From an uncultured bacterium (GTDB taxonomy: Bacteria > Nitrospirota > Thermodesulfovibrionia > Thermodesulfovibrionales > Thermodesulfovibrionaceae), in assembly GCA_937998865.1 (NCBI GenBank), contig CALLBR010000007.1, positions 1-45,928 on the forward strand: DNA of 45,928 nucleotides. The letters are read 5' to 3'. Each line of letters opens with the position of its first letter. The first letter of the stretch is position 1. The translations under genes were made by a program, and so were the position numbers. Below the pieces are notes generated by a model. That model was given only the letters and a program-made list of their open reading frames with translations, was not told the DNA's origin and ran no database searches. Of this stretch, positions 1 through 45,928 are shown piece after piece.

Positions 1-45
1 CTATGAAAAAGATACTTACAATGGAAGAAAGAAAAGAGGATTGAG

Positions 46-195
46 ATGGCAAAAAGGGGGAAGACAGATAATATTTTAAGCCTTCTTACTGTTTCTCTCC
101 TCTTTGTTGCCTTTGCGGTGGTAGGAGTTTGTAACGCCGTAAATATCATAGATGGCTTCAATGGGCTTGCCAAAAGTTGTGATGTGGTAAATTAA
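46..195 (+). pseudogene. Remnant of a polyprenyl-phosphate glycosyltransferase (WecA/MraY-like)
   Basis: A 49-codon open stretch encodes a hydrophobic segment followed by NAVNIIDGFNGLA, the hallmark loop of the WecA/MraY/TagO family of membrane transferases that load sugar phosphate onto undecaprenyl phosphate. The frame stops six residues after this motif. A normal protein is more than 300 residues, with several more membrane segments on both sides. The stop codon overlaps the end of the convergent epimerase gene, so the 3' part of the gene is gone. Upstream sequence is limited by the window edge, so I cannot say whether a longer N-terminal part exists in another frame. Confidence 0.6.
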
Positions 196-1184
196 TCTTC
201 TCTGTAAAGCTTGTTCCATAAATCTTCATAGTAAAAGAGCTTTTTAAAGAGCCAAGTTCTATTATTTAAATTCCATTCAACTGTCATTTTTAACCCTGAT
301 TCAAATTTAGTATGCGGTATCCATTTTAGCTTGTTTTTTATTTTTTCACTACATATGGCGATTCTTTTTTCATGACCAGGTCTGTCAGATACAAATTTTA
401 TTAAACTTTGAGGTTTATCAAGTAATTTAAGGATTTCTCTTACTATTTCCACTACTTGATATCTTTCACCACTGCCTACATTGTATACTTCACCAGGTTT
501 ACCTTCCTCTAATGCAGCAAATATAGCTCTTATACAATCGCATAGATAAAGCCATTCTCTTGTCACATCTCCAGTTCCATAAATTGGGATAGGTTCGTTT
601 CTAAGGGCTTTGAGCACGGTCATTGGAATAAGTCTTTCAGGATTTTGCCAAGGACCGTAAATACTACAGAGTCGAAGTGTGATAAGGGGTAGTTTTAATG
701 ATCTCCAGTAGACCTGTCCAAGCATGTCTGCAGAGGTTTTACTCACAGCATAAGGAGAACGAGGATTTAAAGGACAATCTTCCTCTCTTTCACCTTCTAT
801 TATCTCACCATACTCTTCATAAGAGGTAATGTTTATAAACTTTTTCACCTCAAATTCCTTTGCCAATTCGAGGAGATAAATAGTACCTATAATATTAGTT
901 TCCATAAATACACTTGGTTCAATTACAGATTTGTCTATGTTTGTCTCTGCTGCAAAGTGTAAAACTGCCTCAGGTTTATGTTTTTTAAAGATTTTTTTCA
1001 TTTCTTCTTTGTCCAATATGTCAGTGTTGTAAAAAGATAATCTATCTTCAATGGGTTTTAGTCTCTCAAGATCTCCAGCATAAGTCAATTTATCAATAAC
1101 TGTCACTTTCCAACCTTTCCTAGCTGCTAATCTTACAAAATCACTTCCAATAAAGCCAGCACCACCTGTTACTAAGACTTTCAT
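192..1184 (-). CDS. NAD-dependent epimerase/dehydratase, RmlB-like (extended SDR)
   Basis: A 330-residue extended short-chain dehydrogenase/reductase, probably acting on a nucleotide sugar. The NAD-binding TGGAGFIGS lies at residues 6-14, HFAAET at 76-81, the active-site YAVSK (Tyr145, Lys149) follows, and later motifs [12 protein letters not shown] and DRPGHEKR are typical of dTDP-glucose 4,6-dehydratase (RmlB). The segment equivalent to RmlB STDEVYG reads TSYEEYG (120-126), so the catalytic Asp of the dehydratase Thr-Asp-Glu triad is replaced by Tyr. The reaction may therefore differ (epimerase, reductase or altered dehydratase). An AAGGAGG ribosome site sits 8 nt before the ATG. It lies next to a decayed polyprenyl-phosphate glycosyltransferase, which suggests a former surface-polysaccharide locus. 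Confidence 0.85.
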
Positions 1185-1213
1185 GGTTAGTGCCTCCTTA
1201 TATTTTTTAAGCT

Positions 1214-1222
1214 ATTATACCA
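1214..1222 (-). promoter_or_regulatory. Extended -10 promoter for the epimerase gene
   Basis: Read on the minus strand this is TGGTATAAT, an extended -10 element with a perfect TATAAT, about 30 nt upstream of the epimerase ATG at 1184. The leader carries an AAGGAGG ribosome site. No good -35 hexamer is visible, as is usual for extended -10 promoters. Confidence 0.5.
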
Positions 1223-1290
1223 AAATTAAAAGGCTTTGTTTTAAAATATTTTTATATAAAATTTATGAGGCAGAGGGAGGTGTATTGTTT

Positions 1291-1569
1291 ATGCCAATTT
1301 ATGAGTATGAGTGCTCAAATTGCAAGAGAATTCATGAGGTTATTCAAAAATTTAGTGAAGAACCCTTGAAAAATTGTCCTATCTGTGGAGGAGAGGTAAA
1401 AAAACTTATTTCTCAATCTTCTTTCATTTTAAAGGGTAGCGGCTGGTATGTAACAGATTATGCTAGGAAAAACAATTCAAAGAATGGGTCAAAGGATTCA
1501 AAGGGTAATAAATCAGAAAGCACAGCTAAGGAAGTAAAAGAAGTAACAGAGAAAAAGGTAAGCTCTTAA
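1291..1569 (+). CDS. FmdB-family zinc-ribbon protein
   Basis: A 92-residue protein that starts MPIYEYEC and carries two CxxC knuckles (CSNC at 8-11 and CPIC near 32-35), followed by [10 protein letters not shown]. This is the FmdB family, small zinc-ribbon proteins first named as putative regulators of formamidase genes; their biochemical role remains uncertain. The C-terminal 35 residues are low-complexity Lys/Ser/Glu, common in the family. The ATG at 1291 is chosen because the family begins MP-Y-EY; a GGAGG lies 10 nt upstream. An in-frame TTG at 1285 is the only close alternative. The stop abuts the next gene's ATG with no gap, so the two are probably cotranscribed. Confidence 0.85.
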
Positions 1570-2334
1570 ATGATAAAACCTCACATTCACATTCCTTATA
1601 GCAAGCTCTATGAATATTTAGAACTAATTCAAGAGAAAAAATTAAATCTGGAAATATACTTTGATGCATATAGCCTTGATGAATTAGAAGAGAAGGAATT
1701 GTATGATTTGAAGAAGGCTCTTTACTATGAGCCTTCTTTGTCTTTTCATGCACCCTTTATGGATTTGTCTCCTGGAGCTATTGACAGGAAAATTAGAGAG
1801 GTAACATTAGAGAGATTTAATCAAATTTTTGACATTGCAGAGATTTTAATGCCTAAGAGCATAGTATTTCATTCAGGCTATGACAAATGGAAATATGATT
1901 TTAAAGTTAATCTCTGGCTTGAGAAAAGCCTTTTTACCTGGGAGAAGCTTTTGAAGAGAGCTGAAAAATTAAAAGTTAAGATTGCAATAGAAAATATATT
2001 TGAGGAAGAACCTTACAATCTTAAATTACTTATGGAAGAAGTTTCCTCTCCTTTTTTTGGAATATGTTTTGATACTGGACATTTTAACTTATTTTCCAGT
2101 AAAAGTCTTGAAGAATGGATTAATGCTCTTGGACTATTTATCGTGGAATTTCATTTACATGACAACAACGGAAAGGCTGATGAGCATAAAGCCATTGGAA
2201 GGGGGTCCTTTAATTTTAAGAGATTATTTTCTCTAATTGAAAAGAAAAATTATATCTATACCATAGAAGCTCACAGTGCTGAGGAGGTTTTCTGTAGCTT
2301 AGAAAGCCTTAACAATTTGATTAAATTAAAATAA
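1570..2334 (+). CDS. Sugar phosphate isomerase/epimerase-like TIM-barrel protein
   Basis: A 254-residue member of the xylose isomerase-like/AP endonuclease family 2 TIM-barrel superfamily. Candidate metal ligands fall in strand-end motifs SFHAPF (near 58-63), VFHSGY, AIENI, CFDTGH and FHLHDN, with IEAHS near the C-terminus. That pattern of His, Glu and Asp is typical of the divalent-metal site in this superfamily. The substrate cannot be predicted: related proteins include endonuclease IV, hydroxypyruvate isomerase and inosose isomerases. It follows the FmdB gene with zero spacing. No transporter or sugar operon adjoins it, so a housekeeping or DNA-repair-like role is as possible as sugar metabolism. 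Confidence 0.75.
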   Translation: MIKPHIHIPYSKLYEYLELIQEKKLNLEIYFDAYSLDELEEKELYDLKKALYYEPSLSFHAPFMDLSPGAIDRKIREVTLERFNQIFDIAEILMPKSIVFHSGYDKWKYDFKVNLWLEKSLFTWEKLLKRAEKLKVKIAIENIFEEEPYNLKLLMEEVSSPFFGICFDTGHFNLFSSKSLEEWINALGLFIVEFHLHDNNGKADEHKAIGRGSFNFKRLFSLIEKKNYIYTIEAHSAEEVFCSLESLNNLIKLK

Positions 2335-2381
2335 TTATGGTATTTTATCCTTTAAAATATATACAATAGAAGGGTAAAAGC

Positions 2382-4112
2382 ATGGCAAAAATGAAAGGTG
2401 CAGAAATTTTAATTGAATGTCTTAAAAGGGAAGGAGTAAAACATATTTTTGGTTATCCTGGAGGAGTAGTCCTTGACATATTTGACCTTTTGTATGATGA
2501 TCCCGACATAAAACTCATTTTAACCAGGCATGAACAAGGAGCTACTCATGCTGCTGATGGTTATGCAAGGGTAAGCGGTAAACCAGGGGTTGTACTTGTT
2601 ACAAGTGGTCCGGGAGCAACCAATACAGTAACAGGCATTGCTACTGCCTATATGGATTCTGTACCTTTGGTCATATTTACAGGCCAGGTGCCAACTTTTC
2701 TTATTGGTAATGATGCATTTCAGGAGGCAGACATTGTAGGTATAACAAGACCCTGCACAAAATATAATATTTTAGTTAAAGATGTTAAAGATCTTGCACG
2801 TCAAGTAAGGGAGGCTTTTTACATAGCCACTTCAGGAAGACCGGGTCCTGTTCTCATAGACTTACCTAAGGATGTAACTCAAGGAAAGGCGGAATTTATC
2901 TGGCCTGAAAAAATTCATATTAGAAGTTACAATCCTACTTACGAAGGCAATATTTACATGATTAAGAGGGCAGCTCATGAAATTTCTAAAGCCAAAAAAC
3001 CAGTCATAATAGCAGGTGGTGGATGTGTTATATCAGGTGCTCATGAACATTTAAGAGAACTTGCAGAATTAACCCAGATTCCTGTGACAAACACTCTTAT
3101 GGGACTTGGTAGTTTTCCTGGCACTCATGAACTGTTCTTGGGCATGCTTGGAATGCATGGCACCTATTATGCAAATATGGCTGTGCAGAATTCAGATCTA
3201 ATAATTGCTATCGGAATGAGATTTGACGATAGAGTTACCGGAAAAACCGATGCTTTTGCTCCTAATGCTAAAATTATTCATATAGATATTGATCCTACCT
3301 CCATCCGAAAAAATGTGAGAGTTGATATACCAATTGTAGGAGATGTAAGTAGAGTTTTACAGGTATTAAATAAGATTTTAAAAGAAGAGATTAAACCTCA
3401 GTGGGAAGAAGTAAGAAAATCTTGGCTCAAGCAGATTGCTCAATGGAAAAAGGAGCATCCTCTTACTTATGATTTTGATCCTGAGGTTATCAAACCTCAG
3501 TATGTGGTAGAGAAAATTTACGAGATCACTCAAGGTGAAGCAATTATCACAACAGAGGTTGGACAAAATCAGATGTGGGCAGCTCAATTTTATAAATATA
3601 ATAAACCTAGAAGATGGGTATCCTCTGGAGGACTTGGCACAATGGGATATGGTTTCCCTGCTGCCATTGGAGCACAGCTTGCCTGTCCAGACATGACTGT
3701 CATAGATATTGCTGGAGATGGAAGCATCCAGATGAACATACAGGAACTTGCTACAGCTGTTATTTATGATTTACCCGTTAAAGTAGCCATAATAAATAAT
3801 AGTTACTTAGGTATGGTAAGACAGTGGCAAGAACTCTTCTACAATGAAAGATATTCTCACACCTATCTTAGCAGTGCTCCAGATTTTGTTAAAGTAGCAG
3901 AAGCCTATGGAGCAGTAGGACTTAGAGCAACAAAACCAAGCGAAGTTGAGCCTGTCATAAGAGAAGCATTATCAATAAGAAAGCCTGTATTTATGGATTT
4001 TGTTGTTGATTGGAGGGAAAAGGTCTACCCTATGGTTCCACCTGGAGCTGCTATTGATCAAATGATTTTCGAAGAAAAGAAAAAAGAACGAAAGCTAAGA
4101 GCTGTGAAGTAG
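2382..4112 (+). CDS. ilvB: Acetolactate synthase large subunit
   Basis: A 576-residue thiamine-diphosphate enzyme that condenses two pyruvates to 2-acetolactate, or pyruvate and 2-oxobutyrate to acetohydroxybutyrate, the first shared step of branched-chain amino acid synthesis. The catalytic Glu51 lies in [16 protein letters not shown]. The ThDP/Mg motif starts at [10 protein letters not shown] and ends at the paired Asn of [15 protein letters not shown] and the [12 protein letters not shown] region are also as expected for anabolic AHAS. Length is typical. The regulatory subunit gene follows after 9 nt. A purine-rich AAGGG lies before the ATG, and a possible -10 (TACAAT, 2362-2367) lies upstream with a poor -35. 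Confidence 0.97.
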
Positions 4113-4121
4113 GAGGATGCG

Positions 4122-4610
4122 GTGAGACACACTATTTCTGTGCTTGTGGAGAATAAATTTGGAGTATTAGCAAGAATTGCAGGACTTTTTAGTGGTAGAG
4201 GTTATAACATTGAGAGTCTTTCAGTGGGAGAGACCATTGATCCTCAAATATCCATAATGACTATTGTTACCACTGGTGATGACCGAGTTATTGAGCAGAT
4301 TACAAAGCAGCTTAATAGACTTGTGGATGTAATAAAAGTTGTTGATTTAACCGAAATAGAGCATGTAGAAAGAGAGATGATATTAGTAAAAGTTGCTCCT
4401 CGTAAGGAGAATAGACTGGAGCTTCTCAAGACAGTGGAAATATTTAGGGGGAGAGTGGTAGATTCTGGACCTACAACTTACACAATAGAGATCACTGGTG
4501 ATGAGAAAAAAATCCAAGCTTTTATTGAATTAATGAAACCATTGGGTATAAAGGAATTTGTCAGAACAGGCAAGGTAGCCATTCCAAGAGAGATATCTCA
4601 AAAAAAATAA
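4122..4610 (+). CDS. ilvN: Acetolactate synthase small (regulatory) subunit
   Basis: A 162-residue subunit with an N-terminal ACT domain ([20 protein letters not shown]) and the usual C-terminal AHAS_S domain. It activates IlvB and confers valine feedback inhibition in characterised relatives. The start is GTG at 4122, placed by an AGGAGG ribosome site at 4111-4116, and the protein begins directly with the conserved [10 protein letters not shown]. It is surely in one operon with ilvB (9 nt gap). Its length is that of the short bacterial form also called ilvH. Confidence 0.96.
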
Positions 4611-4636
4611 TTAAGAAATAAAATGAGGAGGAATTA

Positions 4637-5878
4637 ATGGCAAATACAGGAAAAGTTTATCTTATTGATGTAACTAACAGAGATGGAGTGCAGACATCCA
4701 GAATTTTACTTCCTAAACTTTCAAAGACTATTTTAAATCTTTATTTAGATGAGATGGGAGTATACCAGAGTGAAATCGGATTTCCTACTTTAAAACACGA
4801 AGTAAATTACATCAATGCAAATCTTGAATTAGCAGAGATGGGAGTTTTTAAAAGGATTCACTTGGAAGGATGGGCAAGAGCAATTCCAGAGGATGTTGAA
4901 TTAGCCTTTAAAAACTGTCCTAAAATCAAACATCTAAATCTTTCTGTTTCTACTTCCGAGATAATGATTCAGGGTAAGTTTCAAGGTAGAAAAACTTGGG
5001 ATGATATTGTAAAAGGTATGTATAATGCAGTAAAGCTTGCAAAGGAGTTAGGAGCAGAGACAGTAGGCTTTAATGCAGAAGATGCCTCAAGGACTGAACT
5101 AAGCAGACTTATTGAATTTATTTTTGCTGGGAAAGAAGCAGGGGGAGATAGATTTCGTTATTGTGATACCTTAGGATGTGAAGATCCCATTACAATCTAT
5201 GAGAGGATTCATACTTTAGCTTTAGCAACAAAATTTCCCATTGAAATGCACTGTCATAATGATTTGGGAATGGCAGAGGCAGTTTCTGTGGCAGGTGCTC
5301 AAGCTACTGTAGAAGCTGGTGTTGATAGCTTTATAAACACAACAGTGAATGGATATGGTGAAAGAGCTGGAAATGCTGATTTGGTATCCACTATATTAGC
5401 TTTGAAATTTTCCCATGGACTAAAAGAAAAATGTCCTTTAGATGAAAATATTAATTTACATATGGCATGGAAAATTGCTAAATATGCTTCCTATGCCTTC
5501 AATATTCCAATACCAATAAATCAGCCTGGTGTAGGTGCTAATGCTTTTGCTCATGAATCGGGTATTCATGCTGATGGAGTTCTCAAAGACCGTTCTAATT
5601 ATGAGCTTTACTCTCCAGAAGATGTAGGTCGTGGAGAGCCTGAATTGCTTGAAACAGGAAGAATTATAACTACTGGTGAATACGGTGGGATAAAAGGTTT
5701 TAGATATGTTTATAGCAAGCTGGGAATTGAATTTCACGATGATAATGAAGCAAGAAAAATCTTAGAACTGGTTCAATATGCTAATTTGCATACTCAGAAA
5801 CCTCTCACTGATGATGAATTAAGATTCATTGCCACCTATCCTGACATTGTCAGGCAGATTCTTACAGTAACCCCTTAA
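4637..5878 (+). CDS. Isopropylmalate/homocitrate synthase family protein, probable Re-citrate synthase
   Basis: A 413-residue HMGL-like TIM-barrel synthase. The N-terminal DVTNRDGVQTSRI replaces the usual DTTLRDGEQ of LeuA/NifV. EMHCHNDLGMAEA supplies the metal-binding His pair, and NGYGERAGNAD and AHESGIHADGVLK are conserved. The LeuA C-terminal allosteric domain is absent. A canonical LeuA is encoded elsewhere in the window (27473-25959), so this copy is probably not the leucine enzyme. The next gene, 15 nt downstream, is isocitrate dehydrogenase. From knowledge of anaerobes such as Clostridium kluyveri and Desulfovibrio, which make citrate with a Re-stereospecific synthase of this family, I infer a Re-citrate synthase feeding 2-oxoglutarate and glutamate synthesis. 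Homocitrate or citramalate synthase are the alternatives. Confidence 0.7.
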   Translation: MANTGKVYLIDVTNRDGVQTSRILLPKLSKTILNLYLDEMGVYQSEIGFPTLKHEVNYINANLELAEMGVFKRIHLEGWARAIPEDVELAFKNCPKIKHLNLSVSTSEIMIQGKFQGRKTWDDIVKGMYNAVKLAKELGAETVGFNAEDASRTELSRLIEFIFAGKEAGGDRFRYCDTLGCEDPITIYERIHTLALATKFPIEMHCHNDLGMAEAVSVAGAQATVEAGVDSFINTTVNGYGERAGNADLVSTILALKFSHGLKEKCPLDENINLHMAWKIAKYASYAFNIPIPINQPGVGANAFAHESGIHADGVLKDRSNYELYSPEDVGRGEPELLETGRIITTGEYGGIKGFRYVYSKLGIEFHDDNEARKILELVQYANLHTQKPLTDDELRFIATYPDIVRQILTVTP

Positions 5879-5893
5879 GGAGGAAAATTAAGG

Positions 5894-6973
5894 ATGTACA
5901 ACATCACCTTAATTCCGGGAGATGGGATCGGTCCAGAAATTTCTGAAGCAATGATAAAAGTGGTGGAAGCCACTGGAGTAAAGATTAATTGGGAAATTCA
6001 AAATGCTGGAGAAGAGGTTTATTTTAAAGAGGGGGATCCTCTTCCCTATAGAGTGATTGAGTCAATTAAGAAAAATAAAGTTGCCATAAAAGGACCTATA
6101 ACAACTCCTGTGGGAACAGGCTTCAGAAGTGTAAATGTGTCCCTCAGGCAAGCCCTTGATCTTTATGCTTGTGTAAGACCCTGTAAAAGTTTTAAGGGTG
6201 CTAAAACTAAATATGAGAATATAGATTTAGTAATAATCAGAGAAAACACTGAAGATCTTTATGCTGGAGTAGAGTTTAAAAAAGGTGAAAAAGAAACCTT
6301 AGAGTTAATTGATTTTATAGAATCTAAAAGTGGTAAGAAGATAAGAAAAGACTCTGGTATAAGCATAAAACCTATATCTGTTTTCGGAACAGAGAGAATT
6401 GTTCGCTTTGCCTTTGAATATGCAAGGAAAAATGGTAGAAAAAAGGTTACTGCTGTTCATAAGGCAAATATAATGAAATTCTCTGATGGTTTATTTCTTG
6501 AAGTAGCAAGGCAGGTGGCAAGTCAATATCCAGACATAGAGTTTGAAGATAAAATTGTGGACAATATGTGTATGCAGTTAGTCCAAAAACCAGAGCTTTA
6601 CGATGTATTAGTTTTACCCAATCTTTATGGCGACATTATAAGTGATTTGGCAGCTGGCCTTATTGGAGGACTTGGGCTTGCTCCTGGTGCTAACATAGGA
6701 GATGAATATGCTGTATTTGAGCCTACCCATGGAAGTGCGCCTAAGTATAAAGGATTGAATAAGGTGAATCCCTTTGCAATAATCTTAAGTGCTGTTATGA
6801 TGTTAAAACATCTTGGTGAATTTAAAGCAGCAGAAAAGATTGAAGGAGCTATTGCCAAAGTCATTGAAGAAGGTAAATTTGTAACTTATGATATGAAGTC
6901 TTCTGATGATCCTACTTCACCAGTAGGTACTCAGGAAGTGGCGGAGGCATTAGCTAAGATTATTAGAAGCTGA
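5894..6973 (+). CDS. icd: Isocitrate dehydrogenase (short, NAD-type family)
   Basis: A 359-residue beta-decarboxylating dehydrogenase converting isocitrate to 2-oxoglutarate. The substrate loop [19 protein letters not shown] has the Ser-x-Asn...Arg pattern of isocitrate rather than isopropylmalate dehydrogenases, and [14 protein letters not shown] is the isocitrate form of the second motif. [14 protein letters not shown] carries metal-binding Asp residues, and [12 protein letters not shown] lies in the cofactor region. Length matches the compact archaeal/mitochondrial-type enzymes rather than E. coli Icd (about 416). Cofactor preference (NAD or NADP) is not decided by eye. It follows the probable citrate synthase after 15 nt with an AAGGAGG site. 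Aconitase is not in the window. Confidence 0.87.
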
Positions 6974-6986
6974 TAAAATTTTAAGA

Positions 6987-8291
6987 ATGAATGAAATTTT
7001 TCTAATTATTCTTCTAATTTTTTTAAATGGTTTTTTTTCAGCTGCTGAAATAGGGGTTGTAACTCTACGAAGATCAAGGCTCAGACAATTAATTGAGGAG
7101 AAAAATCCTAATGCCTTAATTGTTAAGAAATTTAGAGAGAATCCTGATAAATTTCTTGCCACAATTCAGGTTGGAATTACCTTAGTAGGTAGTTTAGCCT
7201 CTGCCTTAGCAGGAGCCTATGCAGTAAAAAACATTAAGCCTCTTTTAGAGATTGTGCCAGTGAAAATTATATCTAACTCTGCTGAGGCTTTATCAATAAC
7301 TTTCGTGGTGGTGATTTTAACCTATATATTTGTTGTGGTGGGAGAACTTATTCCTAAATCTATTGCTCTTGCTAATCCTGAATTTATGAGCCTCAAAACA
7401 TCTAAATTCATTGATTTTTTCTCAAAGAGTGCCTTTATTTTTGTAAAAATTCTCACAAAGTCAACAAATTTTCTATTAAAACCTTTCGGACTAAAGGCTT
7501 TTTCTGAAAGGGGTTTTATCTCTCAAGAGGAGTTAAAATTACTCATTGAGGAAGGGGAAGAAAAAGGCATTTTTGAACCAGAAGAGAGACAATTAATTCA
7601 TAGCGCCTTTGATTTTTCTGATATTATGGTGAAAGAGATTATGGTTCCTGCTCCTGAAATTGTAACAGTCAGTGTTTATATGACTGCAGAAGAAATTAAA
7701 CATATCATAATGGAAGAGCAGTTTTCCCGTTATCCAGCTATTGGAAAAGATTTAAATGACATGAGGGGCATCCTCTATGCAAAGGATTTTTATAATCTTT
7801 TAGTTAAAAATCCAGAAGGCAAAATTGACATAAAAAAAATTCTTAAACCACCCTTTTTTGTGCCTGAAACCATGAAAATTAACATTCTTCTTAAGGAAAT
7901 GCAGAAAAAAAGAGTTCATATGGCAATAGTGGTGGATGAATATGGAGTAATAACTGGATTGGTAACTCTGGAAGATATTCTGGAAGAATTAGTGGGAGAA
8001 ATAAGAGATGAATATGACACAGAAACTCCTCTTTTATCTCTACCTGATGGCTCAATGATAATTGATGCAGGAATCTCTATTAGAGACTTAAGGGAAGACT
8101 ACGGTATAGAAATAGAGGAATCAGAAGAATATGAAACATTGGGAGGTTTTATACTCACCTCTTTACAGAGAATTCCCTCTGTTGGTGATAAGGTAGAGAT
8201 TGATGATAAAGTTTTCACGGTCATTGAGATGTTTGGGCAAAGAATATCGAAAATTAAACTGGAAAGTAAGATTGTTCATGAAACAAAATAG
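6987..8291 (+). CDS. CNNM/CorC (HlyC) family membrane protein with CBS domains
   Basis: A 434-residue protein with an N-terminal DUF21/CNNM membrane domain (about 1-180, several hydrophobic segments, GELIPKSIALANPE motif), a CBS-domain pair (about 205-335, including MVPAPEIVTV and VVDEYGVITGLVTLEDILEELVGEI) and a C-terminal CorC_HlyC domain (about 345-430). Characterised relatives are magnesium exporters or regulators of metal efflux; the old name 'hemolysin' is historical. It begins 13 nt after icd and is probably the last gene of the ilvB operon. No other metal gene adjoins it. Confidence 0.9.
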   Translation: MNEIFLIILLIFLNGFFSAAEIGVVTLRRSRLRQLIEEKNPNALIVKKFRENPDKFLATIQVGITLVGSLASALAGAYAVKNIKPLLEIVPVKIISNSAEALSITFVVVILTYIFVVVGELIPKSIALANPEFMSLKTSKFIDFFSKSAFIFVKILTKSTNFLLKPFGLKAFSERGFISQEELKLLIEEGEEKGIFEPEERQLIHSAFDFSDIMVKEIMVPAPEIVTVSVYMTAEEIKHIIMEEQFSRYPAIGKDLNDMRGILYAKDFYNLLVKNPEGKIDIKKILKPPFFVPETMKINILLKEMQKKRVHMAIVVDEYGVITGLVTLEDILEELVGEIRDEYDTETPLLSLPDGSMIIDAGISIRDLREDYGIEIEESEEYETLGGFILTSLQRIPSVGDKVEIDDKVFTVIEMFGQRISKIKLESKIVHETK

Positions 8292-8319
8292 GTTATCCTT
8301 TCATAAAAAATGTTTATTG

Positions 8320-8347
8320 GAAGGATCCTTCACTTTGTAATTACAAT
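8320..8347 (+). promoter_or_regulatory. Palindrome and -10 box upstream of the hydrogenase operon
   Basis: The 62-bp gap before hyfG contains a perfect 12-bp palindrome GAAGGATCCTTC (8320-8331) and, 10 bp further on, TACAAT (8342-8347), a good -10 box six nucleotides before the hyfG ATG. The palindrome lies where the -35 region would be, and no strong -35 hexamer exists; TTGGAA at 8317-8322 is the best, with a 19-nt spacer. This layout could mean an activator- or repressor-controlled promoter. A further ATCCTT half-site is at 8295-8300. Function is inferred only from position and symmetry. Confidence 0.35.
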
Positions 8348-8353
8348 AAAAAA

Positions 8354-10003
8354 ATGTCCTTAATAAATTTAGTCAAAGATTATTTTCAAGACTCCCTTCA
8401 TAGGTTCACTGTTGTTGATGATTTAGTCATTTTAGGAATTTCACCACTAAAAATTAAAGAGATTGCTGAAGTGTTGATTTCAAAGGGAATAAGATTTGTT
8501 CATCTTACAGCTTTAGATTTTTTGAAAGAAAGAAAACATCTGGAGTTAAACTATTTCTTCTCATCCTTAGAGGAAAAGATTAATATTATCCTTAAATCTG
8601 AAATTGATCCTTTCAAGGACTCTGTAGCTTCCCTGTCAGACATTATTCCTGGCATAGTTTGGGCTGAAAGAGAATGTAAAGATCTTTTTGGAATAAGCTT
8701 TGAGGGACATCCTGACCCCAGAAGACTTGTTCTTCCTGACGACTGGCCTGATAATATCTATCCTTTGAGAAAAGAATTCTCCTACAATTCAAAACCTCCG
8801 GGAAAGTTAGAAACTGCAGTAGAGCTAAAAAAACCAAGTGAAGGAAGAACAGTAATTCCTCTTGGTCCTTTTTATCCTTCCTTAGAAGAACCTGCTTATT
8901 TTAGGCTTATTGTAGAAGGAGAGAAAATTATTGATTTTGATTATCGAGGATTTTATGTTCATAGAGGAATTGAAAAACTTGCAGAAAGTGCCATGAACTA
9001 TCAACAAATTCCTTTTCTTGCAGAGAGAATTTGCGGAATATGCGGTTTTGTTCATTCTACTGCTTACTGTCAAGCTGTTGAGAAAGCTGGGCAAATTGAA
9101 ATACCTGCTAGAGCAAAATACATACGAAGTATGTTCCTTGAATTGGAAAGAATCCATAGTCATCTTTTGTGGGTAGGTCTAGCAGCCCATATAATTGGCT
9201 TTGATACTCTTTTTATGCAGGCTTGGAGAATTCGTGAGCCTGTAATGTATTTGTGTGAAATTATTACAGGAAACAGAAAAACTTACGGAATTAACATTAT
9301 AGGAGGAGTTACCATTGATATTCTATCTCAGCATCTTAAGGATATAGAGGAGACCATAAGGGAAATTGAAAAAGAAGTAAGGCAGTTGAGAGAAATTATT
9401 TTGGATGATGATGTAATAAAATTAAGATTCAAAAATGTAGGGATTTTATCTGAAGAAGAATGCAGAAAATTTTTTGTAGGTGGACCTGTAGCAAGAGCTG
9501 CTGGTATAAAAATTGACATGAGAAGGGATTTTCCTTATGCTGCTTATTCTGAACTGGATTTTAATATTCCCTTGAATAAAGAAGGTGACATTTGGGCAAG
9601 AACCATTGTAAGACTGGAAGAAATTTTAATAGCTATAAATATTTTAAGGCAGATTATCAAAAACATGCCTGAAGGACCCACCACAGTTAAATTCTCAAAA
9701 ATAGATCCATGGAAAGAGGCAATCTCTTATGTAGAAGCTCCTCGTGGGCAGCTTTTTCATTATGTCATGACAGGTCCTGAAGGAAGACCTTATCGCTGGA
9801 GTGTGAGAGCTCCCTCTTATCAGAATTATCAGGCTCTATCAGTTTTATTAAAAGGTGGCTCTATAGCTGATGCTCCCCTTATAATAGCAAGCATAGATCC
9901 ATGTTTTTCCTGCACAGAACGATATGAAACCATTGATATTAAAAATAAAACCTTTAAAGTTTATTCCCCTGCGGAGCTTAGTAGATGCTTAAAAGTAAAA
10001 TAA
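8354..10003 (+). CDS. hyfG: Group 4 [NiFe] hydrogenase large subunit, NuoC-NuoD-type fusion (HyfG/HycE-like)
   Basis: A 549-residue cytoplasmic catalytic subunit. Residues 1-150 are a 30-kDa (NuoC-like) domain with WAERECKDLFGISFEGHPD. The rest is NuoD-like and holds both nickel motifs: RICGICGFVH (Cys227, Cys230) and DPCFSCTER (Cys517, Cys520). All four Ni ligands are present, so this is a hydrogenase and not a complex I subunit. After the last motif come 26 residues ending in LKVK; in HycE such a tail is removed after the Arg by a dedicated protease, and a protease gene closes this operon. Length matches E. coli HyfG and HycE. No Shine-Dalgarno is visible; see the -10 box 6 nt upstream. Confidence 0.95.
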   Translation: MSLINLVKDYFQDSLHRFTVVDDLVILGISPLKIKEIAEVLISKGIRFVHLTALDFLKERKHLELNYFFSSLEEKINIILKSEIDPFKDSVASLSDIIPGIVWAERECKDLFGISFEGHPDPRRLVLPDDWPDNIYPLRKEFSYNSKPPGKLETAVELKKPSEGRTVIPLGPFYPSLEEPAYFRLIVEGEKIIDFDYRGFYVHRGIEKLAESAMNYQQIPFLAERICGICGFVHSTAYCQAVEKAGQIEIPARAKYIRSMFLELERIHSHLLWVGLAAHIIGFDTLFMQAWRIREPVMYLCEIITGNRKTYGINIIGGVTIDILSQHLKDIEETIREIEKEVRQLREIILDDDVIKLRFKNVGILSEEECRKFFVGGPVARAAGIKIDMRRDFPYAAYSELDFNIPLNKEGDIWARTIVRLEEILIAINILRQIIKNMPEGPTTVKFSKIDPWKEAISYVEAPRGQLFHYVMTGPEGRPYRWSVRAPSYQNYQALSVLLKGGSIADAPLIIASIDPCFSCTERYETIDIKNKTFKVYSPAELSRCLKVK

Positions 10004-10482
10004 AGGCTCTTTTGCTCTCATCAAAACATAAAAGAATAAGGAGATCTTATCCTTTTGTACCAGTTAAACAGCCAGAGAACCTTAGAGGAAAACTGGAAGT
10101 TTTAGCTAACAGATGTATTGGCTGTGGCAGTTGTGTGAGAACCTGCCCATCAAGACTTATAAAGATGGAAGATTTAGGAAATGAAAGGCTTTTAACTTTT
10201 TCTTCAGGTAGATGTATTTATTGCGGAAGATGTGCTGCTGCTTGCCCAGAGAAAGCTATACAGATTACCAATAAATTTGAGCTTGCCACAGAAAATAAAA
10301 AAGACCTTGAATTAGTGATTAAATTAAAAATGGCTGAGTGTATAGTATGTGGAAAGCCCTTTATGGTGGAAAACATGTTAAATAAGCTAATAGAAAAATT
10401 AGAGCAAAAAAGCGAAGAAGAGATTAGAAAACTAAAAATGTGTTCTGAATGTAAAAGAAAATTACAGGATAAAAAAGGCTAA
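9985..10482 (+). CDS. hyfH: Hydrogenase 2x[4Fe-4S] ferredoxin subunit (HyfH/HycF-like)
   Basis: A 165-residue NuoI-like electron-transfer subunit. Two classical clusters are seen: Cys44-47-50-54 (CIGCGSCVRTCP) and Cys77-80-83-87 (CIYCGRCAAACP). A second part has two extra CxxC pairs (119/122 and 153/156) that could bind zinc or another cluster, as in the C-terminal tails of HycF-type proteins. It would carry electrons between the small subunit and a soluble partner. The ATG overlaps the end of hyfG by 19 nt, implying translational coupling. A membrane antiporter gene follows after 3 nt. Confidence 0.93.
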   Translation: MLKSKIKALLLSSKHKRIRRSYPFVPVKQPENLRGKLEVLANRCIGCGSCVRTCPSRLIKMEDLGNERLLTFSSGRCIYCGRCAAACPEKAIQITNKFELATENKKDLELVIKLKMAECIVCGKPFMVENMLNKLIEKLEQKSEEEIRKLKMCSECKRKLQDKKG

Positions 10483-10485
10483 GTT

Positions 10486-11934
10486 ATGGAAAGTCTTTTA
10501 ATTACATTACTCATACCTTTTATAGGTGCTTTTGTTTGCCTCTTTCTTAGAGAGAAAGTCTCAGGATTTTTTGCCTCTTTTTTTGCCTTTATTACTCTAT
10601 ACTTTAGTTGCTTGAATATATTGTCTCCTAAAAATATAGAATTTCCTTTTCCCTTTTTCCATTGGCTTTCTTTGGGTCTTAATTTTTCTTTACAGAATGA
10701 TGCTTTAACTTCCCTTATGCTTCTTTTAATTACATTTGTAGGTTTTTTTGTGATCTTGTATTCCCTCGGATATATGTCACCTCAAAACAAAGACCATCCC
10801 TTTTATAGCCCTTACGGAGGATATTATTTTCTTATGCTTCTTTTTATTGGAGCCATGATTGGAGTTGTAACAGCAAAGAATTTTCTCCAATTATTTTTCT
10901 TTTGGGAAATTACCACTTTATGTTCTTGGGCATTGATTTCCTATACAAAAGAAAAGAAGGCACTTTTTTCAGGATTGAAAGCCTTTATAATGACTCATAT
11001 AGGAGGCTTAGGCTTTTTAATTGCTCTGGCATTCATGTACGGAGAGGCTAAATCTTTTGATTTTAATGTTTTTAATTATCTCTCCTCTTCTACAAAACTT
11101 ACAGTTTTAATTCTATTATTTTTTGCTGCCTCTGCAAAGGCTGCGCAGATTCCCCTTTTTACTTGGCTTCCTGATGCTATGGTTGCACCTACTCCTGTGA
11201 GTGCTTATTTGCATGCAGCTGCTATGGTTAAAGCAGGCGTATACTTAGTGGCAAGAATTTATGTTTCTAATCCTCTCTTAACTGAAGCTTTTGCTTTTCT
11301 TGTAGGGAGCATTGCCATTTTAACACTTACGATTTCTGTTATTTCATATTATTTCCAAGATGATCTAAAAAAACTTCTTGCTTACTCTACTATTGGACAC
11401 CTAGGATACATTCTTTTTGGAGTATCTTTGGGTATTTTGGGTTCCAAAACTGGTGGAATGGGAGGTTTGCTTCATATTATAAATCATGGTTTTGCTAAAG
11501 GATTACTATTTCTTACTGTTGGTGCTATTGCCTATTGTACAGGTTCCAAGAGTATAAGTGAATTAAGAGGATTGAATATTAAATTTCCTTTGTTTACCTT
11601 ATGTTTTCTTGCTGGCATGTTTGGAATAATTGGAGTTCCACCTTTTTCAGGCTTTTGGAGTAAATTTATGATTTTCTCTGGAGCTTTTGAGTTAAAAAAT
11701 ATCTATTTTATTCTTTTTGGAGTCCTTGCAATACTAGAGAGCATCCTTTCTTTTTGTTGGTATATTTTTGTAGGACATAAAGTTTTTTTTGGTTCCTCCT
11801 CTGAAAAAGTTTTGAATGCTCACTCTGAAGTTCCCTTCTCAATGAAATTTAGCTTAGTATTTCTTTTGATTTTAAGCCTCCTTTCTCCTATAATAGGCTA
11901 TTTCTTTATAAGAAATCTCTCAGGAGGTAACTAA
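10486..11934 (+). CDS. hyfD: Hydrogenase antiporter-like membrane subunit (HyfD-like)
   Basis: A 482-residue polytopic protein (about 14 helices) of the NuoL/M/N-Mrp antiporter family. The region from YYFLMLLFIGAM to SWALISY resembles E. coli HyfD as I recall it. Residues used for proton translocation in complex I are present: the helix 5 Glu (FFFWEITTLCSWALISY), the helix 7 Lys (ASAKAAQIPLFTWLPDA), the helix 8 HAAAMVKAG, and a Lys in the late helix FAKGLLFLT. It is likely one of three ion-pumping modules of the complex. It overlaps hyfB by one base (TAATG). Confidence 0.9.
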   Translation: MESLLITLLIPFIGAFVCLFLREKVSGFFASFFAFITLYFSCLNILSPKNIEFPFPFFHWLSLGLNFSLQNDALTSLMLLLITFVGFFVILYSLGYMSPQNKDHPFYSPYGGYYFLMLLFIGAMIGVVTAKNFLQLFFFWEITTLCSWALISYTKEKKALFSGLKAFIMTHIGGLGFLIALAFMYGEAKSFDFNVFNYLSSSTKLTVLILLFFAASAKAAQIPLFTWLPDAMVAPTPVSAYLHAAAMVKAGVYLVARIYVSNPLLTEAFAFLVGSIAILTLTISVISYYFQDDLKKLLAYSTIGHLGYILFGVSLGILGSKTGGMGGLLHIINHGFAKGLLFLTVGAIAYCTGSKSISELRGLNIKFPLFTLCFLAGMFGIIGVPPFSGFWSKFMIFSGAFELKNIYFILFGVLAILESILSFCWYIFVGHKVFFGSSSEKVLNAHSEVPFSMKFSLVFLLILSLLSPIIGYFFIRNLSGGN

Positions 11935-14012
11935 TGGAATTTTGGCTTTATTTTAAGGTGGCTACAGTTGCAATTTTAGGAGGTATTATTTTTACTTCTT
12001 TTATAAAGAATAAATCTATTAGCGGCCTTTTAGCTATAATTTCAACTTTTTTATTTGCCCTTTCTTTGTCTTACTTTTCAGTAAATATACTTTTGAGTAA
12101 AACCTCAATAGAATGGAAAATTTTTTCCTTAGCTCCTCTTATCAATTCTACCTTTTTACTGTATGTAGATTCCCTGTCTGCTTTATTTTTGATTATTATA
12201 GCCCTAGTTTCTCTCTGTGTGGTCCTTTTCTCTTGGAGATATTTGGAGGTCTACTCAGAGTATTCATCAAAAAGATTTTATCCTTTTTTGCTCTCCCTCT
12301 TTCTTTCAAGCATTGGACTTGTGGTAGTGAGAGATCTATTGTTTTTTATTGTTTTTTGGGAAGCTATGACATTTACCTCCTGGGTACTTGTGATCTTTGA
12401 CAGTCAAAAAAAGGAAGCCTTAAAGGGTGGAATTCAGTATTTTATCTCTACACACGTGGCTACAGCTTTTTTAATATTGGCAGCAGTAATAATGTATTCC
12501 TACAGTGAAGATTTTAATTTTGTGGAAATAAAAAAAAGTTTGACAAATATTTTTGAAAACAATTCCATGTTAGCTCATTTTCTTATCTTTTCTATAGTTA
12601 TTGCTTTTATAACAAAGGCTGGAATTCTTCCTTTTGGTTTCTGGTTACCCAATGCTTATCCCCAGCCCCCTTCTTCAGCCTCTTCCTTCTTTGGTGGTGT
12701 TATGTCAAAATTAGCAGTTTATGGACTTCTTAGATTTTTTCTCTCCCTAATACCTTTTTCTCAATACAGCCATACTTGGGGTTTTATAATTGCTCTATTG
12801 GGAGTTTTTTCTATTTTTGTGGGAACTATTGCAGCTCTTACTCAAGATGAGGCAAAAAGATTAATGTCTTTTCATGCTATTGGGCAGGTGGGATATATGT
12901 TACTTGGAATTGGCACTGGTATTTATTTTGTCACTTTTAGTCCTTTTTTAGGGATGATAGCTCTTACTGGAGGATTACTTCATGTTTTTAATAATTCCAT
13001 ATATAAAAGTCTTTTATTTCTCAATGCAGGAACAATTTTTTATAAAACAGGTACAACTGATTTAAACAAAGTCTCGGGATTAATTAAAATTATGCCTTTG
13101 ACAGCCATAGCAGCTATTGTAGGATCTCTCTCCATTGCAGGAGTTCCTCCCTTTAATGGTTTTATATCAAAACTCCTTATTTTTGAGTCATCTATTGGAG
13201 TTATGAAGGTTTCTGAATCTTTTTTCCTTATAAAATTTGCCTTTATAATTTTTGGAATTATTTCTGTCTTTATTTCAGCCATAACCTTAGCTTCTTTTCT
13301 TAAATTTGTTAACTCAGCCTTTATGGGTAAATTAAAAGCAGAGATTAAAAAGACAACAGCTATACCTAGTAGCATGAATATTCCTCAAATTATCCTGGCT
13401 GGAGTCTGTTTATTTACAGGTTTATTTCCCTTTATTACCTTAGAGTTTACCTACCATGCTTTGTCCTCAGCATCAGAATTAACACTACCATCTTTTTCAT
13501 CTGTTTTTTCATTAAGTATTGCAGGCTTTGGTCTTAATTTCTGCCAAAATTGTATTGAAACAGGTGTTTGGTTTCCTATCTTTGTAATTCTTTCGGTCCT
13601 TATTCTTTCATTAGTAATCTTTTGCTTTGAAAAATATGCCAATGCCCCAAAAAGAGAAGTGGAAACTTGGTATGGTGGTAAAGAGCATTCACCAGAGGAA
13701 GTAGCATACACTGGCCATAGTTTTTATCAACCTTTTAAGGAATTGGTAAGCTTTAAGATTTTTAATATTCAGTTTAGAGGCTTTTATCCTGTGGAATTAC
13801 CCCCTATGAAATTTTCCTTTCCTTCAAGCTTAAAAAAAATTATTCAGCCTGACGAATGGTTTTACTATCCTTTCATAGAGAAAATCGTGAGAATTTTTGA
13901 TTTATTGTATAGTCATTATGAAAATTTAAAAGAAAACTATATGGCGTGGCTTGTTGTAGGAGGAATTATAGTAATGTTTTTTCTTTTCTCCATAGCTGGA
14001 GGAATAATATGA
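11934..14012 (+). CDS. hyfB: Hydrogenase antiporter-like membrane subunit (HyfB-like)
   Basis: The largest membrane subunit, 692 residues, close to the length of E. coli HyfB. The antiporter core holds VFWEAMTFTSWVLVIF (Glu), ITKAGILPFGFWLPNAYP (Lys), a late SIYKSLLFLNAG (Lys) and FISKLLIF. After the core is an extension with ETWYGGKEHSPEEVAYTGHS, typical of HyfB/HycC, then a final membrane helix. Conservation of the pump residues argues for a functional ion channel rather than a structural relic. The stop overlaps hyfC as ATGA. Confidence 0.92.
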   Translation: MEFWLYFKVATVAILGGIIFTSFIKNKSISGLLAIISTFLFALSLSYFSVNILLSKTSIEWKIFSLAPLINSTFLLYVDSLSALFLIIIALVSLCVVLFSWRYLEVYSEYSSKRFYPFLLSLFLSSIGLVVVRDLLFFIVFWEAMTFTSWVLVIFDSQKKEALKGGIQYFISTHVATAFLILAAVIMYSYSEDFNFVEIKKSLTNIFENNSMLAHFLIFSIVIAFITKAGILPFGFWLPNAYPQPPSSASSFFGGVMSKLAVYGLLRFFLSLIPFSQYSHTWGFIIALLGVFSIFVGTIAALTQDEAKRLMSFHAIGQVGYMLLGIGTGIYFVTFSPFLGMIALTGGLLHVFNNSIYKSLLFLNAGTIFYKTGTTDLNKVSGLIKIMPLTAIAAIVGSLSIAGVPPFNGFISKLLIFESSIGVMKVSESFFLIKFAFIIFGIISVFISAITLASFLKFVNSAFMGKLKAEIKKTTAIPSSMNIPQIILAGVCLFTGLFPFITLEFTYHALSSASELTLPSFSSVFSLSIAGFGLNFCQNCIETGVWFPIFVILSVLILSLVIFCFEKYANAPKREVETWYGGKEHSPEEVAYTGHSFYQPFKELVSFKIFNIQFRGFYPVELPPMKFSFPSSLKKIIQPDEWFYYPFIEKIVRIFDLLYSHYENLKENYMAWLVVGGIIVMFFLFSIAGGII

Positions 14013-14923
14013 GTTTAGGATGGTTAATATCTTCCTGTCTTGTTAATATATTTATTGTCTTGTTTTTATCACCCTTTTTTGACGGATTTACCAGAAAAAT
14101 TAGAGCATTAATTCAAAGCCGAGTAGGTCCACCTCCTTTACAATCCTACTATGATATTTTAAAGCTCATGGGAAAGGAAGATCTTAAATCTACTATTAAT
14201 CCACTTTTCAGGATTTCTCCCTATTTATCAGTAATTAGCCTTGGAATAGCATCTCTTCTTATACCTATTACTGATTTTAAACCGCCCTTTAATTTTTGGG
14301 GTGATATTTTTCTTTTTATCTACATAATTACTGTAGTGGGAATAGCTATAATTATTACTGCTTCTGCTTCAGAAAATCCCTTTGCTTATGTGGGAGCTTC
14401 CCGGAAAATGATGTTGCACCTTTCAGTAGAACCAATACTTGCTATTGCCTTAATAACAGGAGCTATAAATGCAGGATCCTTTAAAATTGGAGATATAGTA
14501 TCTTGGTATTATTCAAACGGTCCTAATGTTTCTATGCTTTTAGCTACAGTGTGTGTGTTTCTCTCTCTTCAAGCATTAATTGGCAAAATTCCCTTTGATA
14601 TATCAGAAGCTGAACAGGAAATTGCTGAAGGTGTCCTCATTGAGTTAAGTGGTCCTAAATATGCTTGTGTAAAATGGGCAAATATGTCCAGACAGGTATT
14701 ATTCTGTTTAGTGTTTTCACAAATTTTTATACCCTGGCCCATGACAGAAATTTTCTTCGTAAACATTTTAATTTGCCTTATTAAAGTTACCATAGTAATC
14801 CTTATAAGCACTCTCATTGAGGCTTTAAATCCTCGGTTAAGAATTGACCAAGCCTTAAAGTATAATCTAACTTTAGCCTTTTTTTCTATTACAGCAATAT
14901 TTTTAGCTCTCTTAGGAGTGTGA
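14009..14923 (+). CDS. hyfC: Hydrogenase NuoH-like membrane subunit (HyfC-like)
   Basis: A 304-residue NuoH-type protein that anchors the hydrophilic arm to the membrane. Signature segments are FFDGFTRKIRALIQSRVGPP near the N-terminus and PFDISEAEQEIAEGVLIELSG in the middle, the acidic loop facing the active-site module. The start is placed at ATG 14009 because an in-frame open stretch beginning at 13946 would overlap hyfB, whereas 14009 has GGAGGA 5 nt upstream, gives the ATGA overlap with the hyfB stop, and begins with the first membrane helix. Confidence 0.93.
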   Translation: MSLGWLISSCLVNIFIVLFLSPFFDGFTRKIRALIQSRVGPPPLQSYYDILKLMGKEDLKSTINPLFRISPYLSVISLGIASLLIPITDFKPPFNFWGDIFLFIYIITVVGIAIIITASASENPFAYVGASRKMMLHLSVEPILAIALITGAINAGSFKIGDIVSWYYSNGPNVSMLLATVCVFLSLQALIGKIPFDISEAEQEIAEGVLIELSGPKYACVKWANMSRQVLFCLVFSQIFIPWPMTEIFFVNILICLIKVTIVILISTLIEALNPRLRIDQALKYNLTLAFFSITAIFLALLGV

Positions 14924-14924
14924 A

Positions 14925-15551
14925 ATGGAGGTAATTTACATTATTTTTCTATTCTTTACTTTTGTTGCTGGCGAATCAAGAAGTCTTAAATTTGCCTCTT
15001 ATAGTCTAATACCGCAAGGTTTACTAATTTTTTTATCACTTATAATTGCGGGTTATATAAACAATCACCCTAATTTTTACATAATAGCTGTTGTTGATCT
15101 CTTAGTTAGAGCCCTTTTAATGCCTGCCTCTTTAATAATTCTTTTGAGAGTCAGATTTCAAAGAGAGGAAAAACCTGCCATTATTCATCCTCTCTCTATA
15201 GCCTTATCAATAGTACTTCTTTCTGTAGGGTATAAGTTTATTGATACAATCAAAATTATGAACTTCCCAAATACACTCTCTTTTTTTACTGCAGGAGCTA
15301 CTGCATTTATATACGGAATGTTTTTATTCCTCTCAAAAAGGGACATGATTAAGATGATAATAAGCTTTTTTATCATAGAAAACGGTATCCATCTTATTCT
15401 ACTTAGTATGCTTCCAAATATGGGCAAAGCTGTGGAATTTGGTCTTACCATTAATTTTATTGTGGCAGTAGGATTTTTTATCTATATAACAACGAAATTC
15501 AATTTGTTAAGTGTAAGGGAGCTTATAAAAAAAATTAAAAGGGAAAGTTAG
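14925..15551 (+). CDS. hyfE: Hydrogenase small membrane subunit (HyfE-like)
   Basis: A 208-residue membrane protein with about six helices, starting one nucleotide after the hyfC stop. HyfE proteins (E. coli 216 residues) are NuoK-related in their C-terminal half. The segment SKRDMIKMIISFFIIENGIH, with acidic and basic residues inside a helix, matches the buried Glu/Asp pattern of NuoK. It connects the NuoH-like subunit to the antiporter modules. Assignment rests on order in the operon, length and this segment. Confidence 0.88.
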   Translation: MEVIYIIFLFFTFVAGESRSLKFASYSLIPQGLLIFLSLIIAGYINNHPNFYIIAVVDLLVRALLMPASLIILLRVRFQREEKPAIIHPLSIALSIVLLSVGYKFIDTIKIMNFPNTLSFFTAGATAFIYGMFLFLSKRDMIKMIISFFIIENGIHLILLSMLPNMGKAVEFGLTINFIVAVGFFIYITTKFNLLSVRELIKKIKRES

Positions 15552-15577
15552 GCTTTAATTTTGGAGGTAAAGGGGGA

Positions 15578-17038
15578 ATGAATTTTGATAATTTTATCTA
15601 CTGCCTAAGCTTTGTAGCACCTTTAGTGATAGGAATAATAATTTTTGTTCTTAGAGGTAATTTAAAGTTAAGTGCAGCTTTATCAATAATTTCAGTTTCT
15701 ATAGCTATTTTTTCCACATACAAAATTTGGCAGAAAATCAGCCAAGAGGGCTTAAAGTATTTGCAGCCCCATAAACTTTTTTATATAGACGGTTTCAGTA
15801 TTTTAATGCAATTCATGGTAGAATTCGTTAGTATTTTTGTTATTTTATTTTCTTTAAAAGAAATTTCAAAACTTTATAGCCATAGAAATGATAAATTCCA
15901 CGCTTATTTTTCAATTTTGATGTTTTCTTTAGGTTTCATGAATTTGGCATTTTCCCTTGACAATCTTTTTTTCCTATATATACCTTTTGAATTGAGTAGT
16001 ATCTTTGTGGTTTATTTGATTTCTTTCAATTTGGATAAAAATTCTCTCAGGGCTGGATTTATTTATCTTCTTATGGTTAATGTAGGAATTCTCTTTAGCT
16101 TGCTTGGTATCGTCCTAATTAATTACCATACAGGAACAGAAGTAACCATTAGTAATATAAGCCAGAGTATTACATTTCTTAATAAAAATATGGCTCTTTT
16201 ATGCGCTGCTTTTTTTATAATTGGCTTTTTCACAAAAGCTGGACTCCTTCCTTTTCATCTTTGGTTACCTCCAGCCTATGCTGAAGCACCCTCAGCAATA
16301 ACAGTTTTCCTTGCAGGAGCTGTAACAAAGATGGGATTTTATGGATTGGTTAGAACTGTCACAGTTTTTGCTTTTAACATGGAGGAGGTAAAAATTTTAG
16401 TCCTCCTTCTGTCCTCCTTAAGTATTTTTTTAGGAGCAATCTTAGCTTTTAATCAAAAGGATATTAAAAAGCTCATTGCTTACTGTAGTATTAGTGAGAT
16501 GGGATTTATAGCCTCAGCACTTATTTTGGATAGTTACACTGCAAAATTTGCAGGATTATTTCATCTTTTCAATCACACCTTAATGAAAGGAGCTTTATTT
16601 TTTGCAGCTGGAGCACTAATTTATCTTTATGGAAGCAGAAAAATAGAAGAGATAAGAGCTTTTCATCCTAAGGCACCTGCCATCATGATAACTTTTTTCA
16701 TAGGAGCTTTAGCAGTTGGAGGAATGCCTCCTTTTAGCAGTTTTTTAAGTTCCCTTTCAATAATTTTTGCCCTTGTGGATGAAAAATTTGTAGGGGTTGC
16801 ATTTATAATGTCTCTTTCAGGTTTAATAAGTCTTCTGGCTCTTTTAAGGTCAGTTATATCAATTTTTTGGTTAAGAGAGGAAAACCATACAGCTAACAAT
16901 AATGTTTCCCTACCAGTCATATTAGTAATTTGTGCCCTATTTTTTTCTATAGTACTTATTGCTCTGGGAATTTATCCTGAATTTCTTCATAACCTTTTTC
17001 ATAGAGCTACTCTGGCAATTATTAACATAAATCATTAA
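15578..17038 (+). CDS. hyfF: Hydrogenase antiporter-like membrane subunit (HyfF-like)
   Basis: The third antiporter homologue, 486 residues, about 14 helices. Pump residues are again kept: LYIPFELSSIFVVYL (Glu), FFTKAGLLPFHLWLPPAYAE (Lys) and HTLMKGALFFAAG (Lys). Position before the small subunit and the PFEL form of the Glu motif fit HyfF. Two GGAGG-like sites precede the ATG. With HyfB and HyfD it gives three potential ion-translocating modules, more than the single one in formate hydrogenlyase-1. A 26-bp gap separates it from hyfE, the largest in the operon. Confidence 0.9.
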   Translation: MNFDNFIYCLSFVAPLVIGIIIFVLRGNLKLSAALSIISVSIAIFSTYKIWQKISQEGLKYLQPHKLFYIDGFSILMQFMVEFVSIFVILFSLKEISKLYSHRNDKFHAYFSILMFSLGFMNLAFSLDNLFFLYIPFELSSIFVVYLISFNLDKNSLRAGFIYLLMVNVGILFSLLGIVLINYHTGTEVTISNISQSITFLNKNMALLCAAFFIIGFFTKAGLLPFHLWLPPAYAEAPSAITVFLAGAVTKMGFYGLVRTVTVFAFNMEEVKILVLLLSSLSIFLGAILAFNQKDIKKLIAYCSISEMGFIASALILDSYTAKFAGLFHLFNHTLMKGALFFAAGALIYLYGSRKIEEIRAFHPKAPAIMITFFIGALAVGGMPPFSSFLSSLSIIFALVDEKFVGVAFIMSLSGLISLLALLRSVISIFWLREENHTANNNVSLPVILVICALFFSIVLIALGIYPEFLHNLFHRATLAIININH

Positions 17039-17049
17039 GGGAGGAAGAA

Positions 17050-17505
17050 GTGTCTTTACTAAGAAATTTAGCTCTAAAGACATTAAAAAAGTCAGTTTGG
17101 ATCTTCCATGTAAATACAGGAGCCTGTAATGGTTGTGACATAGAATTACTTGATATCCTCACTCCTTATTATGACATAGAAAGATTTGGTATGAAAGCTG
17201 TGAGCTCTCCCAGGCATGCTGATGCTTTAGTTATATCAGGTCCTGTTACTCGTCCCACGGTAGATTTTGTAAAAAGTGTTTATGAAGCTACTCCAGAGCC
17301 TAAAATTGTAATTGCCCTTGGTTCCTGTGCTACTGCTGGAGGAATATGGTTTGATAGCTACAATGTGGTGGGTGGAGTAGACAAAATAATTCCAGTGAAT
17401 CTCTATATTCCTGGATGCCCTCCGCGGCCTGAGGCTATTTTGTTTGGAATAGCTAAAGCTCTAGGAATATCAAAGGAAAGAATAAAACCCTTAGTGCAAG
17501 AATAA
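17050..17505 (+). CDS. hyfI: Hydrogenase small subunit (HyfI/HycG-like, NuoB-type)
   Basis: A 151-residue protein that binds the proximal [4Fe-4S] cluster and docks to the large subunit. Cluster ligands Cys26 and Cys29 (TGACNGCD), Cys93 (GSCATAGG) and Cys123 (PGCPPRP) are all present, the group 4 hydrogenase/NuoB pattern. The start is GTG at 17050, supported by GGGAGGAAG immediately upstream. It is shorter than E. coli HyfI (252 residues), with the C-terminal part ending soon after the PGCPPRPE helix, as in NuoB-sized relatives. Confidence 0.95.
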   Translation: MSLLRNLALKTLKKSVWIFHVNTGACNGCDIELLDILTPYYDIERFGMKAVSSPRHADALVISGPVTRPTVDFVKSVYEATPEPKIVIALGSCATAGGIWFDSYNVVGGVDKIIPVNLYIPGCPPRPEAILFGIAKALGISKERIKPLVQE

Positions 17506-17506
17506 A

Positions 17507-17974
17507 TTGAGTATTGAGGATTTTTTAAAAAATTTAAAGGGCAAAATAGTAATTGCTGGGATAGGGAATCCTCTTAGAGGAGATGATGCTGTAGGATCTT
17601 TTATTGCAAAATCATTAAGAGACAAAATAGATGCTATGGTTATTGATTGCGAAGATAGTCCTGAAAGATATCTTGGGAAGATAATAAAGTATGATCCCTG
17701 TACAGTTTTGCTCATTGATGCTATTGATATGAATTTAGAGGCTGGCTCTGTTATTTTTCTTGAAGGTAAAGATTTAGAGGTAAGGAAGATTTACAGTCAT
17801 AATCCCTCTTTAAAGCTTCATGTCCATTTTGTAAGCAAAAATATAAATGCCCGAATATATATTCTAGGAATTCAGCCAGAGTCAACAAAATTAGGCAGCC
17901 CCCTCAGTAAAAAAGTTTTAGAGACAGCAGAGATTTTAATAAATCTTCTAAGGCTTCATCTCAATGCAAAATAG
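17507..17974 (+). CDS. Hydrogenase maturation protease (HycI/HyaD family)
   Basis: A 155-residue endopeptidase of the HycI/HybD type. The conserved IAGIGNPLRGDDAVG (residues 16-30) carries a nickel-sensing Asp, LLIDAIDM a second Asp, and HVHF the His. It would remove the 26-residue tail of the large subunit after nickel insertion, so its place as last gene of the operon fits. The start is TTG at 17507, one base after the hyfI stop, with no strong ribosome site; translational coupling is likely. Its last 14 bp overlap the end of the convergent hmcC-like gene. Confidence 0.92.
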   Translation: MSIEDFLKNLKGKIVIAGIGNPLRGDDAVGSFIAKSLRDKIDAMVIDCEDSPERYLGKIIKYDPCTVLLIDAIDMNLEAGSVIFLEGKDLEVRKIYSHNPSLKLHVHFVSKNINARIYILGIQPESTKLGSPLSKKVLETAEILINLLRLHLNAK

Positions 17975-19142
17975 CCATTCTCCTTACGATGAATCGATAG
18001 AATAAAATTATAAGAGTCACAATACCTAAGGATAAAGAAATCTCCATCCAAGTGGGATAATATTTTTCTTTAAAGGGAATGTACCAGTTATAGGCTATTA
18101 AAGAAACATTGAACCTGTTAAGAAGTACTCCAAGGGCAACAATGAAGGCTGATACTCTTACCACTGAAGCTTTTTTTAGCTTAATGGAGAAAATTAGAAG
18201 CATGATAGGGATAAATACAAATCCCACATTTTCAAAAAGGTAGAGATAGCCATAGGAGGTAAAAAGATAATGCCAGTTATCATAATGGGCTAAGTCTAAT
18301 AGTTTAAGAAGTAGGTAAAGAATTAAAACAATAGCCAAAGCCTTACCAAGTCCAAGAGTTTTGCTTTCAAATTCGGCTTTTTGAAAGTTTTTAATTCTGT
18401 CTATGAAAAATTTGTGAGAAAGGGTGCTCTCTATGATTACCATGGATATTCCAGCAAAGATAGCTGAAATAAGGAAAAATAGAGGAAGTAATGAAGAATA
18501 CCAAAGAGGATGAATTTTAGTCTTTGCCACTAAGAATAATCCTCCTAAGGCAGATTGATGACCACCAGCTATAATCACTCCAAATACCGTTGCCCAAATT
18601 CCAAATTTGGAAAATATCTCTTTCAGTCTCTCTTTCCCTAACCATTCAAAAAAAGAAGGTGACCATTCGATTAGACAAATGAGAATGTACAGAAAGAAAT
18701 GCCAAGCAATTAAAAATAATATAGAGTCTAAACCCCAAGACCATCCAATTACATAAAAGACTCTGTAGTATCTACCAAGATCAAACATTAAAGCAAAGAC
18801 AGCAAAAATATATCCAAGGAGACTTGATAGCACAGCAGGTTTTGCAAAATTTTTGTAATCTTTTATCCCGAAAAGATAAACTGTGGTTGCTACTGTTAGT
18901 CCTGGAGCTGCCAGAGCAATACCTACAAGGATATCAAAGCTTATCCAAAGCCCCCAAGGATAGGTATCTGAAAGATTTGTAGCAGGTCCGAGTCCATAAA
19001 AAAGCCTGTAAGCCATAGAGTAGAAGGAAAAGGAAAGAATAATTAAGGCAATAAAATTCCATAAAGTTGCATGGCTTTTCAAGTATTCCTTAAGGCTCAT
19101 TCCTAAAAATATCTTTTCCCTAAGAAAGCTTCCTTCTTTCAT
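17961..19142 (-). CDS. hmcC: NrfD/HybB-family integral membrane subunit (HmcC-like)
   Basis: A 393-residue polytopic quinone-binding-type subunit with about 10 hydrophobic helices. Features of the family are PWGLWISFDILVGIALAAPG, MFDLGRYYRVFYVIGWSWGL and AGGHQSALGGLFLVA near helix 6. NrfD proteins interact with menaquinone and with a ferredoxin-like partner, here the gene just upstream (1-nt gap). In Desulfovibrio, HmcC plays this role in the Hmc complex. It is the final gene of the seven-gene minus-strand operon, and its stop overlaps the convergent protease gene, leaving no room for a terminator between them. Confidence 0.88.
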   Translation of the reverse strand: MKEGSFLREKIFLGMSLKEYLKSHATLWNFIALIILSFSFYSMAYRLFYGLGPATNLSDTYPWGLWISFDILVGIALAAPGLTVATTVYLFGIKDYKNFAKPAVLSSLLGYIFAVFALMFDLGRYYRVFYVIGWSWGLDSILFLIAWHFFLYILICLIEWSPSFFEWLGKERLKEIFSKFGIWATVFGVIIAGGHQSALGGLFLVAKTKIHPLWYSSLLPLFFLISAIFAGISMVIIESTLSHKFFIDRIKNFQKAEFESKTLGLGKALAIVLILYLLLKLLDLAHYDNWHYLFTSYGYLYLFENVGFVFIPIMLLIFSIKLKKASVVRVSAFIVALGVLLNRFNVSLIAYNWYIPFKEKYYPTWMEISLSLGIVTLIILFYRFIVRRMAILH

Positions 19143-19143
19143 A

Positions 19144-20097
19144 TCACCCTTTTTTACTCTTGGATATCATGTAATAGGCAGTCCAGACTAAAGGAGCTGC
19201 AGCAACTATTTCAAGAACCTTTACAGTGAAGAGAAAATTTTTACTTAATTGTGGAATAGGTGTTTTGTCAAGCTTTGGGAATCCTAATTTTTCAAAGTCT
19301 GTACCCGATATGTAAAGCCAGCTTGTTCCTCCAGCTTCATATTCCCCGTAAATGTGTTGAATATACCTTCCTGAATTATTATGGATTCTTTCATAGGCAA
19401 GACGAAGAATTTCACTTCTCTTGCCAAAATTCATTGCATCAGCAGGGCATATTTCAACACAGGCAGGCAGTTTATTTTCAGTGATTCTGTCAAAACACAT
19501 GGTACACTTTGTAATCTGAGGAGTGAGAGGATCATAGTATTCATAAGCTGGAATGTCAAAAGGACAAGCAATCATGCAGTAGCGGCATCCTACACATAAA
19601 GAAGGATTATAAAGAACAGAACCATAGTCTGTTTTCTTGAAGGCATTAACAAAACAAGCACTAAGACAGGCTGGGTCGAGGCAGTGCATACATTGTTTTT
19701 TCACATAAATGGGATTTTTCCCCTCGTAAAACCTGTTTACTACTGTAAACTCTCCAGCATGAGTTCTTCGATTTTTATCAAAGACTGAGGGTTTTTTGTC
19801 CTTTGATTCTTCAAACTCCTTAAGAGGCTTGTTAGGATTTTTATTCCATTCATTACAAGCCCACTCACATCGACGACATCCTATGCATCTTGTTAAGTCT
19901 AAGAGAATTGCATAGGGTTCTTCTAAATTAATACCTCTGGCTTTAATAATCTCATATTTTTCCCAATTTTTTCTGTTTGCTTTGTTTCCTGTGGAGTATG
20001 AAGAAGGCTCTGAAAAAGCTTTCCCTCCCATTAAGGTTAAACCTGTGATGGTTAAAGCCTTTTTAAGAAAATCTCTTCTGTTCATCCTTAGTAGCAT
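19144..20097 (-). CDS. hmcB: Periplasmic four-cluster ferredoxin subunit with Tat signal (HmcB-like)
   Basis: A 317-residue iron-sulfur protein. A twin-arginine signal (NRRDFLKKALTITGL, Arg7-Arg8) sends it to the periplasm. Sixteen cysteines fall into four [4Fe-4S] sets: 71/74/77/81, 136/139/144/148, 168/171/174/178 and 198/201/213/217, with interdomain pairing typical of HmcB/DsrO/HybA. A hydrophobic segment near 285-305 may anchor the C-terminus. It should pass electrons between the multihaem cytochrome and the NrfD-like subunit. The start could also be Met5, which directly precedes the RR motif. It overlaps the small HmcD-like ORF by 10 nt. Confidence 0.92.
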   Translation of the reverse strand: MLLRMNRRDFLKKALTITGLTLMGGKAFSEPSSYSTGNKANRKNWEKYEIIKARGINLEEPYAILLDLTRCIGCRRCEWACNEWNKNPNKPLKEFEESKDKKPSVFDKNRRTHAGEFTVVNRFYEGKNPIYVKKQCMHCLDPACLSACFVNAFKKTDYGSVLYNPSLCVGCRYCMIACPFDIPAYEYYDPLTPQITKCTMCFDRITENKLPACVEICPADAMNFGKRSEILRLAYERIHNNSGRYIQHIYGEYEAGGTSWLYISGTDFEKLGFPKLDKTPIPQLSKNFLFTVKVLEIVAAAPLVWTAYYMISKSKKG

Positions 20098-20204
20098 CTT
20101 TTCTCTCTAAGCATATTTAAAATTAGAATAAAAAGAAAAATAGAAACTACAGCTACTACATACTCAAACCCGTGATTTGAAAAAAGTTGTTCAATTATAT
20201 ACAT
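20088..20204 (-). CDS. hmcD: 38-residue single-helix membrane protein (HmcD-like)
   Basis: A very short ORF tucked between the 16-haem cytochrome and the ferredoxin genes. It overlaps the cytochrome end by 14 nt and the hmcB start by 10 nt. It encodes an N-terminal MYIIEQLFSNHGFEY, then one strongly hydrophobic helix (VVAVVSIFLFILILNML), then a short basic tail. Desulfovibrio hmc operons encode a similarly tiny one-helix protein, HmcD, of unknown function. The length, hydrophobicity, tight overlaps and absence of any other HmcD candidate support the call; sequence similarity to HmcD cannot be judged by eye in so short a protein. Confidence 0.6.
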   Translation of the reverse strand: MYIIEQLFSNHGFEYVVAVVSIFLFILILNMLREKRCY

Positions 20205-21771
20205 TTTTTTTCACCTTTCTTTCGTGACAGTCTGTACATTTTTTCGGTTTTTCAAGTTTCAATGTTTCGTGGCATTTAATGCACATACCGTGATAAGCTG
20301 ATTGTAGTCTTGGCTTTCCTATGTCTTTGCTACTAAATTCAGAACCATGGCAGCTTATGCATAAGGGAGGTTTTTCTCTTTGAGCTTCTGCTTCCTCTTT
20401 GCTTTTATGATGACAACCTCTACAGATTGTATCATTGCTTCCATGGAAGTAATTAGCTAAATTACTTCTATTTGAAATTTCATTAAGTTTTTGAATCATC
20501 CTTAGATGGGGCATTTTTACTGCTTCAAAATCTTCCTCCAGGTGTTTAATTATAACTTCCTGTGGGACATTTTTGAAATTTTGTATTTTTGTTGAGATAA
20601 AATCTCTCTTTCCAGTATGACATTTATTACAAATCTCTGTGGGAGCAATCTGTATTTTTACAGGCGGGATAAAGTAATGACAGCTCATACACTCCACCTT
20701 TTCTTTGAGCTTTCCGTGGCAACCTTGACAACTTATAGTAGAACTAAGGGAATGATAGGCTGTTGCAATATTTACAAATCCGCCTTCTTCTTTACCTTTT
20801 AAATCATGGCAATCTTTGCATGCCCTGAGTGTTTCATGGTGACAAATTCTACAATTTTTGTTATTCATTTCATGAAAATCATGCCTAAAGGAAACACCTT
20901 TCATCTTTGCTCCTTCAATACTTAAAAAAGCTCTTTTTGGCTGGTTCACTTCTGGTCTTGAAACCTCTTTAAGTTCCTCTAATGCCCTGTATTTACCTGT
21001 GTGACATTCTGCACACACAATGGGTCCTCTGTCTTTGTCTTGATTTTTACTCTCTAAATGACAGTTGATGCATAGAAGATGAAAGGATTTTTCTAAATTT
21101 AAACCTTTTTGTTTTGCTACATTTACAATTTTGGTAAGTTCAGGACCTCTTTTCTTACTAAAGTCATGACAGTAGTAGCAACTTGCTTCAGTTCCTGGCT
21201 CATAGAATAGAGCAAGCTCTTTTCTGTCCTCTTTTAGATCATAAGAATGATGACAGAGGCTACAGTCTTTTTTATGTTTAGTGACATGTTTGTTATGCAA
21301 ATAAAAATCAAACTCTACCAAGGGATATTTTACTTGTCTATTTTCATTTTCTTTTTTATGGCAATCTCTACAGGAGAGAATCTCTGGTCCTGTCTTTTTC
21401 CTTTGGGCACTTAAATTTTTATGGCAATCTAAACATTTGGCGTGATAAAGATTTTTTATTTCCTCAGCTTCTTTTTTGTGAAGGTCCTCTATAAAATCAA
21501 AGGAGTACTCTCCATATTGATTCTTTTGATGGCATTCACTACATACACTCTCTGGTGTTTTATTAAGTATTTTTGCCATGGAGTCCACATGAAGCTTGTG
21601 TTTAAAAAGTATTCTACCATATTCAAGTTTTCTGAATTTTTCCACATGGGCTATGGAGACGATGTTTTCTTTATATAAAAATTCATAGGTGGATGAATTT
21701 TTAGAGTAAAGAAGTTTTATGCTTAATAGAGAAAGGCATATTAAAGTTGCTATGAAAATAAGTCTCTTCAT
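20191..21771 (-). CDS. hmcA: 16-haem c-type cytochrome (HmcA-like)
   Basis: A 526-residue exported multihaem cytochrome. An N-terminal hydrophobic signal (MKRLIFIATLICLSLLSIKL) precedes sixteen CxxCH haem-binding motifs, from Cys77 (CSECH) to Cys512 (CTDCH). Three are CxxCHH (CSLCHH, CRICHH, CRGCHH), and additional His residues between motifs can serve as distal ligands, suggesting repeated cytochrome c3-like units. Haem count and length agree with Desulfovibrio HmcA (16 haems, about 545 residues). It should take electrons from periplasmic hydrogenases or cytochromes and hand them to the membrane complex. ATGA overlap with the upstream hmcF-like gene. The signal may act as a membrane anchor, as no clear cleavage site is seen. 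Confidence 0.93.
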   Translation of the reverse strand: MKRLIFIATLICLSLLSIKLLYSKNSSTYEFLYKENIVSIAHVEKFRKLEYGRILFKHKLHVDSMAKILNKTPESVCSECHQKNQYGEYSFDFIEDLHKKEAEEIKNLYHAKCLDCHKNLSAQRKKTGPEILSCRDCHKKENENRQVKYPLVEFDFYLHNKHVTKHKKDCSLCHHSYDLKEDRKELALFYEPGTEASCYYCHDFSKKRGPELTKIVNVAKQKGLNLEKSFHLLCINCHLESKNQDKDRGPIVCAECHTGKYRALEELKEVSRPEVNQPKRAFLSIEGAKMKGVSFRHDFHEMNNKNCRICHHETLRACKDCHDLKGKEEGGFVNIATAYHSLSSTISCQGCHGKLKEKVECMSCHYFIPPVKIQIAPTEICNKCHTGKRDFISTKIQNFKNVPQEVIIKHLEEDFEAVKMPHLRMIQKLNEISNRSNLANYFHGSNDTICRGCHHKSKEEAEAQREKPPLCISCHGSEFSSKDIGKPRLQSAYHGMCIKCHETLKLEKPKKCTDCHERKVKKNVYN

Positions 21772-23093
21772 GGTTTCATCTCTTCAGGAATTTCCATTAA
21801 CTCCGCAATTAAGTCGGTAAGAAATTTAACATGAACACCCAGTTTATAGTATTCATTTAAATCCTCGATTCCCTTGTGACAAGTATGGCAAGCTGCAATT
21901 ACAATTTTTGCTCCTGTATTTTTTATTTGTTCTGCCTTAATTTTTCCACCTTCCATTCTTGCAGACTTCCAAACAGGTCCTGCATCTATCATTCCACCTC
22001 CAGCAGAACAACAGTAGTTATGATCATCTTTTGGAGTCATTTCAACTATGTTTTCACAAAGTTTAGAGACAATGTATCTTAGCATTTTGCCCATACCTCT
22101 GTATCTTACAATATTACAGGGATCTTGAATTGTAACTATTTCTTCAATTTTCTTAGCTATTTTTATTCTGCCTTCTTTTAATAATTCATAAAAGAACTGA
22201 ACTCCGTGGATATAGGGAATAGGAGATTCCTTCCAACCTAAGTATCTTACGCCTTCGTATATACCTGTTCTATAGGCATGTCCGCATTCACCCATAACAA
22301 TCTTTTTTACGTTCAATCTAAAGGCTACCTCGTAGTGCGTCCTTACAATTTTTCCCATGGTTTCAAAATCACAAGCATAAAAAGCTTTGTTTGTGTAATC
22401 CCATCCATCAGTGTCAGGGACGGTCCAGTCAATTTTTGCCACATTCATTATTTTTGCCATATTTGTTAAAAGCCCTGTCATGTATTTTGCCTCTAAACCA
22501 TGGGCAAGATATAAAACTTCTGCATTTTTTCTGCCAATAGGAATTTTTGCATCTTTAATTTCAGCCTTTAGTTCATCTTCAAGCCATTGAACTGTATCAA
22601 GCCATTCATCTTGTCTAAACCAAAGCATATTTGTAGTTTGCATATGACTCAATGCCTGATCCTGTATGTACTGAGGTACCGCACCAATAAGGCAACATAT
22701 TCTTCTTACAAGAGATAGAAGATAGGCTATGTCTATTCCAAAGGGACAAAACTGTACACAACGACGACATAGATTACACTCGGAAAAGACAATTCTTGCA
22801 TATTTCTTTATATCTTCTTTAGTCACCTTTCCCTTTTTGTTCAGAATATCCCATATTGTTTGTTTGACCTTTCCAGCTGGAGCATAGGTAGGATCCTTTT
22901 CATGAGACAGATAGTGATGACAAGAAGTAGTGCACATTCCGCATCTCATACAGGTTTCAACAAATACTTTTAGTCTTGCAGAGGCTTCTCTATTTAACAC
23001 CCAATCAATTGCTCTTTTTATTTTCTTTTCATCAACTCCCTTTAGAGTCTCATCAATTCCTATGTCTGTAATAGGTTTTCTCTTAAATTCCAT
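21768..23093 (-). CDS. hmcF: Cytoplasmic HdrD-like iron-sulfur protein with CCG domains (HmcF/TmcB-like)
   Basis: A 441-residue protein with two N-terminal [4Fe-4S] motifs, Cys48-51-54-58 (CMRCGMCTTSC) and Cys106-109-112-116 (CNLCRRCVQFCP), followed by cysteine-rich heterodisulfide-reductase-type regions. The second is clear: CNIVRYRG, then NYCCSAGGG and ACHTCHKG. The first is reduced to GECGHAYR. This is the plan of HmcF, TmcB, DsrK and HdrD. No signal peptide is present, so it acts at the cytoplasmic face, where such proteins are thought to reduce a disulfide or pass electrons on. GAGGTG ribosome site 5 nt before the ATG. Confidence 0.92.
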   Translation of the reverse strand: MEFKRKPITDIGIDETLKGVDEKKIKRAIDWVLNREASARLKVFVETCMRCGMCTTSCHHYLSHEKDPTYAPAGKVKQTIWDILNKKGKVTKEDIKKYARIVFSECNLCRRCVQFCPFGIDIAYLLSLVRRICCLIGAVPQYIQDQALSHMQTTNMLWFRQDEWLDTVQWLEDELKAEIKDAKIPIGRKNAEVLYLAHGLEAKYMTGLLTNMAKIMNVAKIDWTVPDTDGWDYTNKAFYACDFETMGKIVRTHYEVAFRLNVKKIVMGECGHAYRTGIYEGVRYLGWKESPIPYIHGVQFFYELLKEGRIKIAKKIEEIVTIQDPCNIVRYRGMGKMLRYIVSKLCENIVEMTPKDDHNYCCSAGGGMIDAGPVWKSARMEGGKIKAEQIKNTGAKIVIAACHTCHKGIEDLNEYYKLGVHVKFLTDLIAELMEIPEEMKP

Positions 23094-23101
23094 ATTTCAC
23101 C

Positions 23102-23779
23102 TCAGAAGTCTCTTGAATGCCTTACAGCTCCAAATTCACTACCTGTATGGGCTCTTGTAAAGAAAAAGAGAAACATATGACTCAATTTTGTAAAGGGAAT
23201 TGCCATAAGCATTATTTCACCACTCAGCATGTGTATTGTGAGCATGATTTTATAATCCAGTATGAGTTCATGATGAGCAAGAAAGCCTGTAATAAAGGGT
23301 AGTGCAACTAAAGTAAGTATAAGATAGTCAGAAGAAGAAGTTAGAAATCTAATATCACTCTGAAAGAGCCTTCGCAAAATGAGTAGAATAATACAAAAGA
23401 TAGTTATAAAAGTCATTCCATCAGCTAAGGACACTGGTAAGGTCCACCACCTAATTTTCCATGATTCATACCACAATTCCACATGACCTACTAAGAAGAG
23501 GGAAACAGAAATTAAACAGATGTGAAATAGGAAAGTTATAGCTGTAAACCAGGGATGTCTTCTCATACTAATAGAGCCATAGGGTATTAACCAACGAAAC
23601 AGAGATCTTAATGTGTAGCGAAGGCTTAAATAGGGATATACTATCTTTTCTTTTTTAGCCTCTCTTAAGGTTATGGCTATTCGATAAAAAATTCCTAAAA
23701 AAAACACCAAAAAAGCAAGCCATAGCATAGGACCCCTCAGGAAGGTATAAAGGGAGGGATCTTTAAAAAATTGTTCCAT
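23102..23779 (-). CDS. hmcE: b-type cytochrome membrane subunit (HmcE/TmcC/NarI-like)
   Basis: A 225-residue integral membrane protein with about five to six helices. Histidines placed in or near helices (FHICL, VGHVEL, FLAHHEL, TIHML, KLSHMF) can ligate two haems b, as in NarI-like subunits of the Hmc, Tmc and Dsr complexes. It pairs with the HdrD-like protein encoded next (8-nt gap) to carry electrons from the membrane to the cytoplasm. The start overlaps the stop of the tryptophan-rich protein gene by one base (TAATG). Confidence 0.88.
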   Translation of the reverse strand: MEQFFKDPSLYTFLRGPMLWLAFLVFFLGIFYRIAITLREAKKEKIVYPYLSLRYTLRSLFRWLIPYGSISMRRHPWFTAITFLFHICLISVSLFLVGHVELWYESWKIRWWTLPVSLADGMTFITIFCIILLILRRLFQSDIRFLTSSSDYLILTLVALPFITGFLAHHELILDYKIMLTIHMLSGEIMLMAIPFTKLSHMFLFFFTRAHTGSEFGAVRHSRDF

Positions 23780-25023
23780 TATTTTAATACCTCACTGAGA
23801 CTAAGAACTTTTCTAATGTATTTACCGTTCTTTATGCATCCAAAGAGAATTTTATCTCCATCAGGACTAAATTTGGGTTCCCATAACATATCAAAGGTTT
23901 CTTTTACTATTTTGCCATTTAAAACTAAAAAATATGTTCCTTCCTTTTCCGCCTTTGCTATGCAATAGTTTCCGTCAGGACTTAACTGGGGTGACCAAAT
24001 TCTATCAAATCCCCTATCCCAAGGCTTTCCATTAATGGCAACACTCCAAGTATTTCTATTTCTTATTACAGCACCGATTTTTTTGCCATCAGCACTAAAG
24101 AATGGTGGAAGTACGCAATGAGAAAAAGTTTCCTTCCAAGGATTACCATCTAATGCCACAGTCCATTTGCCAAACTCTGTAGCTACAACCGCGGCAATTC
24201 TACCATCAGGACTTACTCTTTGATGCCAAAGTTGAGTGAAATAAGGCCAGGAGACCTTACCATTTATGGCTAAAGTCCAACCTTTCTCCCTTTTCACTGG
24301 AACTGCTACATTGTCATTGTCAAGGAAAATTGGCTCCCAGGCATTTAAAAATATTTCATCCCAAGTTTTTCCATCTATGGCTACAGTAAATTCTTGCTGC
24401 GAAAGTCTTACAGAAGCTGCAATTTTTTTATTATCAGGGCTAAAACAAGCTCCGTAGATTGATATGAAATTTTTATCCCAGGGATTACCATCTGCGGCAA
24501 TAGTCCAAACACCTTTTTTAAAGCTAAAGATGTCAAGTAAGGGAGGATTTTCTACCCTAACATAGGAGGCAGCGTGTTTCCCATCATCTGAAAGAATAAG
24601 GTCTCTTGCATCAAAGAATAGAGTATCCCAAATTTTTCCATCTAAACAAACACCATAGGAATCACCTTTTTTTATGTTAAAGGCAATTGATTTACTCTCT
24701 TTGTCAGTTTTAAGATTCCAAGCATAATCAAAAGTCTCTTCCATCACTGTGTCATCTTTTGCCAGTGTCCACTCATAATTTCTCAGTGCAAGGCAGATTA
24801 CACTTCCAAGAGGAGTAATTTGAGGGAAACAAATACGTTCAAAGGTATTGTTCCAGGTTTCTCCATTAATGCAAAAGGTTTTCCCCTCTTGCACTTTTAC
24901 AATAGCTACAATTTTTTCAAAATCAGGACTTACTAAAATCTCCTCAGAGGAATTAAACTTTTCCTTCCATTCCTTCAGATTAGAAATGACCTTTTCCTTT
25001 GTATCCCAATCCCAACTGGTCAT
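23779..25023 (-). CDS. Tryptophan-rich beta-repeat protein (TmcD-like)
   Basis: A 414-residue protein built from about nine repeats of roughly 38-40 residues. A typical unit is GxWTVAxDGKxWDxxFxxxWxPxFSPDGxxIAAxV, visible from residue 50 to the end; it suggests a beta-propeller like WD40/PD40 proteins. No signal peptide or membrane helix is present, so a cytoplasmic location is likely. It heads the operon and is coupled to the b-type cytochrome gene. In Desulfovibrio, the Tmc complex has a tryptophan-rich subunit, TmcD, of unknown function, which is the nearest counterpart I know. The identification rests on composition and context, and a profile comparison would settle it. No Shine-Dalgarno; see the promoter next to the ATG. 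Confidence 0.72.
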   Translation of the reverse strand: MTSWDWDTKEKVISNLKEWKEKFNSSEEILVSPDFEKIVAIVKVQEGKTFCINGETWNNTFERICFPQITPLGSVICLALRNYEWTLAKDDTVMEETFDYAWNLKTDKESKSIAFNIKKGDSYGVCLDGKIWDTLFFDARDLILSDDGKHAASYVRVENPPLLDIFSFKKGVWTIAADGNPWDKNFISIYGACFSPDNKKIAASVRLSQQEFTVAIDGKTWDEIFLNAWEPIFLDNDNVAVPVKREKGWTLAINGKVSWPYFTQLWHQRVSPDGRIAAVVATEFGKWTVALDGNPWKETFSHCVLPPFFSADGKKIGAVIRNRNTWSVAINGKPWDRGFDRIWSPQLSPDGNYCIAKAEKEGTYFLVLNGKIVKETFDMLWEPKFSPDGDKILFGCIKNGKYIRKVLSLSEVLK

Positions 25024-25030
25024 TTTAGTT

Positions 25031-25066
25031 GTTATCTATTAAAAAACAGAATGAAAAAAAAGTCAA
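25031..25066 (-). promoter_or_regulatory. Sigma70-type promoter of the Hmc/Tmc-like operon
   Basis: On the minus strand, TTGACT (25066-25061) is followed after 17 nt by TTTAAT (25043-25038). Both match the consensus in five of six positions with ideal spacing. The expected start of transcription is near 25031, only about eight nucleotides before the ATG at 25023. The message should be almost leaderless, which agrees with the absence of a ribosome-binding site. Confidence 0.65.
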
Positions 25067-25117
25067 GCCTTTTCTGAAAGGATGAAAGTTTTTCTAAAAA
25101 ACACTCTGAAATTATTC

Positions 25118-25130
25118 ACTCAGATTGAGT
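25118..25130. promoter_or_regulatory. Small palindrome in the divergent intergenic region
   Basis: ACTCA-GAT-TGAGT is a perfect 5-bp inverted repeat with a 3-bp centre, about 50 bp upstream of the -35 box of the redox operon. It could be an operator for a dimeric regulator, but it is short and could be chance. A related ACTCTGAAATT stretch lies just upstream (25103-25113). Confidence 0.25.
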
Positions 25131-25202
25131 TTCTCTAAGGTGATAAAAGGTGAGGTTACTTTGGCTTCCTTGATGAGCCTCCCTAGGATAAAAAAGCAGG
25201 TC

Positions 25203-25242
25203 ATTGCGAGAAGTCTCGGCAATTTTTTAAAATAAAAAATTG
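25203..25242. repeat. Two abutting inverted repeats before the DUF815 gene
   Basis: First hairpin 25203-25223: ATTGCGAGA against TCTCGGCAAT with one unpaired G. Second 25220-25242: a perfect 9-bp repeat CAATTTTTT / AAAAAATTG around AAAAT, ending in the GTG start codon. The first hairpin followed by a run of T looks like a rho-independent terminator on the plus strand, yet no plus-strand gene lies upstream. TCATTGCGAG at 25201-25210 resembles one arm of small dispersed palindromic repeats seen in many genomes. TAAAAT at 25228-25233 could also be a -10 box for the downstream gene. Confidence 0.45.
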
Positions 25243-25979
25243 TGGTTGAGAGAGTTTTAGCTTTTGTTTGGGATGGAAAGGAAAAGAAGTTAAAGGAAGT
25301 TAAAAGACTTCCAAAAATAGATATTAATGAACTACTAGGAATTGAAAAACAAAAAAAGCTTGTGATTTCCAATACCAAATCTTTTATTGAAGGCAAAAGG
25401 GTTAACAATGTTTTACTTTGGGGTGAAAGAGGAACTGGTAAGACGACTTTAATAAAAGCCTTGATTAATAATTTTAGAGAGTCACCCTTGAGAATTATTC
25501 AAGTTCTAAAAAGTGATATAATAACTATTCCCCTTTTATACGATATTGTTTATGATCATGAAAGTTTCCGGTTTATTATTTTTTTGGACGATTTATCTTT
25601 TGATGAAAAGGAAGGAGATTTTAGAGATTTAAAGATTGTAATGGAAGGAGGCATAGAGGAAATACCAGAAAATTCAGTTATTTATGCTACTTCAAATAGG
25701 AGAAATCTCCTGTCTGTCGATTCACAAAGGGACAGTGAGCTTTTTCCTGAGGATAGTCTTCAGGAAAGAACCTCTTTAATTGAAAGATTTGGCTTAAGAA
25801 TAGGATTTTATAGATTTTCAGAGAGTGAATATTTTGAGATTGTAAAACATTATGTAAACATACATAAAGGGAAAATTCCCGAAGAGCAACTTCTTCAAAA
25901 AGCTCATGAATGGTCATTAATGCATGGCACTTCAGGTAGAGCAGCTTATCAATTTGTTTTAAGTCTTAATATTCTTTAA
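25242..25979 (+). CDS. DUF815-family AAA+ ATPase
   Basis: A 245-residue P-loop ATPase. The Walker A is [17 protein letters not shown] (near 60-75), and Walker B appears as [10 protein letters not shown] (near 110). ATSNRRNLL is sensor 1, and [16 protein letters not shown] and [10 protein letters not shown] follow, the pattern of the DUF815 family. These small ATPases have no firmly established role. The start is GTG, since an in-frame stop lies three codons upstream. No ribosome site is apparent; a possible -10 (TAAAAT) ends eight nucleotides before it. The 3' end overlaps the convergent leuA by 21 bp. Confidence 0.82.
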
Positions 25980-27473
25980 TGCCAGTTTATTTAAGGCATT
26001 GATATATGCTTTTGCAGAGGCTACAATTATATCAGTATCTGCACCCTGACCTCTTACAGTATGACCAGATTCTTCAAGTATAATAGTGACCTCACCGAGA
26101 GCATCAGTGCCACCTGTTATTGCTTTTATTTCAAATTTATTAAGTTCAGCTTTTGACCCAGTAAGTTCAGTGATAGCTTTATATACAGCGTCTACTGGTC
26201 CGTCTCCTGATACTGTTATTTCCTTTTCTTGCCCATTAATTTTCATTCTGACGGTGGCAGTAGGTTTTTTCTTTGTACCACTGTAAACATCAAGGTCAAT
26301 TAGTTCATATACTTCTGCAATTCTTAAAACTTCATCAGAAACAAGAGCTTCAATATCCTCATTAAAAATGTATTTTTTCTGATCAGCAAGTTTTTTAAAT
26401 CTCTCAAAAGCACGATTTAACTCTTCCTCTGTAAGGTTAAACCCTAACTCTTCAAGCCTTGTTTTGAAGGCATGTCTTCCTGAATGTTTACCTAACACTA
26501 TTTTTGAACTTGGAATTCCTATATCCTGAGGCCTCATTATTTCATAAGTTGTTCTCTCTTTAAGAACACCGTCTTGATGAATTCCTGCTTCATGAGCAAA
26601 TGCATTAGCACCCACAATAGCCTTGTTTGGTTGAACCATCATTCCTGTAATTTTGCTTATAAGTCTACTTGTTCTATAAATCTCTTGTGTTACAATGTTT
26701 GTGTCAGCTTTAAAGAAGTCATTCCGCACCTTTAGAGCCATGACAATTTCTTCCATAGCTGCATTTCCAGCTCTTTCACCAATTCCGTTTATTGTGCATT
26801 CCACCTGACCAGCACCTTTAAGGATTGCTGTAAGGGAATTAGCCACTGCAAGCCCCAGATCATTATGGCAATGAACACTTATAATTGCTTTATCAATGTT
26901 AGGAACTTTGTTCATGAGATACTCAATTAAATCTCCATATTCCTGAGGAATCGTATAACCTACTGTATCAGGGATGTTTACAGTTGTTGCTCCAGCTTTT
27001 ATAACTTCTTCTGTAACTTTACATAAATAATCCCAGTCTGATCTTGTGGCATCTTCTGCTGAGAATTCCACATCATCTGTGTACTGTCGTGCTTTTTTTA
27101 CAGCCTTAACCGCAGCTTCAATGACTTGTTGTCTGTCCATTCTTAATTTATATTTAAGATGAATGTCAGAAGTAGCAATAAAAGTATGTATTCTCTTTTG
27201 TTCTGCAGGCTTTAATGCCTGAGCAGCTCTCTCAATATCTTCATCTCTTGCTCTACACAGACCTGCTATTACAACACCTTTTATCTCTTGAGAAATTCTA
27301 TTTACAGCCTCAAAGTCTCCAGGAGAGGCGATAGGAAAACCTGCCTCTATAATGTCTACCCCTAATTTTTTAAGCTGCTTTGCTACCTGAATTTTTTCTT
27401 CTACATTCATGGAAGCACCAGGAGATTGTTCTCCATCTCTTAAGGTTGTATCAAATATTTTTATTTTCCTCAT
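25959..27473 (-). CDS. leuA: 2-isopropylmalate synthase
   Basis: A 504-residue enzyme that condenses acetyl-CoA with 2-oxoisovalerate, the committed step of leucine synthesis. It has the standard [17 protein letters not shown] start, [14 protein letters not shown] metal-binding motif, [24 protein letters not shown] and a C-terminal LeuA regulatory domain (about 380-500) that senses leucine in relatives. Unlike the shorter homologue at 4637, it is complete and canonical. It is the last gene of ilvC-psd-pssA-leuA, and its start overlaps the pssA end by 23 nt, with a GAGGTG ribosome site inside pssA. Confidence 0.96.
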
Positions 27474-28233
27474 TTTTCACCTCTGATTTTTGTCCTCTCT
27501 TGATTATTAGAATGATTATATTCTCAATTATACCCCATGTTACATATATGGTGGCAAGTATAAAAACTGCTACAGTTGGATGAATGACAATAAAGAACAG
27601 CAGTAGAATAAAGGAGAAAAGAATCCAGGCAGGTTTTTTCTCTCTGAAGTCCACTTCTTTGAGTCCATGAAACTTAAGATTACTTATCATCATCATGGAG
27701 AGGATTAAAGTTATAAAGGGAAATAAAATATTTTTATCTGGTGAGTATTCCAATATCTCTGTACAAAATAAAACTATTGCTGCAATCATGGTGGCAGCAC
27801 CTGGAATAGGAAGGCCTTTAAATGATTTTATTATTCCTGTTTGAATGTTGAATCTTGCAAGCCGGAGAGCTCCACAGGCGGTGAACAAAAAAGCTAATGC
27901 AAAGCCTATTCTACCAAAGTCAAAAAGTGCCCATTTATAGATTAAAATTGAAGGTGCTACTCCAAAGGCCACAAGATCAGAAAGTGAGTCCAACTCCACA
28001 CCGAAACGAGATGTTGTTTTTGTAAGCCTTGCTACCCAACCATCAAGTCCATCAAAAATGTTTGCAAGAACTATAGCCCAAGCAGCATGAATAAATTTTC
28101 CATTTATAGCAGAAGCAATTGCATAGAATCCTAAAAACATCCCGCATAAAGTTAGAGCATTTGGGAGTATATAGACTCCCCTTCCTGGTTTTTTATTTGG
28201 ATCCTTTATCTTTTTAGTTTTTCTTATTATCAT
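27451..28233 (-). CDS. pssA: CDP-diacylglycerol-serine O-phosphatidyltransferase
   Basis: A 260-residue membrane enzyme that makes phosphatidylserine from CDP-diacylglycerol and serine. The CDP-alcohol phosphotransferase signature is complete: [12 protein letters not shown] followed by [12 protein letters not shown], giving the DG-AR-G-D-D pattern with both catalytic Asp residues. Six to eight hydrophobic helices follow. The N-terminus ([16 protein letters not shown]) is strongly basic. It lies 3 nt after psd, so consecutive enzymes of phosphatidylethanolamine synthesis are coexpressed. Confidence 0.94.
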
Positions 28234-28236
28234 CTA

Positions 28237-30077
<1,841 letters not shown>

Positions 30078-30209
30078 TTATTCTCTTCTTAAAAGTTCTC
30101 CCTTTATTCCTCTGTTTTCTCTTTGCTTCCTCTTTTTTTACTGTAAGTTTTTTAATTTATAGGGGCAAATTAGGGATTATCAAAGAATTTTTTATAAATA
30201 AAGGATTTA

Positions 30210-30218
30210 TGCTATAAT
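30210..30218 (+). promoter_or_regulatory. Extended -10 promoter of the ROK kinase gene
   Basis: TGCTATAAT is an extended -10 with a perfect TATAAT at 30213-30218. Transcription should start near 30225, about six nucleotides before the ATG at 30231, and no Shine-Dalgarno is present. The message is therefore predicted to be almost leaderless. Confidence 0.6.
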
Positions 30219-30230
30219 ATTTTTCTGTTT

Positions 30231-31139
30231 ATGTTTTATCTCGGCATTGACATAGGTGGCACTAATATTAAGATAGGTTTGATATCAAAGGATTATGAAA
30301 TAATAAAGTGGAAAAAATTTCCAACTCCCAATGATTTAATAAAGGTATTAATTGATGAAATTCAAGAATTTGTTAATGAGAATCCCATAAGTGCCATTGG
30401 TGTAGGTGTGGCTGGGATAGTTTCCAAAGAAGGAACAGTGATTGAATCGCCTAATATTCCTTCTTTGAATAAGGTTCCTTTAGCTTCAATACTACAGGAT
30501 AGATTTCTAACAGAGACAGTGGTTGAAAATGACGCTACTGTTGCCACAATAGGAGAGGCAAATTTTGGAGAAGGTAGAGGATTTAGTAGGTTTATATTAC
30601 TTACCTTAGGGACAGGGATAGGAGGCGGATTTTACTATAACGGTAGAATTTTAGACATACCCATGGAAGTGGGACACATGACTGTTAATTATCAAGGTAA
30701 GCTTTGCAGTTGTGGAAATCTGGGGTGCTTGGAAGTTTATGCCTCTGGAAGGGCTATAAAAGAATCTCTAATTGAGAAAATAGAAAATGGTGAATCATCC
30801 CAAGCATCATCTCTATATGAAGGCAGTATTTACAAAATTACTCCTGAAGATGTTTATAACTTAGCTTTAGAGGGTGATAATTTGGCAAGACAGATCCTGA
30901 AAGAGGCAGGTAAATGTCTGGGAGCAGCTATGGCAAGCTTAATTAATATTTTTGCTCCTGAAAAGATCATCTTAACAGGTGGACTTTCTAAGGCAAAAAA
31001 TATTTACCTCGAAACTGCCATAAATGAAGCTAAAAAAAGATCCTTAGAAGGATTGTCTTCAGGTATTTCCATTGTACAATCAAATTTAATTGACGTAGGT
31101 GGCCTTTTGGGGGCTATCTTTACTGCCAGGAACAAATGA
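30231..31139 (+). CDS. ROK-family sugar kinase (glucokinase-like)
   Basis: A 302-residue ROK kinase. The phosphate-binding [12 protein letters not shown] is at 6-17, the catalytic Asp lies in [13 protein letters not shown], and the ROK zinc motif [15 protein letters not shown] follows GHMTVN. These are the features of glucokinases that phosphorylate glucose with ATP; other hexoses or N-acetyl sugars are possible. No DNA-binding domain is present, so it is an enzyme and not a ROK repressor. It is followed with ATGA overlap by lepA and may start a long operon reaching manB. Confidence 0.9.
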
Positions 31140-32920
31140 AAAAAATAAGAAATTTTTCCATAATTGCTCATATTGATCATGGTAAATCTACCCTTGCTGA
31201 CAGACTTTTAGAGTATACAGGTGCAGTAAATTTGGGCGGTAAAATGGGACAAATTCTTGATTCCATGGATTTGGAAAGAGAAAGAGGAATCACCATTAAG
31301 GCTCATGCAGTTAGGCTTCAATATACTGCTGATGATGGAGAGACTTATGTATTAAATTTGATAGATACACCTGGCCATGTAGATTTTTCCTACGAAGTTT
31401 CAAGGTCTTTAGCCTGTTGTGAAGGAAGTCTATTGGTTGTGGATGCTACTCAGGGAGTGGAAGCCCAAACAGTAGCTAATGCCTATTTAGCTATAGAGCA
31501 TAATCATGAAATAATCCCTGTAATTAATAAGATTGATCTACCTCAAGCAGACCCTGAAAGGGTTAAAAAACAAATTGAGGATATATTAGGCATTGAATCC
31601 TCTGAAGCAATACTTGCTTCAGCAAAGGAGGGAATTGGAACAAAAGAGATTCTTGAGGCTGTGGTAAAGAGAATTCCACCACCTAAGGGTGATGCTTCTG
31701 CACCTTTAAGAGCAATGATTTTTGATTCTTGGTTTGATAATTATTTAGGAGTAATCATTCTTGTAAGAGTTTTTGATGGTATAGCCAAAAAGGGTATGAA
31801 AATAAAGTTATTTGCTACAGAAAAGGAATATGAAATACAGAAATTAGGTATACTAACGCCTTTTCCGAAGGAGATAGAGGAACTTTCTGCTGGTGAAGTG
31901 GGATTTATTGTGGCTGGCATAAAGAGCATAGCTGATACTAAGATTGGTGATACTGTTACAGAGAGTAATAATCCAGCGAAGGAGCCTCTTGCAGGTTTTC
32001 GAGAAGTAAAGCCTATGGTGTTTTGTGGACTCTATCCCACTGAAACTCATCATTATGAAGAGTTAAAAATTGCATTAGAAAAACTTCGCCTAAATGATTC
32101 ATCTTTTTTCTTTGAACCAGAAACATCAGCTGCCTTGGGATTTGGTTTTAGATGCGGTTTTTTAGGTCTTCTTCATATGGAAATAATAAAGGAAAGACTT
32201 GAGAGAGAGTTTAATCTCTCTCTTATAAGTACTGCTCCCACTGTGAGATACAAAATAATAGAAAAAAATGGCGAATCCTATCTTATTGATAATCCCAGTA
32301 AGATGCCGAAATTTTTTGAAAGCATTGAAGAACCTTTTATGAAAGTATCTATAATCGTTCCGGAGAGCTTTGTAGGAGATATATTGAAACTTTGTCAGGA
32401 AAAAAGAGGAATACAAAAAGAATTTTCCTATATTACGAAGGATAGAATTCTTCTTGTCTATGAAATGCCTCTCAATGAAATTCTATGGGACTTTTATGAT
32501 AAACTTAAATCTCTTTCCAAGGGTTATGCTTCAATGGATTACGAATTCATAGGGTACAGAAAAAGCGATCTTGTAAAGCTTGATATTTTAATAAACGGAG
32601 AACAGGTAGATGCTCTATCCGTAATAGTTCATAAAGAAAAAGCCTACTATAAGGGACGTGCCATTGCTCAAAAACTCAGAGAAGTTATCCCTCGACAACT
32701 TTTCGAGGTAGTAATTCAAGCAGCTATTGGGGGTAAAATAATAGCTCGCGAAAGCATAGCACCACTTAGGAAAAATGTTTTAGCTAAGTGTTATGGCGGA
32801 GATGTAACAAGAAAGAAAAAACTTCTTGAGAAACAAAAGGAAGGTAAGAAAAGAATGAAACAAATTGGAAAAGTTGAAATTCCTCAGGAAGCTTTCTTAT
32901 CGGTACTAAAAATTGAATAA
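31136..32920 (+). CDS. lepA: Elongation factor 4 (LepA GTPase)
   Basis: A 594-residue translational GTPase. G1 [15 protein letters not shown], the switch I region [12 protein letters not shown]3 DTPGHVDF and G4 NKIDL are present. The later EF-G-like domains and the unique LepA C-terminal domain ([27 protein letters not shown]) are complete. It acts on the ribosome in the cytoplasm under ionic stress or during subunit assembly. The ATG overlaps the kinase stop (ATGA), and its own end overlaps or abuts lepB, a pairing common in bacteria. Confidence 0.98.
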
Positions 32921-32930
32921 GGAGGTTGCC

Positions 32931-33536
32931 TTGCCAGCTAAAAAAATTCTTGATTATGCAAAAAGCATCGGTATTGCCATTTTAATCGCTCTTCTTATAA
33001 GAGCTTATATAATCCAGGCTTTTAAAATACCTTCAGGTTCTATGATTCCTACATTATTGATTGGTGATCATCTTCTGGTAACAAAATTTATCTATGGTGT
33101 AAAGCTTCCTCTCATGGAAAATAAAGTTCTTGTATTTGATAATCCAAAACGTGGAGATATTATTGTTTTTAAATATCCTGAAGACCCCAGCAGAGATTTT
33201 ATCAAGAGAGTTATTGCTATTGAAGGAGATATTATTGAAGGAAGGGATAAAAAAATTTATGTAAACGGAAAAGAATTAAAGGAGCCCTATGTAAGATATA
33301 GTGATTCTTACATTCATCCACCAGATCTTGATCCAAGAGATAATTTTGGTCCTATCACGGTGCCGAAAGGAAAACTTTTTGTAATGGGTGACAATAGAGA
33401 TCAAAGTTATGACAGTAGATTTTGGGGTTTTGTAGATATAAAGGAAGTAAGAGGTAAGGCTCTTATTATTTATTGGTCCTGGGATAGCGAAAATGGTAAA
33501 CCGAGACTGGAAAGAATTGGTAAACTAATAAAGTAA
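32931..33536 (+). CDS. lepB: Signal peptidase I
   Basis: A 201-residue membrane protease that removes Sec signal peptides. One N-terminal helix (IGIAILIALLIRAYIIQAF) precedes the catalytic Ser in PSGSMIPTL, and the catalytic Lys lies in DFIKRVIAIEGD. GDNRDQSYDSRFWG is the conserved C-terminal box. The start chosen is TTG at 32931 because GGAGGT (32921-32926) stands at proper spacing before it. An earlier in-frame TTG at 32913 lies inside the lepA end, has no ribosome site and would add six residues. Confidence 0.95.
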   Translation: MPAKKILDYAKSIGIAILIALLIRAYIIQAFKIPSGSMIPTLLIGDHLLVTKFIYGVKLPLMENKVLVFDNPKRGDIIVFKYPEDPSRDFIKRVIAIEGDIIEGRDKKIYVNGKELKEPYVRYSDSYIHPPDLDPRDNFGPITVPKGKLFVMGDNRDQSYDSRFWGFVDIKEVRGKALIIYWSWDSENGKPRLERIGKLIK

Positions 33537-34186
33537 TGTTTACAGGAATAATCTTAGAACTGGGTAAAGTTTATCACATAAAAAAACTCCCTAAGGGAGC
33601 TCAATTAAAAATTTTGTCAAAGGACATAATAAAAGATACCGCCTTGGGTGATAGTGTTTCCGTAAATGGCGTGTGCCTTACTGTTAATGAAATAGATAAA
33701 ACGAGAGGATTAATGTCTTTTGATGTATCCTTTGAAACCCTCAAAAAAACTACCTTAGGGTATTTAAAAAAAGGAGACTATGTTAATCTTGAACCAGCTT
33801 TAACTTTAAATACAAAGCTTGGTGGTCATTTAGTAAGTGGGCATGTAGAAGGCATAGGTTTCATTAAAGGCATTAAAGACATAGGAGAGTATTTAGAAAT
33901 AGAAATAGAGGCACCTGAGGAAATACTAAGGTATTGTATAAAAAAAGGTTCTATAGCTGTGGATGGAATAAGTCTTACAATAGTTGATGTTTTGTCCAAT
34001 TCTTTTACTGTTGTTATTATACCCCATACAGCAAAGATGACCACCTTGGGAATGAAGAAAATAGGTGATGGCGTGAATCTTGAACCTGATTTGATTGCCA
34101 AATATGTGGAAAAATTTGTCAGAGAAACAAGAAAAGATCGAGATGATGTTATAATTGATAAACTTAAAGATTATGGATTTCTATAG
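33536..34186 (+). CDS. ribE: Riboflavin synthase alpha chain
   Basis: A 216-residue enzyme that dismutates two 6,7-dimethyl-8-ribityllumazine molecules into riboflavin. It begins MFTGII and shows the internal duplication of the family: SVNGVCLTV and GGHLVSGHVEG in the first lumazine-binding domain, AVDGISLTIV and the VIIPHTAKMTTLG region in the second. Its start overlaps the lepB stop (TAATG). The other riboflavin genes are not in the window. Confidence 0.95.
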   Translation: MFTGIILELGKVYHIKKLPKGAQLKILSKDIIKDTALGDSVSVNGVCLTVNEIDKTRGLMSFDVSFETLKKTTLGYLKKGDYVNLEPALTLNTKLGGHLVSGHVEGIGFIKGIKDIGEYLEIEIEAPEEILRYCIKKGSIAVDGISLTIVDVLSNSFTVVIIPHTAKMTTLGMKKIGDGVNLEPDLIAKYVEKFVRETRKDRDDVIIDKLKDYGFL

Positions 34187-34195
34187 GAGAGGTTT

Positions 34196-35605
34196 ATGAA
34201 ATTCATAGTATTAGCAGGTGGGTCAGGTACAAGACTTTGGCCTCTTTCAAGAAAGGACTTTCCAAAACAATTCCTAAAAATTCAATTGTCAAAGTATGAC
34301 AGTAATGAAAGTTTCTTTCAGCGAACCTTGAGGAGACTTTTAAAATATCCAGAAGCAGAAATTTTTGTAGTTACAAATGAAAAATACAAATTTTACACTT
34401 TAGGACAAATAGAGGAAATAAAAAATTATTCCAAAGATAAAATTCATATCATTATTGAACCTAATCAAAAAAATACTGCACCTGCTATTGCTTTTGCCAT
34501 AAGAGAGGCTATAAATAAGGCTTCTTCCTTAGATGAAACTTTTTTAATTTGTCCCTCTGATCATTTAATACATCCTGATGAGGAATTCTTGAAATATATA
34601 GCTTTAGCAGATAACCTTGCAAAAGAGGGATATATAGTAACTTTTGGAATCCTTCCTACCAGAGCTGAAACAGGTTTTGGTTATATAAAGGTAAAAGAGG
34701 TAGATAAAGGGCAATTTTATTTTGTTGAAAAATTTGTTGAAAAGCCAGATGAAGAAACTGCCAAAAAATATCTTCTAGAAGGTAATTACTATTGGAATTC
34801 TGGAATTTTTGCTTTCAATGCTAACTCTATAATAAATGAATTTAATCTATACCTCCCTGACTTGGCAGAGCTTTTTCATGTACCTGCAGAGAAAGTGGAG
34901 GAATTTTTTAATAGGCTTCCTGATATATCTATAGACTATGCTGTAATGGAAAAAACAAAAAAGGGAGTACTCATCCCACTTAAAATACTATGGTCTGATG
35001 TAGGCTCTTGGGATAGTCTATATGAAATAATGGAAAAAGATGAAATGGGGAATGCTTTAAATGCTAATTCTGTAAACTTGAATACAACTAATTCTCTCAT
35101 AATTGGAAATAAAAGGCTTACAACTACTATAGGAGTTGAGGATTTGGTAATAATTGAAACAGAAGATGCCCTTCTTGTAGCAAAAAAGGGAGAATGTCAA
35201 AAAGTTAAAAAGCTATTCAATATTCTATCAGAGAGAGGCTTTAGGCAGGTTCAAGAACATGTCACTTCCTATAGACCGTGGGGATTTTATACTCTTTTGG
35301 AAAGAGATTTAAGATATAAAATAAAAAAGATTACAGTAAATCCAGGAGCTTCCCTTTCTCTTCAGATGCACCATCATAGGTCAGAACATTGGATAGTGGT
35401 AAAGGGAACAGCGAAAGTAAAGATAGCAGATAAGGAATTCTTTGTTCATGAAAACGAATCAATTTATGTGCCAAAGAGCACCTTGCATCGCCTTGAAAAT
35501 CCGGGCAAGATTCCTCTTGAGATAATAGAAGTACAAGTAGGTGAATATGTGGAAGAAGATGATATAAAAAGGTTTGAGGATTTGTATGGAAGACAGAATA
35601 TTTAG
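34196..35605 (+). CDS. manC: Mannose-1-phosphate guanylyltransferase / mannose-6-phosphate isomerase
   Basis: A 469-residue bifunctional enzyme for GDP-mannose synthesis. The N-terminal nucleotidyltransferase domain has LAGGSGTRLWPLSRKDFPKQ and VEKFVEKP. The C-terminal cupin (about 350-469) has LQMHHHRSEHWIVVKGTAKV, the type II phosphomannose isomerase motif. GDP-mannose feeds surface polysaccharide and glycosylation. The gene overlaps manB by 20 nt. Confidence 0.94.
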   Translation: MKFIVLAGGSGTRLWPLSRKDFPKQFLKIQLSKYDSNESFFQRTLRRLLKYPEAEIFVVTNEKYKFYTLGQIEEIKNYSKDKIHIIIEPNQKNTAPAIAFAIREAINKASSLDETFLICPSDHLIHPDEEFLKYIALADNLAKEGYIVTFGILPTRAETGFGYIKVKEVDKGQFYFVEKFVEKPDEETAKKYLLEGNYYWNSGIFAFNANSIINEFNLYLPDLAELFHVPAEKVEEFFNRLPDISIDYAVMEKTKKGVLIPLKILWSDVGSWDSLYEIMEKDEMGNALNANSVNLNTTNSLIIGNKRLTTTIGVEDLVIIETEDALLVAKKGECQKVKKLFNILSERGFRQVQEHVTSYRPWGFYTLLERDLRYKIKKITVNPGASLSLQMHHHRSEHWIVVKGTAKVKIADKEFFVHENESIYVPKSTLHRLENPGKIPLEIIEVQVGEYVEEDDIKRFEDLYGRQNI

Positions 35606-36965
35606 AGAATACGACATTAGAGGAGTTTACGGAGAGGATTTAACGGAAGAGATAGCTTATTTGGTTGGTAAAGCCTTTATATCCCTTATCTATAGAGAAA
35701 AACATAGAATTCCAGAGAAGGTCACCATAGGTATGGATGCAAGATTGTCTTCTCAAAACTTAAAAGAGGGATTAATAAGAGGTATTACAGAATGTGGAGT
35801 AAATGTTATTGATATTGGAGTTTGTCCAACTCCACTTCAGTATTTTTCTCTTTTTCATCTCCCCATTCATGACGGAATAATGATTACAGGAAGTCATAAT
35901 CCACCTCAATTTAATGGGTTTAAAATTAGCATAAATAGAGAAACCATTTATGGCGAAAAAATAAAGGAATTAAAGTCAATAATTGAAAAAAAAGATTTTA
36001 TTACTCCGCAAACCAAAGGTGGATTGAAAGAATATAATATAATTGATAGTTACATAGATTTCATGCTTCAACATTTTCCCTCCTTTGAAGGTTTAAGAAT
36101 AGTAATTGATTCCGGAAATGGAACAGCAGGCTTGGTTGCTCCTAAAATATTTAAGCACTTAGGGGCTAATGTAATAGAGCTTTTTAGTGAACCTGATGGA
36201 TCTTTTCCAAATCATCATCCAGATCCTACAATTTTAGAAAATATAAAAGATTTGATATACACTGTTGTCAAACAAAAGGCGCACTTTGGGATAGGATTTG
36301 ATGGTGATGCTGATAGAATAGGAGTAGTGGATGAAAAGGGACAAGTAATATGGGGCGATAAACTCATAATTTTATTTGCAAGGGATATATTAAAGAGTAA
36401 TCCAAAGGCTAAAATCATAGGTGAAGTTAAATGCTCTTCTGTCATGTATGAGGAGATTGAAAAAATGGGTGGCATCCCCATAATGTGGAAAACAGGACAT
36501 TCTCTCATAAAGAGAAAAATGAAAGAGGAAGGAGCGCTTCTTGCAGGAGAAATGAGTGGGCACATGTTTTTCAATGACCGATACTTTGGTTATGATGATG
36601 CTATATATGCAAGCTTAAGGCTTGCTGAGATAATAAAAAAATCAGGCAAGCCTTATGGATTAAGTAAACTTATGGAAGGCATAAAGTTTGTCTGTAATTC
36701 ACCTGAAATCAGGATAGATTGTCCAGATGAAAAGAAATTTTTGGTAGTGGAAAAGTTTAGGTCCCTTTTCAAATCCTTTGAGTGTTGTACTGTAGATGGA
36801 GTCAGAATAAATTTTCCTAATGGATGGGCTTTATTGAGAGCCTCTAATACTCAACCTGCCTTGGTTTTAAGATTTGAAGCAGAGACAGAAGAGGATTTAG
36901 AAAGGATAAAAGAAATTGTTAATGAAAAACTTTTTGAAGTATTTCAATTTTTTAAAATCTTGTGA
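35586..36965 (+). CDS. manB: Phosphomannomutase / phosphoglucomutase
   Basis: A 459-residue alpha-D-phosphohexomutase interconverting mannose-6-phosphate and mannose-1-phosphate, the substrate for ManC just upstream. The phosphoserine loop is TGSHNPPQFNG, the magnesium loop GFDGDADRIG, the sugar-binding GEMSGHMF, and the phosphate-binding end LLRASNTQPALVLRFEA. The ATG at 35586 is preferred: GAGGA precedes it and the protein begins EDRIFREYDIRGVYG as in the family. An in-frame TTG at 35574 would add four residues. Confidence 0.93.
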   Translation: MEDRIFREYDIRGVYGEDLTEEIAYLVGKAFISLIYREKHRIPEKVTIGMDARLSSQNLKEGLIRGITECGVNVIDIGVCPTPLQYFSLFHLPIHDGIMITGSHNPPQFNGFKISINRETIYGEKIKELKSIIEKKDFITPQTKGGLKEYNIIDSYIDFMLQHFPSFEGLRIVIDSGNGTAGLVAPKIFKHLGANVIELFSEPDGSFPNHHPDPTILENIKDLIYTVVKQKAHFGIGFDGDADRIGVVDEKGQVIWGDKLIILFARDILKSNPKAKIIGEVKCSSVMYEEIEKMGGIPIMWKTGHSLIKRKMKEEGALLAGEMSGHMFFNDRYFGYDDAIYASLRLAEIIKKSGKPYGLSKLMEGIKFVCNSPEIRIDCPDEKKFLVVEKFRSLFKSFECCTVDGVRINFPNGWALLRASNTQPALVLRFEAETEEDLERIKEIVNEKLFEVFQFFKIL

Positions 36966-37001
36966 TATACTTAAAAACTTTTTAATGATTTGAGGTGTCC
37001 T

Positions 37002-39251
37002 ATGAGAAAGATGAGGTCATTAGTTACATTGTTAGCTTTATTGTTTCTTTCCCTTAATGTTTATGCTGAGGAGCTACCAACTGTCACAGCCATAGAAATT
37101 AAAGGACTTAAAAGGATTGAGGAGGCTGCTGTAAAAAATAAGATATCTCTCAGACTTGGGGAAATACTATCTCAAGAAAAAATTTCTGAGGATATTAAGT
37201 CTATTTACAAGATAGGATATTTTGAGGATGTAAAAGTTGATATAGAACCTTTTGAGGGCGGTGTAAAAGTTATCTATACTGTGAAAGAGAAACCTACTAT
37301 AGTAAAAATAATCTTTGAAGGTAACAAAAAGTTCGATGATGAAAGGTTGAAAGAAATTGTCAATATTACAGAGGGTTCTATAGCTGATATCAATCTAATC
37401 AATGATAATTCTATTAGGTTAAAAGCATTTTATGAATCGGAGGGATATTATTTTGCAAAAATTGTTCCTTTAATAAGAAAAAAAACTGAACAAGAAGTAG
37501 AATTAACCTTTGTTATTGAAGAAAATAATAGGGTAAAAATAAAAGAGATAAAATTTGAGGGAAACAAATCAATTTCAAGTAGAAAAATCAAGAAAGTTAT
37601 GGCAACCTCTGAGAGGAAATTTTATTCTTTCATTACAGGTAGTGGTTTCTATAAAAAATTTGAAATTCAACAAGACCTAGAGAAAATTAAGGATTTATAT
37701 TATGATAATGGTTATTTAAAGGTATCTGTAGGAGAACCAAAAATTGAATTTTCCTCTGACAAAAAGTGGATGACCATTACTATCCCCATATCTGAAGGAC
37801 CTCAATTTAAAATAACCTCTGTTAAAATTTCAGGGCTCATAGAAAAAAAAGAGGAAGAAGAAATTAAGAAATTAATAAAACTTAAAGCTGGAGAAATTTT
37901 TAGCAAAAGGAAAATGAGAAAAGACATTGAGGCAATCACATCTTACTACTCTGATAGAGGTTATGCTCTTGCTTCTGTGGCTCCTGATGTTTTACCTGAT
38001 GAAGAAAAGTTAACAGTAGATGTGGATTACAACATTAAGAAGGGAGATAAATTCCACATAGGAAGAGTTAATATATCAGGTAATGTAAAAACAGTAGACA
38101 AAGTAATTAGAAGAGAGATAAGAGTTGATGAGGGAGATGAATATTCTGCCTCAAAAATTCAGAAAAGTAAAAAGAGATTAGAGGATTTACAATATTTTGA
38201 AACAGTAGATATTAATCAAAAGCCTGAGCCTGATAAAAAAACCGTTGATTTAGATGTTAATGTGAAGGAAAAACCTACTGGTTTTTTAACAATTGGTGGA
38301 GGATACAGTTCCATAGATAATCTTATTGGAATGGTGGATGTAACTCAAACAAATCTTTTTGGAAGAGGTTATTCTCTTACCCTTAGAGGAGAGCTTGGTG
38401 GTAAAAGTTCTTATTATACAATAGCTTTTAGAGATCCATGGTTTCTTGATAAGCCTCTTCTTTTTGGCTTTAACCTATACAGACAAAAAAGAGAATACAA
38501 AAATTACACAAAAGACGGAACAGGTCTTTCTATTACCTTTGGTAAAAGATATGGAGAAGATTGGTCAGCTTCTGTAACATACGATATTGAAAGGTCAAAA
38601 GTTACTGATGTAGCAGATGATGCAGATAGCATTATCAAGGACATGGAAGGTAATCTTCTTACCAGTTCCTTAACTTTCCAAATAGTTAATGATACCCGTG
38701 ACAGTTATATTGATCCTTCAACAGGAAGGATATATTCCCTTAAATTAACCACAGCTGGACTTGGAGGAGATACTGGGTTCTGGAAAACCATGCTGGATGT
38801 GGGATGGTATTTACCCATATTCGAGGAGTCGACTCTTCATTTAAGAGGAAGGATTGGACTTTCCGATACTTTATTTGGCAAAAAATATCCTCTTTATGAA
38901 AGATTTTATGTGGGAGGTATGGATACAATAAGAGGATTGGGATACGGAGAAGCTGGACCAAAAGACAGTAGAAATGATCCTATAGGAGCAAAAAGAGCCA
39001 TTATTGCTAATATAGAGTATTTATTCCCAATTGTATCAGAGATGAAATTAAAAGGCTTAATATTTTTGGATATAGGAAAAGGATACAATGAGGGGGAAAA
39101 ATTCGGTTCAGATATTAAATATTCTACAGGGTTCGGTTTACGTTGGTTTTCTCCCATGGGACCAATCAAAATAGACTATGGTATAAATCTAAACAGGAAA
39201 GAGGGCGAATCTAAGTCAAAAATAGAATTTGGCTTTGGTTCCTTCTTCTAA
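37002..39251 (+). CDS. bamA: Outer membrane protein assembly factor BamA
   Basis: A 749-residue Omp85 protein that inserts beta-barrels in the outer membrane. A signal peptide (about residues 1-22, ending NVYA) is followed by five POTRA domains (about 25-410) and a 16-strand barrel (about 440-749). The barrel has RFYVGGMDTIRGLGYGEAGP, the conserved lid motif VRGF/Y as IRGLGY, and ends in Phe-Gly-Ser-Phe-Phe as an assembly signal. The ATG at 37002 has GAGGTG just upstream; an in-frame TTG at 36990 overlaps that site and is less likely. Start of an envelope operon. Confidence 0.96.
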   Translation: MRKMRSLVTLLALLFLSLNVYAEELPTVTAIEIKGLKRIEEAAVKNKISLRLGEILSQEKISEDIKSIYKIGYFEDVKVDIEPFEGGVKVIYTVKEKPTIVKIIFEGNKKFDDERLKEIVNITEGSIADINLINDNSIRLKAFYESEGYYFAKIVPLIRKKTEQEVELTFVIEENNRVKIKEIKFEGNKSISSRKIKKVMATSERKFYSFITGSGFYKKFEIQQDLEKIKDLYYDNGYLKVSVGEPKIEFSSDKKWMTITIPISEGPQFKITSVKISGLIEKKEEEEIKKLIKLKAGEIFSKRKMRKDIEAITSYYSDRGYALASVAPDVLPDEEKLTVDVDYNIKKGDKFHIGRVNISGNVKTVDKVIRREIRVDEGDEYSASKIQKSKKRLEDLQYFETVDINQKPEPDKKTVDLDVNVKEKPTGFLTIGGGYSSIDNLIGMVDVTQTNLFGRGYSLTLRGELGGKSSYYTIAFRDPWFLDKPLLFGFNLYRQKREYKNYTKDGTGLSITFGKRYGEDWSASVTYDIERSKVTDVADDADSIIKDMEGNLLTSSLTFQIVNDTRDSYIDPSTGRIYSLKLTTAGLGGDTGFWKTMLDVGWYLPIFEESTLHLRGRIGLSDTLFGKKYPLYERFYVGGMDTIRGLGYGEAGPKDSRNDPIGAKRAIIANIEYLFPIVSEMKLKGLIFLDIGKGYNEGEKFGSDIKYSTGFGLRWFSPMGPIKIDYGINLNRKEGESKSKIEFGFGSFF

Positions 39252-39283
39252 AGTATAGAAATAAATAAAAAAAGGAGGATTTC

Positions 39284-39820
39284 ATGAAAAAGCTTTTTGT
39301 ATTGTTTTTAAGTTTATTCTTTCTTTTAACCTTCAGCATACCATCAAAGGCAGAAGTTAAGGTAGGAGTAGTGGATCTCTATAGGGTTTTAAATGAATCA
39401 GAGGAGGGAAAGAAAGCAGTTAATGAACTGCAAAGCATGTTTGATTCAAGACAAAAAACCCTAGAGGAAAAGCAGAAGAAAATTCAAAATTTGAGAGATG
39501 AATATGAAAAGAAAAAAGCAGTTTTAAGTGAAGAAGCAAGAAAAAGCAAAGAGGATGAAATTGAGCGTCTTGGAAGGGAACTTCAAAGAACAGCAGCAGA
39601 TTATCAGGTAGAACTTCAAAAGAAACAAAATGAAATTACTCAAAGTATGCTAAAGGAGATAAGGCAAATTATTAATGATTTTGCTAAAAAGGAAGGTTAC
39701 AGTTTAATCCTTGAAAAAGTAGAACAGATTGTAATCTATTCAACGCCTGAGGTTGATATTACTGATAAGATTATAGCTTTATTTAATCAAAAAACAGCCG
39801 GTCAGAAAGGTAAAAAATGA
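39284..39820 (+). CDS. skp: Periplasmic chaperone Skp/OmpH
   Basis: A 178-residue periplasmic chaperone that carries unfolded outer-membrane proteins to BamA. A signal peptide ending near SIPSKA (residue 23) is followed by VKVGVVDLYRVLNES and a long charged coiled coil (about 45-130), the tentacles of the trimer. AAGGAGG stands before the ATG. It lies between bamA and lpxD, the order found in E. coli. Confidence 0.92.
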   Translation: MKKLFVLFLSLFFLLTFSIPSKAEVKVGVVDLYRVLNESEEGKKAVNELQSMFDSRQKTLEEKQKKIQNLRDEYEKKKAVLSEEARKSKEDEIERLGRELQRTAADYQVELQKKQNEITQSMLKEIRQIINDFAKKEGYSLILEKVEQIVIYSTPEVDITDKIIALFNQKTAGQKGKK

Positions 39821-40836
39821 AGCTTTCTGAAATATCTAAGCTCTTTAATGGAATAGTTGAGGGAGACAGTGATATTGAAATAACAGGAGTAAAGGGCTTA
39901 GAAGATGCTCAAGAAAGTGATATAACCTATCTTGCTTCAAGTAAATATAAGGATAAACTCAAAAATTGCAAAGCTGGAGCAATTATTGTAAAGGAAAAGG
40001 TTAGTGATTTCTCTGGCAGTCAACTTATAGTAGAGAATCCTCCTCTGGTCTTTGCAAGACTTCTTCAACTTTTCTATGTTAAACCCCATCCCTATAGAGG
40101 AATAAGTAAGGAGGCTATGGTCTCGCCGAGCAGTTGCATAGGAAAAAATGTAACTATATATCCCTTTTGCTATGTGGATGAAGAGGTGAAGATAGGAGAT
40201 AACACAGTAATTTATCCCTTTACATACATAGGGAGGGAGACTACAATAGGTGCTGATTGTATTATATATCCTCATGTAACTATAAGAGAGAAAACACAAA
40301 TAGGAAATAGAGTGATTATTCATTCAGGAAGTGTTATAGGAGCTGACGGTTTTGGCTACATTTTTCATAATGGCAGGCATGAGAAGATTCCCCAAGTAGG
40401 TAACGTAATAATTGAAGATGATGTGGAGATAGGAGCATGCACAACTATCGACAGAGCTACCACTGGTAAGACAGTTATTGGAAAGGGCACAAAAATAGAT
40501 AATCTTGTTCAAATAGCTCATAATGTGAGAATTGGCAATGATTGTATAATTGTGGCTCAAGTCGGCATAGCTGGAAGCTCCTCCTTAGGACCGGGATGTA
40601 TTCTTGCTGGTCAAGTGGGCATAGCAGATCATGTAGAAATTGAAGGAGGTACCATAATAACTGCTCAATCAGGAGTTATGCCAGGTAAGTTACAAAGAGG
40701 TATTTTTTCAGGTACACCTATAATGCCTCATAGAGAGTGGTTAAAAGCAAATGCTATTTTTCAAAAACTTCCAGAAATCTATAAAAAATTGAGAGAATTG
40801 GAAGAGAAAATTAATAAAAGGGAGGGAAAAGAATGA
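39817..40836 (+). CDS. lpxD: UDP-3-O-acylglucosamine N-acyltransferase
   Basis: A 339-residue enzyme adding the N-linked acyl chain in lipid A synthesis. An N-terminal uridine-binding domain (1-100) precedes a left-handed beta-helix of hexapeptide repeats (about 100-290), and a C-terminal helix follows. The catalytic His is in QIAHNVRIG, and GADGFGYIFHNGRHEKIPQ is the family signature. It overlaps skp by ATGA and fabZ by 4 nt. Confidence 0.96.
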   Translation: MKLSEISKLFNGIVEGDSDIEITGVKGLEDAQESDITYLASSKYKDKLKNCKAGAIIVKEKVSDFSGSQLIVENPPLVFARLLQLFYVKPHPYRGISKEAMVSPSSCIGKNVTIYPFCYVDEEVKIGDNTVIYPFTYIGRETTIGADCIIYPHVTIREKTQIGNRVIIHSGSVIGADGFGYIFHNGRHEKIPQVGNVIIEDDVEIGACTTIDRATTGKTVIGKGTKIDNLVQIAHNVRIGNDCIIVAQVGIAGSSSLGPGCILAGQVGIADHVEIEGGTIITAQSGVMPGKLQRGIFSGTPIMPHREWLKANAIFQKLPEIYKKLRELEEKINKREGKE

Positions 40837-41255
40837 TTGACATTAGACAGATAATGAACATTCTTCCTCACAGATATCCTTTTTTGTTAGTAGACCGAAT
40901 TATTGAGATAATTCCCAATGAAAGTGCTAAAGGGATAAAAAATGTTACTATAAATGAACCCTTTTTTCAAGGTCATTTCCCTGGAAATCCCATTATGCCA
41001 GGAGTGTTGATTGTAGAGGCCATGGCTCAAGTGGCAGGAGTCCTTGCTTTTAAATCTGGCATGGAGGGCTCAGGAGTATTATTTATGAGTATTGAAAAGG
41101 TTAAATTTAGAAAACCTATAGTTCCCGGCGATCAAATTTTATTTGAAGTTAGTGTAATGCAAAGAAGAAGTAATGTATGGAAATTTTCTGGAGTTGCAAA
41201 GGTAGAGGATAAGGTAGCTACAGAAGCAGAATTTACAGCAATGGTAACAAAGTGA
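40833..41255 (+). CDS. fabZ: 3-hydroxyacyl-ACP dehydratase FabZ
   Basis: A 140-residue hot-dog-fold dehydratase. LPHRYPFLLVDRI supplies the catalytic His and GVLIVEAMAQVAG the catalytic Glu; GHFPGNPIMPG lies between. It draws 3-hydroxyacyl-ACP into fatty acids, balancing the use of the same substrate by LpxA and LpxD encoded on both sides. Length is typical. Confidence 0.96.
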   Translation: MIDIRQIMNILPHRYPFLLVDRIIEIIPNESAKGIKNVTINEPFFQGHFPGNPIMPGVLIVEAMAQVAGVLAFKSGMEGSGVLFMSIEKVKFRKPIVPGDQILFEVSVMQRRSNVWKFSGVAKVEDKVATEAEFTAMVTK

Positions 41256-41266
41256 GGATATAATTT

Positions 41267-42043
41267 ATGACCGACATTCATAAAACATCAATTGTTAGTT
41301 CCAAGGCTGAAATTGACGAAAAAGTAATTATAGGTCCTTATTGCATAATTGGTGAAAATGTAAAAATAGGAAAAGGAACAAAGCTTATAAGCAATGTTCA
41401 AATAGAGGGGAAAACAGAGATAGGAGAAAATTGCACAATTTATCCTTTTGCTACAATCGGTTTCCCACCGCAAGATCTAAAGTATAAAGGTGAAGAGACG
41501 GGAGTAAAGATTGGTAACAACAACATCATAAGAGAATATGTAACAATTCACAGAGCCTCGGTATCAGGTGATGGATGGACAAATATTGGTGATAATAATT
41601 TTATAATGGCATATGTACACATTGCCCATGATTGTAAGATTGGTAATTCCGTTATAATGGCAAATCTTGCTACCTTAGCTGGTCATGTAATAGTGGAAGA
41701 TTATGTTTTTATTGGAGGACTTGTGGCTATTCATCAGTTTACCCGTATAGGTGCTTATGCAATGGTTGGTGGATTTAGCGGAGTTGGGCAAGATATACCT
41801 CCCTATACCATGGCTTCTGGACCAAGGGCTAAACTTTATGGGCTTAACTCTGTAGGCTTAAAAAGAAGAGGGTTCAGTGAAGAAACTATAAATATTTTAA
41901 AAAAAGCTTATAAAATCCTATTTAGAGATAAGCTTTCCTTGAAAGAGGCAATAGAAAAAGTTAAAAAAGAACTACCTCAGATACCTGAGATAATCCATCT
42001 AATAGATTTTATTGAAGCCAACAAAAGAGGCATATGTCGATAG
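41267..42043 (+). CDS. lpxA: UDP-N-acetylglucosamine O-acyltransferase
   Basis: A 258-residue hexapeptide-repeat enzyme catalysing the first step of lipid A synthesis. The catalytic His is in YVHIAHDCKIG; GFPPQDLKYKGE and IREYVTIHRAS are conserved family motifs, and the C-terminal helical part (GLKRRGFSEETI) is intact. Overlaps lpxI by 10 nt. Confidence 0.96.
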   Translation: MTDIHKTSIVSSKAEIDEKVIIGPYCIIGENVKIGKGTKLISNVQIEGKTEIGENCTIYPFATIGFPPQDLKYKGEETGVKIGNNNIIREYVTIHRASVSGDGWTNIGDNNFIMAYVHIAHDCKIGNSVIMANLATLAGHVIVEDYVFIGGLVAIHQFTRIGAYAMVGGFSGVGQDIPPYTMASGPRAKLYGLNSVGLKRRGFSEETINILKKAYKILFRDKLSLKEAIEKVKKELPQIPEIIHLIDFIEANKRGICR

Positions 42044-42843
42044 GATTAATTGCTGGTGCTGGTGAATTACCCTTGATCTTGGCAAGAATTTTGAAGGAAA
42101 AGGGATATAGTCTGGTAATAGTGGGTTTAAATAATTTTGCCTCCAATAAGCTACAGGAATATGCTGATTCCATTGAATTTATTCCCATAGGGAAAGTTGG
42201 TGAAATAATAAATTATCTAAAAAAAAACGGAGTAAAAGAGCTTCTGTTAACTGGTAAAATCCCAAAGAAATTAATATATGACTTAGACAGCATTAAGCCT
42301 GATCTTAGAGCAATAAAAATGCTCTTTACAGCAAAATTAAGAGGGGATCATGAAATTCTAAAAATTATTGAAAGGGAGATTAATAAAGAAGGCATAAATC
42401 TAATTGATATAAGTAAAATATGTCCTGAACTTTTGACTCCCCCTGGAGTTTTAACAAAAGAAAAACCTACAAAAGATCAATGGGAAGACATTCATTACGG
42501 TTTTAAAATTGCAAAAACCATAGGTGAGCTTGACATTGGACAAACTGTAGTTATCAAAGATAAAGCTGTAGTGGCAGTAGAGGCTATTGAAGGGACTGAT
42601 GAAACAATTTTAAGAGCAGGTAAATATGTTATTGACACTGTTGTAGTTAAGGTAAGTAAACCTCAACAAAATTTAAAACTTGACCCACCAGCAATTGGAG
42701 TAGCTACAATAGAAAATATGAAAGATGGAAAGGCAAGAGTTTTAGCAATTGAGGCTAACAAATCAATCATTATAAATAAAAGAGAAGTTATAGAAAAAGC
42801 TAATGATTTCAATATAATAATTGTTGGTGTAAAGGGAAATTGA
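42034..42843 (+). CDS. lpxI: UDP-2,3-diacylglucosamine pyrophosphatase LpxI
   Basis: A 269-residue enzyme of the LpxI (DUF1009) family, which hydrolyses UDP-2,3-diacylglucosamine to lipid X. Recognisable parts are GLIAGAGELPLILA at the start, LLTGKIPKK, and AVVAVEAIEGTDETILRAG. It replaces LpxH of enterobacteria, with no sequence relation to it. The next lipid A enzyme, LpxB, would be expected downstream in many operons but is not found in the window. Confidence 0.93.
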   Translation: MSIGLIAGAGELPLILARILKEKGYSLVIVGLNNFASNKLQEYADSIEFIPIGKVGEIINYLKKNGVKELLLTGKIPKKLIYDLDSIKPDLRAIKMLFTAKLRGDHEILKIIEREINKEGINLIDISKICPELLTPPGVLTKEKPTKDQWEDIHYGFKIAKTIGELDIGQTVVIKDKAVVAVEAIEGTDETILRAGKYVIDTVVVKVSKPQQNLKLDPPAIGVATIENMKDGKARVLAIEANKSIIINKREVIEKANDFNIIIVGVKGN

Positions 42844-43850
42844 ATCTATTTAGTTCCATAAATGAAGGATTAAAAGCTATAAATAAAAACTATCAACTTC
42901 TCTTAATTCATTTTGCCTTTCTATTTGTTCTATTTTTCGGTTTGTTTTTTGTTTTAAGTATCCCTTTAGGAATAATGTTTATAGGTTTTGGCATTGATTT
43001 TACTGATATTCTTAAAGGCAATTTTATTGAGATAATTATTTCTTCTCTTAATCTTTTTAAAAAATTTTTACTTTTTGCTTTATTTTTTCTATTGAGTCTA
43101 GTCTTATACGTAATTTTCATAGTCTCCCTATGGGTATATATGTTCGGAGGTACCTTAGGTATTTTATATTCCTTTCTGGAAAAGAACCTAATATTCAATT
43201 TTAGAGATTTCCATAATTACGGTAAAAAATATTTTTGGAAAGTAGCCTTCTATTCAGTCTTTTCAGCTCTTTTATTTTTTGTTTTTCTATTGACAATAGG
43301 GTTGCTTAATGACTTAAGCCAATACCTTTTAGGAATTTTTAAAAATTATAGCCATAGTCTTACTGTTTTTTTCAGTGTTTTTTTCTATTTAAGTCTATTA
43401 TTGGTTGGATTTTGTGCATTCATTCTTTGGATTTCTATAACACTTATTGGCTATTACACTATTGTTCACAAAAATCTATCCTCACTCACTGCCTTCAGAG
43501 AGGCTAAAAAATTGATAATAAATAAACCACAATTTTTACTTAGAAGCTTAGTTTTATTTATTTTCTACTTACTTACGGGAGGATTTATAATATCAATGAG
43601 TTCTATTTTTGCAGTAATTCCTAATTTAGGTCCTATTCTGGCTGCCATATATCAATTTTTGACGCAGTTTATTCAGGTCTACATAACCTTAGTAATATTT
43701 GCTACTTTTTTTGCTTTCTATCTTAGGCTAGAGAAGTCTTCTCAAGAGCCTTTTCAAGCTGATAATATTTCTCCTGAAGAAGTTTTACCGCCAGTTCAAA
43801 CTCATCCTTCTGAAGGGAATCCTCCAAAATCTGAAACCCAGAATCCCTAA
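42840..43850 (+). CDS. Polytopic membrane protein of unknown function
   Basis: A 336-residue protein with about six hydrophobic helices (near 20-55, 75-105, 125-155, 170-200, 230-265 and 270-295), then a proline-rich hydrophilic tail of about 40 residues ending PKSETQNP. I do not recognise a family with confidence; the layout resembles DUF4013-like or GlpQ-associated membrane domains. The start is TTG overlapping the lpxI stop (TTGA), so it is probably translated with the lipid A genes and may act in envelope biogenesis. The last 128 bp overlap the convergent LipM-like gene. Confidence 0.65.
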   Translation: MNLFSSINEGLKAINKNYQLLLIHFAFLFVLFFGLFFVLSIPLGIMFIGFGIDFTDILKGNFIEIIISSLNLFKKFLLFALFFLLSLVLYVIFIVSLWVYMFGGTLGILYSFLEKNLIFNFRDFHNYGKKYFWKVAFYSVFSALLFFVFLLTIGLLNDLSQYLLGIFKNYSHSLTVFFSVFFYLSLLLVGFCAFILWISITLIGYYTIVHKNLSSLTAFREAKKLIINKPQFLLRSLVLFIFYLLTGGFIISMSSIFAVIPNLGPILAAIYQFLTQFIQVYITLVIFATFFAFYLRLEKSSQEPFQADNISPEEVLPPVQTHPSEGNPPKSETQNP

Positions 43851-44502
43851 GAGCTCTCTTTAGATTTTCAATGAACTCTTCTTTATTAAAACTTTTAAAA
43901 AGTTCCAATAAACCCACAATTTTTGAGATTTCTTCATTATTTTCCCTAAAAATTTCTCTCATAAAAATTTTGTTAACTGACAAGGGAATAGTTCCTTGTT
44001 GGAGAAATCCATCTATCCATCTTTTTTGAGCTGAACCCACAATTTTAATTCCCCTGTAGCAAATTTCACCGAAAGATGATCTTGCAAAACATAGAGAGCT
44101 TCTATTAAATCCTCTCTTTTCCCTCTTTGTTTCAACCCTTACTCCAGAAAAATGAAAAGCTCTTGCCAATAGATCACTAATTATTTCATAGGATTTAAAG
44201 AGATTGCCTCTAAAAATTCCCTCTTTTTTCGCAGAGAAGCTATAGGTTAAATCATCATAGTGAAGAATACCTTTTCCTCCTGTAGGTCTTCTTATTACAG
44301 GTAAGTGGTGATTGATACAAAATTCTAAATTTATATCTTCTACCTTTTGAAATTCTCCGATAGTTACTGAGGGTTTATCCCATCCATAAACTCTAAAAGT
44401 GGGTAAGGATTTACCATTTCTTACGAAAATACTTATGGACTCATCAATTGCCATATTTAATGGAGCAGAATAGGATTGAAAATTTATAAATCTTAATAAC
44501 AT
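43723..44502 (-). CDS. Lipoate/octanoate transferase family protein (LipM-like)
   Basis: A 259-residue biotin/lipoate protein ligase fold enzyme. RRPTGGKGILHYDDLTYS (71-88) is the acyl-adenylate/acyl binding motif. Cys138 in SSLCFARSSFGEI aligns with the catalytic Cys of octanoyltransferase LipM, and GIKIVGSAQKR supplies the conserved Lys. The Cys favours octanoyl transfer from ACP over lipoate-protein ligase activity, but both are possible. It follows a CooT-like gene. No clear ribosome site is seen. Its 3' end overlaps the convergent membrane protein gene by 128 bp. Confidence 0.8.
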   Translation of the reverse strand: MLLRFINFQSYSAPLNMAIDESISIFVRNGKSLPTFRVYGWDKPSVTIGEFQKVEDINLEFCINHHLPVIRRPTGGKGILHYDDLTYSFSAKKEGIFRGNLFKSYEIISDLLARAFHFSGVRVETKREKRGFNRSSLCFARSSFGEICYRGIKIVGSAQKRWIDGFLQQGTIPLSVNKIFMREIFRENNEEISKIVGLLELFKSFNKEEFIENLKRALRDSGFQILEDSLQKDEFELAVKLLQEKYYQLEKALEKTSLA

Positions 44503-44518
44503 TTTGAAATGAGAATCT

Positions 44519-44710
44519 CTACTTATCCTCTTCCAGAATTATTTTGTGATTAAGCAAAGACATTTCTTTAATTTTACCTTTGAAGACTTTTTGTTCCCCA
44601 AAAATACTTTTTAGGTATATGGTATCACCCTCTGGTTTGAGAATATCTACAGCTTCTAAATATATTTCCTCTTTACCATCTTTGAAGATGTAAGCATTAG
44701 CTTCACACAT
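44519..44710 (-). CDS. CooT-like small protein
   Basis: A 63-residue protein beginning MCEANAYIF. The CooT family has the same MCxA start, and in Rhodospirillum rubrum CooT the Cys next to Met binds nickel; it helps mature nickel carbon monoxide dehydrogenase. The rest is a small beta-rich domain (GEQKVFKGKIKEMSLLNHKIIL). It overlaps the DUF3842 gene by 8 nt. With a nickel hydrogenase in the same window, nickel handling is plausible, but many organisms carry CooT-like proteins of unknown role. Confidence 0.75.
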   Translation of the reverse strand: MCEANAYIFKDGKEEIYLEAVDILKPEGDTIYLKSIFGEQKVFKGKIKEMSLLNHKIILEEDK

Positions 44711-45119
44711 TTAATTCCTCCCTTAGGTGAAGAATTAATTTTTCCACTAAATGTGGAAGAGGCTCTTTAATAACTCCTATGATTTCAATACCTTCTTGAT
44801 TAATAGGCAGTAAAAATTTTTTTGCTTCCGAACTTCCCACAGCATCTGCCATTTTTGGTGTTAGTTCTCCCATCATTGCATTTGAAACAATTATACTAAG
44901 GGGACCGATTATTACATCAACCTTTCTTGTATTGTAGACTATAGCATTTTCTCCCGAGGCTCCTTTGTTAGCCTTTGCTTTCATCATGTTAGCTGTGGCA
45001 GCTGCATTTGTGCCCAAAGCAATTATTTCTATTTTATCACCAAAATTTTCTCTTAAGGCTTTTATTATGTATTGACCTATCCCTCCACCTTGTCCATCAA
45101 TTACCGCAATTTTGAGCAT
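44703..45119 (-). CDS. DUF3842 family protein
   Basis: A 138-residue protein of the DUF3842 type: IAVIDGQGGGIGQYIIKALR at the N-terminus is a glycine-rich, Rossmann-like loop, then LGTNAAATANMMKAKANKGA and GPLSIIVSNAMMGELTP. No function is known to me. It is first in an operon with the CooT-like and LipM-like genes. The gene has no room for a ribosome site if its promoter is placed correctly (see next entry). Confidence 0.8.
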   Translation of the reverse strand: MLKIAVIDGQGGGIGQYIIKALRENFGDKIEIIALGTNAAATANMMKAKANKGASGENAIVYNTRKVDVIIGPLSIIVSNAMMGELTPKMADAVGSSEAKKFLLPINQEGIEIIGVIKEPLPHLVEKLILHLREELNV

Positions 45120-45156
45120 TATTTAAATAGTAATTTTTAAGAATAAAAAATGTCAA
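45119..45156 (-). promoter_or_regulatory. Promoter of the DUF3842 operon
   Basis: Minus strand TTGACA (45156-45151), a perfect -35 box, is followed after 18 nt by TACTAT (45132-45127), a fair -10. Transcription would begin around 45119-45120, which is the first base of the ATG. The mRNA is predicted to be leaderless. Confidence 0.6.
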
Positions 45157-45223
45157 ATTTAGATAAAGGGCAATACACTTAAAGCAAAACCCCTAAGATA
45201 AATTTTAATATTCTTAACCAGGA

Positions 45224-45597
45224 ATGGCTATCATGAAGACAGAGGACCGTTTGAAAAACATACACGGCTTTTCTTATGAATTCAGAATCATGAAGGGTCT
45301 CAACCTCTCTGAAGAAAGCAAGATTTTTAAAATTTAAGAGGGCATTGAAATTATCCAAACAATTCCTTATGTTGGTAAGAGATATGGAGATGCGATATAT
45401 AAGGAAGAGATGCCCTCTTACGTGATTTTTGACCTGAAACTAAACTAGGTAAAATAAAAAGTGGGTATGCTAAAGGCATTGAAGGTTTCCTTAGAATTTG
45501 ATAATATTTTTTATATGAATGCCATGGATGATGCTATATGAGGGACTACCTTTGGATTAGGAGGACCTTTTAAAATGAGAGGTTCCGTATCCTTTGC
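45224..45597 (+). pseudogene. Decayed gene, resembling the C-terminal barrel of a TonB-dependent receptor
   Basis: Fragments of one coding sequence are spread over two frames with several stops. The first piece (45224-45334) ends in TAA, and the same frame continues as EGIEIIQTIPYVGKRYGD and PSYVIFDLKLN before TAG near 45446. Another frame then gives LKVSLEFDNIFYMNAMDDAI, a TGA, and GTTFGLGGPFKMRGSVSF. DNIF-NAMDD followed by a G-T-F strand and a terminal SVSF resembles the last strands of TonB-dependent receptors, which end in Phe. The identification is tentative; that the region is a broken gene is better supported. The rest of 45120-45647 shows nothing recognisable. Confidence 0.45.
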
Positions 45598-45647
45598 TGA
45601 GGATTCTTTCCTTTTTCAAAACCGACAAAAAATTAGGGATAAGCTTT

Positions 45648-45928
45648 ATGGAAGATTATAAATTTAAGCCAATTGGATATCTTAAAACTAAAGCTGAGAC
45701 AGTGCCAAGACATTGGACAGTTTCTGATTTAGAAGGCGAAATTGTAATTGATGCAGATTATGAAATGGGGTTAAGGGATATTAAGGCAGGAGACAAAATT
45801 ATAGTAATATTCCTATTTCACAAATCTCCTCCCTTCAGCCAAGAAAATCTCATTCAGAAGCCACCCCACCTTAATGAAAGGAGAGGTGTTTTTAGCACTT
45901 GCTCCCCCCTACGGCCAAATCCCATAGG
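45648..45928 (+). CDS. TrmO/TsaA-family tRNA methyltransferase, 5' part (cut by window end)
   Basis: An open frame of 93 codons runs off the window. It encodes PIGYLKTKAETVPRHW, then IVIDADYEMGLRDIKAGDKI, then IVIFLFHKSP and RRGVFSTCSPLRPNPI, the signature of the TrmO (TsaA, UPF0066) family that N6-methylates t6A37 in tRNA using S-adenosylmethionine. Many members have Arg where this one has Cys in FSTCSP. The family is about 130-240 residues long, so roughly half is missing here. The ATG at 45648 has a weak AGGG about 10 nt upstream. Confidence 0.8.
   Translation, partial: MEDYKFKPIGYLKTKAETVPRHWTVSDLEGEIVIDADYEMGLRDIKAGDKIIVIFLFHKSPPFSQENLIQKPPHLNERRGVFSTCSPLRPNPI

Follow-up and report, generated by a model that had tools for sequence, protein, structure and literature searches.

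An operon with Tmc-type and Hmc-type subunits in Thermodesulfovibrio that probably encodes one transmembrane redox complex

We have analysed a 45,928-nt stretch of DNA (the whole of which is here called the window) and describe an operon which, as judged from the identity of its predicted subunits, is a Tmc–Hmc hybrid. Seven minus-strand genes run from position 25023 down to 17961 in the order tmcD-tmcC-tmcB-hmcA-38-aa orf-hmcB-hmcC. It is likely that their products form one transmembrane redox complex, in which a cytoplasmic TmcBCD module would be joined to a periplasmic and quinone-linked HmcABC module, the physical association of the two halves being suggested by the conserved linkage of their genes. 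A preliminary description of this DNA had already proposed a single complex combining Hmc and Tmc features; our analysis agrees and points further, to a cytoplasmic half (TmcB, TmcC and TmcD) that is Tmc-type as a whole, and not an Hmc complex with TmcD added. The host is a Thermodesulfovibrio (Nitrospirota), a heat-loving sulfate reducer, since the closest named relatives of the window TmcB come from the metagenome bin ‘N1_Bin’ (95% identity) and from Thermodesulfovibrio species (83–86%).

Gene order and subunit identities

The genes and their predicted products are as follows.

tmcD, 23779..25023, minus strand: cytoplasmic tryptophan-rich beta-propeller protein, 414 aa (NCBIfam TmcD, 446.5 bits)
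tmcC, 23102..23779, minus strand: di-haem cytochrome b membrane subunit, 225 aa, five predicted transmembrane (TM) segments (NCBIfam TmcC)
tmcB, 21768..23093, minus strand: cytoplasmic subunit with [4Fe-4S] and CCG domains, 441 aa (NCBIfam TmcB, tree)
hmcA, 20191..21771, minus strand: 16-haem periplasmic cytochrome c, 526 aa, hydrophobic N-terminal signal (16 CxxCH motifs, NCBIfam HmcA)
38-aa orf, 20088..20204, minus strand: single-TM peptide between hmcA and hmcB, found by translation
hmcB, 19144..20097, minus strand: periplasmic four-cluster ferredoxin, 317 aa, twin-arginine signal, C-terminal TM segment (NCBIfam HmcB)
hmcC, 17961..19142, minus strand: NrfD-family membrane subunit, 393 aa, about 10–11 hydrophobic segments (NCBIfam HmcC)

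All genes were present on the minus strand at the positions given in the preliminary description, and its claim that every junction overlaps or spans 8 nt or less was borne out: from tmcD to hmcC, the junctions are -1, +8, -4, -14, -10 and +1 nt. A scan of the operon found no terminator-like site inside it, and in a promoter scan promoter-like sites were no commoner than in shuffled sequence. Upstream of tmcD lies a 218-nt gap followed by a divergent DUF815 gene; on the downstream side, a hydrogenase-4-like gene cluster converges on hmcC, with an overlap of 14 nt between the two.

Subunits were named using NCBIfam curated equivalog models, each of which has its own bit-score cut-off. The first gene had been described as TmcD-like and tryptophan-rich, and a lack of relationship to TmcD had been named as grounds for abandoning the earlier reading; its product matched the TmcD model above the curated cut-off (446.5 bits against 440). 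The AlphaFold model of this protein (pLDDT 95.4) has an all-beta repeat fold, in which the strand count suggests eight blades, and its profile matches WD-40 propellers in the PDB. No hydrophobic segment was found in TmcD, and a Foldseek search against the PDB gave generic beta-propellers and similar folds only, with TM-scores of 0.48 or less among the matches listed.

The second and third genes had been called hmcE and hmcF, and here the earlier names have to be replaced by tmcC and tmcB, as the NCBIfam scores favour the Tmc models. TmcC scored 276 bits on its own model (cut-off 240), against 194 on that of HmcE (cut-off 275); four histidines (H86, H99, H183 and H201) are invariant in 32/32 aligned homologues and would suffice for two haems b. 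TmcB had its best match in the TmcB model (603.5 bits, cut-off 735 not reached), followed by HmcF (347 bits, cut-off 750) and DsrK (172 bits), and was placed within the TmcB clade with 100/100 support. Its score on the HmcF model is like that of a genuine TmcB (347 versus 353.5), which makes it as distant from HmcF as genuine TmcB is. As a control, a Desulfomicrobium locus (L132) that carries tmcDCBA followed by hmcABCDEF gave 861 bits for TmcB, 932 for HmcF and 158 for TmcA, all above cut-off, with TmcB and HmcF each scoring about 350 on the other's model. On these scores, true HmcE and HmcF are absent from the operon, and no TmcA was found in it.

In the periplasmic half, the preliminary count of 16 haems in HmcA was correct: exactly 16 CxxCH motifs are present, as they are in 64 of 74 homologues from the same gene context. 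The protein passed the HmcA cut-off (490 bits against 400) and has 2e84, 1gws and 1z1n as solved 16-haem homologues. HmcB, with 16 cysteines, one TM segment and the twin-arginine start MNRRDFLKK, had the HmcB model as its best match (341 bits), below the cut-off of 420. Likewise, HmcC was best matched by its own model at 397 bits (cut-off 550), followed by HybB at 246, and is not QrcD-type (71 bits, cut-off 570). The names of TmcB, HmcB and HmcC rest on best match and trees, because these proteins fall below the curated cut-offs, which are probably geared to proteins of the Desulfovibrio type.

The 38-aa orf (20088–20204), previously named hmcD, gave no match to HmcD models. It is kept between hmcA and hmcB in the genus Thermodesulfovibrio, in family f10 and in Thermodesulfobacterium; in the related hybrids L080 (Zixibacteria), L082 and L094 an HmcD-like short peptide is encoded 3' of hmcC, as in canonical hmc, and on both counts the identification of the orf as HmcD was set aside as unproven. 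The earlier gene order tmcD-hmcE-hmcF-hmcA-hmcD-hmcB-hmcC is right in its positions; the names hmcE and hmcF in it did not survive the family scores, and hmcD gained no support from them. Similarly, from a complex said to contain all six Hmc components, HmcA, HmcB and HmcC stand as best-model assignments, while HmcE and HmcF proper are missing and for HmcD no model match was obtained.

Compared with the Tmc complex of Desulfovibrio (TmcABCD), the hybrid has TmcB, TmcC and TmcD in the canonical order D-C-B, but in place of TmcA it has HmcA, HmcB, HmcC and the small TM orf, and with HmcC it adds an NrfD-type quinone subunit. With the Hmc complex of Desulfovibrio vulgaris (HmcABCDEF) it shares the 16-haem HmcA, the four-cluster HmcB and the NrfD-type HmcC; it differs in having TmcC and TmcB for HmcE and HmcF, in the added TmcD, in the lack of a recognisable HmcD, and in a gene order that puts the cytoplasmic half first instead of running A-B-C-D-E-F.

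Distribution, trees and origin of the hybrid

A search with TmcD across 296 Nitrospirota genomes gave near-full-length matches in each of the ten further genomes of the genus that were included and in family f10, which belongs to the same taxonomic order; matches in the rest were partial and weak. At every Thermodesulfovibrio or f10 locus long enough, the order tmcD-tmcC-tmcB-hmcA-hmcB-hmcC is kept, save at one (L050), where hmcA and tmcC are broken into pieces. Some f10 genomes contain additional partial copies.

With a TmcB alignment, 80 named genome loci were gathered; as the query was hybrid-type, the proportions are biased towards hybrids. At 53 of the 80 loci in this sample a 16-haem-type hmcA comes immediately after tmcB, and canonical four-haem tmc occurs at 16, two of which also have hmc. 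The titles of the hybrid loci include Nitrospirota, Thermodesulfobacteriota, Zixibacteria, Acidobacteria, Myxococcota and others, many of them metagenome bins. The clearest case is the Zixibacteria locus L080, at which TmcD (522.6 bits), TmcC (278.6), HmcA (542), HmcB (515) and HmcC (666) all exceed the curated cut-offs and TmcB scores 732.5 bits against a cut-off of 735.

In the TmcB tree with HmcF as outgroup, TmcB forms a clade with 100/100 support and HmcF a separate one; Thermodesulfobacterium and the window type form a group (100/100), and canonical Tmc falls inside the hybrids, which were recovered as one group in 0% of the bootstrap trees (a larger quick tree was also made). The TmcC tree was poorly resolved, with hybrids in more than one part. 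The HmcC tree, whose outgroup HybB is too distant (branch 4.1), joins the Zixibacteria-type hybrids to part of canonical HmcC (97/96), apart from the window's type, and the HmcA tree, having no outgroup, gives no direction. Forcing the hybrids into one clade cost 14.3 log units for TmcB (AU p 0.062) and 16.4 for HmcC (AU p 0.091). Taken together, these results tend to favour a hybrid that is old or modules that were exchanged repeatedly, with AU tests that are not decisive.

One reading, to which we give somewhat less than even odds, is that the hybrid tmcDCB-hmcABC(D) may be the older, widespread form, from which canonical Tmc would have arisen by the swapping of HmcABC for the tetrahaem TmcA, and canonical Hmc when the HmcABCD module was combined with another cytochrome b–CCG pair (HmcEF). 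A slightly less probable alternative, compatible with function as one complex, is a single late fusion, in which a tandem tmcDCBA-hmcABCDEF lost tmcA and hmcEF and was then spread by horizontal transfer. Such tandems exist in Desulfomicrobium-type genomes (L132, L175), the Thermodesulfobacterium and Thermodesulfovibrio versions are adjacent in the trees despite their different phyla, and the AU tests do not reject one hybrid clade; however, the position of canonical Tmc inside the hybrids in the HmcF-rooted tree, the bootstrap result and the separation of Zixibacteria-type HmcC from that of the window all speak against it. A widespread complex with a Tmc inner and an Hmc outer half would represent either a tangible intermediate or a third kind of complex, and may help to explain how the two textbook complexes originated.

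One complex or two

Within the genus, the genes flanking the block on both sides differ from genome to genome while the block itself stays intact, which argues that its genes work as one unit. That the operon specifies two distinct complexes, TmcBCD and HmcABC, which are only co-transcribed, we regard as improbable. Desulfovibrio-type genomes do have these modules in separate complexes, sometimes in tandem (L132, L175; D. multivorans, PMC5109826), but in the hybrid each half would be left without its partner (TmcBCD without TmcA, HmcABC without HmcEF), and the gene order of the block is kept across many phyla as well as moving as a unit within the genus. Less probable still, and rejected on family scores and trees, is a plain Thermodesulfovibrio Hmc complex of rearranged order with TmcB and TmcC as merely divergent HmcF and HmcE: the Hmc models are indeed the best for HmcA, HmcB and HmcC, and Frank et al. 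(2016) used the name Hmc for the operon (PMC5165239), but TmcB prefers its own model to HmcF (603 versus 347 bits, where genuine TmcB has 353.5 and genuine HmcF 932 on the HmcF model), TmcC and TmcD exceed the Tmc cut-offs, and the TmcB and HmcF clades split at 100/100.

The operon as such is already known. The ‘Hmc complex’ of Thermodesulfovibrio sp. N1 (THER_1440–1444), presumably the same operon, is listed with an NrfD protein, a periplasmic ferredoxin, a 16-haem cytochrome and a CCG ferredoxin, whereas in the part of that paper considered here the genes for TmcC and TmcD are unnamed and Tmc is unmentioned (Frank et al. 2016, PMC5165239); the Hmc annotation thus conceals the Tmc half. In the literature searched, which did not cover the main survey (Pereira et al. 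2011, on sulfate reducers), we found no account of an inner half of Tmc type combined with Hmc, and priority is uncertain. The single hybrid complex that we favour would be a natural experiment for telling which half determines the electron donor and which the acceptor.

Proposed electron path and genome context

What we infer on assembly, quinone loop, direction of flow and cytoplasmic partner is the following. Electrons from a soluble periplasmic hydrogenase or formate dehydrogenase would pass through a tetrahaem cytochrome c3 to HmcA; going by what is known of the families, HmcB with its four Fe-S clusters would relay them to the quinone site in HmcC. Transfer across the membrane would fall to TmcC and its two haems b, perhaps, by analogy, through a quinone loop in which TmcC re-oxidises the menaquinol that HmcC produces. 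The electrons would then enter TmcB at its Fe-S clusters and its CCG-type cluster, and TmcB may in turn reduce a disulfide in the cytoplasm, for which the DsrC trisulfide is a candidate by analogy with DsrMKJOP. TmcD, as a cytoplasmic beta-propeller, is probably a docking or scaffold subunit. The hybrid might in this way combine entry of c3 electrons via HmcA, use of quinone at HmcC and delivery to a cytoplasmic disulfide at TmcB. Mutants of Desulfovibrio alaskensis show a role of Tmc in hydrogen oxidation, for which the authors propose the direction from c3 towards DsrC, and a proposal in the strain N1 paper has periplasmic electrons of this kind ending at the Hmc complex (PMC5165239).

The genome (1.75 Mb, 46 contigs, 99.93% completeness) was searched for further complexes of these types. 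It encodes only two NrfD proteins, namely HmcC and one beside a DsrO-like gene and DsrK, for which reason, as far as one can tell from the assembly, there is no Qrc. Full-length TmcB-family proteins are limited to the window TmcB and two DsrK-like proteins, and the one other class III cytochrome is tetrahaem, with 64.6 bits on the TmcA model (cut-off 114). By these TmcB, NrfD and class III cytochrome searches, no second Hmc or Tmc and no Qrc was found in the 46 contigs; a hidden copy was rejected on these grounds, and one missed in the assembly is possible but unlikely. A Tat-type periplasmic [NiFe] hydrogenase is encoded as a pair of small and large subunits with no membrane partner adjoining. 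As the genome has neither Qrc nor a second Hmc or Tmc, it is probably through this complex that electrons from the periplasmic hydrogenase and cytochrome c3 reach quinone and the cytoplasm. In Thermodesulfovibrio the hybrid appears to be the only NrfD-type entry for periplasmic electrons besides DsrMKJOP, and cultivable strains could therefore reveal its function free of interference from Qrc or from separate Hmc and Tmc complexes. DsrMKJOP itself resembles the hybrid in joining a cytochrome b and a CCG subunit to a cytochrome c, a ferredoxin and an NrfD subunit, but it has its own locus in this genome, where DsrK scores 738.6 bits on a model on which the window TmcB reaches only 172.

In-frame TGA codons in tmcB

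In a number of the loci compared, the reading frame for the cytoplasmic [4Fe-4S] and CCG-domain subunit TmcB is broken by a TGA codon at the exact position of Cys270 in the window, by which the motif ECGH becomes E-U-GH. The codon was found at this site in L042, L043, L044, L045, L046, L047, L051, L069, L109 and L188, as well as in L041 and the first tmcB copy of L040. The same in-frame site is present in L177 and L178, two relatives on the side of HmcF, the Hmc counterpart of TmcB. A stem-loop lies approximately 17 nt 3' of the tmcB TGA in many of the TGA-bearing loci, and SelB was detected above the cut-off in 11 of the 12 genomes tested. The TGA very likely encodes selenocysteine. One review includes, among selenoproteins, an Fe-S oxidoreductase-like protein that carries a UGH motif, and the tmcB site is therefore already known in kind. 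The tmcB of L041 possesses a second in-frame TGA, replacing the first Cys of the CCG-domain CxxCH (Cys402 in the window), which could be either another selenocysteine or a sequence error.

Variant operons and the reverse mix

In L177 and L178, the TGA-containing CCG protein, a deep branch on the HmcF side of the tree, and its cytochrome b are directly followed by a tetrahaem cytochrome; this arrangement is a reverse mix relative to the hybrid of the window.

Additional tmcD, tmcC and tmcB copies, partial or complete, occur near the full hybrid operon in L040, L109 and L188, as if the Tmc module were duplicating independently. Hybrid-like operons with a 17-CxxCH cytochrome were seen in L070, L072, L073 and L076; the NrfD subunit of L073 scored higher as HybB than as HmcC. 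In one Thermodesulfovibrio genome (G066, locus L050), hmcA and tmcC are fragmented and may represent either pseudogenes or sequencing errors.

Neighbouring and other redox genes

The hybrid operon of the window adjoins the following cluster:

8354-17974, complex-I-like/group 4 hydrogenase-like gene cluster, convergent with hmcC, the ends overlapping by 14 nt

A cluster of this kind is the operon's neighbour in L056 and L057, but most of the genus has other genes at this place. Elsewhere in the window's own genome we recorded:

L204:812-3847, adjacent genes for a protein with 17 CxxCH motifs, a putative cytochrome b and the genome's lone tetrahaem c3
L059:9041-10642, second DsrK-like protein (337 bits versus a cut-off of 400)

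The L204 group is a possible further periplasmic electron path. The DsrK-like gene is separate from the dsrK locus, which is located on another contig.
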